NCBI GenBank assembly: GCA_937871785.1
Contig: CALMON010000130.1
Location: 1-57,489 of the forward strand
Source of the DNA: an uncultured Granulicella sp.
GTDB taxonomy: Bacteria; Acidobacteriota; Terriglobia; Terriglobales; Acidobacteriaceae
Length of the DNA stretch: 57,489 nt
Direction: 5' to 3'
Shown one piece after another: positions 1 to 57,489 of this stretch (the stretch's first letter is position 1; each line of letters begins with the position of its first letter). Below the pieces are notes generated by a model. It saw only the letters and a list, made by a program, of their open reading frames with translations. It had not been told where the DNA came from and ran no database searches. Both the position numbers and the translations under genes were made by a program.

Positions 1-628
1 ACTCGATCCAGGCGGTCGAGAGCGGGTCTTTTTCATAGGTCAGGCTTTGCGGGGTGCAGCAGGGGGCTTCGGCCGGATGCACGTAAACGACAGCCTTGCG
101 GCGGTTGAGCTCTTGAAACACGGGCTCGAATTTCGGGTCACCCAGCCAGGCGGGGCCGTACTGCGTTGAAAGGCCGATGCCGTCGGCCTTCAGCACGTCG
201 AGCGCGTAGGCGAGCTCCGCCAGCGAGCCTTCGACGTCGTTCATAGGCAGCGAGGCGAACAGGCCGAAGCGGCCGGGATGGTCGTTGCAGAGCTTTGTAC
301 TGAACTCATTCGTCTCACGGGCCCCCTTGCGGGCGGCCTGCGGTTCTGACGCGAAAAGGGGGCCTGCGTAGGCGATGGCGGTGGTCACGCCGTTGCGGTC
401 AAGCTGGTCGAGAGACATCTCGATCGTCCAGGCGTTGCCGTCTTTATTTTTGCCCGAAGGCTCAAAGTGGTGATGAACGTCGATCAAACGTTTGGCCGCG
501 GGTGCGGCGGCGAAGCTGGTGCGGGCGAAGCCGGGAAGCGCCGCGGCCGCCGCCACAGCCGCCGCGCCGGTAAGGAAATGGCGGCGGCTGCTGTGGAGGG
601 CGGCTTCGGGTTGGGGACGTGAATGCAT
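1..628 (-). CDS. Tat-exported amidohydrolase (Amidohydro_2-like), 3' end beyond window
   Basis: The gene reads leftward and leaves the window, so about 209 N-terminal residues are visible. The start is the ATG at 626-628. The protein opens with a twin-arginine signal (SRRHFLTGAAAVAAAAALPG, residues about 13-32), so it should be exported folded. The mature part starts with a D-V-H-H-H-F motif typical of the first metal-binding strand of amidohydrolase-2 enzymes (the family of 6-methylsalicylate and aminocarboxymuconate-semialdehyde decarboxylases), and a later Y-V-H-P strand fits the next metal histidine. It lies 31 nt downstream of the TonB receptor gene on the same strand, so the two are probably cotranscribed. 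A periplasmic hydrolase or decarboxylase acting on the imported compound is a reasonable inference. The catalytic C-terminus is not visible. Confidence 0.85.
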   Translation of the reverse strand, partial: MHSRPQPEAALHSSRRHFLTGAAAVAAAAALPGFARTSFAAAPAAKRLIDVHHHFEPSGKNKDGNAWTIEMSLDQLDRNGVTTAIAYAGPLFASEPQAARKGARETNEFSTKLCNDHPGRFGLFASLPMNDVEGSLAELAYALDVLKADGIGLSTQYGPAWLGDPKFEPVFQELNRRKAVVYVHPAEAPCCTPQSLTYEKDPLSTAWIE

Positions 629-659
629 GGGGAGCCCTGATCGTTGGGAGGTTTTGCGG

Positions 660-3600
660 TTAGTAGTTCGCGCGTAGCGAGAACTGGAACGAACGGGGCA
701 GGTTGGCTTGCGAGGTGAAGACGCCGAACGAGGAGCTGTTGAACGTGAGCCCGGGATCGCCGAACTGCACGCGGTTGACGACGTTGAAGGCTTCGGCGCG
801 GAAGACGAGGTTTACGCCTTCGTGAATCGGCGTCGTCTTGCCAACGGAGAAATCCCAGTTGTCGACGCCCTGCGTGCGCAGCAGGCCGCTGGTGCGCGGC
901 TGGTTGCCTTCATACCCTGAAGCCAGGGTGGAACCGGCTGCGGGTACAGGAGCGGAAAAGCATGCCGAGTTGAAGATCGACGTGCCGGCCCGCGCCGCGG
1001 CCACGTAGCCGATCGGGTTGACCTGATTGCAGCCCGCGACGACGTTGGGACGCGGTGTGCCTCCGCCGTACGCTGCCGAAACAGGCGTAGGCGACGCCAC
1101 CAGAGCCAGCGGGAAGCCGCTCTGCAGGCTGTTGATGCCTGCCACGTTCCAACCGCCGACGACGGTGTTGACGAACGGGCTGGCATGGCTCAGGAAGCGC
1201 TTGCCCGTGCCTACCGGCAGATCGAGGATATAGCTGACGACGAGGCGGTGCGGCACATCGAAGCTGAGGTACGACTTTTCCGCGCGCAGGTTGTTGTAGT
1301 CCTGAATCGTTCCCTGCGTATGGCTTTCCACCTGCGGGTTGCTGGACTCCGAATCGCCGGTGAACTTCGACCAGCTATAGTTGCCGAGCAGCGTGCCTCC
1401 GCTCTTGAAGCGGCGGGTGACCGTCACCTGAGCCGAGTGGTAATACGAGTCGCCGATATACGGGGCTGTTGCGGTGACGTTCTGGAACAGCGGATACGGA
1501 CGCTGTGTCTGAGTCGTCGGGCCGATGGTTCCGGTGTCGGGTACCTGGTTGATGCCGAACGTGCCGGAGATTGGAAGATGATCGCCGCGAGCGCCCAGGT
1601 AGGCCAGTTGAAGAACTGTGCTGCTGCCGAACGCCTGCTGCACGTTGGCGTTCCATTGCTGCAAGTAGGGGAAGCTGCCGTTGGCGATACGCCCTTCGAT
1701 CGGCTGACCGTTGAAGATGTTCGGGTTGGCCGCATACTGGGCGCGGCTGACAGGTTGGATGATCGTCGACCGCGCCACGGAACCGGCGGCATTGCAGGGG
1801 CTGCCAGCGGTCGTGCCCGTGGTGATGAACCCTAACGGAGCGCACAGCAGGTAGCCTGGCGGAACGAACGTGGTTGGATCGTTGAGGGAAGAGTACACCG
1901 GGGACGCCGGAAAGGCGGTGTCCTGCGGAAGGAACGCCAGGCTGTAGCCCGCGCGGACAGTGGTGTTCGCGTAGGGGTTGAACGAAAAGCCGACGCGCGG
2001 GGAAAACAAGGTGTGATGCGCCTGCAGGTCGCCGCGGCCGGAGTAGCCGGACGAGTTGACCAGGACCAGAGGATTTGCCTGACCTTGAATCAGAACGGCA
2101 TTGTTGTCGTTTTTCACATAAAAGCTGCCCGGCAGCTCATAGCGAAGGCCCGCCGTGATGGTCAGTTTCGGAGAAACGACAAAGGTGTCATTGGCGAAAA
2201 CACCGGCGTAGTGTGTCAAGACGCTAGGGTGGGAGAGCGTCGTGAAGCCCGTGGGCGCGACCGCAAACTGGCCGGCCACAAAGTCCGCCACGGGTGTCGC
2301 TCCCGAAGCTGGAGCGACCACACCTGCCGTGCACACCTTGGCGGCAATGGGGTGGGCAGCGTCGTTGTATGTGGCCGAACCGCCACCGCTCGGGATGCAG
2401 GCCGTTTGGGTTCCCGCGAACACGTAAGCGCCAGCCGAGAACGGCTGATTGGAAAAGTACTCTTCACCCTGACGGAATTCGCCGCCGAAGCTAAGGGAGT
2501 GCTTGCCCAGCACCTTCGAGTACACGCCCGAGAAGGTAAACAGGTTCAGCGGTTGCTGACCGGTCTGGTCCAGTCCGTTGAGAGGATACGGTGCATTGTT
2601 GGTGATGTTGATGTCCGGAAAATAGCTGGGAAGCTGCGGAGCGATGCCTTTGTAGAAACCGGCGGTGTCGCCGTTGTCGAACGCCGCCTGGTTGACGTTG
2701 GTATTTGCCGGTTGCAGGTAGCTGAAAAAGCGCAGGTACGAAAGCCGGATGTCCAGAATCGACGTGGCGCTCAGGTTGGTCGTGTTGCCGAGAACGTATT
2801 GCGTGGTCGTTCCGCCGACACCGGTGAAGCCCTGCGGTCCCGCGGGGAAGTTCTGGTTGTAGAACTGTGTCGAGGGTTGGGTACGGTCGAACCGGGAAAC
2901 GCGGGCGAAGAACTGATTCTTCGCGTTGAGCGTGGCGTCGATACGCAATGTTCCCTGGTTGGTAAAGGCGAAAGCTTTCCCGTTGGCGATGTAATTGACG
3001 GCCGCGTTGCCGGTGCTGGCATTCGGTGTCGGGAAGTAGCGCAGGGTGTTGGCCAGGTACTGCGCGGTGGGGTCGGCCACGGCATCGCCCGGGTTCACGG
3101 GAGCTCCGATGCAGAACTTGTTAGCCACGCCACCGCAAGCTACCTGCCGGAAGTAGGCCGTGCCCGCGACAAAAGGGGTGTACGTTGTGGGGCTGCCGCT
3201 CGGTACCGGATTGATGATCTTGGCGTCCGCGGTAAAGTCGCCGGAAAGCTCCGCCGGTGTGGGCACGCGGCCCACGTTGACGACACCGTTGGCCAGACGA
3301 TAGCCCTCGTAGTCGGCGAAGAAGAAGATTTTGTCCTTCTTGATCGGTCCTCCCATCGTTGCGCCGAACTGGTTCTGATTGAACTTGGGCGTGGCGATGG
3401 GCGTGGCCAGATTTTTGTTGAAGAAATTGTTGGCGTTCAGGACCGTGTTGCGGAAGTACTCATACACCGTGCCGTGAATCTTGTTGCCGCCGGACTTGGT
3501 GCCGAACGAAACGACGCCGCCGCCGAAAGAACCGAACTTGGCGTTGACGACGCTGGATTCCACACGAAATTCCTGCACGGCATCCTGCGCGATGACGAAG

Positions 3601-4283
3601 GCGACGATGTTGCCTTCTTCCGCGTTGAAGGGCACGCCGTCGAGATACGTAGCTCCTTGCGCGGCGAGACCGCCGGCGATCGAGTAGTTGCCGAACGCGT
3701 TGGCATTGGTAAAGCCGCCACCCGCGGTGTTGTTGCTGGCACCGCCCTGGGTGCCGCCCTGCGCTACGACACCGGGGGTCAAAGCAATCAGGTTAAAGGT
3801 GTTCCGTCCGTTCAGCGGCGTGTCTTCTACCTGCCGGCCTTCGATCACCTGGCTCACCGTGGGAGACTGCGATTCCAGAACACTGGCGTCGGCGTTGACC
3901 GTGACGACTTCGCCTGTGTCGCCCACCTGGAGCGTGTAATCCAGCGCGACCTGGTCGTCCAAATGGAGGTCGATGCCCTGCTTCACCGTGCTCTTGAAGC
4001 CCGTCATCGTGACGCTCGCGTTGTAAATGCCGGGAAGCAGTTGGTTGAAGCGGTAAAGGCCCTCGGTGTTTGTGACGACCTTGGTAACCGCGCCGGTCGC
4101 CGTGTTGGTGAAGGTAACGGTGGCCGCGGGGATCTTCGCCCCCGTTGTGTCGGTAACCGTTCCCGTCACTGTGGCAGCGGTGCTTTGTGCCCGGAGAAGC
4201 GCGAAGGGAAGTGAAAGCAGCAGCAGCACGAACAGCATCCTGATCGGCAGACTGGTGGAAAAAAGGGGGGTGCGATTCGTCAT
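660..4283 (-). CDS. TonB-dependent receptor, Oar-like, with carboxypeptidase-regulatory N-terminal domain
   Basis: This 1207-residue protein has a Sec signal peptide ending near LLRAQS, then a carboxypeptidase-regulatory-like beta-sandwich (about residues 35-120; VTGTVTDTTGAKIP start), a plug domain (about 125-260, including P-L-N-G-R-N-T-F) and a long outer-membrane barrel ending in an aromatic residue (SLRANY). Such Oar/SusC-type receptors are greatly expanded in Acidobacteriota and import large or scarce nutrients with TonB energy. ATG codons lie at 4287-4289 and 4281-4283; the second is chosen because GGAG is 8 nt before it and only 2 nt before the first. It is transcribed divergently from the amidohydrolase at 4723, and a CTTGTCAAG palindrome lies 91 bp upstream. 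The context suggests that it is the uptake gate of the catabolic island. The ligand cannot be read from the sequence. Confidence 0.93.
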   Translation of the reverse strand: MTNRTPLFSTSLPIRMLFVLLLLSLPFALLRAQSTAATVTGTVTDTTGAKIPAATVTFTNTATGAVTKVVTNTEGLYRFNQLLPGIYNASVTMTGFKSTVKQGIDLHLDDQVALDYTLQVGDTGEVVTVNADASVLESQSPTVSQVIEGRQVEDTPLNGRNTFNLIALTPGVVAQGGTQGGASNNTAGGGFTNANAFGNYSIAGGLAAQGATYLDGVPFNAEEGNIVAFVIAQDAVQEFRVESSVVNAKFGSFGGGVVSFGTKSGGNKIHGTVYEYFRNTVLNANNFFNKNLATPIATPKFNQNQFGATMGGPIKKDKIFFFADYEGYRLANGVVNVGRVPTPAELSGDFTADAKIINPVPSGSPTTYTPFVAGTAYFRQVACGGVANKFCIGAPVNPGDAVADPTAQYLANTLRYFPTPNASTGNAAVNYIANGKAFAFTNQGTLRIDATLNAKNQFFARVSRFDRTQPSTQFYNQNFPAGPQGFTGVGGTTTQYVLGNTTNLSATSILDIRLSYLRFFSYLQPANTNVNQAAFDNGDTAGFYKGIAPQLPSYFPDINITNNAPYPLNGLDQTGQQPLNLFTFSGVYSKVLGKHSLSFGGEFRQGEEYFSNQPFSAGAYVFAGTQTACIPSGGGSATYNDAAHPIAAKVCTAGVVAPASGATPVADFVAGQFAVAPTGFTTLSHPSVLTHYAGVFANDTFVVSPKLTITAGLRYELPGSFYVKNDNNAVLIQGQANPLVLVNSSGYSGRGDLQAHHTLFSPRVGFSFNPYANTTVRAGYSLAFLPQDTAFPASPVYSSLNDPTTFVPPGYLLCAPLGFITTGTTAGSPCNAAGSVARSTIIQPVSRAQYAANPNIFNGQPIEGRIANGSFPYLQQWNANVQQAFGSSTVLQLAYLGARGDHLPISGTFGINQVPDTGTIGPTTQTQRPYPLFQNVTATAPYIGDSYYHSAQVTVTRRFKSGGTLLGNYSWSKFTGDSESSNPQVESHTQGTIQDYNNLRAEKSYLSFDVPHRLVVSYILDLPVGTGKRFLSHASPFVNTVVGGWNVAGINSLQSGFPLALVASPTPVSAAYGGGTPRPNVVAGCNQVNPIGYVAAARAGTSIFNSACFSAPVPAAGSTLASGYEGNQPRTSGLLRTQGVDNWDFSVGKTTPIHEGVNLVFRAEAFNVVNRVQFGDPGLTFNSSSFGVFTSQANLPRSFQFSLRANY

Positions 4284-4373
4284 TGGCATGGCTCCGGATT
4301 CTGAGCGACTCGTTCAGATGAAGAAACTGGGTGAACAGAGTAGCGGAACGAAGACTGCAATAGCAGACTAGGA

Positions 4374-4382
4374 CTTGTCAAG
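4374..4382. promoter_or_regulatory. Candidate TetR operator, copy 1 (CTTGTCAAG)
   Basis: A nine-base palindrome with a central A/T position, 91 bp upstream of the TonB receptor start. Identical copies lie at 4591, 8534 and 10434, all in control regions of the same island. Assignment to the TetR protein at 8787-9536 is inference. Confidence 0.5.
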
Positions 4383-4590
4383 AGGTTTCACGGCCGTGCC
4401 GCTTCGGAGAGAGAAAAGCCGGTCGTAGAGGCGATGTGATTTTCTATGCCGAACCCTCATGAAGAGCTTCAAGCTGCTTTTTTTCTCTGAATTCCGCAAA
4501 AACAGGAACGCGCAGTGGCAAACCACTCGCAGAAGGTGTTGCCCGGAGCACGGCAACGTCCCCCTCGAAAGACCGGCTCCGGACCGATTT

Positions 4591-4599
4591 CTTGACAAG
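4591..4599. promoter_or_regulatory. Candidate TetR operator, copy 2 (CTTGACAAG)
   Basis: Same palindrome in the other orientation, 123 bp before the amidohydrolase start at 4723. It contains TTGACA, but no -10 element is seen 16-18 bp downstream, which favours an operator over a -35 box. Confidence 0.5.
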
Positions 4600-4722
4600 T
4601 GCTTCGCCGAGAGCGCAAAGTGTTCTCGAAAAACATGTTCATTGTGACGGCGTTGTGAAAGCAAAGACACGACGCGCAAGAGCCATGTCGATCTCACTCG
4701 GAAGTGAGCCGGAAGAAAGCTT

Positions 4723-6336
4723 ATGGTGGCGAAACGAATGTTAGCAGGAAAACAAAGCGTTGAAGCGGCAGCGTGGAACGTAACGACTAGCCGGCGTTTG
4801 TTGGCGGGAGCCGCGATGTGCGTCGCCCTTGTAACGACTGCCTCCGCACAGCGCTCCACTGTTGAGAGCGGCACCGTGTTGAACGGCGTTTCCATTGTTG
4901 ACACACGCACCGGCAAGGTACAGCCGGGCATGAGCCTTGCCGTGGACGGCGGCAAGATCGTCAAGATCGGCAAAGCCGGCAGCCTCGTCGCTAAAGGCTC
5001 GGCCAAGGTCGTCGATGCGCGCGGCAAATTCGTGGTTCCGGGCTATTGGGAAATGCACGGCCATGCCATCGACAGCCCCGACCGCGTAGACAATCTGGCC
5101 CTGATGCTGGCCAGCGGCATCACCGGTTTGCGGCAGATGTCCGGTTCGGACGCCCTGCTTGCCGAGCGCAAGGCCGGCACGCTGATGCCGGCAAGCGACA
5201 CACCGGAGCTGCTGGCGATGCCCGGTTTGATTCTGCTGCGCAGCAACTCGGCCAACCCTCCCATGGGCATCGCCGAGGTCGACAAGCAGAAAACGGAAGG
5301 CGCGGACTTCATCAAGACCATCGACGTGAGCGTGCCGACGTTTTTCGCCGCGCAGGCCGAGGCCACCAAGGTCGGACTGCCGTATGACGGGCATCTATCG
5401 ACCGGTGTAGACGCGGCCAAGGCCTCCGAAGCGGGCATGCGCGGCATCGAGCATCTAGGCCCGCAAGAGACCATGCTGATCAGTTGCTCGACCGACGAGG
5501 CCGCGATGCGCGAGGCGATCGCGAAGCGGCTGGCGGCGATGGCCCCTGCGATTCCCCCGCCTGTGGGCGGCGTCTCGCTGTCGCTGTCGAAGGCGGCAAC
5601 GTCCAATCCGACGCTGAGCCGCGCGCTCGCCGACCCGACATCGTTTCCCAAGCTGCAGCACGTCATCGATACCTACAGCGAAGACAAGTGCCGTGCGTTG
5701 GCAAAGGTGTTTGTCGCGCACGGGACATGGCAGATTCCCACGCTGATCCGCATCCGCACCTCGCAGTTCGGCGATGATCCGGTGTACAGCGGCGATCCCA
5801 ACCTCCAGTACGTCGGGCAGGCAACGCGGCAGTTGTGGTCGGGCATAGCGGCGCAATTTACGGCAAAAATCACCCCTGAAAACAAGGCGACGCTGGCTCA
5901 GTTCTACGCGCTGCAGTTGAAGGTCGCGAAGCTGTTCGACGACTCCGGTGTCCGCATGCTGGCCGGTTCGGATTTCGGCGGCATGTGGCTGGTGGCGGGG
6001 TTCTCGCTGCACCAGGAGTTCGACCAGTTGGCGGCGGCCGGCTTCAAGCCTTTGCGCGTGTTGCAGATGACGACGCTCGATGCTGCCGACTTCCTCCATC
6101 GCACGCAAACCGACGGCACCGTGGAGATCGGCAAGAATGCGAACCTGGTCCTGCTCAGCGCTGACCCAACACAAAGCGTCGCGAATCTGCACACTGTTGT
6201 GGGCGTTATGCGCGGAGGGCAGTATTATTCCGCCGATCAACTGGCCGCGCTGAAGAAGCGTGTCGCCGATCACCTGAACACGGCGCAGGCGCGTGCATTG
6301 CCGGCGCAGACGGATGAGGATGACGGCGAGATGTAA
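4723..6336 (+). CDS. Exported metal-dependent amidohydrolase (imidazolonepropionase-like), paralogue 1
   Basis: The protein has 537 residues. A signal sequence follows an N-terminal extension (hydrophobic stretch about residues 27-42, cleavage near TTASAQ). Metal ligands of the amidohydrolase barrel are visible: H112-G-H114, K198 in FIKTID (the position of the carboxylated lysine in related prolidase/imidazolonepropionase-like enzymes), H224 in DGHLS, H244 in EHLG and D417 in AGSDFGG. A hydrolysed amide, ester or lactone substrate is expected; the family does not fix it. The start is supported by GGAAGA at 4711-4716. It is a close paralogue of the protein at 14131-15708; the shared segments differ mainly at scattered positions. 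A terminator follows at once, so this gene ends its own transcription unit. It probably works in the periplasm on material brought in by the divergent TonB receptor (inference). Confidence 0.9.
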   Translation: MVAKRMLAGKQSVEAAAWNVTTSRRLLAGAAMCVALVTTASAQRSTVESGTVLNGVSIVDTRTGKVQPGMSLAVDGGKIVKIGKAGSLVAKGSAKVVDARGKFVVPGYWEMHGHAIDSPDRVDNLALMLASGITGLRQMSGSDALLAERKAGTLMPASDTPELLAMPGLILLRSNSANPPMGIAEVDKQKTEGADFIKTIDVSVPTFFAAQAEATKVGLPYDGHLSTGVDAAKASEAGMRGIEHLGPQETMLISCSTDEAAMREAIAKRLAAMAPAIPPPVGGVSLSLSKAATSNPTLSRALADPTSFPKLQHVIDTYSEDKCRALAKVFVAHGTWQIPTLIRIRTSQFGDDPVYSGDPNLQYVGQATRQLWSGIAAQFTAKITPENKATLAQFYALQLKVAKLFDDSGVRMLAGSDFGGMWLVAGFSLHQEFDQLAAAGFKPLRVLQMTTLDAADFLHRTQTDGTVEIGKNANLVLLSADPTQSVANLHTVVGVMRGGQYYSADQLAALKKRVADHLNTAQARALPAQTDEDDGEM

Positions 6337-6354
6337 GGTTTCGATCCCATAGGA

Positions 6355-6388
6355 GGGTGCCTCTTCGCCGAGGCACCCTTTTCGTTGT
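6355..6388 (+). terminator. Rho-independent terminator after amidohydrolase
   Basis: A perfect 9-bp stem GGGTGCCTC / GAGGCACCC with a 6-nt loop (6364-6369) is followed by TTTTCGTTGT. It lies 18 bp after the stop codon at 6336 and separates this gene from the SnoaL-like gene. Confidence 0.9.
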
Positions 6389-6420
6389 CACTGCTGTACT
6401 CAAAGTAAAGGACACAAACG

Positions 6421-7020
6421 ATGACCATGATGGATGACGAGTTCGCGATTCGCAAGCTAATCGAAAGCTGGGTCCTGTTTCGCGATGCGGGCTTCTGGGA
6501 TCGCTTCCGAACGGTATGGCACCCCGACGGCGTCATGGTGGCGACGTGGTTTGAAGGCCCCGCGGAAGGTTTCATTCAGGCTAGCGAAGCGGGCTTCAAC
6601 AAGGGCGTGAACGTGCTCCACACCCTGGGCGGCAGCATTGTGGACGTTCGTGGTAACCGCGCCATAGCGCAGACGAAAATGGCGATCTCGCAACGCGCGC
6701 CGCTGAACGGTGTTCTTTGCGACTGTGTCTGCCAGGGCCGCTTCTACGACATGTATGAGAAGCGTGAAGGCCGGTGGGGTCTCGTCAAGCGGCAGCCCAT
6801 TTATGAGAAAGACCGCCTGGACCCGGTCGACCTTTCGCAAACCGTGGAGCTGGACCGCGAAAAACTCGCGGCGATGCCGGAAGGCTATCGGCATCTCGCG
6901 TATTTGCAACTGGCCGTCGGCATGAACGTCAACCTGCAACTGCCCGGACTTCGCGGAGCGGCGGTGACGGCGCTGTATGCGCAGGGCGACGCCTGGTTAG
7001 CAGGCGCGCAGACCGCATAG
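6421..7020 (+). CDS. SnoaL-like / NTF2-fold protein
   Basis: A 199-residue soluble protein. The N-terminal part (A-I-R-K-L-I-E-S-W, then a W-H-P-D-G-V segment around residues 38-43) is typical of SnoaL-like, NTF2-fold proteins, a family that includes scytalone dehydratase, steroid isomerase and aromatic-ring hydroxylase small subunits. A cone-shaped pocket for a hydrophobic, often aromatic or polyketide, ligand is known for the fold; the reaction here cannot be deduced. AAAGGA about 9 nt before the ATG supports the start. It converges with the MFS gene (12-bp gap). Its position within the catabolic island suggests a dehydration, isomerisation or hydration step, which is inference. Confidence 0.85.
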   Translation: MTMMDDEFAIRKLIESWVLFRDAGFWDRFRTVWHPDGVMVATWFEGPAEGFIQASEAGFNKGVNVLHTLGGSIVDVRGNRAIAQTKMAISQRAPLNGVLCDCVCQGRFYDMYEKREGRWGLVKRQPIYEKDRLDPVDLSQTVELDREKLAAMPEGYRHLAYLQLAVGMNVNLQLPGLRGAAVTALYAQGDAWLAGAQTA

Positions 7021-7032
7021 GCCTGCAGTGAT

Positions 7033-8274
7033 CTAAGCCGTTATCGGCGCCTCGATCGGTGCGTCGTACCCGGGCAGGGCGAAGGTCGCCAGCGCAGCCA
7101 GCGCGCTGAGCCCGACGAAGAGCAGCAAGCCGGGACGATAGCTGCCCAGGCGGTCGAAGCTCATGCCCATCAGCAGCGGACCGACGCCGACACCTAGCGA
7201 AAACGCTCCGAACGCAATGCCGTACAGCCGGCCGAAGGCGGCATTGCCGAAGTAGCGGCGCACCATGAAAGCAGTGAAGTCGACCTCCGCGCCCAGCACG
7301 GAGCCGACCAGCAGCGACGCCACGTACCCCGAAGCCTTGGAATGCGACGCGAGCAACACCACCAGCGCCGTCAGGATGATGCCGGCGACCCCGGCCAGCA
7401 GTCGCGCCGTATTGAAGCGGTCAAGTAGCCAGCCGATGCCGGCGCGCCCCAGAATGACCATGATGCCGGCCAGGCTGACGACATTGGCGGCCTGTGCCGG
7501 CGACATGCCGCGGTCGCCCATCAAGGGAACGAAGTGGGCCAGGGTGCCTCCGCTGGCCGCGCCAAGCAGGATAAAGATGGAGCACATCAGCAGAAACGCG
7601 CGCGTGGTTATAAGCGGTAGAACGGCGACTTTTACATGCGTCAGCGCCGCGGCAGGCAGCTTGGCATGGCGGGTCGCGAACAGGGCTGCCGGTATGGTCA
7701 GGATCAGCGTGGCCAACGCGATGGTGGCGTAGGCCAAACGCCAGCCATGCGTCAGCGTCAACCAGGTGGCAGCTTTGGGCAGCAGGGAAGCGCCCAGGCC
7801 GATGCCCATCAGCGCGAAGCCGAGCGCAAGGCCGAGATGGCGCTCGAAGCTGCGCACCAGAACGGCCGCGTACCCCACCGGAGCGGCCGCGCCGCCAAGG
7901 ATCGTGAACAGCGCAAACGTCAGGTACAGATGGCCGATGTGCGGCGTCAGGAACGCCAGCGACCCGTAGGCCACCGACATGCCGATGATCGAAGGCAGAA
8001 TGACTCGGCGCGGACCGAAGCGGTCGACCAGCGCACCCCAGAACGGGCAGGTGAGCGCGACCGCAAACTGCCCGATGGTGAGCGCGCCGGAAATTTGCGT
8101 GCGCGTCCAGTGAAACTGCGCGGCAAGCGGGCGAATGAAGACGCTGAAGGAGTACAGCAGCAGGGTTCCGACCGACAGCATCAGGCACAGGGCACAGGCA
8201 GCTACAGTCGACCAGTCGCGGTCAAGCACACGGGGATCTTCGATCTGGTTCGGCAGCGTTTGGATATTCGGCAT
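7033..8274 (-). CDS. Major facilitator superfamily transporter
   Basis: The 413-residue protein has about twelve hydrophobic segments and the MFS loop motif between helices 2 and 3 (G-A-L-V-D-R-F-G-P-R-R, about residues 78-88), repeated in weaker form in the second half (G-W-L-L-D-R-F, about 280). The gene layout resembles oxalate/formate-type or monocarboxylate MFS carriers. The ATG at 8272-8274 is preceded by AAGGAG (8279-8284) on the minus strand. In-frame sequence upstream of it lacks membrane character and is not used. It is divergent from the TetR gene, with a CTTGTCAAG palindrome between them; this arrangement is common for a regulator and the transporter it controls. It likely moves the island's substrate or a product across the inner membrane. 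Confidence 0.92.
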   Translation of the reverse strand: MPNIQTLPNQIEDPRVLDRDWSTVAACALCLMLSVGTLLLYSFSVFIRPLAAQFHWTRTQISGALTIGQFAVALTCPFWGALVDRFGPRRVILPSIIGMSVAYGSLAFLTPHIGHLYLTFALFTILGGAAAPVGYAAVLVRSFERHLGLALGFALMGIGLGASLLPKAATWLTLTHGWRLAYATIALATLILTIPAALFATRHAKLPAAALTHVKVAVLPLITTRAFLLMCSIFILLGAASGGTLAHFVPLMGDRGMSPAQAANVVSLAGIMVILGRAGIGWLLDRFNTARLLAGVAGIILTALVVLLASHSKASGYVASLLVGSVLGAEVDFTAFMVRRYFGNAAFGRLYGIAFGAFSLGVGVGPLLMGMSFDRLGSYRPGLLLFVGLSALAALATFALPGYDAPIEAPITA

Positions 8275-8786
8275 GGGTCTCCTTGCCCTGGCCAGGCGCC
8301 GTGTTCGGTTCCGGCGACTCGCGATTCTACGGCTCTTCGTGCAGCGTTTCGTTCGGAGTCCATGTTGCTTTGAACCACACAGGCAGGGTGCATGGCTTGC
8401 CGGCAGAAACTCTGCGTCTCTTACTGTATAACCGGACGATGCGGAAGCGGCATCCCCGCCTGCGGTATCGATCCCGATCGGGCAATTCGGATGAACTTGT
8501 TTACACATGAGAGACTGCCCGTCAAGCGTTTCGCTTGTCAAGCGGGGCCTGAGCTCTGCAGGAAGCTCAGCGTGTTTTGCGGTTGACCCCACAGGGATGG
8601 GGGCTCGGCGTCGATCGCGAAGGCAAATGCGAGCGACGCGTTTGGGCGAACAGATGTGCTGAACAGACGGGGTCGAAGACAGTACACTTGTCGATAACGA
8701 AACAGGGGACGGCAACGGACAGGAGACGGTGGCCCACGCTCCCCGCGAACTACCCACGATCAAGATCCGGGAGGAAGACGGAACCT
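8275..8786. promoter_or_regulatory. Divergent control region between MFS and TetR genes
   Basis: A 512-bp stretch with no gene I can support. Frames that run through it into the two genes have no family signature and start far from any good ribosome-binding site. It holds palindrome copy 3 (8533-8543) and an extra half-site GTCAAGCG at 8521-8528. A partial match ACTTGTC is at 8686-8692. Confidence 0.55.
8533..8543. promoter_or_regulatory. Candidate TetR operator, copy 3 (GCTTGTCAAGC)
   Basis: An 11-bp perfect palindrome around the shared core, located between the divergent MFS and TetR genes. It is placed where an autoregulatory operator would be expected. A direct half-site copy 17 bp to the left could extend the site. 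Confidence 0.55.
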
Positions 8787-9536
8787 ATGCCCATGGCGAT
8801 GCCCAGTGCGGCGAATGCAGAGCTCGAAGCGGAAGCAAAGGCCCCCGTGCGTGCCAAGCCGCTGGGCGTGCGTGAGCTTTCCAAGCAGGAAAGCCAGCAC
8901 AGAATCATGGTCGCGGCGCGAACCCTGTTTGCGGAGCACGGCTACGATCGCGCTACGCTGCGTGAGATCGCGGCCCGGGCCGGGCTGACGGTCGGTGCCC
9001 TCTTCAATCACGTTACGGACAAGCGCGACCTGATCTACCTGATCTTCAACGAAGAGGTGGACACGATCGCCGAAGTGGCTCTCGCGTCGCCGAGGTCCTA
9101 CCAGTCTTTGAGCGCGAAAATTCTTACTATGCTGGAACACTACTTCCGCATGTTTAGCGGGGAGCCGGTGCTTTCGCGCATTTTGCTGACAGAAATCGTG
9201 GTGTTGTCTCCGGGCATCCACCTGGCGCGGTACCTGACGACGCGGGCGCGGCTGGTGGATACGATCGAAGCGATGGTGGCGCGGGCGCAGGAGAGCGGCG
9301 AAATCGAGTCGACCGAATCCGCCGAACTGATTGCGCGCAACATCTTCTACATCTACAGCGCGTCGCTGCGATCGTGGCTTGCGGCCTGCGACCGGCCGGA
9401 CTGGCGAGACGGTCATCGTGAGTTCGAGCGGATGTTGAACCTGCTGGTAAACGGCTTGCGCCCCGCGCCAAGGAGCGCTGAAAAGCTGCTGAAGGTGAAG
9501 ATGGCGCACGCGGCGAAGCCGTCGCTAAGGAAGTAA
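8787..9536 (+). CDS. TetR/AcrR-family transcriptional regulator
   Basis: The 249-residue protein has a typical TetR N-terminal DNA-binding domain at about residues 35-85: R-I-M-V-A-A-R-T-L-F-A-E-H-G-Y, then the helix-turn-helix T-L-R-E-I-A-A-R-A-G-L-T-V-G-A-L-F-N-H and the K-R-D-L linker. The C-terminal helical ligand domain is divergent, as usual. The ATG at 8787 follows GGGAGG (8769-8774); a second ATG two codons on is also possible. Divergent transcription from the MFS gene and four copies of a shared palindrome near the island's transcription units make it the likely local repressor, released by a pathway compound. That assignment is inference. Confidence 0.92.
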   Translation: MPMAMPSAANAELEAEAKAPVRAKPLGVRELSKQESQHRIMVAARTLFAEHGYDRATLREIAARAGLTVGALFNHVTDKRDLIYLIFNEEVDTIAEVALASPRSYQSLSAKILTMLEHYFRMFSGEPVLSRILLTEIVVLSPGIHLARYLTTRARLVDTIEAMVARAQESGEIESTESAELIARNIFYIYSASLRSWLAACDRPDWRDGHREFERMLNLLVNGLRPAPRSAEKLLKVKMAHAAKPSLRK

Positions 9537-9635
9537 GCCGGGCCGCGCCGGCGTACCGGAAACCGCGCGTTGAGGTAAACACGTTCAGGGAGTTTGCGGT
9601 AGCATGGGGTCGCAGCATTGGGAGGAGTACCCCGC

Positions 9636-10406
9636 ATGACCTTATCCCGCAGCAACCCGACTCGCCCAGCGACTCGCCGCAAGTGGCCCTTCGGCCTCGC
9701 CGCGGCTGGTGTCGCCGTGGTCGCGGCGGCAGTTTGGGTGAAGCTGGATTACGAGGCATGGACACGCCTGGGGGCCGGGGGTATTCAAGGGAGCTTTAAG
9801 GGCTGGCTGCGCACCACCCGCCTGCGCCTGCAGATGAAGCACTCTTTGGACCTGACGGGGCTTCTGGCCATGCAGGGCAGCGCGGGGGACGCGGTTCATC
9901 TGCCGCCGCTGCCACGCCGCAGCACAGTGCGGCCGCGGGTGGGGGCGCATCCGATCCCGCATCGGCAGATCGATCAACGGGCGCATCCGGAGCTTGCCGC
10001 CGCGCTGAAAACTGCGTTCGACTCGGCCGTTGCGGACAACGCCGACCACGTCCGATATGCGCTCAGCTTTTTTGAACGGCACACGCGCGCGGTCACCTGC
10101 CTCGAAGGCGCGAGCGACCCTCTCGGCGGCGCGTCTCGCGGTGAAATCGGCCATATCCATGATCTGGACGGGTCCATGCACATGATCCTGAGCCCGACTG
10201 ACACAATTGCGGCCATCGAAGGCGGCTGGGGTGAGCTGCACGGGCTTGCCGGGCGCGCCGCGAACCTGCCGCCAAACTACCTGATGGTCTACGCTCCGCA
10301 GCGCGTGGAAGACGTCGCGGTCGCGGCACAGTTGCTTCGTGCGGCCATCGCGTACATGACCGGTGCCGGCGGCTCCATCCCCGCGCAAACGCTGGAGCCT
10401 GCATGA
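9636..10406 (+). CDS. Membrane-anchored luciferase-domain protein (DUF5519-like)
   Basis: The 256-residue protein has basic residues and then one hydrophobic segment (about residues 19-36), so it is membrane-anchored or exported. The C-terminal half carries a pattern I recognise from the luciferase-domain family related to fungal luciferases: HPIPHRQ near residue 104, G-H-I-H-D-L-D-G-S-M-H, then G-W-G-E-L-H-G-L-A-G and Y-L-M-V-Y-A-P. The bacterial members have no known reaction. Fungal members oxidise a hydroxylated styrylpyrone, so a role on a pyrone or phenolic compound in this island is tempting but unproven. The ATG at 9636 follows GGGAGGAG (9620-9626). It lies between the TetR gene and the decarboxylase gene, all on the plus strand. 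Confidence 0.75.
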   Translation: MTLSRSNPTRPATRRKWPFGLAAAGVAVVAAAVWVKLDYEAWTRLGAGGIQGSFKGWLRTTRLRLQMKHSLDLTGLLAMQGSAGDAVHLPPLPRRSTVRPRVGAHPIPHRQIDQRAHPELAAALKTAFDSAVADNADHVRYALSFFERHTRAVTCLEGASDPLGGASRGEIGHIHDLDGSMHMILSPTDTIAAIEGGWGELHGLAGRAANLPPNYLMVYAPQRVEDVAVAAQLLRAAIAYMTGAGGSIPAQTLEPA

Positions 10407-10432
10407 GATGGCTCGCAAACGCGCCACGTTTT

Positions 10433-10443
10433 ACTTGACAAGT
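10433..10443. promoter_or_regulatory. Candidate TetR operator, copy 4 (ACTTGACAAGT)
   Basis: An 11-bp perfect palindrome, 81 bp before the decarboxylase start codon at 10525. It would control the decarboxylase/CoA-transferase/thiolase operon. The TTGACA within it has no matching -10 at 17 bp (CGAAAC is found there). Confidence 0.55.
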
Positions 10444-10524
10444 CTGAAGGGCGTCCGCGAAACTCCGGGGGCGTGAACGTGTTTTCCCAATCCAACAAAG
10501 CAACAATGCAACAAGGAGTTGAGT

Positions 10525-11493
10525 ATGGCTGGTAAGACCGTGAAAAAGATCGTTCTGGAAGAGCATTTTTCCACGCCTGAGATGTCGAAATACGCGACCG
10601 ACGTCGTCAAGACGATTGACGACAAGTTTCTCGACTACGTCAAGCCGCGCCTGATGGACATGAACGGCGTGCGGCTCGAAGAGATGGACAAGTACGGCAT
10701 CGATATGGCCGTGCTCTCGGTGACCTCTCCCGGCGTGCAGCTGGAGCCCGACGCGGCGGCTGCGGTGAAGAGCGCGAAGCACATCAACGACTATCTGGCG
10801 GAGGAAATCGCCAAGCACCCGACGCGGTTTGCCGGGTTCGCGCATCTGGCCCTGCAGGACGGCAAAGCCGCGGCCGACGAGCTCGAGCGCTGCGTCAAGC
10901 AGCTCGGCATGAAGGGCGCGCTCATCAACGGGCACACGAACGGCGAGTATCTCGACGACCAGAAGTTCTGGCCGATGTGGGAGCGCGCGGAAGAACTTGG
11001 TGTGCCGGTCTACCTGCATCCGGCGGACTCGCCCACGATGCCGAGCAACGAGGCCGGCTACCCGGAAATGGCCGGCCCGGGCTGGCAGTGGGGTTCTGAA
11101 ACCGCGGGCCACGTGCTGCGCATGATCTACGGCGGCGTGTTCGACCGCTTTCCGAAAACAACGGTCGTGCTGGGCCACATGGGCGAAACATTACCGTTTA
11201 TTCTTTGGCGTTTAGACAGCCGCTACGCCATGTTGAAGCACACCAACCCGCTGAAGCTGAAGCCGTCCGAGTACATCAAGCGCAACATCATGGTCACGAC
11301 CGCCGGTTCGTTTTCGGACGCCCCCCTGATGTGCACCATGCTCGCGCTCGGCGCCGATCGCATCATGTTCTCGATCGACTACCCGTACGAGGAAACGTCG
11401 CAGGCTGTGGAGTTCATCGACAACGCGCCGTTGAGCGACGAAGACCGCGAAAAGATCTGCTACGGAAACGTCACGCGCCTGCTGAAGCTCTAA
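10525..11493 (+). CDS. Gamma-resorcylate decarboxylase-like amidohydrolase
   Basis: The 322-residue protein resembles 2,6-dihydroxybenzoate (gamma-resorcylate) decarboxylases along its length. The metal ligands of that family are in place: E12 and H14 in LEEHF, H165 in YLHP and D285 in FSIDYPYE; H218 in LGHMGE matches the conserved active-site histidine. Family members remove CO2 from hydroxybenzoates with a Mn or Zn ion and can run in reverse; some relatives hydrolyse or decarboxylate non-aromatic compounds. ATG 10525 is chosen over a TTG at 10519 because AAGGAG (10513-10518) is 6 nt upstream. It is the first gene of a run with CoA-transferase and thiolase genes, so its product may feed CoA activation. 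It lacks a signal peptide and should be cytoplasmic. Confidence 0.88.
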   Translation: MAGKTVKKIVLEEHFSTPEMSKYATDVVKTIDDKFLDYVKPRLMDMNGVRLEEMDKYGIDMAVLSVTSPGVQLEPDAAAAVKSAKHINDYLAEEIAKHPTRFAGFAHLALQDGKAAADELERCVKQLGMKGALINGHTNGEYLDDQKFWPMWERAEELGVPVYLHPADSPTMPSNEAGYPEMAGPGWQWGSETAGHVLRMIYGGVFDRFPKTTVVLGHMGETLPFILWRLDSRYAMLKHTNPLKLKPSEYIKRNIMVTTAGSFSDAPLMCTMLALGADRIMFSIDYPYEETSQAVEFIDNAPLSDEDREKICYGNVTRLLKL

Positions 11494-11531
11494 ACTCCTG
11501 CTGGAATCGTTTGAGTGAAAGGACAAGGACA

Positions 11532-12230
11532 TTGAACAAATTACGGCCGAGCGCGGCGGACGCGCTCACCGACATCGTCAAGGACGGGATGCTGCTGGCC
11601 ATCGGTGGCTTCGGTCTATGCGGCATTCCTGAAGAGTTGATCGACGGCCTGCGCGCGACGGGCGTGCGCGACCTCACGGTAGCCAGCAACAATGCCGGCG
11701 TCGACGGCATCGGTCTGGGCACGCTGCTGGAGTCGCGGCAGATTCGCAAGATGATTTCGAGCTATGTCGGCGAAAACGCCGAATTTGAGCGGCAATACCT
11801 TGCCGGCGAGCTCGACGTTGAGTTCTGCCCGCAAGGCACGCTGGCCGAGCGCATGCGCGCGGGCGGCGCCGGCATCCCCGGCTTTTACACGCGCACCGGC
11901 GTGGGCACGGCTGTCGCTGAAGGCAAGGAGCACAAGGACTTCGACGGCCATACCTACATTCTGGAGCGCGGCATCCGCGCCGATGTGTCGCTGGTGAAGG
12001 CGTGGAAAGCGGACACGCACGGCAACCTGATCTACCGGCTGGCGGCGCAGAATTTCAATCCTGGCGCGGCCATGTGCGGCAAGATTACGGTCGCCGAAGC
12101 GGAAATTATCGTCGAAGCCGGTGAGCTGGACCCTTCGCAGATCCACACACCCGGCATCTACGTGCAGCGGCTGGTGCATGTGCCGAACCCGGCCAAGCAC
12201 ATTGAAAAAGTCACCACGAGGGAGGCCTAG
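11532..12230 (+). CDS. 3-oxoacid CoA-transferase, subunit A
   Basis: The 232-residue protein is a class I CoA-transferase alpha subunit: an N-terminal glycine-rich segment (G-G-F-G-L-C-G-I-P-E-E-L-I, about residues 23-35), the S-N-N-A-G region and C-terminal I-H-T-P-G-I-Y-V-Q-R. It pairs with subunit B, which begins at the next base. Together they move CoA from a donor such as succinyl-CoA to a 3-oxo acid (acetoacetate or 3-oxoadipate type; the two cannot be separated by eye). The start is the TTG at 11532: AAAGGA and AAGGA elements lie just before it, the protein begins where the family does, and longer in-frame sequence overlaps the decarboxylase gene. Cytoplasmic. Confidence 0.9.
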   Translation: MNKLRPSAADALTDIVKDGMLLAIGGFGLCGIPEELIDGLRATGVRDLTVASNNAGVDGIGLGTLLESRQIRKMISSYVGENAEFERQYLAGELDVEFCPQGTLAERMRAGGAGIPGFYTRTGVGTAVAEGKEHKDFDGHTYILERGIRADVSLVKAWKADTHGNLIYRLAAQNFNPGAAMCGKITVAEAEIIVEAGELDPSQIHTPGIYVQRLVHVPNPAKHIEKVTTREA

Positions 12231-12881
12231 ATGTCCTGGACGCGAAAAGAAATGGCCAAGCGCGCCGCGCAGGAACTCCGCGATGGCTTCTACGTAAACC
12301 TCGGCATCGGCATGCCGACCTACGTGTCGAACTACATCCCCGAAGGCATGACGGTCACGCTGCAGTCGGAAAACGGCATCCTCGGCCTCGGGCCTTTCCC
12401 TACCAAAGATGAAGTCGATGCCGATCTCATCAATGCCGGCAAAGAAACGGTAACTCTCACTCCCGGCGCGTCGCTGTTTTCAAGCTCCGACTCGTTTGCC
12501 ATGATCCGCGGCGGCCATGTGGACCTCGCGATCCTGGGCGCGATGCAAGTGTCCGAACAGGGTGACCTGGCCAACTGGATGATTCCCGGCAAGCGCGTCA
12601 AGGGCATGGGCGGCGCGATGGACCTGGTTGCCGGCGTGCGCCGCGTGATCGTGCTCATGGAGCACTCGGCTCCGGGCGGCGCGGCCAAGCTGCTGCGCTC
12701 GTGCACCTTGCCGCTCACGGGGCAGGGCGTTGTCAATCGCATTATTACGGATCTGTGCGTGCTGGATGTAACGACCGAAGGCTTCAAGCTGGTGGAACTC
12801 GCGCCGGATGTAACCTTCGAGCAGGTGCAGAAAGCGACCGACGCCAGCATACGGCCAGCAAGAACGGAGAATGCGCTGTGA
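12231..12881 (+). CDS. 3-oxoacid CoA-transferase, subunit B
   Basis: The 216-residue beta subunit carries the catalytic glutamate (E47 in the S-E-N-G-I-L-G motif) that forms the glutamyl-CoA intermediate, and the usual N-L-G-I-G-M-P-T segment near residue 22. The ATG follows the TAG of subunit A with no spacer, and GGGAGG lies about 8 nt before it, so the two subunits are translated as a pair. Its stop overlaps the thiolase start by four bases (GTGA). The product 3-oxoacyl-CoA is the substrate expected by the next enzyme. Confidence 0.92.
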
Positions 12882-14059
12882 AGATTGTGATCGTAGCCGC
12901 CCGCCGAACGGCGATGGGCTCTTTTTTGGGCGGATTCAAGGATGTTCCGGCCGTCACGTTGGCCTCCACCGTGGCCAAAGAGGTTTTGCAGGGAATCGCG
13001 GGAGACGATGTGGCCGACGTCCTCCTCGGCAACGTGCTGCAGGCGGGTCAGGGTATGAATCCGGCGCGCCAGGTCGCGCTTACCAGCGGGCTGCCCATCG
13101 CGGTTCCGGGCCAGACGGTGAATCGCGTGTGCGGCAGCGGTATGCAGGCAATCGTGAGCGCGGTGCAGGCGCTTAAAGCCGGCGACGGCGAACTGTATCT
13201 CGCGGGCGGCGCGGAGAATATGTCGCGTGCGCCGTTCCTGCTGGAAGGCATCCGCGCCGGCCATAAGTTCGGCAACACCAACCTTGTCGACAGCATGTTG
13301 AATGACGGCCTTACCGACCCGACTTACAAGTACCACATGGGCATCACGGCTGAAAACGTCGCTGAAAAATACGGCATCACCCGCGAAGAGCAGGATGCCT
13401 TCGCGCTCGACACGCATCGCCGCGCTGCCGCCGCGCAGACCAGCGGCTACTTTGCCGACGAGATCGTTCCTGTCTCCGTTCCCGGCCGCAAAGGCCCGAC
13501 CGTCGTCGACAAGGACGAGAGTGTGCGTCCAGACTCCACACTCGAAGCCCTGGCGCGCCTGAAGCCGGCGTTCAAACCCGAGGGCGGTACCGTTACCGCC
13601 GGGAACGCCAGCGGCCTGAACGACGGCGCCGCCATGGTGCTGCTGTGCACCGACACCTACGCTGAAGCGCACGGCCTGAAGCCGCTGGCAGAGATCGTCA
13701 GCTACGCGGCAGTCGGCGTCGACCCGGCGCTGATGGGCCTCGGACCGGCGTCCGCCGTTCCCCTTGCGCTCAAAAAGGCTGGCATGAGTGTCGACCAGAT
13801 CGATCTGTTCGAGCTGAACGAGGCTTTTGCGTCGCAGTCGATCGCCGTCATTCGCGACCTGAAGCTGCCGCTGGAAAAGGTCAACATTTCAGGAGGAGCC
13901 ATTGCCCTGGGTCACCCCATCGGAGCGTCCGGGGCGCGCGTCGTCGTGACCCTGATCCATGCATTGCGGACTCGGCAGAAGCCGTATGGCGTCGCCAGCC
14001 TGTGCATCGGCGGGGGTATGGGCATCGCCATGGTCCTGCGTGCGCTGCCGAAGGAATAA
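12878..14059 (+). CDS. Thiolase (acetyl-CoA acetyltransferase family)
   Basis: The 393-residue protein has all thiolase signatures: the acyl-accepting cysteine C85 in VCGSGMQA, the N-E-A-F motif, [11 protein letters not shown] with its catalytic histidine, and a C-terminal C-I-G-G-G-M-G cysteine. It cleaves a 3-oxoacyl-CoA with free CoA, giving acetyl-CoA and a shortened acyl-CoA. The GTG start at 12878 overlaps the stop of the CoA-transferase subunit B as GTGA, and GGAG lies at 12865-12868; the protein then begins exactly where thiolases do ([10 protein letters not shown]). Whether the substrate is acetoacetyl-CoA or 3-oxoadipyl-CoA is open. No other beta-ketoadipate gene is in the window. 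Confidence 0.93.
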
Positions 14060-14130
14060 GCCCTGGCCACGCGGCTGATTCACATCCATTGTTTCTGCCG
14101 ACCATTTCCGTAGCGCGAAAGAGACCCTTT

Positions 14131-15708
14131 ATGTTCACAGACCGACGCCCATCCGCTTTCGCCGCACTGGTCACAACCGGCCTTGCTGCCCTGGCTTGCG
14201 TCACAGCCGGCGCGCAGAGCAAGACCACGAGCATCGGCCTGGTGCTCACGGGTGTCACGGTCATCGACACGCACACGGGCAAGGCGTCGCCGGACATGAA
14301 CGTTGCGATCGCGGACGGCAAGATCGTCAAGATCGGTCGTGCGGGAACGTTCAAACCTCAGCGCGAAGCGCAGATCGTCGACGCGCGCGGCAAGTTTCTT
14401 ATCCCTGGCTTTTGGGACATGCATGCCCATCCGCTTGATGGCGACCGCGCTCAGAACCTAGCCATCATGCTGGCCTACGGCATCACAGGGGTGCGGCAGA
14501 TGTCCGGGTCGGACGCCACGCTGGCCCAGCGCAAGGCGGGTACGCTGTACCCATCGATCGATTCGCCGGAAATCGTAGCGATGCCGGGGACGCTGCTGAC
14601 CCGTGCCGCCGCTGCGACGCCCGAAGCAGCCACGGCGCTGGTGCAGCATGACAAGGCGCTCGGCGCGGACTTCTTCAAGACGGTCGACGCGACGCCCCCG
14701 GTCTTTTTCGCCGCGCTCGCGGAGGCGGACAAGGAAAGCTTCCCGTTTGCCGGCCACCTGTCCCCGGGCGTCGACCCGGCCAAGGCGTCCGAGCAGGGAA
14801 TGCGTGCGATCGAGCACCTCGGCCCCGGCGAAACGATCCTGAATCCCTGCTCGACGGACGCGGCAGGGTTGGAGGCAGCCGCGCTGGCACATCCTCCGGC
14901 TACTCCGCAGAACCTGCCGCCGCAAGCTCTGCAGCAGATGGCGAAGCTGGCCACGGCTTCGCCGATGCTGGCGCGTATGCTGGCCAATCCCGGCTATTTC
15001 GATCGGCTGCAGCACACGCTCGATACCCAGGCCGACCCGCCCTGCCTCGCGCTCGCGAAAATTTTCATCGCGCACGGGACCTGGCAAGCTCCCACCCTGA
15101 TCCGTCTGCGCACCATGCAGATGAGCGATGACCCACAGTACACGGCCGATCCGAACCTCAAGTACGTTTCGCCCGCTACGTTAAAGGACTGGAACGCCGC
15201 GGCGCGGATGTACACCTCAAAAGCGACGGCGGCAAACAAGCAAACGATCGAGCAGTTGAACGCCGCTCAGTTGCACATGACGAAGCTGTTCGACACAGCA
15301 GGCGTGCGAATGCTGGCGGGGTCGGACTTTGGCGGCATCTGGGTCATCCCCGGCGTGTCGCTGCACCAGGAATTCGATCTGCTCGGGCAGGCGGGTTTGT
15401 CGCCGCTGCGCGTGTTGCAGATGACGACGCTGTATGGCGCGGAGTTCTTCCATCGCACGGCGATCGACGGCACGGTGGCGGAAGGCGAGAACGCGAATCT
15501 TGTACTGCTCGACGGCAACCCGGTTGAGAGCGTCGCAAACCTGCACAAAGTAGCCGGTGTTCTGCGCGATGGGCGCTACTACGACAAGGCGGCTCTGGAA
15601 GCGCTGAAGACGAAGGCAGCGGCGGAGTTGGCGCGGCCCCCGGCCTCCGGCGCGGACCCGAAAGCGACGGCTCAGGTGCGTGAGCCGTTCGTAGACGACG
15701 GCGACTAG
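14131..15708 (+). CDS. Exported metal-dependent amidohydrolase (imidazolonepropionase-like), paralogue 2
   Basis: The 525-residue protein begins with a clear Sec signal peptide (cleavage after V-T-A-G-A-Q, about residue 29). It is a paralogue of the protein at 4723-6336 with the same order of metal ligands: H-A-H in DMHAHPLD, the lysine in FFKTVD, the histidines in AGHLS and EHLG, and the aspartate in AGSDFGG. The pair brackets the catabolic island. The start ATG at 14131 has only a weak AGAGA upstream but gives a complete signal peptide; an upstream extension would run into the thiolase gene. It follows the thiolase by 71 nt and may be cotranscribed with it. The substrate is unknown; divergence between the two copies suggests related but different substrates. 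Confidence 0.9.
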   Translation: MFTDRRPSAFAALVTTGLAALACVTAGAQSKTTSIGLVLTGVTVIDTHTGKASPDMNVAIADGKIVKIGRAGTFKPQREAQIVDARGKFLIPGFWDMHAHPLDGDRAQNLAIMLAYGITGVRQMSGSDATLAQRKAGTLYPSIDSPEIVAMPGTLLTRAAAATPEAATALVQHDKALGADFFKTVDATPPVFFAALAEADKESFPFAGHLSPGVDPAKASEQGMRAIEHLGPGETILNPCSTDAAGLEAAALAHPPATPQNLPPQALQQMAKLATASPMLARMLANPGYFDRLQHTLDTQADPPCLALAKIFIAHGTWQAPTLIRLRTMQMSDDPQYTADPNLKYVSPATLKDWNAAARMYTSKATAANKQTIEQLNAAQLHMTKLFDTAGVRMLAGSDFGGIWVIPGVSLHQEFDLLGQAGLSPLRVLQMTTLYGAEFFHRTAIDGTVAEGENANLVLLDGNPVESVANLHKVAGVLRDGRYYDKAALEALKTKAAAELARPPASGADPKATAQVREPFVDDGD

Positions 15709-15818
15709 AGCTGCCTTGCCCGCGGGTGTAGCTAAGGGCTTTGAGTGTTACTGGCGTGCTTTCCCGGGAAACGTCGCTGCACGTCTCTTCTGGAACCCCA
15801 GCAGAAGGTGAATCGGGC

Positions 15819-17393
15819 TTATGCCTTGTTTGCGCTGCGCAGGATGCGGCGGATTTTCTTCGGCGAAATGCTCAGCAGCTTCGCGACCGAGGAGATATTT
15901 TTGCCGTTGCGCATCCACACCTTGGGAATCACAAGCTCGGCAAACTCTTCCTGCACCTGCTGAAATGTCTTGTCGCCGGTCTGGCCGTCAGACCAGGAGC
16001 GCAGCAGCTCATCGACGCGGGTCGCGCCGATCAGCTTCGCCTTTAACGCCGCAAGCTGCTTGAAGAGATGGTCGCGGTCGTCGCCGCTCAGCAGCGCGGA
16101 CGCCTTGGTCGCGTAGTCCTTCGCGACCTCCCAGTCCTGTGCGAACTCGCTGGCCGCTGCCATGCCTCGGGCAATGTAGGCCTCGCACAGCAGGCGCTTG
16201 TTCTGCGTGTGGCGGGCTAGCGAAATTGCCGTTTCCGCGTGCTCCACGGCAAGGTTCGCATGCCGGGCGATTTCGGGCTGCTCGCCTACCTGCTCTTCCG
16301 ACTGCGCGAGGTCCACAGCGGACAGCACGGCCATCGACCGCGCCATCAGGATGGGGTCGCCGCGGCGCTCGCCGAAGTCGTACGCGCGCTGCGCCTCAGT
16401 GGCGGCTCGGTCGATGTCGCCGCTTTCAAGGTGGATGTGCGCCGCGTTGACGAGCACCGTTCCCGTACCGCTCTGGTGGTGGTGCAGCGCGTAGATGCCT
16501 TCGGCCTTGTGCAGCAGCTCCAGCGCTTCGCGCGCCGCAGCGAGCGACCGCGCATGGACGGCGCCGCTGGCCTGGCCCTTGCGCGGCTGTAACTCCAGCG
16601 CAATCAGTCGTTTGACGTACGCCGCGTTGACCAGCGCGCGCGCCACGTTGGGGTGATCCGGGGTGTTGGTTTCGTACAGCCGGATAGCGGCTTCAAAGTG
16701 GCCGAGCGCGCGCTCGTACTCCCCGGACCGGCGCACAAAACGTCCGCGCGCGGACTCAATATTGCCGAGCGACAGCATGTGGCCTGTCGATTGCAGCGCT
16801 TCTTCCGCTTCATCGAGCAGTTGAAACGCGTACTGGCGCTTGCCGCTCTGGAACGCCAGCCAGCTTTCGTGAATCTTGGTCACGGCGACGAGTTTCGGCG
16901 CGCCGGCCTGCTCGGCGGCGGCGCGGGCGGCCAGAATGTGCGTCGAGGCAAGTTCATATTCGCCCTGCTTGCGGTGTGCGCGGCCCTTCCACAGGTTCAC
17001 CAGGAAGTGGAGGTACAGGTCGAGCAGACCGCCTTCCATGCGCAGCACCAGATCGAGAATTTCAATGGTTTGCTCGGGGTGCTCCCCGGCGAGCGCCTGG
17101 TAGGCCTCCGTGATGCGCAGCTTCAAGAAGTCGAGCAGGCGCAACTGCGACTTGTCGATGCGGATTACCGCGGTGCCGAAGCTGTCCAGAAGCGCCGCGT
17201 TACGGTAGCCGAGGTCGGCCCATTGCGCGATGGAAAGCAGCAGCGAGACCGACTGCGTAGGGGCGGGCGTGGTTTCGCTGGTGGTGGGGTAGGCGGCGTC
17301 CAGCAGGCGAAAGCCGGTGCGGATGTCCCGGTTGAACAGGGCCGTTTCAAGGCCCGCGCTCAACTGCTCTTCCGGGAAGCTTGCGTGCGGCAT
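15819..17393 (-). CDS. TPR-repeat protein with C-terminal Fis-like helix-turn-helix
   Basis: The 524-residue protein consists of many helical pairs of TPR type (for example around R-K-Q-G-E-Y-E-L-A-S-T-H-I-L-A-A-R-A-A and R-S-G-E-Y-E-R-A-L-G-H-F-E-A-A). The last about 40 residues hold V-I-P-K-V-W-M-R-N-G-K-N-I-S-S-V-A-K, then L-L-S-I-S-P-K-K-I-R-R-I-L-R, a Fis-like helix-turn-helix. This looks like a regulator that senses a protein or peptide through its TPR array. The start at 17393 is preferred because AAAGGA is 10 nt upstream; an ATG three codons earlier is only 1 nt from it. It is divergent from ppdK, about 260 bp away. I do not recognise a characterised homologue. Confidence 0.85.
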   Translation of the reverse strand: MPHASFPEEQLSAGLETALFNRDIRTGFRLLDAAYPTTSETTPAPTQSVSLLLSIAQWADLGYRNAALLDSFGTAVIRIDKSQLRLLDFLKLRITEAYQALAGEHPEQTIEILDLVLRMEGGLLDLYLHFLVNLWKGRAHRKQGEYELASTHILAARAAAEQAGAPKLVAVTKIHESWLAFQSGKRQYAFQLLDEAEEALQSTGHMLSLGNIESARGRFVRRSGEYERALGHFEAAIRLYETNTPDHPNVARALVNAAYVKRLIALELQPRKGQASGAVHARSLAAAREALELLHKAEGIYALHHHQSGTGTVLVNAAHIHLESGDIDRAATEAQRAYDFGERRGDPILMARSMAVLSAVDLAQSEEQVGEQPEIARHANLAVEHAETAISLARHTQNKRLLCEAYIARGMAAASEFAQDWEVAKDYATKASALLSGDDRDHLFKQLAALKAKLIGATRVDELLRSWSDGQTGDKTFQQVQEEFAELVIPKVWMRNGKNISSVAKLLSISPKKIRRILRSANKA

Positions 17394-17652
17394 CGTGTGC
17401 ATTTCCTTTGGGGTAACCTCGCGAGCGGGCGCAGCTTCGCGCGGAGTGCTTTCGCGCGTGGCTCGCAAGAGTGAAAGATGCCGTAGACCGCTGTCAAGGC
17501 GCGGCTCGAAGAGGAGGCCGCCGTACGACCGCCTTGCACCTCGTCCGTTTCGGACGGCTGCCGCTTGTGAGAGGTAGTGCCGGGTCTGTACTGTCTTGCC
17601 TGTGATGGTAGGCCCGTTCGCCCGGCCTTAACTCCCCTGAGGTGATTTCCCC

Positions 17653-20340
17653 ATGAACTTTTTTTCGAAGCATGTGTATCGTTTTGGCGCAGACGCGGTA
17701 GATGGTGACGGCTCGATGCGCGAACTCCTGGGCGGCAAGGGTGCCGGCCTTGCGGAGATGACGCTGCTCGCCGTTCCCGTGCCCCCCGGCTTTACCGTCA
17801 CCACGGACGTGTGCCGCGCGTATCTGGAACTCGGCAAGACCCCGGCGGACCTTCCCGCTGAAGTGAAGCGCGCGTTGCGCTGGCTGGAAGGCACGGCCGG
17901 CAAACGGTTCGGCAATGAGCGCGACCCGCTGCTGGTCAGCGTGCGCTCGGGCGCGCCGATTTCCATGCCCGGCATGATGGACACGGTACTCAACGTCGGC
18001 CTGAACGATGTTTCGGTGACCGGCCTGGCCGCGGTCAGCGGATCGCAGGAGTTTGCGCTCGATTCCTACCGCCGCCTGTTGCAGATGTTTGGCTCCGTCG
18101 TGCTCGATGTGCCCAAGGATGCGTTTGAAAAAGCGACGCACGAGGTTCGTGGAGAAACGACCGAAGCCGCCTCCGAAGCCGACCTGTGCCTGATGATCGA
18201 GGCCTTCAAGGGCGTCATCCAGGAGCATACCGGCAAGCCTTTCCCGCAGGACCCGATGGTGCAGTTGACGCTCGCGATCGAGGCGGTTTTCCGCTCCTGG
18301 CAGAGCGATCGCGCCATCTTCTACCGCAAGCTCAACAAAATTGCGGACACCATGGGCACGGCCGTCACGGTGCAGTCCATGGTCTTCGGCAACCGTGGCG
18401 AAACCAGCGGCACGGGCGTCGGTTTTACGCGCAACCCGTCTACCGGTGAGCCGCATGTGTTTGCCGAGTACCTGTCGAACGCGCAGGGCGAAGACATCGT
18501 CGCCGGCGTGCGCACGCCCATGCCGATCACCGAGCTCGCCCAGCAGATGCCGGCGGTGTACGCCGAGCTCGACGCGCTGACCGGGCAGCTTGAAAAGCAC
18601 TACAAGGACGTGCAGGACTTTGAATTTACGGTTGAAAGCGGCAAGCTCTACCTGCTGCAAACGCGCGCTGCCAAGCGTGCCGCGCTTGCCGCGGTCCGGA
18701 TCGCCGTTGACATGGCGAACGAAGGCCTGATCACGCGGCAGGAGGCTGTGAAGCGCGTCAAGCCGTCGAGCCTGGTGGAGATGCTTTCGCCGCAGCTCGA
18801 CCTGAGCGCGGGGACCTATGCTCCGCTCACCAGCGGTTTGCCGGCGTCGCCGGGCGCGGCCGTCGGGCAGATCGCCTTGAGCGCGAACGCCGCCGTCGCC
18901 ATGCACGCGACCGGGAAGGACGTCATTCTGCTGACGCAGGAAACCACCGCCGAAGACATCCACGGCATGGACGCTTCGGTCGGCTTCCTGACCGCTCGCG
19001 GCGGCGCCACCAGCCATGCGGCCGTCGTTGCGCGCGGCATGGGCAAGTGCTGCATCACCGGCGCAAAAGAAATCAATATCGACGAAAATACAGGGATCGC
19101 GCAGATCGGCAGCGAGCGCTTCAAGCAGGGTGACTGGCTCTCGCTCGATGGTGCTACCGGCCGCGTGTTCGCCGGCCAGGTGCCCATGCGCCCTGCGAGC
19201 GAAGACCACCCGGAACTCGACCAGTTGCTTTCCTGGGCGCTCGCGATGAAGACGCCGCAGGTGCGCGCCAATGCCGACACCCCGGCCGATGCCGCCGCTG
19301 CCGTAGCCGCCGGTGCGGTGGGCATCGGGCTTTGCCGCACGGAGCACATGTTTTTCGCGGCCGACCGCCTGGGCGTGGTGCGCTCGATGATTCTCGCGAA
19401 GTCCGCGAAAGAACGCATCGTCGCCCTCGCCGAGCTTCTGCCAATCCAGCAGGGCGACTTCGAGGCGCTGTTCCGCACCATGTCGCCGCTGCCGGTCACC
19501 ATTCGCCTGCTCGACCCGCCGCTGCACGAGTTCCTGCCGTCTGCCCACGACATCACGGCGGACATCGCGTCGGCGCGCAACGAAGAAAACTGGGAGCGCT
19601 GCTTGACGCTCGAAGGCATGCGCAAGCAGGTGGAAGCGCTCACCGAAGCGAACCCGATGATGGGCCATCGCGGCTGCCGCCTAAGCCTGACGTACCCCGA
19701 GATTCTGCAGATGCAGGTGAAGGCGATTCTGCAGGCGGCACTCGTCGTCGCCAAGGAAGGCAAAACCCCGCAGCCCGAAATCATGGTGCCGCTGGTCTCG
19801 TCCGAGCAGGAAATGAAGGTGCTCGCCGAGTTGATCCATGCGACGGCCAGCGAGGTCCTGGACGGCGAAAAGAACCTCGTCAACTACAAGATCGGGACCA
19901 TGATCGAGCTGCCTCGCGCGGCCGTCTGCGCCGGTCCGATTTCAAAGCACGTCAGCTTTATCTCGTTCGGCACCAACGACCTGACGCAGATGACATACGG
20001 CTTTTCCCGCGACGACGCCCGCAGCTACCTGGACAGCTATCTGGAGCAGGGCATCTTCAAGGCCGATCCCTTCATCACCATCGACCGCGAGGGCGTCGGG
20101 CAGTTGATGGAGATGGCCATCCGCAGCGTGCGCGCGATCAATCCCGGCATCAAGATCGGCATCTGCGGCGAGCACGGCGGCGACCCGGAGTCGATCGACT
20201 ACTTCTGCTCGCTGGGCGTGGACTACGTTTCGTGCTCGCCGTCGCGGTTGCGTGTCGCGCAACTGGCCAGCGCGCAAACGTTCACGGCGCCCCCGCAGGA
20301 AGAAGCACGCGCTTCATCGCACGAAGTGGTCACGGCGTAG
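17653..20340 (+). CDS. ppdK: Pyruvate, phosphate dikinase
   Basis: The 895-residue protein is full length for PPDK, which interconverts pyruvate + ATP + Pi and PEP + AMP + PPi. The N-terminal ATP-grasp part begins GGKGAGLAEM (residue about 28), the phosphorylated histidine is H455 in GGATSHAAVVARG, the same number as in the clostridial enzyme, and the PEP/pyruvate barrel has L-C-R-T-E-H-M-F-F and the C-terminal G-I-C-G-E-H-G-G motif. GAGGTGA about 8 nt before the ATG supports the start. It stands alone, with the TPR/HTH regulator divergent. The usual regulatory kinase is not seen here. Its role is gluconeogenic PEP formation or PPi-based glycolysis. Confidence 0.97.
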   Translation: MNFFSKHVYRFGADAVDGDGSMRELLGGKGAGLAEMTLLAVPVPPGFTVTTDVCRAYLELGKTPADLPAEVKRALRWLEGTAGKRFGNERDPLLVSVRSGAPISMPGMMDTVLNVGLNDVSVTGLAAVSGSQEFALDSYRRLLQMFGSVVLDVPKDAFEKATHEVRGETTEAASEADLCLMIEAFKGVIQEHTGKPFPQDPMVQLTLAIEAVFRSWQSDRAIFYRKLNKIADTMGTAVTVQSMVFGNRGETSGTGVGFTRNPSTGEPHVFAEYLSNAQGEDIVAGVRTPMPITELAQQMPAVYAELDALTGQLEKHYKDVQDFEFTVESGKLYLLQTRAAKRAALAAVRIAVDMANEGLITRQEAVKRVKPSSLVEMLSPQLDLSAGTYAPLTSGLPASPGAAVGQIALSANAAVAMHATGKDVILLTQETTAEDIHGMDASVGFLTARGGATSHAAVVARGMGKCCITGAKEINIDENTGIAQIGSERFKQGDWLSLDGATGRVFAGQVPMRPASEDHPELDQLLSWALAMKTPQVRANADTPADAAAAVAAGAVGIGLCRTEHMFFAADRLGVVRSMILAKSAKERIVALAELLPIQQGDFEALFRTMSPLPVTIRLLDPPLHEFLPSAHDITADIASARNEENWERCLTLEGMRKQVEALTEANPMMGHRGCRLSLTYPEILQMQVKAILQAALVVAKEGKTPQPEIMVPLVSSEQEMKVLAELIHATASEVLDGEKNLVNYKIGTMIELPRAAVCAGPISKHVSFISFGTNDLTQMTYGFSRDDARSYLDSYLEQGIFKADPFITIDREGVGQLMEMAIRSVRAINPGIKIGICGEHGGDPESIDYFCSLGVDYVSCSPSRLRVAQLASAQTFTAPPQEEARASSHEVVTA

Positions 20341-20399
20341 AAGACAAGGCAGGAAGCGAATCGACGGGCGCGGCTCCTTCAAGGGTCGCGTCTCGTCGT

Positions 20400-20861
20400 T
20401 TATCCAAGCGCTTTCCACAGCGACTCGATCTCTCCCGGCTGCAGCACTCCCCGGCCGATCTTCTGGAACCAGTTGCGGTCAGGGGCCGCCATCACCCACG
20501 GTCCGGACGACGCGATCTTCCAGCCGTTCGGCAACGCTGGGCCGCTGCTCTCGAAAGGGTGCTCGCGGGTGCGCGCGACGCAGGTCTGGGCACGCTGGCT
20601 GCGGTCGCCTCCAAAGTCGAAGGCCAGAAACTCGTAGCCCTGCCACTGCCCGTACACCACGTTGCGGGCGTCGCCCGCGTCCATACCTTCGGGCAAAAAG
20701 TTTGCCGGAAGACCGGGCGGCAACTCCCCTTTGCTGAACGGCCAGCCGTGCCGCTCGGCCAGAGCCTTCATCGTGCGCGCGCGACCCGCCGCCAGCCACA
20801 ACGGGATGGACAGCCAACAGGCCTGCAAGGGAACGATGTACCACCATGGAGATACGGACAT
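20400..20861 (-). CDS. Hypothetical membrane-anchored protein
   Basis: A 153-residue protein with one N-terminal hydrophobic segment (W-W-Y-I-V-P-L-Q-A-C-W-L-S-I-P-L-W-L, about 6-23) followed by a soluble part rich in Trp, Gly and Pro (Y-G-Q-W-Q-G-Y-E-F-L-A-F-D-F). I do not recognise the family. AAAGGA lies about 9 nt before the ATG on the minus strand. It starts 31 nt after the kdsA stop on the same strand, so it is probably the last gene of a kdsA transcript. Confidence 0.75.
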   Translation of the reverse strand: MSVSPWWYIVPLQACWLSIPLWLAAGRARTMKALAERHGWPFSKGELPPGLPANFLPEGMDAGDARNVVYGQWQGYEFLAFDFGGDRSQRAQTCVARTREHPFESSGPALPNGWKIASSGPWVMAAPDRNWFQKIGRGVLQPGEIESLWKALG

Positions 20862-20892
20862 CTCAAAATTCCTTTACGCAGAGTGAAAGACT

Positions 20893-21750
20893 TTAACGAA
20901 CAGCCGCATGAATGGCCAGCAGCGACTCAAGAACGTCGCGGAGCTTGTCGAGCCGGAGCGCGTTTGCGCCGTCGGACTTCGCCTCGGCGGGGTTGTCGTG
21001 GACTTCAAGAAAAACACCGTCAACCCCTGCGGCGACTGCCGCGCGCGCCAGCACGGGGATAAACTCGGGCTGCCCACCGGAAACCGCCGTTCCGGAATGA
21101 TTGGCCGCGCTGGGTGTTTGGACCGAGTGCGTCGCATCGAAGATCACCGGGGCAAAGCCGCGCATGGTGGGCAGGCCGCGCATATCGACGACCAGGTTGT
21201 TATAACCGAAGCTCGCGCCGCGTTCGGTCAGCGCGACGCGACTGCAACCGCTTTCGTTCAGCTTGGCGACGGCGTGGAGCATGTCGGGGGGCGCGACGAA
21301 CTGACCCTTCTTGACGTTGACCGCGCGACCGGGCAGGTGGCCGCACGCGCTGGCGGCGGCCATCAGCAGATCGGTTTGCCGGCACAGAAACGCGGGAATC
21401 TGCAGCATGGCCGCGACCGGGCCGAGCGCGTCCGACACCCGCTCGCAATCTTCGGCGGTGTGGACGTCGGTGAGGACCGGAACATTGTGTGCTTCGGCGA
21501 TCAGCCGCAGGACGCGGCAGCCTTCGGCCAACCCAGGCCCGCGAAAGCTGTGGATCGAGGTGCGATTGGCTTTATCGTAGCTCGCCTTGAAGAGGTACGG
21601 CACGCCAAGATCGGCGGCGATGCGCCCGATGGCGTCGGCCAGCTTGCGGGCGTGCGATTCGGACTCGAGCACGCAGGGGCCGGCAATCAGAAAGAGCTTC
21701 GGGCCGCCGATCTGGACGGGGCCGAGGGAGAAAGTTTGCGGATGGCTCAC
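20893..21750 (-). CDS. kdsA: 3-deoxy-D-manno-octulosonate 8-phosphate synthase
   Basis: The 285-residue protein is typical in length and sequence for KDO-8-phosphate synthase, which condenses PEP with arabinose 5-phosphate in lipopolysaccharide core synthesis. Visible motifs are I-A-G-P-C-V-L-E-S, F-K-A-S-Y-D-K-A-N-R-T-S, L-T-D-V-H, N-V-K-K-G-Q-F and D-A-T-H-S-V-Q. The start is the GTG at 21748-21750 (V-S-H-P-Q-T-F); the frame extends further upstream, but that part has no family character and includes repeat-like DNA. The Shine-Dalgarno is poor, and a TATGCT hexamer lies shortly before, so the leader may be very short. The gene supports an outer-membrane-bearing organism. Confidence 0.95.
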   Translation of the reverse strand: MSHPQTFSLGPVQIGGPKLFLIAGPCVLESESHARKLADAIGRIAADLGVPYLFKASYDKANRTSIHSFRGPGLAEGCRVLRLIAEAHNVPVLTDVHTAEDCERVSDALGPVAAMLQIPAFLCRQTDLLMAAASACGHLPGRAVNVKKGQFVAPPDMLHAVAKLNESGCSRVALTERGASFGYNNLVVDMRGLPTMRGFAPVIFDATHSVQTPSAANHSGTAVSGGQPEFIPVLARAAVAAGVDGVFLEVHDNPAEAKSDGANALRLDKLRDVLESLLAIHAAVR

Positions 21751-21845
21751 GAACTCTATTGGAGCATATGGAGGTCTCCAGCAGAGCTCCGGGCTGAGAC
21801 ACAGCCTGCGTACACGATCGGCGTGCATGCTTTCGCGCGTTTGCT

Positions 21846-21985
21846 TTTCAGTTTGTCGTTCTGCGTCGCAGCGGAGGAACCTGCTGGTCTGCTGTAGAGC
21901 GGCTCTGCCTCCGGTCCATGCTTCTTGGCACCTCTCCAAAGCAGATTTCTTCGCTGCGCTGCGCTGCGAAATGCCAAACAAGAAG
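21846..21985. repeat. REP-like inverted repeat pair, copy A
   Basis: Two arms in opposite orientation lie in the comEC-kdsA gap. The left arm (about 21852-21886) contains TTGTCGTTCTGCGTCGCAGC followed by GGAGGAACCTGCTG; the reverse complement of the right arm (about 21942-21982) contains TTTCGCAGCG and GAAGAAATCTGCTT. The same consensus, close to TCATCCCGCA-GCGAAGC-GGAGGGATCTGCTG, is seen at 39008-39106. No reading frame is supported here. Confidence 0.55.
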
Positions 21986-21997
21986 GGCGAGGGCAAA

Positions 21998-24781
21998 TCA
22001 TTGCGTGGCGGATTGCGTCCGTATCCCGCCGTCCGCTGTCAGCAGAAACGTCGTCGCGCCTTCGCGGTCGGTGCGAAAGGTCTTGACGTGCGCCGCTTCC
22101 AACCGCTCCAGCACCTCCGCGCGAGGGTGGCCGAAGGTGTTGCGACGGCCGTCGCTGATGACGGCTTCGCGAGGCGCGACGGCGGCCAGAAACTCGGGAT
22201 TTGTGGACGTTTTGGACCCGTGGTGGCCAACTTTCAGCAGCGTCACCGAGGCGAGCCGCCCGGTCGCGAGCATGGTCTCTTCCGACGGCCTTTCGGCGTC
22301 GCCTTCGAGCAGCACGGAGGCCTTGCCGTAGTCCAGCCGCACTACCAACGAGTCGTCATTGACGGGCCCGCCGGAGCTTTCGTACCGTGCTTCGGGAGAG
22401 AGCACCGTGGCCTCTGTCCCGGCCCAAGCAAACGTGTCTCCGGCGCGGAAGTAGCGCACCTTGACGCCCAACTCCGCCGCCAGCGTGAGCAGCGCCCGGT
22501 AGTCCGGCGAGTCGTCCGGGGCGAGCGACACCCATAGCTCGCGAGGACAAAAATCGCGCAGAATCGCGGGCATGCCGCCCATGTGGTCGGAGTGCGCGTG
22601 CGTCAGCAGCACGGCGTCGAGCCGTCGCAGCCGGCGCGACCAAAGGTACGGCGCGACGACTTCTTCGCCGACGTCCCAACCGCTTTTCGACTGGCCGTTG
22701 TTTGCGAGTGCGGCAATGCCGACCGGACCGCCGGCGTCGACGAGCAGCGTGCGGCCTTCGGGGCTGACGACCAGAAGCGAGTCACCCTGGCCGACGTCGA
22801 GCGCGGTGACCTCAAGGGTGCCAGGATGCAGCACGGGCGGCTCCGGCCAAAGCGCGGCGAGGGGCACGCAGGCGAGCGCGGCGACTCCAGCGGCCAGCAC
22901 CCAGCGGCTGCGGCGGCGCACGGCCCAGCAGGCGAACGCGATCAGCAGAACGGCCGCGAAAAGAACCGCCGTGGCGGGCGCGGGAACGCGGGCGTCGGCC
23001 AGCCGTGCGTGGCTGAGGGTCGCGATTACCGCGCGAACGGCGTGTATCGCCAGCGCCGTGAGCGCGGCAGGAAGGAGCGCGACCCACTGGCTGACGAGCG
23101 ACGCGCAAAACATCGCCACGGCCAGCGGCGCGAGCACGGCGACAAGCGGTACCGCCAGGATGTTGGCGGGTAGAGCAAACGGCGTTGCGCGATGAAAATA
23201 CACCGCCATCGGCACGGCCATGCAGGCTTCGACGACCACACCGACCAGCGCCAGTTCGGCGGCGCGCAGAAGCAGGCGTAGCAGAAATGCGGGCAGGTTG
23301 GCGCGGAAGCGTTTCGGCATCGGAAGGAGGTATAGCGGCAGCGCGGCGAGGGCGGTGCCGAACAGCCGCAGCGTCAACCGAAGCTGCGCCAGGCCGGGCG
23401 GAAGGCGCGCGTCGAGCCATTTTGCGTCGAGGTCTCGGGTGGCGCGCAGGGTCGGCAGCAGGCGGCGCTCGGCGAGCGGCAGCGCCAGCCCGCCGACGGC
23501 GACCAGCGCGAGAAACGTCATCTGAAAGCTGGCCTCGTGGACCGCGCGCGGGTCGTATGCGAGCACAGCCAGCGCGGCCGCGCCGATGGCCTGGAGGATG
23601 GAGATCTCACGCCATAGCCAGCGCGCCGTGAGGAAGACCGTCGCCATCAGCAGAGCGCGCTGCACGGGCACGCCGAAGCCGGTGAGCGCGGCATAGGCGG
23701 TCATTCCAAGCAGGGTGACGATGGTGGCCAGGCCGAGCGGCGCGCGGGCCTTGCGTAGCAGCACGAAAAGGAGCCCGGCAAGCAGCCCGATGTGCATGCC
23801 CGAGACGACAAACAGGTGGAACGAGCCGGTGCGCTCGAAGCCGACGCGCAGGTCACGGCGCAGGGCGTCGCGGTCACCGAAAAGCATGGCCGCCAGCATG
23901 CCGGCGTCGTCTGCCGTAAGCCGCGCCGGTGCGGGCAGCAGGCGGTTGGCAGGGGAGCCGACAAACGCCGCCAGCCGCGCCGACGCCCAGTGCTGGGCGG
24001 CATGCAGGCGGCAACGGGCCTGACTGGCAGAAGGGAGTTTTCCGGTTTGATCCGGCTCGGGCAGCCGCGTGAGCTTTGCCGCTTTCACGCTGCCGGTGGC
24101 GAGAATGCCTTCGCTCGCAAGCTGGTCGGCGTAGGAAGGCGCCCCGGCATCGCGGTAGAGCTCCGGCTCGCGGAAGCGCAGGGGAAGGTCCACAAGATCG
24201 CCGCAGGCCAGCGGCAGCGTGCCGTCGAGCAGCGTGAGGCGCAGGCCGCCGCCGACCGGCCGCAGGGTGCTGGTGTCGGGAGTGACGTCTTCGGCGGCGA
24301 GCACGTCAAGATCGACCGATTCGGTAGGTGCGGAGCCTTCCCCTTCGGCGGCTCCGGGTTCGAGCAGCCATGGGCGTGGGGGTTCAAGGGTCGCCTGCGC
24401 CGTGGTGGGCGGGGCGAGTAGCAGGCGGACGCGGACGACGCGGCCGCGTACCGTGCGGCTGAGGCCGTCGGCGTAGCTGCGCAGCTCGGCCTGGCGCGGA
24501 GGTGCGGGTTGCATCTGCGCGCACCAGCAGCCGGCGACGACCCAAAGGCCGAGAACCGCGACCACCGCGACGCGAAGAGCTTTGTGCCAGGCCAGCAGCA
24601 GTAACAAGAGCAGAAGAACCGTGGCGGCGGCGAGCGCAAAGGCGAGCTGGCCGTCGCCGACCAGCCATTCTCCCACGGCAAATGCCACGGCGGCGGCGAA
24701 GAGCGGTACGCGCCGAAAGCGCAGAGCTTCAACAGGCGCGGGGTCGTCCATCCAGAATGGGGTCGCGCCGGCTGCCGGCAT
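21998..24781 (-). CDS. comEC: ComEC/Rec2-family DNA uptake channel
   Basis: The 927-residue protein has N-terminal membrane segments, a soluble OB-like region (about residues 110-290), the competence membrane domain (about 300-640, starting near M-L-F-G-D-R and F-V-V-S-G-M-H-I-G-L), and a C-terminal metallo-beta-lactamase domain with D-V-G-Q-G-D-S, T-H-A-H-S-D-H-M-G-G and G-H-H-G-S. ComEC passes single-stranded DNA through the inner membrane during transformation. The full domain set suggests an active gene. GAGGAA about 9 nt before the ATG supports the start. No other competence gene is in the window, which is normal. Neighbours on the same strand are unrelated. Confidence 0.95.
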   Translation of the reverse strand: MPAAGATPFWMDDPAPVEALRFRRVPLFAAAVAFAVGEWLVGDGQLAFALAAATVLLLLLLLLAWHKALRVAVVAVLGLWVVAGCWCAQMQPAPPRQAELRSYADGLSRTVRGRVVRVRLLLAPPTTAQATLEPPRPWLLEPGAAEGEGSAPTESVDLDVLAAEDVTPDTSTLRPVGGGLRLTLLDGTLPLACGDLVDLPLRFREPELYRDAGAPSYADQLASEGILATGSVKAAKLTRLPEPDQTGKLPSASQARCRLHAAQHWASARLAAFVGSPANRLLPAPARLTADDAGMLAAMLFGDRDALRRDLRVGFERTGSFHLFVVSGMHIGLLAGLLFVLLRKARAPLGLATIVTLLGMTAYAALTGFGVPVQRALLMATVFLTARWLWREISILQAIGAAALAVLAYDPRAVHEASFQMTFLALVAVGGLALPLAERRLLPTLRATRDLDAKWLDARLPPGLAQLRLTLRLFGTALAALPLYLLPMPKRFRANLPAFLLRLLLRAAELALVGVVVEACMAVPMAVYFHRATPFALPANILAVPLVAVLAPLAVAMFCASLVSQWVALLPAALTALAIHAVRAVIATLSHARLADARVPAPATAVLFAAVLLIAFACWAVRRRSRWVLAAGVAALACVPLAALWPEPPVLHPGTLEVTALDVGQGDSLLVVSPEGRTLLVDAGGPVGIAALANNGQSKSGWDVGEEVVAPYLWSRRLRRLDAVLLTHAHSDHMGGMPAILRDFCPRELWVSLAPDDSPDYRALLTLAAELGVKVRYFRAGDTFAWAGTEATVLSPEARYESSGGPVNDDSLVVRLDYGKASVLLEGDAERPSEETMLATGRLASVTLLKVGHHGSKTSTNPEFLAAVAPREAVISDGRRNTFGHPRAEVLERLEAAHVKTFRTDREGATTFLLTADGGIRTQSATQ

Positions 24782-24891
24782 GGGAAGCGCTTCCTCGGAT
24801 CGGTTGTGCGTCGTTACGAGAGGCCGTTACAGGATGCCACAAAGCGAGGCGCAGAGCCGAATGGTCCTGCCGGACGCGACCGCCAGCCGAG

Positions 24892-25884
24892 TCAAGTCCA
24901 AGTGGCACGGCTCGCGCGTGGCTTGTAGCAGATGATGCCGACCGTGTAGATCGCCGCACCGATCCACGCCGGCGCCAGGTGCGATGGGCTGAGGTATCCC
25001 ATGGGGTAATGGATGCCGATCGCGCACCCAAACCCCGTGAGCCCGCCGATCAGCAAGGCCTGCCACACCGCGCGCGCGGGCCGCGCTTTCCAGACGATCA
25101 ACAGCACCGTCAGGCCACAACACGCGAGCCCGCCGCCAAAGCCGGCGCGGTCGTGCGCGATCAGCGGGATCAGGTGCGGGTTGATGGCGTTCAACTGCTC
25201 GGGCGTGAAGCCGAGATAGGTTTTATCCTGAGGCACGAAAACGACCGTCGAGCCAAGAATCGTGATCACCGAACCTGCCAGCGTCATGCCCGCGCCCACA
25301 AACAGCAGGCAGGCGCGGCCGAAGCCGGCCCGCGTGCGCATGGACAGCGGCATCGCCGGCGTGAAGAGCGATTGCCGCCAAAGCAGTGGACCGGGGATGA
25401 GGCCGCGCGTCTTCCAAAGCCCCACCGCGTACAGCGGCAGCAAGCCGAGCGTGGCGACCGCGTGCCACCAATCCAGGTAGCCGTAAATGAGGTAAGCGAA
25501 GAAGCTCAGGAAACCGATCGCTCCCGAAAGCAGCAGCACCAGCCAGGCCCAGGCTTCGCCGCGTGGCAGCGGAAACGCGATCAGCCACAGGTACAGCGTG
25601 CCGATGGCGATCAGCGTGCCGCCAAAGCTGACGCGGTCGTGAAACATAAAGTGGACGACACGGCAGGCGTGGAGATCGCAGAGCTGGTTGGGCTGCATGC
25701 CCAGGTAGCTGATATCGTGCGGCAGAAACGTGTGCGTGGCCGCCAGAAAGAGCGCGAAAATGCCAGACAGGATGAGCCCCAGCGCCATCAGGCCCAGCAG
25801 CGGGCGGCCATCTTCAAGCAGCGCCGGAAAAAGGCCGGTGCGGTCGTCGTTGACGATGGTGTAGTGGGTGGCGGGCTGGGGCAT
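24892..25884 (-). CDS. Polytopic membrane protein with internal duplication, unknown function
   Basis: The 330-residue protein has about eight hydrophobic segments. Two halves share a pattern: residues 53-100 have P-H-D-x-x-Y-L-G-M-Q-P-N-Q-L and, 13 residues on, H-D-R-V-S-F-G-G; residues 216-265 have P-Q-D-x-x-Y-L-G-F-T-P-E-Q-L and then H-D-R-A-G-F-G-G. The repeated polar residues (D57/D220, H82-D83-R84/H244-D245-R246) in otherwise hydrophobic surroundings suggest an active or binding site made from a duplicated unit. I do not recognise a characterised family. The start ATG at 25884 has no strong ribosome-binding site. It lies 49 nt downstream of a desaturase gene on the same strand, which may hint at a lipid-related role. 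Confidence 0.85.
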   Translation of the reverse strand: MPQPATHYTIVNDDRTGLFPALLEDGRPLLGLMALGLILSGIFALFLAATHTFLPHDISYLGMQPNQLCDLHACRVVHFMFHDRVSFGGTLIAIGTLYLWLIAFPLPRGEAWAWLVLLLSGAIGFLSFFAYLIYGYLDWWHAVATLGLLPLYAVGLWKTRGLIPGPLLWRQSLFTPAMPLSMRTRAGFGRACLLFVGAGMTLAGSVITILGSTVVFVPQDKTYLGFTPEQLNAINPHLIPLIAHDRAGFGGGLACCGLTVLLIVWKARPARAVWQALLIGGLTGFGCAIGIHYPMGYLSPSHLAPAWIGAAIYTVGIICYKPRASRATWT

Positions 25885-25933
25885 GGGCGTGTGGTCGGAG
25901 CTCGCGTGCGGGCTGCTTGAAACGGCAAAGCTG

Positions 25934-26878
25934 CTAAAAGAATAGCTTGATCGGCTTCAAGCCCATCTGCTCGAAATAGGGGTCGAGCCGACGGGCCAGC
26001 TTCGGCCAGTTCTGGTGCGGCACTTGCGGGTACAGGTGATGCTCCAGGTGGAAGAGGTGTTCGAGCGCCAGGATTTCGAGCAGCCGCCCGCGAAACAGGC
26101 GTGTCTGGTGCACCTCGTCGGGGCCTTCGGGCGTATGCACGATGTAGGCCGTAGCCAGGGGATACACCCAGCTCCCCAGAATCATCAGCGCGGCGTAGAT
26201 CGCGGGCAAGGGCGTCATCGGCCACAGCGCGGCGCAGGCGATCAGCAAGAGCACCGCCGCCGAGCCTTCAGCCAGAACCCAGGGCCGGTGCGTGCCGGGG
26301 CGCTTCCACGCAAACCACCAAAGCTTGTATTGCAGGGTGACGCCTTCGACCAGGGCGCGGCCAAAGCTCATCTTGGCGGCGGCACCTTCCAGGTCGCCGT
26401 CCTCCGGGTAGTGCGCGTGGTGATTCATGTGGACGGCGCGATACGCATGACCGCTGCGAAACGCGAGCAGCTCCACCGCGCACAGCAGAGCTTCGTTGAG
26501 CGGCATGGGGATGCGAAGATTGCGATGCACCAGGTCGTGCGACGTGGACGCATAGGTAAGAAAGCTGAGCAGCACCGGGCAGGCGAGCGCAAGCAGCCAC
26601 CAACCGCGCTGCGCCCAGCCGGCATGGTCAAGCGCTTTGTGGCCAAACACAAAGAACCCGGCGGTCAGCAAGAAAGGAAGCGCCAGCGACACCGTACGCC
26701 GCACAGCCGACACATACAGCAGATCGCGGCCCAGCGTGTCCAGCGTGGGCAGGTCGGCGTGATTTGGATCGTTCGTCTGTGGACGGTTGACGGCCGGCTG
26801 GCTGGCGTCCGGATCGTTCACGGCGTCGGTTTTTGGGGAACGGTCGTGCGGCAATCCGGGAGCGGTCGACGACGTCAT
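25934..26878 (-). CDS. Membrane fatty-acid desaturase / hydroxylase family protein
   Basis: The 314-residue integral membrane di-iron protein shows three histidine boxes: H114-D-L-V-H118, H150-M-N-H-H154-A-H and a C-terminal H-L-F-H-L-E-H-H-L-Y-P. These bind the two irons used to insert a double bond or hydroxyl group in acyl chains or carotenoids. A polar N-terminal region of about 45 residues rich in Asp, Asn and Pro precedes the first membrane segment. The ATG at 26878 is preferred as AGGA lies 8 nt upstream; an ATG three codons earlier is possible. The next gene upstream is rlmD on the same strand (55-nt gap). Substrate unknown; electron donors are not nearby. Confidence 0.88.
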   Translation of the reverse strand: MTSSTAPGLPHDRSPKTDAVNDPDASQPAVNRPQTNDPNHADLPTLDTLGRDLLYVSAVRRTVSLALPFLLTAGFFVFGHKALDHAGWAQRGWWLLALACPVLLSFLTYASTSHDLVHRNLRIPMPLNEALLCAVELLAFRSGHAYRAVHMNHHAHYPEDGDLEGAAAKMSFGRALVEGVTLQYKLWWFAWKRPGTHRPWVLAEGSAAVLLLIACAALWPMTPLPAIYAALMILGSWVYPLATAYIVHTPEGPDEVHQTRLFRGRLLEILALEHLFHLEHHLYPQVPHQNWPKLARRLDPYFEQMGLKPIKLFF

Positions 26879-26933
26879 GGCTTTCATCCTACAGCGGCTG
26901 TTTTGGCGGGGTCCACTCTGCGGTTGGCCCTTG

Positions 26934-28238
26934 TCAATGGCGGCGCAGCACGGCCACCGATTCAAGATGAAACGTCTGCGGGAAGAGGTCGATGAGGTCG
27001 AGCGAGGCGACCCGGTACCCACCGTCCTCCAGCACGCGGAGATCGCGCGCGAGCGTCGTCGGATCGCACGACACGTAGACGATTTGCGGCGCGCCGAGCC
27101 GCAGGAGCAGCTTGCAGGCGTCCACGCCTGCCCCGGCGCGGGGAGGGTCGAGCACGATCAGATCGGGCCGCTCGCGTTGCGTGATGGCCGTGCGCAGGAA
27201 GTCGAGCGTGGTTTGCTCTACGGCGCGATGGTGCTTACCGAGTTTCAGGAGCGAGCGGCCGAGGTCGGCGGCCGCCGCCGGGTTGGCTTCCACCGCTGTC
27301 ACCTGGGCGAAGCTCCGCGCCAGCACGCGTGAAAACAGGCCGACGCCGGCGAACAAGTCCCACGCCAGCGCTCCGGTTCTCCCTGCTGTGACGAGCTCCA
27401 CCAGCTTCGGCAGCAAAAACCGGTTGACCTGAAAGAAGCCTCCGCGGGAAACCCAGTAGGTTTCCGCAGCCTCTTGCGGCACCGGCACGGTGTAAGTCAC
27501 CCCCGCCGCGCCGACGGCGTCGAGCGTCCGGCCGGTAGGCCCGGTGCGCGGATCGAAGGCTTCCGCCGCCAGCCCGGCGACGCTCGGCATCATGGCTTGC
27601 AGCGCGTTCTGCATCCGCTGCAGCGCCGCCTGCGGCGCCTTGGTGCGGGCCGCGCAGAACAGCGTCACCTCGATTCGCGTCAGGTCGTCGTTGGCGAACA
27701 ATTCGAGTTCCTGCGCGGCACGGAGCCAGTGCGCGGCGTCGCGATCGGTGAAGGTCAGCGCGAGCAGGGCCTCGGCCACAGGAAGAAGCGGCGGCGCGCT
27801 GATGGGGCAGGTGACGATAGGTAGAAAGGTGGTCGTGCCGCGCAGGTTATAGCCAAAGCGCAGGGTGCCTTCTACAGTAGCCAGCCGCAGCCGAATGCGA
27901 TTGCGATAGCCGTAGGGCTCGGCGCTGTGCAAGGGGATTTCTGGCGGTGCGTGTACGCCCGCCTGCTGAAGCAGACCGGTCAGAATCGTGCGCTTGAGCG
28001 CGCCCTGCGCGTTGGCGGCGATCATCTGGTACTGGCAGCCGCCGCAGGCGCTAAAGTGCGGGCAGGGCGGAGCGACACGCGCTGCGGAACGCTCAAGAAC
28101 CTGAACCAGCGCGCCGTCGGCATGGACCGCAATCGTTTCCCCGGGGACGACAAAGGGTAGCGTCACGGCAGGATCGTTTGTCGCAAAGGCACCGCCATAG
28201 AGCGGCGTCCCGACCTGCACCAGCCGCGGTTCGCTCAT
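26934..28238 (-). CDS. rlmD: 23S rRNA (uracil-C5)-methyltransferase, RlmD/RumA type
   Basis: The 434-residue protein has an N-terminal TRAM-like segment, an iron-sulfur cysteine set (C-P-H-F-S-A-C-G-G-C plus V-T-C-P about residue 142), and a C-terminal SAM methyltransferase domain with D-L-F-A-G-V-G-L-F, the N-P-A-A-A motif and V-L-D-P-P-R. The nucleophile is the cysteine of V-S-C-D-P. Members methylate C5 of a uracil in 23S rRNA or tRNA; RlmD (U1939) is the most likely but TrmA-type relatives cannot be excluded. Its ATG overlaps the stop of the upstream hypothetical gene by four bases, indicating translational coupling. Confidence 0.9.
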   Translation of the reverse strand: MSEPRLVQVGTPLYGGAFATNDPAVTLPFVVPGETIAVHADGALVQVLERSAARVAPPCPHFSACGGCQYQMIAANAQGALKRTILTGLLQQAGVHAPPEIPLHSAEPYGYRNRIRLRLATVEGTLRFGYNLRGTTTFLPIVTCPISAPPLLPVAEALLALTFTDRDAAHWLRAAQELELFANDDLTRIEVTLFCAARTKAPQAALQRMQNALQAMMPSVAGLAAEAFDPRTGPTGRTLDAVGAAGVTYTVPVPQEAAETYWVSRGGFFQVNRFLLPKLVELVTAGRTGALAWDLFAGVGLFSRVLARSFAQVTAVEANPAAAADLGRSLLKLGKHHRAVEQTTLDFLRTAITQRERPDLIVLDPPRAGAGVDACKLLLRLGAPQIVYVSCDPTTLARDLRVLEDGGYRVASLDLIDLFPQTFHLESVAVLRRH

Positions 28239-28951
28239 TCGCCGTGGCTCATATAAAAAAGGCTGAGGCGAGGCAGCTTGCGCGCTTCCAGCAGACGTTT
28301 GAGCAGGAGCTGCGCCTGCACCTGCCGCAGTTGCACCGCGCCCATTTTGCCGCGGTAGGGTGCGAGTTCGCGGTCGGCCTGCGCCCGCAACGCCACGATC
28401 TCGGCTTCCGGCTCGGCCGCCATCAGCGTTGCGACCAGACGCTCTTCGAGCACGGTCAGAGTGCGGTCAAGCTCGTCAAGCGGCAACGGGGAAGCTGACC
28501 GCATCTCCAGCGCAAGCTCCCCGAGCCGTTGGGTCGTTTGCGCGACGGCGGCGGCGGCACCGTCGGGTACCAGGTTCGCTTGCATCGCGGCTGCGTTCGC
28601 GTCGAGAAACCGCGCTACCCGCTCGCCTTCGAAGCCGCTATCCTGGGGCTCGCGGGCTTCCGGCTGGGCTTTGCCCGCGCTGGCCTCATGCATTTCCTCG
28701 GTCGCCTGCATCACGGCCTGCGCGCACCAGGCAAGGCCGTTTACCTTGCGCTGGCGAGCGCCGGCCCGGGCGCGCTTCGCGTCGTGCTTGTCGAACGCGT
28801 CGTCGATACCGCGCAGCACGGCTTCGAGCGGTATGCCGGCTTCGCGCCACGTATCGATCAGCGCCCAATCCAGTGTCGACAGCAGTAGAAGGGAGCCGCG
28901 CCGGCGGGAAAACCGCTCTTCGATCTCGGAGAAGTATTCGAAATAGTTCAT
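28235..28951 (-). CDS. Conserved hypothetical protein coupled to rlmD
   Basis: A 238-residue soluble protein beginning M-N-Y-F-E-Y-F-S-E-I-E-E-R-F, with a mostly helical, Ala/Glu/Arg-rich composition and a likely coiled region near the C-terminus (Q-L-R-Q-V-Q-A-Q-L-L-L-K-R-L-L). I see no known domain. Its last bases overlap the rlmD start (ATGA), so the two are cotranslated, which suggests a linked function. The ATG at 28951 is chosen because the N-terminal motif begins there; sequence farther upstream belongs to a repeat-like spacer. Confidence 0.8.
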   Translation of the reverse strand: MNYFEYFSEIEERFSRRRGSLLLLSTLDWALIDTWREAGIPLEAVLRGIDDAFDKHDAKRARAGARQRKVNGLAWCAQAVMQATEEMHEASAGKAQPEAREPQDSGFEGERVARFLDANAAAMQANLVPDGAAAAVAQTTQRLGELALEMRSASPLPLDELDRTLTVLEERLVATLMAAEPEAEIVALRAQADRELAPYRGKMGAVQLRQVQAQLLLKRLLEARKLPRLSLFYMSHGE

Positions 28952-28984
28952 GGGAGAAAAGCTTTGTGGCGACGCTTGCGATGG

Positions 28985-29068
28985 TCTCAGTTTTGAGTTG
29001 TCAGTCATGAGTGGTGAGCCAGTTCAGGCGCGGAACTCAGGACTGAAAACTCACCCCTCAGAACTCTT
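28985..29068. repeat. Degenerate spacer sequence shared with other intergenic gaps
   Basis: The gap between coaX and the rlmD-coupled gene contains AGTTGTCAGTCATGAGTG (28996-29013). The reverse complement of these 18 bases occurs at 46340-46357, in another gap. The following GAACTCA-rich text resembles 33960-34013. No gene or hairpin of note. Confidence 0.35.
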
Positions 29069-29080
29069 TCCCAACCCGGG

Positions 29081-29881
29081 CTACCGCCTGCGCCCGCGCT
29101 CGGCGTTCCTTTCCCAGATGATCCGCAGCCCGGTCAGCGTCAGCATGTCGTCGACCTGATGCACATGCTTGCAGCCGCCCGCGATCAGCTTGGCGAGCCC
29201 GCCGGTTGCGATCGTTTTCGTTTCCGGGCCGAGCTCCGCGATCATGCGCTCGAGAATACCGTCGACCATGCCGATGTAACCGTAATACAGGCCGATCTGG
29301 ATGTTGTCCGTTGTTCCAGTCCCGATGATTTTGGCGGGCCGCTTGATTTCCACGCGCGGCAGCCGGGCGGCGCGCGTAAACAGCGCATCGGCGGCAATGC
29401 CGAGCCCGGGCGCGATCGCGCCGCCCAGAAACTCGCCCCGCTTCGACACCACATCGAACGTCGTCGCCGTACCCATGTCGACCACGATGGCCGGTCCGCC
29501 CACCTGCGCAAAGGCGGCGACGCAGTTCACGATGCGGTCGGCTCCGGCTTCGGCGGGGTTGTCGGTCAGCACCGGCAGCCCGGTTTTGACGCCGGGTTCG
29601 ATGAACAGCGGCTTCACCTTCAGGTACTGCTCGCAGACGCGGCGAAACACGGCGTCAAGCGGCGGAACGACCGACGACACGATCGCGCCGTCGATCTGGT
29701 CGAGAGCCAGTCCGCGCATCGTAAACAGCATCTGGAACTTGATGCCGATCTCGTCGGCGGTTTCGGCCGTCGGCGTGGTGATGCGGAAATCCGCGACCAG
29801 CGCCGCCGGTTGCGCTTCGCTCGCCGGGCGGAAAAGGCCGACGACGGTATTTGAGTTTCCGATATCGATTGCGAGCAGCAT
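29081..29881 (-). CDS. coaX: Type III pantothenate kinase
   Basis: The 266-residue protein starts with M-L-L-A-I-D-I-G-N-S-N-T-V-V-G-L, the phosphate-binding loop of the ASKHA fold, and has the G-A-D-R-I-V-N-C and D-M-G-T-A-T-T-F-D motifs typical of CoaX. It phosphorylates pantothenate with ATP as the first step of CoA synthesis and needs a monovalent cation. CAGGAACC lies just before the ATG. It sits 46 nt downstream of birA on the same strand, a frequent pairing of the two cofactor genes. Confidence 0.96.
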   Translation of the reverse strand: MLLAIDIGNSNTVVGLFRPASEAQPAALVADFRITTPTAETADEIGIKFQMLFTMRGLALDQIDGAIVSSVVPPLDAVFRRVCEQYLKVKPLFIEPGVKTGLPVLTDNPAEAGADRIVNCVAAFAQVGGPAIVVDMGTATTFDVVSKRGEFLGGAIAPGLGIAADALFTRAARLPRVEIKRPAKIIGTGTTDNIQIGLYYGYIGMVDGILERMIAELGPETKTIATGGLAKLIAGGCKHVHQVDDMLTLTGLRIIWERNAERGRRR

Positions 29882-29927
29882 GGTGTCAGGTTCCTGCGCT
29901 GAAACATTCGCGGTCTAATGGGGGCTT

Positions 29928-30728
29928 TCAGGCTTCGCGGACACCGCCCGAAAGCACCGTGCGCCGGGTGCCGTCGTCGGCGCGCACGCGCAAAAAGCCG
30001 TCCGCGTTCAGCCCCTCCGTCACCCCAGTATAGCCGCCGCCTTCAGCCACGGCGACGCGTTTGCCGCGCACCCAGGTGGAGGCCGCCGTGAAGCGGTCAA
30101 GCAGGTCGCCCGCGCCGTCTTCAAGCCGCTTGAGTTCGAGATCCAGAGTTCGCAGCAGCGCGATCAGCACAGCCTCGCGGCTCACCTGGTGGCCTGCGGC
30201 GATCCGCAACGATGTGGCTATAGCGGCGATTTCTTCGGGCAGCGTCGCGTGGTTCAGGTTAAGGCCCACGCCGATGACGGCGTAGCGCAGCGCCTGGGCA
30301 CCGAGCGCGGTTTCCACAAGGATGCCGCCGACTTTCCTCACGCCAGCCGCGGTCGTCAGCAGCAGGTCGTTCGGCCAGCGGATGTCCAACCCGATGGCTG
30401 CGGCCTCGCGTACCGACTGCTGCGCGGCCAGGCCGGTCGCGAGCGAAATCCAAAGCGCTTCGCGCAGCGGAAGCGCAAGCCGGACCAGCGCGCTGACGTA
30501 CAGGCCGTCGCCGGGCGGTGAAACCCATTGGTGGCCGCCGCGTCCGCGCCCGGAGGTCTGCTCGTCGGCCACGTAGACCGTGCCTTCGGGCGCGCCTGCG
30601 GCTGCATCGGCCAGCAGCCGGGTGTTGGTGGAATCGACACTGGCAAAGTGCCGCAGCTTGCCCGAGAAGCGCGTGCCCACCAGCGCCTGCCGCATGGCCG
30701 CCACGTCGAATCCGCGAGATAACTCCAT
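29928..30728 (-). CDS. birA: Biotin-[acetyl-CoA-carboxylase] ligase, monofunctional
   Basis: The 266-residue enzyme has the catalytic motifs S-V-D-S-T-N-T, the adenylate loop G-R-G-R-G-G-H-Q-W, D-I-R-W-P-N-D and K-V-G-G-I-L-V-E-T, followed by the small C-terminal SH3-like domain. The N-terminal DNA-binding domain of the E. coli-type repressor is absent, so it activates biotin and attaches it to carboxylase carrier protein but should not regulate transcription. The ATG at 30728 has no good Shine-Dalgarno; TACGAT ends 6 nt before it, consistent with a leaderless message. It heads the birA-coaX unit and is divergent from a small membrane-protein gene. Confidence 0.93.
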   Translation of the reverse strand: MELSRGFDVAAMRQALVGTRFSGKLRHFASVDSTNTRLLADAAAGAPEGTVYVADEQTSGRGRGGHQWVSPPGDGLYVSALVRLALPLREALWISLATGLAAQQSVREAAAIGLDIRWPNDLLLTTAAGVRKVGGILVETALGAQALRYAVIGVGLNLNHATLPEEIAAIATSLRIAAGHQVSREAVLIALLRTLDLELKRLEDGAGDLLDRFTAASTWVRGKRVAVAEGGGYTGVTEGLNADGFLRVRADDGTRRTVLSGGVREA

Positions 30729-30734
30729 CCCGCC

Positions 30735-30740
30735 ATCGTA
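30735..30740 (-). promoter_or_regulatory. Candidate -10 element of birA (TACGAT), near-leaderless
   Basis: On the minus strand TACGAT ends 6 nt before the birA ATG. Transcription would then start at or next to the start codon. No clear -35 is seen. Confidence 0.35.
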
Positions 30741-30751
30741 AACCGCATCCA

Positions 30752-31168
30752 ATGCGTATGCCGACCGAGCTTGCGGTTCCGATGCTGCACCAGTTCGTGG
30801 TTCTTGTGCTGCTTGCGATTCCGATCGCGTGCGCTTCGTGGACCGTCACGCATGAAGAAGTATTTCGCGAGCCGCGTGAGTTCTGCAAGCGCAAGAGCCA
30901 GGATTGCGGCCATGTCGCCCAGCGCAAATTTTTCTACCTGTTCACCTGCGAGTATTGTTTTTCGCACTACGTGACGGCTTTGGTGTTGATCGGCACGCAA
31001 TATCAGCTTCTCTACACAGGCTGGCGTGGCTATCTTGCCGCGTGGCTGGCGCTGGTGTGGGCGGCCAATGTGTATATGAGCCTGTTCAACCGGCTGCGGC
31101 TGGACATCAAACACGAGAACGTCACCATTGCGGTAGAACAAAGCACGCTGCCCGCCGAAGCCAGGTAG
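30752..31168 (+). CDS. Small membrane protein with paired cysteines
   Basis: The 138-residue protein has three hydrophobic segments (about residues 12-30, 70-84 and 90-108) and a loop with four cysteines in two pairs (F-C-K-R-K-S-Q-D-C and T-C-E-Y-C-F-S-H-Y), which could bind a metal or form disulfides. The sequence F-T-C-E-Y-C-F-S-H-Y resembles small integral proteins of the DUF1360 kind, but I am not certain. The start ATG at 30752 or the one two codons later are both possible. It is divergent from birA and followed 54 nt later by the UvrC-like gene. Confidence 0.75.
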   Translation: MRMPTELAVPMLHQFVVLVLLAIPIACASWTVTHEEVFREPREFCKRKSQDCGHVAQRKFFYLFTCEYCFSHYVTALVLIGTQYQLLYTGWRGYLAAWLALVWAANVYMSLFNRLRLDIKHENVTIAVEQSTLPAEAR

Positions 31169-31210
31169 CGGCTGCCTGCTTACCTGACGCGCGGGCTTCC
31201 GGGTTCCGTC

Positions 31211-31216
31211 TACAAT
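31211..31216 (+). promoter_or_regulatory. Candidate -10 element of UvrC-like gene (TACAAT)
   Basis: TACAAT ends 6 nt before the GTG start codon, and there is no Shine-Dalgarno between them. This spacing would put the transcription start on the start codon. The best -35 match is weak. Confidence 0.4.
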
Positions 31217-31222
31217 CTCGCT

Positions 31223-32881
31223 GTGGGCGATGCCTTCAGCTTCGAGCATTACCTCGCGTTTTCCCCCGAAAACGCTGAGGCCCTGCTGCGCACGGTTCCC
31301 GCGGCTCCGGGGGTGTTCGCGTTGCGCGGAGCCGACCCCGCCGCCGAGCCCTACCTGACCCGCGCCGCCGACCTGCGCCGTCGCCTGCGCCGGCTGCTCG
31401 CACCGCCGGAGGCCGTCGACGCGGCCGGCCGGCCGGTGCTGTCGAAACGCCTGAACCTGCGCGAGCGCGTCCGTTCCATTCAGTGGACCCGCACCGGCTC
31501 TGAGTTCGAATCCGCTCTGACGCTGTACTGCGCCACGCGCTCGGCGTTCGGGGCCGAGCAGGCCCGCAAGCGCATGAGACTTTACGCGCCTTATTTTCTG
31601 CGCGTCACGGCGACTCACCAGCACCCGCGCGTCTACGCGACGAACCGGCTGTCGCGGCGTGCACTGGCCGAAACGTTCGGCCCGTTCCCTTCGCGCGCCG
31701 CCGCCGAGCGCTACGGCGACGCCGTGCTCGACCTTTTCAAGCTGCGCCGCTGTTATGAGGACCTCGTCGTCCATCCCGACCACCCCGGCTGCGCCTACGG
31801 CGAGATGAACAAGTGCCTGGCCCCCTGCAAAACTGCCTGCACCGCCGAGGACTACGCCGCTGAAGCTGCCCGGGTACTCGCCTTTTTCCGCACGCGCGGC
31901 GAGTCCATGCTGGCCGAGGTCGCCGCAGCCCGCGAAGCTGCCAGCGAGCGGATGGACTTTGAAGCTGCCGCCGCGCTTCACCGGCAGTGGGAAAAGGTGC
32001 GCGCCGCGGCGCTGCTGGCCGACGAGCTCGTCCGCCCGGTCGCCGAGCTGCGCGCGCTCGTGCTGCAGGAGACCACGCCGCGCGCTCCTGCTTCGGCGCA
32101 GGACGGCGGAGCCGCGTTCAGCCTGGACGTTCCGGCCCTTGAGCCCGCGGATGCTCAAGGCTCGTCGGCCTTCACGGAAGGCCGAACAGAGGACGCAGCC
32201 GTGTTTCTTCTGCAGGCTGGCCGCCTCGTCGGCCCCGAGCGGCTATCGACGCTAGGCGTCCGCGCCGTCCGCGAGCAGACCGCCGTGGGCAGCAGCCTTT
32301 TCGCGCAGCCGCTGATGCTCGCGGCCGTCCCGCTCGCCGAATCCGCCACCGCTCCGGGTGCGCCACCCTCGTCAACGGCTGCACCGCCGACTACGGTGGG
32401 CATCGGCGGAGGCGAACCTTCCACGGCTCTCCAGGGAGCCCTGTCGTTTGATCAGCCAACGCCACACTCCGGAACCTCCGCGACCCACACCCCCGAAGAC
32501 CGCGCCCGCGCCGCCATCGCCGCGCTGGAAGCGCAAACCGGCACCGAGCCCGACGCCGCCGAGTTTTGCGACTTCGTGTCGCTGTTCCGCCGCTGGTATT
32601 ACCGGCCTGAAAAGCAGCGGCAGGGGGAGGTCTTTCTGCCCAACCCCGACGGCTCGTGGCCGACGCGCCGCCTCCTCAATGGAGCGGCCCGCGTCGTGCT
32701 CGGGCCGCCCGTGCAGGCCGACGCGGTCAACCGCGAGGCCGCGCGCGAAGCCCTGAAAGCGCAAAAGACCAAGGTGATCCACGAAGGCCGCGAAGGCGTC
32801 GAGCGCGTCGTTCCCGTGCTGCCGAAGCGCTCGCGCAGTCGAAAGGCCGTTCTTCCCGCAGATGTGAGAAGCGGGCTATGA
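31223..32881 (+). CDS. UvrC-like protein lacking the C-terminal endonuclease domain
   Basis: The 552-residue protein aligns by pattern with UvrC at its N-terminus: P-G-V-F-A-L-R at the GIY position and Y-L-T-R-A-A-D-L-R-R-R-L at the YIG/arginine position, so the GIY-YIG centre is altered. Next come a cysteine cluster (C-A-Y-G-E-M-N-K-C-L-A-P-C-K-T-A-C) and a UVR-like helix (E-R-M-D-F-E-A-A-A-A-L-H). The RNase-H-like nuclease and helix-hairpin-helix parts of UvrC are missing. A low-complexity Ala/Pro/Thr segment (about 290-430) leads to a distinct C-terminal module with R-R-W-Y-Y-R and W-P-T-R-R-L. The family appears lineage-specific; function unknown, perhaps DNA binding without incision. The GTG start seems leaderless. 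Confidence 0.82.
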   Translation: MGDAFSFEHYLAFSPENAEALLRTVPAAPGVFALRGADPAAEPYLTRAADLRRRLRRLLAPPEAVDAAGRPVLSKRLNLRERVRSIQWTRTGSEFESALTLYCATRSAFGAEQARKRMRLYAPYFLRVTATHQHPRVYATNRLSRRALAETFGPFPSRAAAERYGDAVLDLFKLRRCYEDLVVHPDHPGCAYGEMNKCLAPCKTACTAEDYAAEAARVLAFFRTRGESMLAEVAAAREAASERMDFEAAAALHRQWEKVRAAALLADELVRPVAELRALVLQETTPRAPASAQDGGAAFSLDVPALEPADAQGSSAFTEGRTEDAAVFLLQAGRLVGPERLSTLGVRAVREQTAVGSSLFAQPLMLAAVPLAESATAPGAPPSSTAAPPTTVGIGGGEPSTALQGALSFDQPTPHSGTSATHTPEDRARAAIAALEAQTGTEPDAAEFCDFVSLFRRWYYRPEKQRQGEVFLPNPDGSWPTRRLLNGAARVVLGPPVQADAVNREAAREALKAQKTKVIHEGREGVERVVPVLPKRSRSRKAVLPADVRSGL

Positions 32882-32906
32882 TGCTATCGCCTAAGGCGGT
32901 CGATGC

Positions 32907-33197
32907 ATGAGACTGAGAACCTGGGCAGCAACCGGTGCCGTTGTCGGCGTCGTCCTCGCCCTCCTGTCGGTCACTGACGCGCGCAACCATCTGCCAGAGT
33001 CATGGCACATTTCCGACAATATCGACTACTACATTTGTTACTGGGCCATACTCGGCTTTGCCCATTGGCGTTCCGACTTCACGTTTCACGCCGCCGTGAT
33101 CTTTCTAAACGCCTGCACGTTTGCGTTGCCGTTCTTCTTGTTCGGAGCGCTCGTGCTCTACGTCAAGCTCATCGTAGCGAGCGGTAAGCGGGCATAA
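32907..33197 (+). CDS. Small hypothetical membrane protein
   Basis: A 96-residue protein with an N-terminal hydrophobic segment (about residues 6-22) and a second one near the C-terminus (about 62-88), linked by an aromatic stretch (D-N-I-D-Y-Y-I-C-Y-W). No family is recognised. TATGAT at 32877-32882, overlapping the stop of the previous gene, may be its -10. No clear Shine-Dalgarno precedes the ATG. The rpe gene follows after 22 nt. Confidence 0.65.
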   Translation: MRLRTWAATGAVVGVVLALLSVTDARNHLPESWHISDNIDYYICYWAILGFAHWRSDFTFHAAVIFLNACTFALPFFLFGALVLYVKLIVASGKRA

Positions 33198-33204
33198 CCG
33201 CTGC

Positions 33205-33210
33205 TACACT
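33205..33210 (+). promoter_or_regulatory. Candidate -10 element of rpe (TACACT)
   Basis: TACACT ends 9 nt before the rpe ATG with no Shine-Dalgarno between, so the 5' leader would be zero to a few nucleotides. Confidence 0.35.
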
Positions 33211-33219
33211 AACCCCGTC

Positions 33220-33894
33220 ATGATCGAACTCGCCTTTTCCATCCTGTCCGCGGACTTTGCGCACCTTGCCGACGAGATCGCCACGGCCACCCGGGGCGGC
33301 GGCACCATCATCCACGTCGACGTGATGGACGGCCATTTTGTCCCGAACATTACCTTCGGCCCGCCGGTCGTCAAGGCCATTCGCCCGGTAACGAAGCTGC
33401 CGCTCGACTGCCATCTCATGATCGAGGACCCGGACAAATTTATCCCTGCATTTGCCGAGGCCGGCGCGGACATGGTGTCGGTTCACGTGGAAGCCTGCCG
33501 CCACCTCAATCGCACGTTGCAACTGATCGCCGACCATGGCATGGCCGCCGGCGTCGTGCTGAACCCGGCGACCCCTGTCGAGATGGTTGCCGAAGTGCTG
33601 CCGATGGTGCACCACGTCCTGGTAATGAGCGTGAATCCGGGCTTTGGGGGTCAGAAGTTTCTGCCGCGCGCGGTCGACCGCATCGCGCACCTCGCGCGGC
33701 TGCGCAGCGAGCTGGGATGGAACTACCGCATCGAAGTCGACGGTGGGATTTCACGGGAAACAGTGGGCTCGGTCGTGCGCGCCGGGGCGGACATGCTCGT
33801 GGCGGGCTCGGCGATCTTTCAGTCCGGCAAGACCGAAGCGAACGCCGTTGAGTTCCTGCGCCTCGCGCGGAGCGCCGGTGAGCGGCTCGCCTGA
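33220..33894 (+). CDS. rpe: Ribulose-phosphate 3-epimerase
   Basis: The 224-residue TIM-barrel enzyme has F-S-I-L-S-A-D-F at its start, the metal-binding H-V-D-V-M-D-G-H-F-V-P and C-H-L-M-I-E motifs, M-S-V-N-P-G-F-G-G-Q and the phosphate-binding E-V-D-G-G-I-S. It interconverts ribulose 5-phosphate and xylulose 5-phosphate in the pentose-phosphate pathway, the pathway that also uses the transaldolase at the right end of this window. The ATG has no upstream Shine-Dalgarno. Confidence 0.97.
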   Translation: MIELAFSILSADFAHLADEIATATRGGGTIIHVDVMDGHFVPNITFGPPVVKAIRPVTKLPLDCHLMIEDPDKFIPAFAEAGADMVSVHVEACRHLNRTLQLIADHGMAAGVVLNPATPVEMVAEVLPMVHHVLVMSVNPGFGGQKFLPRAVDRIAHLARLRSELGWNYRIEVDGGISRETVGSVVRAGADMLVAGSAIFQSGKTEANAVEFLRLARSAGERLA

Positions 33895-34147
33895 ACGCAT
33901 AGTGCAGCGGCCCAAGGCGAACGGTGGGCTGGTCTGTGCGGTGGGTTACCAGTGATGAGCTTCGAAATGGCTGCTCGGAACTCATGGCTCACGGCCCAAA
34001 GCTCGTAACTCTTACCAAAGTCCGTTCCCGTCCGAATTCCTGCGGTCGTCCCGCGTTCGACCCGCGTTCGACCCCGCGCCGCCGAACCGGCTAGAATATG
34101 GGGAGAACAGCTTGCTTCCCGCGGCTTTCCCTCGGAGTCTCATACCC

Positions 34148-35932
34148 ATGCACCTTCGCTCCTTTTTTCCCAGCCTCCGTTCCGCCGCTGTGGCGACCGC
34201 GACTGTAGCCGCGCTGATCGTCGGCAGCGCCCGCGCGCAGCAGCAGCCCGCGACGTCCACCACCCAGACCGGCAGCACCGTGCAGGCGGGGGATGGCACT
34301 GTCGCCGGAAGCTCGCAGACGGGCGTCGACGCCAAGGGCCAGGCTACTGAGGGCGCTACGCTGAGCTACTCGCCGGGAAAGAAAAAGAAGCCGGTCAAGA
34401 CCGACAAGGTGATCCCGTCGAAGGACACGCGCGCCGAAAACAAGAAAGAGTTGAAGCTCAATCCGCTTGCCGGCAAAGACGCCACGCTACCTGACAAGGC
34501 GCTTTACGATAAGGCGCTCTTTCAGACCAGCAAGGGTCATTTCGACGTGGCGCGGCTCGACCTGCAGACCTTGCTCAACACCTACCCGGACTCGCAATAC
34601 CAGATGCGCGCCAAACTGGCCATTGCCGATAGCTGGTACCGCGAAGGGGGCACCGCCGCGCTCACCCAGGCCGAGCAGGAATACCAGGACTTTATTACTT
34701 TCTTCCCCAACGTGCCTGAAGCGGCTGAAGCGCAGATGCGTGTGGGCGACATCTACTTCAAGCAGATGGACGTTCCCGACCGCGACTACTCGAAAGCCGT
34801 CAAAGCGGAAGACGCGTACCGCCTGATGCTGAAGCAATACCCGGAGTCGAAGCTGGCCAAACTGGCTGAGCAGAAGCTGCGTGAAGTGCAGGAAGTGATG
34901 GCGACGCGCGAGGCCGATCTCGGTGCGTTCTATGCTTCGCACGGCAACTGGCCCGCGTCTATCGCGCGCTTCCAGACGGTTGTCGACACCTACCCTCTCT
35001 ACAGCCACATGGATGACGTGCTGATCGGCATCGGCGACGCTTACGCGGCGGAGTCACGCGCCGCCCGGGCGCAGCAGATGGCGGAAGGCCCGCGCGCGCA
35101 GATCATCCAGTCGTACGACGCCAAGGCCGCCGCGGCGTACCGCCTGGTGGTGCTCGATCATTCCGCCGCGCCGCATGTGGAAGACGCCAAGGAACGGCTT
35201 GAAACCATGGGCCTGCCCATTCCCACGCCGACCGCGCAGCAGGAAGCCGCAAGCGCCGCGCTCGAAGGCAGCCGCGCGCAATACACTATGACCAAGCGGC
35301 TTCAGGTGCTCTTTATGCACCGGCCAGACACCGTCTTGACGGCCAACATCGGTGAAGCGCCGCTCGACGACCCGGCGGCCACCACCGCGCCTGCCGTCAA
35401 CCGGGAACTGATGGCGACCGTGACCGCGGCCTTCAACCCCAACGGCGCAGCGGCCCCCGCCAAAACTGTGGTGGCGCCCGCGGCCGCGACGGACGACGCT
35501 CCGGCTCCTCCGGTTCCGGTCAGCAACGCGCCTCTTGCGCTGCAGGATGTTGCTGGCCCCGGTGAGGGTTCGGCCGGTACGGGCACGTCGACCTTGACCG
35601 CCGCCCCTGCAAGCTCCGGCGCACCTGGCGGAAACTCAGTGGGGGTGGAGGTTTTGAGCCCCGGCGTGACGAACACCGCGCCGCGCACGACGACCACTGA
35701 CACCGTCGGCGGTCTCCACGCGGTCGGCGCTGAAAAGACGGAGACGCTTGCGCCGATCGAAAAGGCGCAAGACGCTCCCGACCAGGTGAACGATGTGAAC
35801 GGTCATCCGCAGCCCGCCGCGCAAACTCTGAAACCCGGCGAAAAAGCGCCTAAGCTCCCGGTCGACAAGACCGACGAATCTTCCAGCAAGAAGAAGCCGA
35901 AGAAGGGTGCGAGCAAGCTGAACCCGTTCTAA
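34148..35932 (+). CDS. BamD-like outer-membrane assembly TPR protein with long C-terminal tail
   Basis: The 594-residue protein has a Sec signal peptide (cleavage near S-A-R-A/Q-Q-Q, about residue 31) and a Lys/Thr-rich linker, then TPR repeats matching BamD/YfiO (about residues 105-345: Y-D-K-A-L-F-Q-T-S-K-G-H-F-D-V-A-R, L-L-N-T-Y-P-D-S and L-K-Q-Y-P-E-S). BamD supports BamA in inserting barrel proteins such as the TonB receptor here. Two oddities: no lipobox cysteine is seen, although BamD is normally a lipoprotein, and a Pro/Ala/Thr-rich tail of about 240 residues follows, ending in a basic patch (S-K-K-K-P-K-K-G). The ATG at 34148 begins the signal peptide; TAGAAT at 34092-34097 may be its -10. 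Confidence 0.85.
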   Translation: MHLRSFFPSLRSAAVATATVAALIVGSARAQQQPATSTTQTGSTVQAGDGTVAGSSQTGVDAKGQATEGATLSYSPGKKKKPVKTDKVIPSKDTRAENKKELKLNPLAGKDATLPDKALYDKALFQTSKGHFDVARLDLQTLLNTYPDSQYQMRAKLAIADSWYREGGTAALTQAEQEYQDFITFFPNVPEAAEAQMRVGDIYFKQMDVPDRDYSKAVKAEDAYRLMLKQYPESKLAKLAEQKLREVQEVMATREADLGAFYASHGNWPASIARFQTVVDTYPLYSHMDDVLIGIGDAYAAESRAARAQQMAEGPRAQIIQSYDAKAAAAYRLVVLDHSAAPHVEDAKERLETMGLPIPTPTAQQEAASAALEGSRAQYTMTKRLQVLFMHRPDTVLTANIGEAPLDDPAATTAPAVNRELMATVTAAFNPNGAAAPAKTVVAPAAATDDAPAPPVPVSNAPLALQDVAGPGEGSAGTGTSTLTAAPASSGAPGGNSVGVEVLSPGVTNTAPRTTTTDTVGGLHAVGAEKTETLAPIEKAQDAPDQVNDVNGHPQPAAQTLKPGEKAPKLPVDKTDESSSKKKPKKGASKLNPF

Positions 35933-35962
35933 GACAAGGGAACCAGGGAACGAGGAAGCACA

Positions 35963-36008
35963 TGAAATGGAGAGCAGCTTCGGCTGCCCTCCATTTCACT
36001 TGCCTTTG
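35963..36008 (+). terminator. Terminator-like hairpin with TTCG loop after the BamD-like gene
   Basis: A 16-bp stem (35963-35978 with 35983-35998) closed by TTCG, with one A-C mismatch, lies 31 bp after the stop codon. The downstream tract is only moderately T-rich. It would separate the BamD-like gene from valS. Confidence 0.75.
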
Positions 36009-36059
36009 ACTCTCTGTGCGGAGCCATCCATTCCTGACCGCCGACCCCTCGCTTCCTGC

Positions 36060-36065
36060 TACCCT
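36060..36065 (+). promoter_or_regulatory. Candidate -10 element of valS (TACCCT)
   Basis: TACCCT ends 8 nt before the valS ATG and no Shine-Dalgarno lies between them, again suggesting a leaderless or nearly leaderless transcript. The match to consensus is moderate. Confidence 0.3.
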
Positions 36066-36073
36066 GAACATCT

Positions 36074-38977
36074 ATGACCACCGAACTTCCCAAAGCCTAC
36101 GACCCGGCCCTGATCGAAGAAAAATGGGCGCGGTACTGGGTCGAGCAGCGCCTGTTTGACGTCGCCACGCCGACCGGCGAAGCGGCTGCGCGCAACACGT
36201 TTACCCAGCTTCTGCCGCCCCCCAATGTCACCGGCCGCCTCCATATGGGCCACATGCTCAACCAGACGGAAATGGACATCCTCACGCGCTGGCACCGCAT
36301 GATGGGCGAAACGTCGCTCTGGGTTCCGGGTACCGACCATGCCGGCATCGCCACGCAGATGATGGTCGAGCGCCTGCTGGCGGCGGAAGGCAAAACCACG
36401 CGCCGGGAGCTCGGCCGTGAAGCGTTCATTACGCGCGTCAAGCAGTGGAAAGAAGAATACGGCGGCGCGATCACGGAGCAGATGCGACGGCTTGGCGCGT
36501 CGGTCGACTGGTCGCGCGAATATTACACGATGGACGAGAACCTCAACGTCGCCGTGCGCGAGGCCTTTATCCGCTTGTATGAGCAGGGCCTCATCTATCG
36601 CGGGGCCTACATCGTCAACTGGGACCCGCAAATACAGACGGCGGTTTCGGACCTCGAAGTGGAAAGCGAAGAGCGCGCCGGGCACCTGTTCCACGTGCGC
36701 TACGACCTGGCCGACGGAACGGGCTCCATCACGATCGCGACCACGCGTCCTGAAACCATGCTGGGCGACACGGCCGTCGCCGTCAATCCGACCGACGAGC
36801 GCTACACGGCGTTCGTCGGCAAGTCGCTGACCTTACCCCTCAGCGCCACTGGCGGCAAGCCCGGCAGGGAAATTCCCGTACTCGCCGACGACTGGGCCAA
36901 TCCGGAGTTCGGCACCGGCGCCGTCAAGGTGACGCCCGCGCACGACCCCAACGATTTCGCCATCGGCAAGCGCCACGGCCTGCCTGCGCCACTCATCATG
37001 GATGCCGAAGCGCGCATCGACCTGCCGGATTCGCCCTACCATGGGCTCGACCGCTTTGAGGCCCGCCAGCGCATCGTCGCGGACCTCGACGCGGCGGGAT
37101 ACCTCGTCAAGGTGGAAGACCACACGCTCACCCTGCCGATCTCGCAGCGCACGGGCGCGGTCATCGAGCCCCGACTCTCGCTGCAATGGTTTCTGGCGGT
37201 CAACAAGGAACCCGCCGGTGCCACTACGACCCCGGCCGCGGACTCCTCCGGACGCGGTCCCAACTCGGTCGCGGCCCGCGCGGTCGCCGCCGTCAGGAGC
37301 CCCACCAATCCGGACGGCCCCATCAAGTTCACCCCGGAGATGTACTCCAAAACCTTCCACCTGTGGATGGACAACATCTACGACTGGTGCATTTCCCGCC
37401 AGCTCTGGTGGGGCCATCGCATTCCGGCGTGGCACTGCGGCGCGTGCGCGCACATCAACGTCGCGCGCGAGGCTCCGCCCGCCTGCACTGCCTGTGGCAG
37501 CACCACGCTCGAGCAGGAAACCGATGTACTCGACACCTGGTTTTCGTCCGCCCTGCTGCCGTTCACGGCCTTCGGCTGGGACGGCTCCGGCACGCTCACG
37601 GCCGATCTCGCCGCCTTTTACCCCACCGAGCTTCTGGTCACCGGCTTCGACATCCTGTTCTTCTGGGTCGCGCGCATGATCATGCTCGGCACGCACCTGA
37701 TGACCGACGTCCCCTTGCCCAACGGATCCCGGCGCACGCTGGCCGACACCGTTCCGTTTCGCAACGTGTATATCCACGCGCTGGTGCGCGACGCGAACCG
37801 CGAAAAGATGTCGAAGACCAAGGGCAATGTGATCGACCCGATCGGCATCGTCGAAAAATACGGTACGGATGCGGTACGGTTTACGCTGGCGTCGCAGGCC
37901 TCGCCCGGAACGGACATCGCGTTTTCAGAAGCCCGGACCGAAGGAAATCGAGCTTTTGCCAACAAAATTTGGAACGCCGCGCGATTTCTGCACATGCAGA
38001 TCGAGCGCGGCCGCGAAGCCGGCTACACGGTGACGCTCCGGTTGCACGATTCCTTTGCGCTTGAGCTTCCGGAGCACACGCCGCTCGAAACCCGCTGGAT
38101 TTTTGCGCGTCTCGGCGCCGTGTCGGCGGAGGTCGCCCGCGCGCTGGAAGCCTACCGCTTCGACGAGGCCGCCAGCGCTATCTACCAGTTCTTCTGGGGC
38201 GAGTTCTGCGACTGGTACCTGGAACTCGTCAAGCTGCGTCTCGTGTTTCCGGCCGCCGTGGAGCCGGATGCCGCGGACGCGGTGACAGCCATTCCCGCCG
38301 AGTTGAACGACGTGACTGAACTCACCCTCGGCGCGCTCGTCACGGTGTTTGAAGCCGCGCTGCGTCTGCTGTCGCCGTTCATGCCCTTCCTGACGGAAGA
38401 GCTTTGGCACGCGCTCTACAGCCAGGTGGACGCAGCCGAGCCCCCAGCCAAATCCATCGCGCTCACCCGCTATCCGCAGGCGGCCGACTTCGCCGGAGAC
38501 GCTGCCAGCGCCGCGGCGATGACGACGTTGCAGGAGTTGATCGTTACTGTGCGTGCGCTGCGCAAGGACCTTGCCGTGCCGGAAAAGGAGCCTGCGCCCA
38601 TCCAGATTGCCGCCGTGCCGGCTATCGCGGCTCTCGCGCTGGCCAACGCCGACATGCTCGCGCGTATGGCCCGCGTCGCCTCGGTCGAGGTGGTGCCGCA
38701 AACACCCACCGGAGCCAACGCCCGCGCGACCGGCAGCTTCGACGTGGCCGTCGTATACGAGCGTCAGATCGACGTCGCCGCCGAGCGCGAGCGGCTCGAA
38801 AAGGACATCGCGAAGTTCACCAAGGGCCTGCTCGCCGCCGAAAAACAGCTCGGGTCCGAGAGCTTTCTCGCCAAAGCTCCAGCACACATCGTGGACGGTC
38901 TGAAGAAGCAGTCGGAAGAAACCCGGTCGCTTAGGGAGAAGGCCGAAGCCGCGCTCGCCAGCCTGCCGGTGGCGTAG
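36074..38977 (+). CDS. valS: Valyl-tRNA synthetase
   Basis: The 967-residue class Ia synthetase charges tRNA-Val. It has the HIGH-type motif H-M-G-H (P-P-N-V-T-G-R-L-H-M-G-H, about residue 56), the tRNA editing domain, the K-M-S-K-T motif near residue 578, an anticodon-binding helical domain and a C-terminal coiled coil (about 890-960, R-E-R-L-E-K-D-I-A-K-F). An Ala/Thr-rich insert at about 378-400 after F-L-A-V-N-K-E-P is unusual but in frame. It stands alone between a terminator and a repeat-bearing gap. Confidence 0.97.
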   Translation: MTTELPKAYDPALIEEKWARYWVEQRLFDVATPTGEAAARNTFTQLLPPPNVTGRLHMGHMLNQTEMDILTRWHRMMGETSLWVPGTDHAGIATQMMVERLLAAEGKTTRRELGREAFITRVKQWKEEYGGAITEQMRRLGASVDWSREYYTMDENLNVAVREAFIRLYEQGLIYRGAYIVNWDPQIQTAVSDLEVESEERAGHLFHVRYDLADGTGSITIATTRPETMLGDTAVAVNPTDERYTAFVGKSLTLPLSATGGKPGREIPVLADDWANPEFGTGAVKVTPAHDPNDFAIGKRHGLPAPLIMDAEARIDLPDSPYHGLDRFEARQRIVADLDAAGYLVKVEDHTLTLPISQRTGAVIEPRLSLQWFLAVNKEPAGATTTPAADSSGRGPNSVAARAVAAVRSPTNPDGPIKFTPEMYSKTFHLWMDNIYDWCISRQLWWGHRIPAWHCGACAHINVAREAPPACTACGSTTLEQETDVLDTWFSSALLPFTAFGWDGSGTLTADLAAFYPTELLVTGFDILFFWVARMIMLGTHLMTDVPLPNGSRRTLADTVPFRNVYIHALVRDANREKMSKTKGNVIDPIGIVEKYGTDAVRFTLASQASPGTDIAFSEARTEGNRAFANKIWNAARFLHMQIERGREAGYTVTLRLHDSFALELPEHTPLETRWIFARLGAVSAEVARALEAYRFDEAASAIYQFFWGEFCDWYLELVKLRLVFPAAVEPDAADAVTAIPAELNDVTELTLGALVTVFEAALRLLSPFMPFLTEELWHALYSQVDAAEPPAKSIALTRYPQAADFAGDAASAAAMTTLQELIVTVRALRKDLAVPEKEPAPIQIAAVPAIAALALANADMLARMARVASVEVVPQTPTGANARATGSFDVAVVYERQIDVAAERERLEKDIAKFTKGLLAAEKQLGSESFLAKAPAHIVDGLKKQSEETRSLREKAEAALASLPVA

Positions 38978-39007
38978 AGCTTCCGGTCTGCACGCCTCGC
39001 TTTTCTA

Positions 39008-39106
39008 GCTGTCATCCCGCAAGCGAAGCGGAGGGATCTGCTGTCCTTCTGAAGTGGACCTCTGCAAAAGCAGACCCTCGCCTGCGGCGCAGGATGGCAA
39101 TGTTGA
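39008..39106. repeat. REP-like inverted repeat pair, copy B
   Basis: Downstream of valS, the left arm GTCATCCCGCAAGCGAAGCG (from about 39011) followed by GAGGGATCTGCTG is matched by an inverted right arm (about 39072-39104) with CATCCTGCGC and GAGGGTCTGCT on the other strand. It is the same consensus as the pair at 21846-21985. No transposase is near. Confidence 0.55.
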
Positions 39107-39167
39107 GGGTTGAGCGAAAATTCGCCCAGAATGAATTCATACAGCTATTCAGGAGGCTGAGTCTCAG

Positions 39168-39230
39168 AGCTAAAGCCCGGTTATCGCCCGGTCTTGATGT
39201 CTGGGCTAAAGCCCAGGCATCAAGCAAGAC
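39168..39230. repeat. Dispersed hairpin element, copy 1
   Basis: The element has AGCTAAAGCCCGG, then CTTGATGTCTGGGCT (39193-39207) paired with AGCCCAGGCATCAAG (39210-39224), a 15-bp stem with one mismatch. Related copies are at 51790-51868 and 54634-54705. It lies between convergent valS and the sirtuin gene and could also end transcription from both sides. Confidence 0.6.
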
Positions 39231-39260
39231 AACCGCCACTGCCTAGGTTCGTGAACTGCT

Positions 39261-40016
39261 CTAAAAAGCCAGCAATCCCGGCAATACCTCGACGGCCGTC
39301 CCCAGCAACATCGCGTCGAAGCTGCCTGCGTTCGCCGGCGCTTCCGGCCCCACGTAGACCGTGCTGATCCCGAGCTGATTTGCGATGTTCACAAATCCCG
39401 CTGCCGGATATACCGAGCCAGAGGTGCCGACGACCAGCAACACCGTAGCCCGTTGCAACTCCGCGTAAATCGCGTCCAGGTCGAGCGGCACCTCGCCGAA
39501 CCACACGATGTGCGGCCGCACCGGCTCGGCGCATGACGCACAGACGGGCAGGGTCTCCGCCGTCATGTATTGCCCATCATCCGCGAACGGCGTGCCGCAC
39601 TGCACGCAGCGCGACTCAAACAACATGCCGTGCATGTGGTGCACGTGTTTCGACCCGGCGCGCTTATGCAGGTCGTCCACGTTCTGCGTGCAGATATACA
39701 TCCTGTCGCCCAGTACCTTTTCGGCGGCCGCCAGGGCAAAATGGGCAGGATTCGGTTCGGCGGTTTGCGCGTCTTCGCGGCGCATAGAATAAAAGCGCCA
39801 CACCAGTACGGGGTCGGCCGCCCAGGCCTCTGGCGTGGCGACCTCTTCGACGCGAAAGCCGTTCCACAGCCCTCCCGAGCCGCGGTAGGTGGCCAGGCCG
39901 CTTTCGGCGGAGATGCCCGCGCCGGTCAGCACGAACAGCCGGTCCTGTGGCCCGAGCAAGTCCATCAGTTTGATTGCGTTGTCGCCCTCGTGGATACCGA
40001 TTTGCCGCTCGCCCAT
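39261..40016 (-). CDS. cobB: NAD-dependent protein deacylase (class III sirtuin)
   Basis: The 251-residue sirtuin has the NAD-binding G-A-G-I-S-A-E-S-G, the T-Q-N-V-D-D-L-H motif, the catalytic histidine in H-M-H-G, and four zinc cysteines (C-V-Q-C and C-A-S-C). Y76 and R79 in R-F-Y-S-M-R match the Tyr-Arg pair that lets SIRT5/CobB-type enzymes remove succinyl and other acidic acyl groups as well as acetyl. GGGAG lies about 10 nt before the ATG. It follows pmbA by 48 nt on the same strand. Confidence 0.93.
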   Translation of the reverse strand: MGERQIGIHEGDNAIKLMDLLGPQDRLFVLTGAGISAESGLATYRGSGGLWNGFRVEEVATPEAWAADPVLVWRFYSMRREDAQTAEPNPAHFALAAAEKVLGDRMYICTQNVDDLHKRAGSKHVHHMHGMLFESRCVQCGTPFADDGQYMTAETLPVCASCAEPVRPHIVWFGEVPLDLDAIYAELQRATVLLVVGTSGSVYPAAGFVNIANQLGISTVYVGPEAPANAGSFDAMLLGTAVEVLPGLLAF

Positions 40017-40064
40017 GCGCTGCTCCCGGTTATTCGATGCAGGCTCAGACCTGCATCGCCCTCG

Positions 40065-41498
40065 TCAACTCCCAGCGATGGTCATGCCCTCAATTCGCAC
40101 CGTCGGCACGGCACCGCTGCCGCGAAATTCGAGATCGTTGCCGATCGCGGCGACGTTGCGGAACATGTCCTTGAAGTTGCCGGCGATGGTAATTTCCTCG
40201 ACCGGGTAGGCCAGCTCGCCGTCTTCGATCCACAATCCGCTGGCCCCCTGTGAGTAGTCGCCGGTCACCAGGTTGACGCCGAAACCCATGGTCGAAAGCA
40301 CGTAGAAGCCGTTCGGCACGTCGGCGATGATCTCCTCGGGCGTGGCTGCACCCGGCTCCAGAAAGTAGTTGCCGCCGCCGATACCGGGAGCCCCCGCCAG
40401 CCCGCGCGACGCCTTCGCCGTCGAAGGCATGCGCAGTTTGCGGCCTACGTAGGTGTTCAGCATCAGCTCTTTCAGGATGCCGCGCTCGATCACGACCGTG
40501 CGCCGCGTCAGGAGGCCGTCGCCGTCGAAGGGCGCTGTCCCAAAGCCGCCAACGGGCACGGTGCCCCCGTCGGGGAGAGCCCGGTCGAACACCATCGTGC
40601 CGTCGTCGATCATGGTCACGTTTTCGCCCGCGACGCGCTCGCCCAGCTTGCCGGCGAACATCGATGCATTGCGGTAGAGGGCGTCGCCGTCGGCGGCGTT
40701 CAGCAGATTGCCCATGATGCCGCGCGCCATTTCAGGCGGAAACACGACGGGGCACTGCTGCGTCGGGACGCGGCGCGCGCCCAGTTTGCGCAGGGCGCGG
40801 CGAGCGGCTTCGCGGCCGATTTCGGCAGGGTCGCCAAGCAGCTTCGCCGTGCGCGCGCTCGAATACCAGTAGCCGCCCTGCATCGCGCCGCTCGCGTCCT
40901 GCGCGATGGGCGATGCGGAAAAGCCGCAATAGCTCTTGCGATAGCGCCCGCTGAAACCGCGCGAGTTGACCATGACGCGCGAACTGCGCGAAGCGTCGAA
41001 GTCCGCGCCCTTGGAGTTCTGAATGCGCGCGTCGAATCCCATGGCCGCCGCTTCGCATTCGCGCGCCATCTCAATACGCTGTGCGGGCGTGATCTCGTCG
41101 ACGTCTTCGAAATACAGCGCAATCGCATCGGCGTCGTGCTGTCCAAACGCTTCGCGTTCCGGCAAACCGGCGAAGGGATCCACCCCGGTGACCTTTGCGA
41201 GCTCCACGGCACCGTTTACCAGCCGGGCGATTCCGTCTTCGGACAGGTCGGAGGTGGAAGTGTTGGCGGTGCGCTGGCCGCCTTCGGCCGCAAAAAACAC
41301 CCGCAAGCCCAGCGCGCGCGAGCCCGACTCGGTAAGCTGCTCCACTTGCCCCAGCCGCACGTTGACCGAAAACTCTTCGCCGCTCGACGCCACGGCCTCG
41401 GCGTCGGTCGCGCCGGCGCGCAAGGCGCGCTGGACGACCTCGTCGGCCAGCAGTTCAAGATTGACGGACGACGAGAGGGCGGGGGTAGAAGAAGCCAT
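40065..41498 (-). CDS. pmbA: TldE/PmbA-family metalloprotease subunit
   Basis: The 477-residue protein matches PmbA (TldE), the non-catalytic partner of the TldD zinc protease that trims peptides such as microcin B17 precursors. Family features are the N-terminal A-L-R-A-G-A-T-D-A-E-A segment, the central D-D-G-T-M region and the C-terminal G-A-S-G-L-W-I-E-D-G-E-L-A-Y-P-V-E-E. TldD is not in the window. The ATG at 41498 lacks a clear Shine-Dalgarno. It lies 84 nt downstream of an SDR gene on the same strand but is functionally unrelated to it. Confidence 0.92.
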   Translation of the reverse strand: MASSTPALSSSVNLELLADEVVQRALRAGATDAEAVASSGEEFSVNVRLGQVEQLTESGSRALGLRVFFAAEGGQRTANTSTSDLSEDGIARLVNGAVELAKVTGVDPFAGLPEREAFGQHDADAIALYFEDVDEITPAQRIEMARECEAAAMGFDARIQNSKGADFDASRSSRVMVNSRGFSGRYRKSYCGFSASPIAQDASGAMQGGYWYSSARTAKLLGDPAEIGREAARRALRKLGARRVPTQQCPVVFPPEMARGIMGNLLNAADGDALYRNASMFAGKLGERVAGENVTMIDDGTMVFDRALPDGGTVPVGGFGTAPFDGDGLLTRRTVVIERGILKELMLNTYVGRKLRMPSTAKASRGLAGAPGIGGGNYFLEPGAATPEEIIADVPNGFYVLSTMGFGVNLVTGDYSQGASGLWIEDGELAYPVEEITIAGNFKDMFRNVAAIGNDLEFRGSGAVPTVRIEGMTIAGS

Positions 41499-41582
41499 AA
41501 GGTCATTGTCTCAAAGGACCGGCTTGCACCCTGCGCCCTCCGTGAAGACAGAAGAAAAGCTGCAACACCTATCCAATATGCC

Positions 41583-42347
41583 TTAGAACGTCGCCAGCCA
41601 GCCGCCGTCCACATAGATCACCTGTCCGGTGATGAAGTCCGCCGCGGGGCTGGCCAGAAACACGATCGGCCAGGCAATATCTTTCGGCAGACCCCAGCGG
41701 CCGAGCGGACAGCGGCTCTTTACCCAGCTGTCGAACTTGGGGTCAGACACCAGGCTCTTGTTCAGGTCGGTATCGATATAGCCCGGACCGATGGCGTTCA
41801 CCAAAATGCCGTGCGACGCCCACTCGACGGCAAGCACCTTGGTCAACTGACCCACAGCGCCCTTCGACGCGGTGTACGGAGAGGTTCCGGGCCTCGCCGC
41901 CGCTGTCATCAGGGAGGCAATGTTGACGATCTTGCCGCCTTCGCCTTCGGCCATGCGCGCCCGCGCCCAGGTGCGGCACACTTCGAACATCGCCGTCTGG
42001 TTCAGCGCGATGACGTCGTTCCAGTCCTCCAGCGTTTGGTCGACTGCCATGCCGCGCCGCGACATACCGGCCGAATTGACCAGGATATCGGGCGTCCCAT
42101 GCTGCTCGAAAACGCCCTTCATCCAATCGGCGATCTTTTTCGTTTGCAGCAGATCGAACGGGAGCACCGTGACGATCGTGCCCAGCCCGCGCAACTCGGC
42201 CGCGGCGCGCTCCAACTCGGCTTCGTCGCGCCCGACCAGCATCACGTCGCAGCCGGATTCGGCCAAAGCCTGCGCGGCGCCAAGGCCGATGCCGCGCGTC
42301 GCTCCGGTGACGAGGGCCAGCTTGCCCTTGATGTCGAATGCGTTCAC
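41583..42347 (-). CDS. SDR-family dehydrogenase (gluconate 5-dehydrogenase-like)
   Basis: The 254-residue classical SDR has the cofactor motif T-G-A-T-R-G-I-G (about residues 15-22), the N-S-A-G motif and the catalytic Y-T-A-S-K. The C-terminal Y-V-D-G-G-W is typical. It resembles sugar-acid and polyol dehydrogenases. It starts 2 nt after the stop of the zinc dehydrogenase gene, so it is the last gene of a four-gene operon (lactonase, SDR, MDR, SDR). The substrate is not readable; oxidation of a sugar or sugar acid is inferred from the neighbours. Confidence 0.9.
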   Translation of the reverse strand: MNAFDIKGKLALVTGATRGIGLGAAQALAESGCDVMLVGRDEAELERAAAELRGLGTIVTVLPFDLLQTKKIADWMKGVFEQHGTPDILVNSAGMSRRGMAVDQTLEDWNDVIALNQTAMFEVCRTWARARMAEGEGGKIVNIASLMTAAARPGTSPYTASKGAVGQLTKVLAVEWASHGILVNAIGPGYIDTDLNKSLVSDPKFDSWVKSRCPLGRWGLPKDIAWPIVFLASPAADFITGQVIYVDGGWLATF

Positions 42348-42349
42348 GT

Positions 42350-43441
42350 TTACTGGACCCTCTCGACGGCGGCGTGGCCGTTCTTGCTCGCGCCGTTTTT
42401 GTTGGCGTCGTGTTTCCTCGCATCCTTGATGTGAGGAACGATCAGCACCTTGCAGGCTTCTCCCGTAAGGAAAAGCTTGAACGCGTCCGAAACTTCTTCA
42501 AGCGGCATGCGGTCGGAGATGATCTTTTCAAGCGGCATCTTCATCGCAAGCTCGATGGCGGTCTCAAAGTCCTTGCGCTCATAGCAGCGCGAGCCGAACA
42601 TCTCGATTTCCTTAAAGTTGATCTGTTGCAGGTCGACTTCGGCGGGCTTTTTAAAAACGCTCAGGTTGATGATGATGCCACGCGACCGCGCCAGCACCGT
42701 CATCTCTTTCGCGGTGGACGGATGACCGGCGCACTCGTACACAATGTCCGCGCCGTTGTTGTTCGAAAGCTCCATCACACGATCGCGCAGAGCTTGTCCC
42801 GCGGCTACCGGTGTGAGCCCGAGCTCGCGAGCGAGTTCCAGCCGGGATGCCTGCACGTCGCTGATCAGCACGTGCGGTATGCCGCGCGATTGTGCCACCA
42901 GGGCCGTGAGCAGGCCGATGGGCCCCGCGCCCAAAACGACCGCGACCTCCAGCCCTTCAAGCGGCACGCGATTGACCCCGTGGACCGCAACCGCGAGAGG
43001 CTCCATCAGCGCGCCGATGCCCGCGCCCATTTCTTTGGGCAGCTTGAGCAGCGACCCCGTCGGCAGCTTGACGAACTGCGCCATGCCGCCTTCGGCGTCG
43101 AAGCCGTAAAGCTTCAACTGCCGGCACACCTGCGAGTTGCCATGCGTGCACGCGTAGCAAACGCCGCACGTAATCAGCGGGAAACAGGTGACGCTGTCGC
43201 CGATCGCGAGGCCGTGCGCATCACCCGCGATCTTCACGATGTTGCCCGAAAGCTCATGCCCGATGGTCAGCGGGGCCTTGGCGCGCGGGTGCGTACCGGC
43301 CACGATGTTGATGTCCGATCCGCAAAACCCGCAGGCCTCAATTTCCACCAGCGACCAGCCGTCGGTAATTTCCGGAAGCTCTACTTCTTCCGGTTCGATC
43401 CGGTTCGGACCGAGATAACGTGCCGCAAGCATCGTTCCCAT
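42350..43441 (-). CDS. Zinc-dependent medium-chain alcohol/sugar dehydrogenase
   Basis: The 363-residue MDR enzyme has catalytic zinc ligands in G-F-C-G-S-D and I-G-H-E, four structural zinc cysteines (C-G-V-C-Y-A-C then C eight residues on) and the Rossmann motif G-A-G-P-I-G-L-L. It is like sorbitol or threonine dehydrogenases. A polar Lys/Asn/Ala-rich tail ends the protein. ATG 43441 is chosen since AAGGAG lies 8 nt upstream; in-frame sequence further upstream falls in a 20-bp tandem duplication. It is cotranscribed with two SDR genes and a lactonase-like gene. Confidence 0.92.
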   Translation of the reverse strand: MGTMLAARYLGPNRIEPEEVELPEITDGWSLVEIEACGFCGSDINIVAGTHPRAKAPLTIGHELSGNIVKIAGDAHGLAIGDSVTCFPLITCGVCYACTHGNSQVCRQLKLYGFDAEGGMAQFVKLPTGSLLKLPKEMGAGIGALMEPLAVAVHGVNRVPLEGLEVAVVLGAGPIGLLTALVAQSRGIPHVLISDVQASRLELARELGLTPVAAGQALRDRVMELSNNNGADIVYECAGHPSTAKEMTVLARSRGIIINLSVFKKPAEVDLQQINFKEIEMFGSRCYERKDFETAIELAMKMPLEKIISDRMPLEEVSDAFKLFLTGEACKVLIVPHIKDARKHDANKNGASKNGHAAVERVQ

Positions 43442-43448
43442 AACGCTC

Positions 43449-43488
43449 CTTACTGTGCGGTGTAGCCGCTTACTGGGCGGTGTAGCCG
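43449..43488. repeat. 20-bp tandem duplication across a stop codon
   Basis: Two adjacent copies (43449-43468 and 43469-43488) differ at one base. On the minus strand the unit is CGGCTACACCGC(C/A)CAGTAAG. The upstream copy encodes the last residues G-Y-T-A-Q and stop of the SDR gene; the second copy lies after the stop and before the next gene's Shine-Dalgarno. Confidence 0.9.
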
Positions 43489-44246
43489 CCGTCAAGCATC
43501 AAGATGGCCCCGGTAAAGAAGCTCGCGTAGTCGGTCGCCATGTAGGCGTAGGTTGCGGCCACTTCTTCCGCGCTGGCGATACGGCCGATGGGATGCGCGT
43601 CGCGCAGCATCTTCCAATAACCTTCGGGATCTCCGGAAGCTTCGGCCGACTTGTGCACGATCGGCGTATCGACCGTGCCGCAGGCGACGGTGTTCACGCG
43701 AATGCCGTATTTCGCGTATTCGATAGCCATTTGCCTCGTCATCTGATGCAGCGCGCCCTTGGACGGTGCATAGGCGCCCTGGGTCGGGATGCCGGCTTCA
43801 CCCGAGATCGACCCGCTGATCAGGATCAGGCCCGACTTCTGCTCCATCATCACCGGAATCACGTGCCGCGCCGTGTAGTAGAGGCTCTTTACGTTGGCGT
43901 TCATCACCGTGTCCCACTCTTCCGGCGTATGGAGGTGGACGGCCTTGACGATGCTGATCGCGGCGTTCGAAATGACGATGTCGATGCGTCCGAACTTGTC
44001 CAGCGCCGCCTTCGTGTAATCGATCGCGGTCTGCTCTTCGGCCACGTCGCCGCGTACGATGAAGAGGCTTTCGGGGTACAGTTTGAGACACTCGGCGAGT
44101 TCTTCCGGGATCTCGTTGCGGCGAAACACCGCGATCACCTTTGCGCCGCAGTCGAGATACGTGCGGGTGATGGCCAGGCCGATGCCGGACGACGCGCCAG
44201 TCACGATGGCTACTTTGCCTTCAAGAGAAATCTTCAATGGGTTCAC
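43470..44246 (-). CDS. SDR-family dehydrogenase
   Basis: The 258-residue classical SDR has T-G-A-S-S-G-I-G (about 17-24), I-S-N-A-A for the usual NNAG, and the catalytic Y-A-P-S-K. The C-terminus L-M-L-D-G-G-Y-T-A-Q is encoded within the first unit of a 20-bp duplication. The start is the GTG at 44244-44246, with AAAGG about 10 nt before it. It is the second gene of the four-gene minus-strand operon. Sugar or polyol oxidation is inferred from the neighbours. Confidence 0.9.
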   Translation of the reverse strand: MNPLKISLEGKVAIVTGASSGIGLAITRTYLDCGAKVIAVFRRNEIPEELAECLKLYPESLFIVRGDVAEEQTAIDYTKAALDKFGRIDIVISNAAISIVKAVHLHTPEEWDTVMNANVKSLYYTARHVIPVMMEQKSGLILISGSISGEAGIPTQGAYAPSKGALHQMTRQMAIEYAKYGIRVNTVACGTVDTPIVHKSAEASGDPEGYWKMLRDAHPIGRIASAEEVAATYAYMATDYASFFTGAILMLDGGYTAQ

Positions 44247-44303
44247 GGTGGTTTGCCTTTGCGGGTGGACTGATTGGTGGGGCTGATAGGACTGGGTTTG
44301 AAG

Positions 44304-45212
44304 TTAAGACTCGCCTGCTCGCTGATACAGCCAGGGTTCGTAATAGGTCAACATGTGGTACTTCGCGGTGGCTCCGACGATGTCGAGCGCGACCTTCAGC
44401 ATGCCGGGCGAGCCGATGTTATTGATCATCATGTCGTAGTGGCAAGGAATCGCCACCTTCGGTTTGATTTCCTTGATGATGGCCGCGGCCAGCATGGGCA
44501 CCAGATTGTGGAAGCCACCGTTGATGCAGATGGTGCATACGTCGACGTTCGCCGGCAGCAGGCTGGGCAGGCGCTCGGCCCACGCCGTGTCGCCGCTGTT
44601 GTAGAACGTCAGGCCGCCGGCGAAGGTGATCAGCATGCCGGTGTGGTTCAGGTCGGTGGCGTCGGTCGGCAGGGCGAACGTGGCCTGCACGGTGGCCGAG
44701 CCGAACGGCAGCGTTTCTCCGGCGTGAATCAGGCGCGTGGCGTCGGCGGGAACGCCGCACTCGCGGAAGATGCGCACGGCGTCGAACGGGCCGAGAAAGA
44801 CGGTGTTGCCGGTTTTGGGCACGCGCCGGATGGTTTCAGGGTCGGCGTGGTCCTGGTGCGAGTGCGTCGCGATGAAGACGTCGACGTCGAGATCTTCAGG
44901 CTCGATAAAAATCGGCAGTTGGCGATCGAGCCGAAAGGGCAGACCGGGAATCGCGGCGCAGCTATTGCTCAGGTAAAGGTCGATGCCGATCAGCGGGCTG
45001 GTCGCGTCCTTGAGCAGAAAGCTGTTCTGGCCCAGAAACCAGACGGCGATCGAGCCTTGCGGTACCTGGAAGTCGCGGATAGACCGCATGTAATCGCGGC
45101 TGGAGATCCGCTGCGGAACCACAAGCTGGATGGCGGCCGAGCGATCGTAGGGATCGTTCTGGGCGAAGTGGTAGACTTCGCGCGGCGCGGCAGTTTCCAG
45201 GGTGGTTTCCAT
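44304..45212 (-). CDS. UlaG-like metallo-beta-lactamase-fold lactonase
   Basis: The 302-residue protein has the metal-binding H-S-H-Q-D-H motif, a later N-H-T-G, the S-G-D-T aspartate and a C-terminal C-H-Y histidine, in the order seen in UlaG, which opens L-ascorbate 6-phosphate lactone. The neighbours are dehydrogenases and no phosphotransferase system is present, so an unphosphorylated sugar lactone is a better guess than ascorbate 6-phosphate. The ATG at 45212 is preceded by GAGGGA. It heads the minus-strand operon and is divergent, by 45 nt, from a second zinc dehydrogenase gene. Confidence 0.85.
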   Translation of the reverse strand: METTLETAAPREVYHFAQNDPYDRSAAIQLVVPQRISSRDYMRSIRDFQVPQGSIAVWFLGQNSFLLKDATSPLIGIDLYLSNSCAAIPGLPFRLDRQLPIFIEPEDLDVDVFIATHSHQDHADPETIRRVPKTGNTVFLGPFDAVRIFRECGVPADATRLIHAGETLPFGSATVQATFALPTDATDLNHTGMLITFAGGLTFYNSGDTAWAERLPSLLPANVDVCTICINGGFHNLVPMLAAAIIKEIKPKVAIPCHYDMMINNIGSPGMLKVALDIVGATAKYHMLTYYEPWLYQRAGES

Positions 45213-45257
45213 GAGGTCCCTCGACAGCACGAGCAATTATAGATTATCTTTCCATTC

Positions 45258-46289
45258 ATGGAAGCTCTCGTTTTAGAAGAAGCGCGCGGTCTGCATCTGC
45301 GCGATGTCCCCAAGCCGGAAGTCGGCGCGCACGACGTGTTGATCCAGGTAAAAGCCTGCGGCATCTGCGGCAGCGACGTCCACGGATACGATGGCAGCAC
45401 GGGCCGGCGCATCCCGCCGCTTATCATGGGGCATGAGGCCGCGGGCATCATTACCGAAGTCGGCTCCGACGTGACCGCCTATAAGCTCGGCGATCGCGTC
45501 ACCTTCGACTCCACCGTTTCCTGCGGCCATTGCGCGTACTGCCTCCAGGGCGACGTAAACCTGTGCGACAACCGCCAGGTGCTCGGCGTTTCCTGCGGCG
45601 ACTACCGTCGTAACGGTGCGTTTGCCGAGTACGTCGTAGTCCCCGACCACATCGTTTACTCGCTTCCGGACTCGTTTCCGTACGAAAAGGCCGCGCTCAT
45701 CGAGGCCGTGTCGATTGCCGTCCACGCGGCCAAGATCACCCACATCAAGCCGGGAAGCTCCTGCGTGGTGATCGGCGCGGGCATGATCGGCTTGCTGGCC
45801 GTGCAGGCCTTCAAACATTATGGCTGTAGCCCGGTGTTTGCGGTCGACCTCGAACAAAGCAAGCTCGATATCGCCAAGAGCCTCGGCGCGGATGCGACCT
45901 TTCTCGCCACCGATCCAGACCTGTTCCGGAAGCTGAACGAGGCCGCCGGCGGGCAGGGCATCGACATCGCGGCGGAAGTCGTCGGTGCGCAGAAGTCGAT
46001 CACCACGGCCATTGAAGCGGTTCGCCGCGGCGGAACGGTGACGCTGATCGGCAACCTGTCGCCGAAGGTGGAAATCCCGCTGCAGGCGGTTGTTACGCGG
46101 CAACTCAGCTTGCTGGGCTCGTGCGCTTCGGCGGGCGAATACAAGGAGTGCATCGAGCTCATGGAAAATGGCGCGATCAACGTCGATCCGCTGATTTCCG
46201 CGGTCGCCCCCTTGAAAGAAGGCGCTGAGTGGTTTGACAAGCTCTACAACCGCGCGCCCGGGCTGATGAAGGTAATTCTGCAGCCGTAG
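45258..46289 (+). CDS. Zinc-dependent medium-chain alcohol/sugar dehydrogenase
   Basis: The 343-residue MDR enzyme has G-I-C-G-S-D and M-G-H-E catalytic zinc ligands, the structural set C-G-H-C-A-Y-C with a fourth cysteine, and G-A-G-M-I-G-L-L for NAD(P). It is related to sorbitol/galactitol-type dehydrogenases and differs clearly from the one at 42350-43441. The short 45-nt gap to the divergent lactonase gene must hold both promoters; TATAGATTAT is AT-rich there. An SDR gene follows 126 nt downstream. Together they suggest stepwise oxidation of a sugar and its lactone or acid. Confidence 0.92.
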   Translation: MEALVLEEARGLHLRDVPKPEVGAHDVLIQVKACGICGSDVHGYDGSTGRRIPPLIMGHEAAGIITEVGSDVTAYKLGDRVTFDSTVSCGHCAYCLQGDVNLCDNRQVLGVSCGDYRRNGAFAEYVVVPDHIVYSLPDSFPYEKAALIEAVSIAVHAAKITHIKPGSSCVVIGAGMIGLLAVQAFKHYGCSPVFAVDLEQSKLDIAKSLGADATFLATDPDLFRKLNEAAGGQGIDIAAEVVGAQKSITTAIEAVRRGGTVTLIGNLSPKVEIPLQAVVTRQLSLLGSCASAGEYKECIELMENGAINVDPLISAVAPLKEGAEWFDKLYNRAPGLMKVILQP

Positions 46290-46415
46290 CGAGGCAGGGG
46301 ACGAGGGAACAAGGGGATATCCGCCGACTTAAAACTGATCACTCATGACTGACAACTGAGTCCATCCCCCAAACCGACCCTAGAACGCGAAACCAGAACC
46401 GAAGGACAGAAGCGA

Positions 46416-47204
46416 ATGAGCGACATGCAGTTTGACCTTACCGGCAAGACGGCCGTGGTGACCGGGGCGAGCCGGGGCCTTGGCCAGTATTTTGGCCGCG
46501 CGCTGGCCAAGGCCGGTGCCGACCTGATCATCACCAGCCGTAAGCTGGAGGACCTCACCCCGTTCAAGCAGGAAGTGGAAGCGATGGGCCGCAAGGTGCT
46601 TCCGCTGGAACTCGACCTGCGCGACAGGAAGAGTATCCAGGAGATGGGGAAGGCGGCCATCGGCGGCGTCGAGAAGATCGACATTCTGGTCAATAACGCC
46701 GGCTGCAACGTCCGCAAGCCGGCGGTCGACATCACGTGGGACGACTGGAACCTGGTGCTCGACACCAACCTGCGCGGCACATTTTTTGTCGCGCAGGCCT
46801 TTGCGCCGCACATGATCGAGCGCCAGTACGGGCGCATCATCAACATCGGCTCGGTCACGAGTGTCTTTGGCTATGCCGGGCTGGCACCGTACTGCGCCAG
46901 CCGCGGCGGTGTAAAGCAGTTGACCATGAGTCTCGCCGACGACTGGGGCCGGCACGGCATCACCGTAAACTGCCTCGCGCCGGGGTGGTTCAAGACCAAG
47001 CAGAACGCCGTGCTCTACGAGAATGAAGAGTGGGTCGAGTACCTGAAGGACCGCATTCCGCTCAAGCGGCCCGGCCAGCCCGACGACCTGAACGGCGCCA
47101 TCGTGTTTCTTGCGTCCGACGCGAGCGCGTACATCACCGGACAAACGATGCTGATCGACGGCGGCATTTCCACGGGAGCCACGCGCGCCACGACGAACAA
47201 GTAG
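46416..47204 (+). CDS. SDR-family oxidoreductase with Arg in place of catalytic Lys
   Basis: The 262-residue SDR has T-G-A-S-R-G-L-G (about 17-24) and N-N-A-G. Its active-site segment reads Y159-C-A-S-R163, so the lysine of the usual Y-x-x-x-K motif is an arginine. The rest (L-A-P-G-W-F-K-T, L-I-D-G-G-I-S-T-G-A) is well kept and similar to gluconate 5-dehydrogenases, and I recall related SDRs with the same arginine, so it is probably a subfamily trait. Whether it is active is open. It is the last plus-strand gene of the sugar-oxidation cluster. Confidence 0.9.
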   Translation: MSDMQFDLTGKTAVVTGASRGLGQYFGRALAKAGADLIITSRKLEDLTPFKQEVEAMGRKVLPLELDLRDRKSIQEMGKAAIGGVEKIDILVNNAGCNVRKPAVDITWDDWNLVLDTNLRGTFFVAQAFAPHMIERQYGRIINIGSVTSVFGYAGLAPYCASRGGVKQLTMSLADDWGRHGITVNCLAPGWFKTKQNAVLYENEEWVEYLKDRIPLKRPGQPDDLNGAIVFLASDASAYITGQTMLIDGGISTGATRATTNK

Positions 47205-47344
47205 TGGCCAGGTCGTCCCGTTTGCTTCGCCTGAGTGAGGACGAGACTTTACGTTCAGGCCGCATCAGGATGTGGAAGGGGCAGGCAGGGGCACGATGAT
47301 GATCGTGTTCCCGGTTGCTCCTTCCTTATCCGTAGAGTGGCTCG

Positions 47345-47374
47345 TTGACACCTGAATTATAGATAGTTTATAAG
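47345..47374 (+). promoter_or_regulatory. Strong sigma-70-type promoter of the GH43 gene
   Basis: TTGACA (47345-47350) is followed after 17 bp by TTATAA (47368-47373), or after 18 bp by TATAAG, in AT-rich DNA. This is the best consensus promoter I see in the window. It lies about 75 bp before the GH43 gene, and no other gene lies between. Confidence 0.75.
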
Positions 47375-47447
47375 TCTCCTGCGCAGCAACGCCTCACGAT
47401 TTCCTGCCGTTCAGAGCCGTCGCGCGCTCCCGGAGTGTTCCCCCAAT

Positions 47448-50400
47448 ATGGTTCCCCTTGCGTCCTGCCCTTGGTCCCGCTTCTCGCTTGCCTGCCTCGT
47501 CGCCCTGTTCGTAGCGGCGTTTGCCCTTTCCGGTTGCGGTGGCAGCAGCTCCAGCGGAACCAGTGCGCCCGTCGCGCCGACGGCCCCGGTGCTTTCGCTC
47601 AGCTCGACCAGCCTCCAGTTCGGCTCAGTCACCACAGGGACGACGAGCGCTGCGCAGTCGATCACCGCGACCAACACAGGCAATGCAGTGCTGAATGTGT
47701 CGTCGATTATCGTGACGGGCAGCGGCGCTGCCTACTTCAACAACACGAGCAATTGCGGCAGCACGCTCCCTGCCGGCGCAAGCTGCACGGTGGCGGTGAC
47801 GTTTACGCCGACCATTGCGGGCGCTTTGACCGCAAACGTCTCCATCGCGGACAACGCCGCCAACACGCCGCAAACGGTCTCGCTCAGCGGCACGGGTGTC
47901 GCTCCGGGAACGCCGGCGCTGACTCTCAGCAGCAGTTCGCTCACGTTTGCGTCGACGGCGCTGGGAAGCTCGGCGGCCGCGCAAACCGTGACGCTCACCA
48001 ACTCCGGCACGGCCGCGCTGGCAATCAGCAGCATTGCGCTGGGCGGCTCCGGAGCGTCCTCGTTCACGCTAACCAGCACGTGCGGCAATAGTGTCGCCGT
48101 GGCCGCCACCTGCACGCTTTCGATCGGGTTTGCCCCGGCGTCGCTCGGCGCGTTGACCGCTTCGGTTGTGGTGACGGACAACGCCGCCGGGTCGCCGCAA
48201 ACCATCGCCCTGAGCGGTACCGGCGCGGCGGCCCCTGCGGCCGTGCTTACCCTGAGCACGGGAGGCCTCACGTTCCCCGCGACCGCGCAGGGCAGCACCG
48301 CTCCCGTACAGGCCGTCACGCTGACCAACACCGGCAACGCCTCGCTGACGATCGCCGGCATCTCGCTCACCGGGACGAACGCCTCGTCGTACAGCCAGAC
48401 GAGCACCTGCGGAAGCACGCTGGCCGCCTCGGCGAGCTGCGCAATTATGACGAGCTTTACGCCCGCCTCGACCGGTACGCTTACGGCCAGCATCGTCGTC
48501 ACACCCAGTGGAAATTTCGCGCCGCAGAGCATTTCGCTCACCGGTACGGGAACCGCCGCACCGGCGCCGGTAGCGACCTTTAGCAGCACGTCGCTGACCT
48601 TTGCCTCAACCGCGCAGGGCAGCACCGCCGCCGCGCAGTCGGTCACGCTCACAAACACCGGCAACGCGTCACTGGCCATTTCGGGCATCACCCTCACGGG
48701 GCCGAATGCGTCGTCTTTTACGCAGACGAGCACCTGCGGAAGCACGCTGGCGGCCTCCCCAAGCTGCGCGATTTCTGCGAGCTTCGCGCCAGCGGCAACG
48801 GGCACGTTGACGGCCAGCATCGTGGTGGCGACCAACGCCGCCGGCTCGCCGCAGAGCCTGACCCTGACCGGCACCGGGACGGCAGCGCCCACACCTTCCG
48901 CATCGTTCAACAACTCGTCGCTTACCTTTGCGTCCACGGTGCAGGGAGTAGCCAGCACCTCGCAAAGCGTCACCTTGTCGAACATCGGCAACGCGGCCCT
49001 CACGATTTCCGGCGTGACGCTCACCGGCGCGAACGCGTCCTCTTTCAGCCAAACCAACACCTGCGGCAGCAGCCTGGCCATCGGTGCGAACTGCACGGTG
49101 TCGATCACGTTCATCCCGGCGGCGACGGGCAGCCTTACCGCCACGCTGTCGGTGGCGGATAACGCCGTCGGCTCGCCGCAAACCGTGAGCCTCAGCGGAA
49201 CGGGAGCGGCGACCGCGCCGGCGATCACGTTCTTGCCTACCTCGCTCAGCTTCGGGACTGTCGGGACGAGTGCCACAAGCAGCGCGCAGACGGTGAAGGT
49301 GACGAACTCCGGCATGGCGACCCTGAACCTGACGACGGTCGCCGTCGCTGGGGCCAACGCAGCTTCGTTCGGCGAAAGCTCGAACTGCGGCGCGACGATC
49401 GCGCCAAACGCGTCCTGCACCATTTCAGTCACGTTTGCCCCAACCGCCGGCGGCGCGCTTGCCGGCAACGTGGTGTTCACGGATAACGTCACCGGCAGCC
49501 CGCAAACAGTCGCGCTCGCCGGAACGGGCAGCGCCCCGGCCTCGCAGGGTACGTTCACCAATCCGATCATCGCCAACGGCGCGGACCCCTCTGTGGTGTT
49601 CGTCAACGGCGTGTATTATGCGGCGCGTTCCGGCTGCGCCAAGGCCGGCAGCGTGCCTGCCATCTGCATCTTGTCGGCGACCACGCTCCCGGGCCTGAAC
49701 GGAACGGCCGTCCCCATCTATACCCCTCCCAGCACCGGCCCGAACTCGCAGGAAATTTACGCGCCGCAGGTGGTGTACGTGCCGACGAGCGTCAACGGCA
49801 CCGGCAACTGGTTCGTCTACTACGCCGCCGACCCCGACGGCCTCAACGACCACACCCTGTTCGCGATCACTCCGGTCGTCGCCAACCAGCCGCTTGGACA
49901 GTGGCAGGTCGCGAACACCGGCAATCCCAGCGGAGCCATCGTCACGGACTGGAAGAGCACCTGGGCCATCGACCCCGACGTCTTCCAGGCCAGCGACGGC
50001 AACTACTACCTGACGTATTCCTGCCGGCAGGACAACAGCGGCACCTCCACTGGAAACGCGCAGTCCATCTGCATCGCCGGCATGAGCGATCCGCTGCACC
50101 TGAAAGCCGACCCGCAGACCGGCAAGAACGTCATCCAGCTTTCGCAGCCCACGCAGTACTGGGAGCGCCGCACGTTTCCCACGCAGGAAGGCCCCTTCGG
50201 CTTTACGCACAACGGCATCGATTACATTCTGTACTCGGGCAGTTATAGCGGCACGTCGGATGACTACGCGCAAGGCCTGCTGATCAACACGCACCCACCG
50301 CAGGCCTCGAGCGCGAGCAACTCCATCACCAATCCCGCCGACTGGACGAAGCAGGGCCCCGTCTTCGACGGCCATAATGCGTCGTACGGCACGGCGAGCT

Positions 50401-51749
50401 CGGTTCTGGTGCCTTCGCCCGACGGTACGGAGCTTTGGAACGTCTACCACGGAACTAACTGCATCAACGGCTGCGCCATCAGCAATGGCAATACCTGGCA
50501 GGACCGATCCGTACGCACGCAGAAGGCGGGCTGGTCGGCGAACGGGTCGCTTGTCATGGGCTACCCGGTGGACTTCCTCAACACCGACCAGACCGGCAGG
50601 AATGTGCCTCTGCAGATTCCGTCGCAGAACGGCACCGGCACCACTGTAGTGCCGTTCTGGGGCGCGGCGTTTGGCGACGCTGCCGAAGGCGACTATACCG
50701 ACGGCCTCGTGGTGGGCTCGTGGACCAATGCCACGGCGTCGACGATCAGCAGCACCGGGCTCGACGCGAACCAATCCAACCAGAACTTCTTCGGTTCCAA
50801 CCCGAACCTTGAAAACTACGTGGTCACCACGCAGGTGCAGTGGGTGGCGAGCGGAACGACGCAGGTCGGCCCGAAGTACGGCATCTACGCGGCTTATGTG
50901 GACCACAACAACTACTACACCGCGATGATCGATCTTTATTCCTGCGCGGCTCCGGGCTGCCTGGTGACGGACGCGCTGGTAGCCGGGGTCGACAAGCCGG
51001 CGACCTGCCCGCTGCCCGCGAGCTTCGTGGCGACGGCGGCGAATACCCTGACCGTCACTGCGGTGAACGGCTTGTTTACCGTATCTGTCAATGGCGCGGC
51101 GCTGACCGGCGCTTGCCAGTCGCGCACGGTGTCACTGGTCGGCGGGCAGGAAACCAGGCATGGCACCAACGGCCAGGCCGGTGTCATCGTCCGCAACACG
51201 GAAGCGAACTATATAAACTTCAGCGTGTCGCCCGGGGTGCCAGTCGACTCCACGACCTACGGCCTGACGTATGCGTTCCGCAACCAGGGCAGCCAGTTGA
51301 GCCTCGACAATTCCTGCGACGGCGGCTGCGGAGCCACCTCGCCAACAAACGGCACAGCGATCATCCAGTACGCGCCGTATGCGACGTACCCGCTGAACAC
51401 CGGGGTTCGGCAGGTTTGGTCGTTGAACGTGCAGAGCGACGGCTCGTTTACGATGGTGAACGCGTTGAGCGGCCTGTGCCTTGACGATCCTTACGGCAAC
51501 ACCACTCCTTCGCGCACGCTGCCGCAAGCGCAGGGCACCAGCACCATGCTGTGGCAGCAGCCCTGCAACGGCAAGGCCAACCAGAACTGGGTGTTTGTGC
51601 CGGTTCCGGACGGCACCGGCAGCTTCTACATCCAGAGCGCGGTGTCGTCGCTGGTGATCGACGGATTCGATACATCGCAAAACACACAGTCCTACCTGAA
51701 CACGAACACCGGGGCGGCGAGCCAGAAGTGGCAGCTTATCCCGCAGTAG
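47448..51749 (+). CDS. Secreted multidomain lipoprotein: choice-of-anchor-D repeats, GH43, ricin-type lectin
   Basis: The 1433-residue protein starts with a lipoprotein signal (A-L-S-G-C, lipidated C30). Six repeats of about 105 residues (about 45-695) are of choice-of-anchor-D/ASH type, each with S-L-T-F-like starts and an S-L-S-G-T-G end. A five-bladed GH43 domain follows (about 702-1030) with the base D713 in NGADPS, D842 in AIDPDVF and the acid E914 in TQEGPF. A concanavalin-like region (about 1045-1265) and a C-terminal beta-trefoil of ricin type (about 1270-1433; N-Q-N-W and S-Q-K-W motifs) complete it. The enzyme should cleave arabinose- or xylose-containing plant polysaccharide at the cell surface. 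The repeats may span or hold it off the envelope. Confidence 0.92.
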   Translation: MVPLASCPWSRFSLACLVALFVAAFALSGCGGSSSSGTSAPVAPTAPVLSLSSTSLQFGSVTTGTTSAAQSITATNTGNAVLNVSSIIVTGSGAAYFNNTSNCGSTLPAGASCTVAVTFTPTIAGALTANVSIADNAANTPQTVSLSGTGVAPGTPALTLSSSSLTFASTALGSSAAAQTVTLTNSGTAALAISSIALGGSGASSFTLTSTCGNSVAVAATCTLSIGFAPASLGALTASVVVTDNAAGSPQTIALSGTGAAAPAAVLTLSTGGLTFPATAQGSTAPVQAVTLTNTGNASLTIAGISLTGTNASSYSQTSTCGSTLAASASCAIMTSFTPASTGTLTASIVVTPSGNFAPQSISLTGTGTAAPAPVATFSSTSLTFASTAQGSTAAAQSVTLTNTGNASLAISGITLTGPNASSFTQTSTCGSTLAASPSCAISASFAPAATGTLTASIVVATNAAGSPQSLTLTGTGTAAPTPSASFNNSSLTFASTVQGVASTSQSVTLSNIGNAALTISGVTLTGANASSFSQTNTCGSSLAIGANCTVSITFIPAATGSLTATLSVADNAVGSPQTVSLSGTGAATAPAITFLPTSLSFGTVGTSATSSAQTVKVTNSGMATLNLTTVAVAGANAASFGESSNCGATIAPNASCTISVTFAPTAGGALAGNVVFTDNVTGSPQTVALAGTGSAPASQGTFTNPIIANGADPSVVFVNGVYYAARSGCAKAGSVPAICILSATTLPGLNGTAVPIYTPPSTGPNSQEIYAPQVVYVPTSVNGTGNWFVYYAADPDGLNDHTLFAITPVVANQPLGQWQVANTGNPSGAIVTDWKSTWAIDPDVFQASDGNYYLTYSCRQDNSGTSTGNAQSICIAGMSDPLHLKADPQTGKNVIQLSQPTQYWERRTFPTQEGPFGFTHNGIDYILYSGSYSGTSDDYAQGLLINTHPPQASSASNSITNPADWTKQGPVFDGHNASYGTASSVLVPSPDGTELWNVYHGTNCINGCAISNGNTWQDRSVRTQKAGWSANGSLVMGYPVDFLNTDQTGRNVPLQIPSQNGTGTTVVPFWGAAFGDAAEGDYTDGLVVGSWTNATASTISSTGLDANQSNQNFFGSNPNLENYVVTTQVQWVASGTTQVGPKYGIYAAYVDHNNYYTAMIDLYSCAAPGCLVTDALVAGVDKPATCPLPASFVATAANTLTVTAVNGLFTVSVNGAALTGACQSRTVSLVGGQETRHGTNGQAGVIVRNTEANYINFSVSPGVPVDSTTYGLTYAFRNQGSQLSLDNSCDGGCGATSPTNGTAIIQYAPYATYPLNTGVRQVWSLNVQSDGSFTMVNALSGLCLDDPYGNTTPSRTLPQAQGTSTMLWQQPCNGKANQNWVFVPVPDGTGSFYIQSAVSSLVIDGFDTSQNTQSYLNTNTGAASQKWQLIPQ

Positions 51750-51789
51750 TCACGGCAGATCTTGCCAGAGCTTATCAAGGTAGTGTCGG

Positions 51790-51868
51790 TGTTCTTGCTT
51801 CTGCTTCCGGAAAGGTCTGGGCTTTTAGCCCAGACATAAAGCAAGGTTATACAACGGGCTTTAGCCCC
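51790..51868. repeat. Dispersed hairpin element, copy 2
   Basis: The element has GTCTGGGCT (51815-51823) paired with AGCCCAGAC (51827-51835) and a second small hairpin GGGCT-TT-AGCCC (51856-51867). In reverse orientation it aligns with 54634-54705, including a shared TTCCGGAAGCA flank. It follows the GH43 gene and may act as its terminator. Confidence 0.65.
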
Positions 51869-51982
51869 TGACACTCGACGCCAGAGCAGATGATCTGCTC
51901 TGAGCCGTGACGCTCCGTCAAGCGCGACAAAGCTCCGAGCGTTTGCCTACAATCGAGCAACAGGGAAGGAGGAGCAGACGTC

Positions 51983-52948
51983 ATGGCCGACACGGAACAC
52001 GCGACTCCTTCCAACTGCTGCGCTCCTTTCACGCAAAGCCGAAGCTCGGTCGCGGACGCTTCCGTGATCACCTCCGCGGCCAAAGCAACCGGCGATCCCG
52101 GCGAATTGCTCTCGCTGCCCGGCGGCGAGTTCCTGATGGGCACCGACAACTCCGACGGCTTTCCCAAGGATGGCGAAGGGCCCATCCGCCGGGTGCGGCT
52201 CGCGTCGTTTGCGATCGGCCGCTACCCGGTCACGAACGCAGAGTTTGCCGCGTTTGCCGACGCTACCGGTTTCAAAACCGAAGCGGAAGTCTTTGGCTGG
52301 TCGTTTGTCTTTCGCAACCACATTCCCAAAAAGCTCTACGCGCAGCTTGTTACCGATACGGTCGCCGGGGCCGAATGGTGGTGCCAGGTGCCGGGAGCCT
52401 TCTGGCGCGCGCCCGAAGGGCCGCCGTCGAACGTGCTCACCCGCGCCGACCACCCCGTGGTGCACGTTTCGTGGAACGATGCGCAGGCGTTTTGCGCGTG
52501 GTCGGGAACGCGCCTGCCTACCGAAGCTGAATGGGAATACGCGGCGCGCGGCGGTTTGGAGCAGAAGATTTATCCATGGGGCGATCAGCTTCGCCCCGGC
52601 GGCGAGCATCGCTGCAACATCTGGCAGGGGAATTTCCCCCGTGTCGACACCGGCGAAGACGGCTATGCCGGCACCTGCCCGGTCAACGCCTTTCCGCCGA
52701 ACGGCCATGGGCTGTATTCCGCCACGGGTAACGCCTGGGAATGGTGCGCGGACTGGTTCGGCGTGGAGCACGACGTGGGGAAGCCGGCGGTGGGTCCTTC
52801 GGGTGCCAGCGCGGGGACCGCGCGCGTGATGAAAGGTGGCTCGTTCCTTTGCCACAAGTCGTACTGCAACCGCTACCGTGTCGCCGCGCGCAGCTCCAAT
52901 ACGCCGGACAGCTCGACTTCCAACTGCGGCTTTCGCGTAGCGCGCTGA
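51983..52948 (+). CDS. Formylglycine-generating enzyme (SUMF1 family)
   Basis: The 321-residue protein matches FGE, the copper enzyme that converts a cysteine in sulfatases to formylglycine. The two active-site cysteines are C290 and C295 in S-F-L-C-H-K-S-Y-C-N-R-Y-R, with the spacing of the human pair (336/341), and are followed by A-A-R-S-S-N-T-P-D-S-S. Other signatures are G-G-E-F-L-M-G near residue 49, L-P-T-E-A-E-W-E-Y-A-A-R-G-G and G-N-A-W-E-W. The full cysteine pair separates it from the many SUMF1 paralogues without it. AAGGAGG precedes the ATG; TACAAT at 51948-51953 may be its -10. No sulfatase gene is in the window. Confidence 0.93.
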   Translation: MADTEHATPSNCCAPFTQSRSSVADASVITSAAKATGDPGELLSLPGGEFLMGTDNSDGFPKDGEGPIRRVRLASFAIGRYPVTNAEFAAFADATGFKTEAEVFGWSFVFRNHIPKKLYAQLVTDTVAGAEWWCQVPGAFWRAPEGPPSNVLTRADHPVVHVSWNDAQAFCAWSGTRLPTEAEWEYAARGGLEQKIYPWGDQLRPGGEHRCNIWQGNFPRVDTGEDGYAGTCPVNAFPPNGHGLYSATGNAWEWCADWFGVEHDVGKPAVGPSGASAGTARVMKGGSFLCHKSYCNRYRVAARSSNTPDSSTSNCGFRVAR

Positions 52949-52972
52949 ACACCCGCCGCAGCCTAAGACTCT

Positions 52973-53071
52973 TTACGCTTCTGCTTCACCCGCGTCGTTT
53001 GAAAGCATGGTGACGACGCAGGGCGCGAGGACCATCGTGACGAAGCTGGCAGCGATCAGGAAAGAATGCAT
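52973..53071 (-). CDS. Possible 32-residue single-span membrane peptide
   Basis: A short minus-strand frame starts with ATG at 53069-53071 after a good Shine-Dalgarno (GGAGAA, 6 nt upstream). It encodes a hydrophobic stretch (F-L-I-A-A-S-F-V-T-M-V-L-A-P-C-V-V-T-M-L) and then a short acidic tail (N-D-A-G-E-A-E-A). One transmembrane helix is expected. It sits alone between the FGE gene and the alpha/beta hydrolase gene, convergent with FGE. No family is recognised; small single-span peptides often modulate larger membrane proteins or act as toxins. Confidence 0.5.
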   Translation of the reverse strand: MHSFLIAASFVTMVLAPCVVTMLSNDAGEAEA

Positions 53072-53209
53072 GGCGTTCTCCGTTGGCGGCAGCAGGTGGG
53101 AAGGTCCTGCCGACAACACAAGGGTCTCGCGTACCGCTCATAGCGGCTATCCCACTTTGGGACTCTCCGCCCCCAACCGGGGTAGCCCGATGGCCCAAGC
53201 GGGGGAGGG

Positions 53210-53215
53210 TACACT
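53210..53215 (+). promoter_or_regulatory. Candidate -10 element of alpha/beta hydrolase gene (TACACT)
   Basis: TACACT ends 6 nt before the GTG start codon. The AGGAGG between them directly abuts the GTG and is too close to be a working Shine-Dalgarno for that codon. Confidence 0.4.
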
Positions 53216-53221
53216 AGGAGG

Positions 53222-54487
53222 GTGCTGGCCGGCTTGTATGCGAAATGGATGATTGCCTGGGAAACCGCGCTGACGACGCGCGACGAAAACCGTGTCGAGC
53301 GGCCGCTGGAATGGGGTTTTGAGTGGCTCGCCGACCTGGGCGGCACGGAAGCCGCGGCCAGCGTCGAACGCGGCGAGCAGACATCCTTTGCGGCCATGGC
53401 TGGCTTGAACGCTACACTCGCGGTTGACCCGCAACGCACGTTTTCGTACAGGACGCCCACGGACTTTCGGGTAGAACGGCATTTTCCGGCGCTGTACCCG
53501 ACGAACGTCCGCCCGGAAACCTTGCAGCAGGAGCGCGAATACCGTCGTCAGGCGGAGGCTGGCGAGCTGCGCAAAGCGCCGTACCTTCGTTTCACGTCCG
53601 CCGTTCGCACGCCGCATGCGGAGAACGACCTGGTGAACGCCCGCTGGTACGAGTCACCAGAAAAGTCCGTTCGTCCCGGCGAGCCTCGCCGGCCGCGCCA
53701 GGCGATGATCATCATGCCGCAGTGGAACGCCGACGCCATCTCGCACAATGTGTTCGGGGCCATGTTCAACCGCTTCGGTATTTCCTGCCTGCGGCTTTCA
53801 AAGCCCTACCACGACGTCCGCCGCCCGGCGGAGCTGGAGCGCTCGGACTACGCCGTCAGCGCCAATATTGGCCGGACCCTCGCCGCCTGTCGGCAGGCCG
53901 TGGCCGACGTGCGCAGCTGCGTCGACTGGCTCGAACAGCAGGGCTACGAGCAGATCGGCGTGCTCGGCACCAGCCTTGGAAGCTGCTACGCTTTTATCGC
54001 CGCCGCCACCGATCCGCGCCTCAGGGTGTGCGCCTTCAATCATGCGTCCACCTATTTCGGCGACGTCGTCTGGACCGGCCAAAGCACGCGCCATATTCGC
54101 GCGGCCTTCGAGCGCGCCGGCCTCACCCAGGATCAGGTGCGTGAGCTGTTTCTGGCCATCAGCCCCATGGCCTATATGGACCTGTATGCCGCGCACCCGA
54201 AGCGCTCCCTGGTAGTCTACGCGCCGTGGGACCTTACCTTTCGCGTCGAGTTTTCGCGCGAGGTGGTCCGCAGTTTCGAGGCGCGCGGCGTCGACTTCGT
54301 CGCCAAGGTGCTGCCCTGCGGCCATTACACCACGGGCGAAACGCCGTACAAGTATCTGGACGGGTGGTACATCGGCTCGTTCATCTACCAGGCCTTCAAG
54401 AAGCTGGCCGGTGACTGGCATCCGGAGAGCTCCCGGTCGGCCGAGTCGCAGGACCACGTCACCCCGGAAGGGCTCGTCGAAAGCTGA
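53222..54487 (+). CDS. Alpha/beta hydrolase-fold protein (ABHD18-like)
   Basis: The 421-residue cytoplasmic protein has a nucleophile elbow G-T-S-L-G-S (about residues 242-247) and a C-terminal C-G-H-Y that can supply the histidine of a Ser-His-Asp triad. The layout, with a long N-terminal part before the hydrolase core and M-I-I-M-P-Q-W-N-A-D as the first strand and oxyanion loop, resembles the ABHD18/DUF2048 kind. Substrate unknown. The GTG at 53222 is used; a TTG at 53234 would fit the AGGAGG (53216-53221) if translation is Shine-Dalgarno-driven. It stands alone. Confidence 0.85.
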   Translation: MLAGLYAKWMIAWETALTTRDENRVERPLEWGFEWLADLGGTEAAASVERGEQTSFAAMAGLNATLAVDPQRTFSYRTPTDFRVERHFPALYPTNVRPETLQQEREYRRQAEAGELRKAPYLRFTSAVRTPHAENDLVNARWYESPEKSVRPGEPRRPRQAMIIMPQWNADAISHNVFGAMFNRFGISCLRLSKPYHDVRRPAELERSDYAVSANIGRTLAACRQAVADVRSCVDWLEQQGYEQIGVLGTSLGSCYAFIAAATDPRLRVCAFNHASTYFGDVVWTGQSTRHIRAAFERAGLTQDQVRELFLAISPMAYMDLYAAHPKRSLVVYAPWDLTFRVEFSREVVRSFEARGVDFVAKVLPCGHYTTGETPYKYLDGWYIGSFIYQAFKKLAGDWHPESSRSAESQDHVTPEGLVES

Positions 54488-54633
54488 CGAACCCGTACAG
54501 GTATGGTCTTTTGCGTGTAGTACCCAGCGCGACGTTCATGAGCGGTTCTTTCACCACAGCCACAGAGCGCACCCCGCAAGATCCAGCAACAGGTCTGAGC
54601 AGCTCTCCTGGCGTCGCGGGGTGCTGAGCAACC

Positions 54634-54705
54634 AAGCTAAAACCCGGTTTCTTACCACGTCTTGATGTCTGGGCTGAAGCCCAGACCTATCCGGAAGCAA
54701 ACAAC
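54634..54705. repeat. Dispersed hairpin element, copy 3
   Basis: AGCTAAAACCCGG is followed by GTCTTGATGTCTGGGCT, with GTCTGGGCT (54667-54675) paired to AGCCCAGAC (54678-54686) and a TCCGGAAGCA flank. Nearly the same text is found at 39168-39230 and, reversed, at 51790-51868. The rest of the 54488-54893 gap holds no gene that I can support. Confidence 0.65.
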
Positions 54706-54893
54706 AGCAACGGCACATCTTCGTGGAATGGCTAGAGCCGCTTTCCTTGCGGTGTCGTTGCTGCTGGTCCAGGGTTGAAGACCCGTTTTCAATCAGCCTA
54801 GCGCGGAGCCTTAGAGATCGGTACAGGCACGGCCAGGGTGTTGAAGCGCAGCGTATAAGGCGAAGGGGCGCCCTACACTGCAGGAGCACGGCT

Positions 54894-55001
54894 CTAGCGA
54901 AGGCACCGTTTTCCGCGCACGCCGCACAGGATGTCATAGGGAATCGTCCGCGCCCAGCGGGCGTGGTCTTCGGCGGTGACGCCTTCGCCCCCCAGCCCCG
55001 C
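54894..55001 (-). pseudogene. alr: Detached C-terminal segment of alanine racemase
   Basis: Immediately after the in-frame TAG (55002-55004) the same frame continues for 35 codons to a TAG at 54894-54896. It encodes V-T-A-E-D-H-A-R-W-A-R-T, then I-P-Y-D-I-L-C-G-V-R, which is the normal C-terminal signature of alanine racemases, including the conserved tyrosine (Tyr354 in the Geobacillus enzyme) near the PLP phosphate. The segment is well preserved, so the interruption is recent, or is a sequencing error, or is read through. Confidence 0.75.
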
Positions 55002-56075
55002 CTAGTCGCCAACGCGGACCTCGGCGCCCGCGGTCACATCGACAACCGTCAGGTTCATGGACACGCGCCCCACGACCGGCGCCCGCCGCCCGCGCAGCAT
55101 GACCCAGCCGTCGCCCATGCCGGACGACGCTTCGCGCCGGAATCCGTCCGCATAGCCCACCGGCAGCAGCGCCAGCCGCATCGGCCTGAGGGCGATAAAG
55201 CTCGCTCCGTACCCGACCGTCGCCCCGGCGTCAATGTCGCGCAGTCCAATGACCGGCGCTTCCCAGGTCATGACGGGTCGCAGCCGCGCCCGCAGTGCCG
55301 GAAAGACACTTGTGTCGCCTTGGAGCGGCAAACAGTAACCGTACAGTGCAAGTCCCGGCCGGACCATACAGCTTGCGCCAAGCAGGTCTGCCTGTCGCCG
55401 AAGCCATTGGAGGGTCGACGCCTCATCGACCGCCGACGAGTTGCCGACATGGACGAACCGGGGCCGCACCCCCGCCGCAAGCGTTTGCCCTGCGGCCCGC
55501 TCGAAGCGGCCGCGAGCCGCCTCGGTCGACGGCGCTCCAGCGACTTCCGCACTGCAAAGATGCGTCATCAGGCCTTCGCACCTCACCCAGCGCGCGGTTT
55601 TGAGAGCCTCAAAGACCTCGTCCAGCTCCGCTCCCACGGTCGCGCCCTGCCGCGCCATGCCGGTGTCGACCTCCACATGCACGCGCACCTCGTGGCCTGC
55701 TTCCGTGGCTGCAGCATCAAGCGCCGCAATGTGCTCCGGGGTCCACACCACGGGGGTCAGGCCGTACCGCAGAGCGTCGGCCGCATCGGCCGGCTCCATG
55801 CCGCACATCACCAGAATCGAGGGGCTGTTCTCGACCTCGGGCACTTTAGAACTCTTGCGCAGGTTTCTGCGAATGTCCACGCCTTCTGCCACGTCGGTAA
55901 CGCCGAACCACTCCGCGCCGCCCGCAAGCAGCGGTGCCGCGCACAGCGCGGCACCGTGCCCATAAGCGTCTGCCTTGATAACCGCAACAACAGTGACTCC
56001 ACCGCTGACGACGTCCTGCACGGCGCGAAAATTGCTTGTCAGTTGCGCCGCTGCTACCCCCACCCAACTCTTCAC
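55002..56075 (-). CDS. alr: Alanine racemase, interrupted by an in-frame stop
   Basis: The 357-residue product has the PLP lysine in V-I-K-A-D-A-Y-G-H-G and the second catalytic base tyrosine in V-G-Y-G-A-S-F. It converts L-alanine to D-alanine for peptidoglycan. It stops after R-V-G-D at TAG 55002-55004, about 35 residues before the natural end, which is still encoded downstream in the same frame. The lost part includes a conserved tyrosine that contacts PLP, so the short product may be inactive or unstable. The start is taken as the GTG at 56073-56075, where the family begins; the Shine-Dalgarno is weak. Confidence 0.85.
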   Translation of the reverse strand: MKSWVGVAAAQLTSNFRAVQDVVSGGVTVVAVIKADAYGHGAALCAAPLLAGGAEWFGVTDVAEGVDIRRNLRKSSKVPEVENSPSILVMCGMEPADAADALRYGLTPVVWTPEHIAALDAAATEAGHEVRVHVEVDTGMARQGATVGAELDEVFEALKTARWVRCEGLMTHLCSAEVAGAPSTEAARGRFERAAGQTLAAGVRPRFVHVGNSSAVDEASTLQWLRRQADLLGASCMVRPGLALYGYCLPLQGDTSVFPALRARLRPVMTWEAPVIGLRDIDAGATVGYGASFIALRPMRLALLPVGYADGFRREASSGMGDGWVMLRGRRAPVVGRVSMNLTVVDVTAGAEVRVGD

Positions 56076-56187
56076 AAGTCCATTATCGCCGCGTTTCTGA
56101 CTTAAAGGGCAAGGGTGAATAGCCCACCGCTTTCTCGGTAGAGGTGTGCGTCGTTCCAATTGGATGAGTTACGAGCGGTGAGCCTTG

Positions 56188-56222
56188 AGAAAATTGAAAG
56201 GGGAGCGGCAATGCCGCTCCCC
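56188..56222 (-). terminator. Rho-independent terminator after transaldolase
   Basis: A perfect 10-bp stem (56200-56209 with 56213-56222, loop of 3) is followed on the minus strand by CTTTCAATTTTC. It lies 23 bp after the transaldolase stop codon. Confidence 0.9.
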
Positions 56223-56245
56223 TTCAACTTCTGGTTTGAAGCCCA

Positions 56246-57229
56246 CTACTTTTTCGGCAACTCCGCAACACGCTTCGCAAGCTGCTTTTCAAGGTCTTCC
56301 AGAGCCTTTGTAAATCCCTCGATGCCCTCCTTCAGCTTGTCGGTAGCCATTCTGTTTTCTGCATGCATCTTGTCGAATGTTTCTTTATCGACGTTGATCT
56401 GCTTGATATCGAGGCTTTCGGCGTGCTTCGGGTCGAGCTTGCGCTCCAGCTTCCCTTCGGTGGTCATCAACTCTTCGAGCAGCTTGGGCGCAATGGTGAG
56501 CAGGTCGCAGCCGGCCAGTTCGATGATCTCGCCCGTGTTGCGGAAGCTCGCTCCCATAATGACGGTCTTGTAGCCGAATTTCTTATAGTAGTTGTAGATT
56601 TCCGTGACCGAATGGACGCCGGGGTCGTCCGCGCCCTTGTAGTCCATGCCGGTATCTTTCTTGTACCAGTCCAGAATACGGCCGACGAACGGCGAAATCA
56701 GCGTCACCTTCGCTTCCGCGCACGCGACCGCCTGATGGAGGCCGAACAGCAGCGTCAGGTTGCAGTGAATACCTTCCCCCTCAAGAATTTCCGCCGCCTT
56801 GATGCCTTCCCACGTCGACGCCAGCTTGATCAGCACGCGCTCGCGGCCAATGCCTGCTTCCTTGTATTGCTTGATGATGTCACGCGCCGCATCCAGCGAG
56901 GCGTTGGTGTCGTAGCTCAAGCGGGCGTCCACCTCGGTCGAAACTCGGCCCGGGACGATCTCCAGAATTTTCCGGCCAAATGCGACGGCCAGCGTCTTGA
57001 ACGCGGCCTTGGCGACGTCTTCGTCCGAAGCGTCCTCGCCGACGGCTTCACGAGCCGTTTTCAGGCAATCGTCGACGATGTCGGCGTAGTCGGGCATCCC
57101 GGCGGCGGCGGCAATCAAGGACGGGTTGGTCGTCGAGTCGGTCGGCTTGTACTTGGCGATCGCGTGGATGTCGCCGCTATCGCTCACGACGGTGGTCATC
57201 GTTTTCAGTTGGTCCAAAAGATTGGCCAT
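56246..57229 (-). CDS. tal: Transaldolase
   Basis: The 327-residue enzyme moves a dihydroxyacetone unit between sugar phosphates in the non-oxidative pentose-phosphate pathway. The Schiff-base lysine is in [12 protein letters not shown] (about residue 135), and the family start S-T-T-N-P-S-L-I is present near residue 32. Length fits the classical TalB type. GAGGAG about 8 nt before the ATG supports the start, and a strong terminator follows. A TATACT hexamer on the minus strand (57357-57362) could be the -10. Its partner rpe is elsewhere in this window. Confidence 0.97.
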
Positions 57230-57413
57230 GGCAGATGCTCCTCAGAAAATCTTGCGGCAGGGCTCGAAAGCCTTGCGGCAACGCTGTGTCAGGGTGGTAG
57301 CGAAACGCCGAAAGCAATCTTGCGACTTTACATTCGCACCCGGAGTCCCGACCTGAAGTATAGATGCGCGGCGGCAGCACGCGATAGCGCTTGCGTGGCA
57401 GAAAGTCGGTGGC

Positions 57414-57489
57414 ATGGCCCGGTTTGACGGCGTCGGCTCAGATGCGCAAACCGCAGAAGCCTTCTTTCAGGCGGCACGCACACGCAGGG
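57414..57489 (+). CDS. Possible start of a gene running off the right edge
   Basis: An open frame starts at ATG 57414 and reads M-A-R-F-D-G-V-G-S-D-A-Q to the window end with no stop (25 codons). It is divergent from transaldolase, a plausible layout, but the Shine-Dalgarno is weak and nothing in the short peptide is recognisable. Confidence 0.25.
   Translation, partial: MARFDGVGSDAQTAEAFFQAARTRR

Follow-up and report, generated by a model that had tools for sequence, protein, structure and literature searches.

The four CTTGWCAAG 9-mers of the catabolic island appear to be the -35 boxes of four similar promoters, and the TetR-family regulator encoded among them probably reads a separate palindrome further downstream, a reading to which we give a probability of roughly 0.8 on the evidence of the sequence. 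An earlier note on this DNA had taken the 9-mers to be the operators of one local TetR repressor. A TetR regulon covering the island is plausible and finds support here, but the motif assigned to it was probably the wrong one, since the 9-mer has the directionality of a -35 element and a different palindrome lies near the homologues of the regulator.

In the proposed mechanism, CTTGWCAAG, read as CTTGACA towards the gene, would serve RNA polymerase as the -35 box of four promoters built alike, with CTTGACAAG followed by 15 bases, a GC or CG, an A, three more bases, and a T, and would not be the target of the local TetR protein. The TetR dimer would most likely occupy another palindrome, 14 bp long and of the form NTGAACATGTTCAN (in the island, AAACANGTTCA), which lies 38–39 bp downstream of the 9-mer and over the expected transcription start. 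Bound TetR would block RNA polymerase until it is released by an inducer, presumably a pathway intermediate and perhaps an aryl- or acyl-CoA.

Placement of the 9-mers in the island

The island occupies one part of the window, the whole stretch of 57,489 bases that was analysed (Table 1). Its regulator belongs to the TetR family, as the TetR_N DNA-binding domain (PF00440) scores 50 bits, above the cut-off of 24. The two amidohydrolases A and B are 55% identical.

Table 1. Genes, proposed promoter elements, and candidate operators of the island
Feature	Position	Strand	Remarks
TonB-receptor-like outer-membrane protein	660..4289	-	OMP_b-brl_4 + CarboxypepD_reg
Site 1 operator register, 14 bases	4331..4344	-	only the right half (TGTTCAC) matches; operator weak or absent
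Site 1 proposed -10, CAGTCT	4352..4357	-	spacer 18
Site 1, CTTGACAAG	4374..4382	-	towards TonB-type receptor gene; TTGACA -35 box 4376-4381
Site 2, CTTGACAAG	4591..4599	+	before amidohydrolase gene; TTGACA -35 box 4592-4597
Site 2 proposed -10, CAAAGT	4616..4621	+	spacer 18
Candidate TetR operator, AAAAACATGTTCAT	4629..4642	.	38 bp after site 2; rank 1 in window, other-genome matrix
Amidohydrolase A	4723..6336	+	Amidohydro_1/3
SnoaL-like gene	6421..7020	+	SnoaL_4
MFS transporter	7033..8373	-	coordinates of the coding part scanned; true start may differ
Candidate TetR operator, ATGAACTTGTTTAC	8491..8504	.	38 bp after site 3, between MFS and TetR genes; rank 2
Site 3 proposed -10, CAGTCT	8512..8517	-	spacer 18
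Site 3, CTTGACAAG	8534..8542	-	towards MFS gene; TTGACA -35 box 8536-8541
TetR-family regulator	8787..9536	+	domain and profile searches
Candidate operator, GTAAACACGTTCAG	9575..9588	.	between TetR and luciferase-domain genes; rank 7; AAACANGTTCA match; no -35 box identified
Luciferase-domain gene	9618..10406	+	PF17648
Site 4, CTTGACAAG	10434..10442	+	before decarboxylase-like operon; TTGACA -35 box 10435-10440
Site 4 proposed -10, GAAACT	10459..10464	+	spacer 18
Weaker candidate operator, GTGAACGTGTTTTC	10473..10486	.	39 bp after site 4; rank 24; AAACANGTTCA match
Amidohydro_2 gene, decarboxylase-like, first of operon	10519..11493	+	domain search
Remainder of operon	11550..15708	+	CoA-transferase A and B, acetyl-CoA-acyltransferase-type thiolase, amidohydrolase B

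An exact scan of the window found CTTGWCAAG at 4374, 4591, 8534, and 10434, four copies within 6.1 kb, and no fifth anywhere in the 57,489 bases. These are the sites that the earlier note had named, and two of them extend to 11-bp palindromes as it had said (8534, GCTTGTCAAGC; 10434, ACTTGACAAGT). One hundred dinucleotide-preserving shuffles of the window contained 0.33 copies on average and two at most, none reaching four. Each of the four sites precedes an island gene, and the family domain of that gene starts only beyond the site, in agreement with the proposed location in control regions. The open reading frames of 219 to 576 codons that a mechanical search draws across the sites either run antisense to the recognised genes or merely extend them upstream. 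It had also been proposed that the sites cover nearly every transcription unit, which is a fair description: there is one site for each of the TonB receptor, amidohydrolase A, the MFS gene, and the decarboxylase operon, and no promoter of the TetR gene itself was located.

The motif is not frequent in the genome, with 21 sites in the 3.95-Mb assembly (269 contigs, 82.9% complete) against 26 for a reversed control pattern. The 9-mer is therefore not enriched genome-wide and is unusual only in its clustering within the window; with the 17 sites found elsewhere in the genome as the background rate, a stretch of this size would by a Poisson estimate contain at least four with a probability of about 1.3e-4. 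Seven of these 17 sites fall inside open frames 360 codons or longer; among the rest are a second TonB/TetR cluster, two promoters of TonB-receptor genes, and an FAA-hydrolase/glyoxalase-type operon.

Direction and spacing of the proposed -35 element

Each of the four 9-mers contains a TTGACA that faces its gene, and each is followed exactly 18 bp beyond this hexamer by the pattern xAxxxT, within the 16–18 bp that separate TTGACA from the -10 box of a sigma-70 promoter; T at -12 is absent in all four. The same spacing appears in the unselected set of 21 genome sites, where xAxxxT occurs at spacer 18 in eight, against none to three at each of 17 other spacers, and in only one when the opposite strand is read. 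Because this signal is directional, and because the final AG is mostly missing from the corresponding boxes beside TetR homologues (see below), the 9-mers look like -35 boxes. CTTGAC is a usual -35 box in rhizobia. The island promoters resemble a sigma-70-type promoter of that kind in TTGACA and in a further hexamer, at spacer 18, whose second base is A and whose sixth is T, and differ from it in the spacer (18 instead of 17) and in the lack of T at -12 throughout the own-genome set. None of the 11 promoters examined from this genome has that T, which is unusual for a sigma-70 promoter. These 11 were chosen by eye, the 21-site spacer count being their unselected counterpart; matches inside genes were left out, as were C260:2420 (CTTGACCAG, without xAxxxT at spacer 18), C260:4347, although it fits the pattern, and the sites on C136 and C181 (TAGGAT and TAGGCT, at spacers 16 and 17).

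The composite pattern CTTGACA-N17-SSANNNT has 16 matches in the genome against four for its reversed control. Each of the 16 lies in the window, upstream of a TonB-receptor gene of this type, on a contig carrying a TetR paralogue, or upstream of the FAA-hydrolase/glyoxalase-type operon. Occurrences of TTGACA with TAnnnT at spacers 16–18 form a separate set (22 matches against 11 for the reversed control). A promoter similar to those of the island is found at 17490, before a TPR-domain gene outside it. In 27 relatives of the same genus, the composite pattern shows no enrichment (76 matches against 81 for the reversed control), which leaves a promoter type general to the genus unsupported.

The final AG is over-represented in these promoters, being present in eight of the 16 of this genome against six of the 76 genus matches (Fisher p = 2.4e-4); once the four of the window are set aside, the proportion is 4/12 (p = 0.03). 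A -35 hexamer can dispense with this AG, and its excess is unexplained by the -35 reading.

A conserved palindrome beside TetR homologues

Three of the four 9-mers are followed, 38–39 bp downstream, by a variant of TGAACATGTTCA. Among 33 loci of TetR homologues in other genomes, TGAACATGTTCA occurs at 35 sites in 20 loci, against none for the reversed control, and 13 loci have no operator at the cut-off; the palindrome is thus conserved beside orthologous regulator genes, as a TetR operator would be. Some of the 35 operators belong to loci that resemble one another closely. L040 and L069 are one and the same contig, as are L041 and L061; the other-genome counts of operators, matrix, and boxes cover L052–L084 only. 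The matrix derived from the homologue loci places 4628 first and 8490 second among all window positions. Simulated windows contain on average 0.05 and 0.17 matches at these scores, and the top score among 100 of them, 18.99, exceeds the window's 17.85.

A CTTGACA-like box precedes the palindrome by 29 or 30 bp in 16 cases from 12 loci, with a background of 0.0009 per position and strand. These boxes were selected on their first seven bases with at most one mismatch, and the last two bases, which were unselected, are AG in five of the 16. Most of these boxes have a spacer of 17, and TAAACT or TAAAGT is a frequent -10 hexamer among them. The pattern xAxxxT is found at spacer 17 in 15 of the 16 boxes; this signal is independent only in part, because its last T is often the first base of the operator and because 12 of the 16 also show xAxxxT at spacer 23, inside the operator.

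The island word AAACANGTTCA was picked after inspection of the four window sites. It has 14 copies in the genome, of which nine are outside the window; most of the nine overlap long open frames, and the copy on C214 is the only one of them judged promoter-like by eye. As a list of regulon members, RTGAACATGTTCAY with up to two mismatches proved too loose (54 places in this genome against 20 for the reversed control). A search of open-licence papers returned no title on a bacterial regulator among the 4 containing TGAACATGTTCA, and none on such a TetR operator among the 18 containing GAACATGTTC and 'tetr'.

Paralogues of the regulator

At three of the five TetR-paralogue loci of the same genome (C54, C174, and C192), the promoter is kept and the downstream palindrome is different. 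The paralogues at these loci also differ in their presumed recognition helices, whose positions we take from the TetR fold. Two of the paralogue palindrome words occur twice each, against two and one for their reversed controls; since these controls are not clearly lower, the place of the words, and not their count, is the evidence. A palindrome that changes with the paralogue is as expected of an operator following its regulator. On contig C12, the 9-mer stands before TonB genes without a TetR paralogue, and one of these cases has two copies of TGATCGCAATCA instead.

Alternative readings

The 9-mer could itself be an operator, bound by the window TetR or by another regulator, that overlaps the -35 region in each of the four promoters. 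Its symmetry, its four copies in 6.1 kb, and the excess of AG after CTTGACA, both in this genome and beside homologues, speak for this. We nevertheless consider it improbable: the xAxxxT signal is confined to one strand, the final AG is absent from 11 of the 16 homologue-side boxes and from 8/16 composite promoters of this genome, the same 9-mer precedes the C12 TonB genes, and the box stays constant while the paralogous TetR proteins and their palindromes change. The 9-mer was set aside as the main operator because most boxes beside homologues lack its final two bases and because the signal is directional; it may have a second role beyond that of a -35 box.

A dedicated sigma factor or activator, in place of the housekeeping sigma factor, might instead read the composite CTTGACAAG-N15-(GC/CG)AnnnT, with TetR acting on top. 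The restricted locations of the 16 composite matches, their lack of enrichment in the genus relatives, the exact spacer of 18 without T at -12 in 11/11 chosen promoters, and the separateness of the TAnnnT set are in line with such a factor. Against it, the -35 element is a plain sigma-70 hexamer, the homologue-side promoters mostly have a spacer of 17 and often TAAACT or TAAAGT, and the TPR-domain gene outside the island has a similar promoter, so that we regard this reading, too, as improbable. An equally speculative extension has this one signature spanning the related catabolic clusters and TonB-receptor genes, with the dedicated factor absent or otherwise used in the genus relatives and each TetR paralogue moved to a private downstream palindrome.

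Comparison with known systems

KstR, the TetR repressor of mycobacterial lipid and cholesterol genes, binds a 14-bp palindrome, TAGAAC(N2)GTTCTA, with the core TnnAACnnGTTnnA, that overlaps a promoter (PMC1995591). The candidate operators share only the AAC-N2-GTT core of this palindrome and differ in the outer bases, which are TG/CA here. With 35.9 bits, the window TetR falls below the curated KstR cut-off of 280, and the pathway genes differ from those of the island. MbdR, the TetR repressor of anaerobic 3-methylbenzoate degradation, represses several promoters of one aromatic-catabolic cluster through operators overlapping the -10, the -35, or the start, and responds to a CoA ester (PMC4424350). 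The proposed regulon resembles it in the repression of several promoters in one such cluster and differs in its candidate operator, that of MbdR being ATACN10GTAT. By profile, the MbdR structure 4uds is among the solved structures closer to the window TetR (E 1e-13), and 3whb, a fatty acid metabolism regulator protein, is among the best such matches (E 1.4e-15). The Bacillus FadR type is in the NCBIfam list of the window TetR, at 46.3 bits against a curated cut-off of 200, which places the protein outside that family. FadP and LiuQ are TetR regulators found, among the lineages studied, only in Betaproteobacteria (PMC5343134). The TetR homologues may be identical with one of the two.

Implications

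The analysis corrects an easy misreading, in which a near-symmetrical -35 box is mistaken for an operator. It also offers a candidate operator for a TetR subfamily of Acidobacteria and Betaproteobacteria, a description of which was not found in the literature search. Five paralogues in one genome, of which at least three pair a similar promoter with a different palindrome, would form a natural experiment on TetR specificity after duplication. If a shared signature and private palindromes do coexist, a single way of switching the clusters on would be paired with repression that has coevolved separately in each.

CTTGWCAAG is a directional element

The window contains exactly four CTTGWCAAG matches (sites 1–4), at the positions from which the earlier note had proposed a regulon of the local TetR repressor. 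Shuffled windows hold 0.33 copies on average, and none of 100 shuffles reaches four. The Poisson chance of four or more copies in one 57,489-nt window is about 1.3e-4; this figure applies to the full window size, and one for the 6-kb span would be post hoc. The clustering is thus unusual, but the word is not enriched genome-wide, since the assembly holds 21 copies against 26 of the reversed control (the same word written backwards).

Island genes, CTTGWCAAG sites and candidate operators in the window
Feature	Position	Remark
TonB-receptor-like outer-membrane protein		Pfam and NCBIfam
Amidohydrolase with SnoaL-like gene	4723-6336 (amidohydrolase)	Pfam and NCBIfam
MFS transporter		Pfam and NCBIfam
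TetR regulator		Pfam and NCBIfam
Luciferase-domain gene (PF17648)	9618-10406	Between TetR and decarboxylase-like operon
Amidohydro_2 (decarboxylase-like) gene		Pfam and NCBIfam
CoA-transferase A and B, thiolase		Pfam and NCBIfam
Second amidohydrolase	14122-15708	55% identical to the first
Site 1	4374	Only right half (TGTTCAC) in operator register
Site 2	4591	
Site 3	8534	
Site 4	10434	
Candidate operator	4628	Matrix rank 1; 38 bp downstream of site 2
Candidate operator	8490	Matrix rank 2; 38 bp downstream of site 3
Candidate operator	9574	Matrix rank 7
Candidate operator	10472	Matrix rank 24

The two amidohydrolases represent a local duplication. From the gene families present, our guess is that the substrate is an aromatic acid. 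The TetR protein scores below the curated cut-offs of the KstR and FadR models and is assigned to neither.

CTTGWCAAG is directional. The sequence CTTGACAAG contains TTGACA, which faces the nearest downstream island gene at all four sites and is followed, at a spacer of exactly 18, by a hexamer whose second base is A and whose sixth is T (CAGTCT, CAAAGT, CAGTCT and GAAACT). In an unselected test covering all 21 genome sites and spacers of 10 to 27, this xAxxxT pattern occurred at 8 sites at spacer 18 and at 0 to 3 for each of the 17 other spacers; when the sites were read on the opposite strand, only 1 of 21 had it at spacer 18, and no other spacer exceeded 3. Two more genome sites carry TAGGAT at spacer 16 and TAGGCT at spacer 17. 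None of 11 own-genome promoters, a chosen set, has T at -12, which weighs against the promoter reading. Beyond the island, a similar putative promoter lies on the minus strand, roughly 90 bases upstream of an ATG of a TPR-domain gene (15819-17468): CTTGACAGC at 17490-17498, which is not a palindrome, is followed by CACTCT at a spacer of 18.

A candidate operator downstream of the box

TetR matches at E 1e-20 or better occur in 3 of 150 genomes sampled from the family, including its own (2 of 149 others), and an order-level survey of 397 genomes at 1e-25 returned the same two. Scanning of genome contigs with an alignment of eight proteins yielded 33 homologue loci, labelled in their records as Betaproteobacteria (22), Acidobacteria (5) and others (6). 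The contig of one locus (L052), labelled Formivibrio, carries beside a TonB-like gene a TetR and an amidohydrolase that are 54% and 53% identical to those of the window; its label may be wrong and its origin acidobacterial.

With up to one mismatch, TGAACATGTTCA occurs 35 times in 20 of the 33 loci, with no operator in the other 13 at this cut-off, and the reversed word is absent from the same 364 kb. A box with at most one mismatch to CTTGACA precedes it by 29 or 30 bp in 16 cases spread over 12 loci; the background rate of such boxes is 0.0009 per position and strand. The two bases following these boxes lay outside the selection and are AG in only 5 of 16, so the right half of the supposed CTTGWCAAG palindrome is mostly missing. 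At two Acidobacteria loci the palindrome lies 14 bp after the box, between both promoter elements, indicating that it shifts while the box remains recognisable.

A matrix built from the homologue loci of other genomes only ranks two box-associated positions in the window highest. Simulated windows average 0.05 and 0.17 hits at these two scores, and the best of 100 scored above the best of the real window. All four candidates share AAACANGTTCA, which has 14 copies in the genome (reversed control 0) and five in the window, the fifth inside the TonB gene. A candidate operator lies immediately upstream of the luciferase-domain gene. On another contig (C214, locus L045), an acyl-CoA-dehydrogenase-like gene has GTAAACATGTTCAC upstream at 426-439, and CTTGCCAAA precedes the AAACATGTTCA core of that sequence by 26 bp; this may be one more target beyond the island. 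A TetR regulon over the island is plausible, but CTTGWCAAG was probably misassigned as its motif, being directional and mostly lacking its right half beside homologues.

Variable palindromes behind a constant box

The genome encodes five paralogues of the window TetR (72, 54, 49, 47 and 43% identity), and one paralogue cluster, on contig C54, again combines TonB, decarboxylase-like, MFS and TetR genes. The composite pattern CTTGACA-N17-SSANNNT has 16 own-genome matches against 4 for its reversed control: four in the window, three in the C54 cluster, two beside the C174 paralogue, one on C192, and others upstream of TonB-receptor genes (a pair on C12 and single copies on C42 and C175), with the remaining matches on C94, before an operon of FAA-hydrolase and glyoxalase-type genes, and one more on C260. 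In 27 genus relatives, 76 matches against 81 reversed indicate that it is no general promoter type there.

The palindromes behind these boxes differ. On C54, GACCACGGTCAT follows two of three promoter matches and is absent elsewhere in the assembly (reversed control also 2), while the third has the related GTGACCGTAGTCGC. Both C174 matches are followed by GAACACGTTCGT, about 46-49 bp after the box and confined to that contig (reversed control 1). The C192 box, between a TetR paralogue and a decarboxylase-like gene, precedes the perfect palindrome GAGAACTAGTTCTC. On C260 and C42, GATAACNNGTTACC stands at +38 of similar boxes and nowhere else, and its reversed control gives 0. The case for this pair is weaker, since C42 yielded no TetR paralogue and the box on C260 carries a T at a position where the pattern calls for G or C. 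The 17.5 kb examined for the closest paralogue (C142) held no exact CTTGACA promoter of the composite type. The presumed recognition helices differ among these paralogues, and a constant box with a variable palindrome is expected if TetR reads the palindrome. A perfect GTGAACATGTTCAC lies on C94 (L037, 2754-2767), 35 bp after CTTGACAAG; no TetR gene of the window's family was found on that contig. On C12 (L036), two exact TGATCGCAATCA copies at 9381 and 9428 flank the CTTGACAAG promoter of a TonB-receptor gene and may represent a different operator, read by another regulator, at a box of this type.

Also weighing against the promoter reading, AG is over-represented directly after CTTGACA: it stands there in 8 of 16 own-genome matches but in only 6 of the 76 from genus relatives (Fisher p = 2.4e-4). 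The share is 4 of 12 after removal of the window's own four (p = 0.03) and 5 of 16 beside TetR homologues (p = 0.02). Shared descent, an extended -35 preference or a second DNA-binding protein might each account for this.

Proposed mechanism

In the most likely mechanism, RNA polymerase would dock on the -35 and -10 boxes, a step well supported by the sequence; TetR would occupy the palindrome, which lies over the expected start, thereby blocking the polymerase, and an inducer derived from the pathway would release it. The nearest described cases that we found operate in this way: the KstR operator TAGAAC(N2)GTTCTA overlaps a promoter (PMC1995591), and MbdR acts at several promoters of one catabolic cluster with a CoA-ester inducer (PMC4424350).
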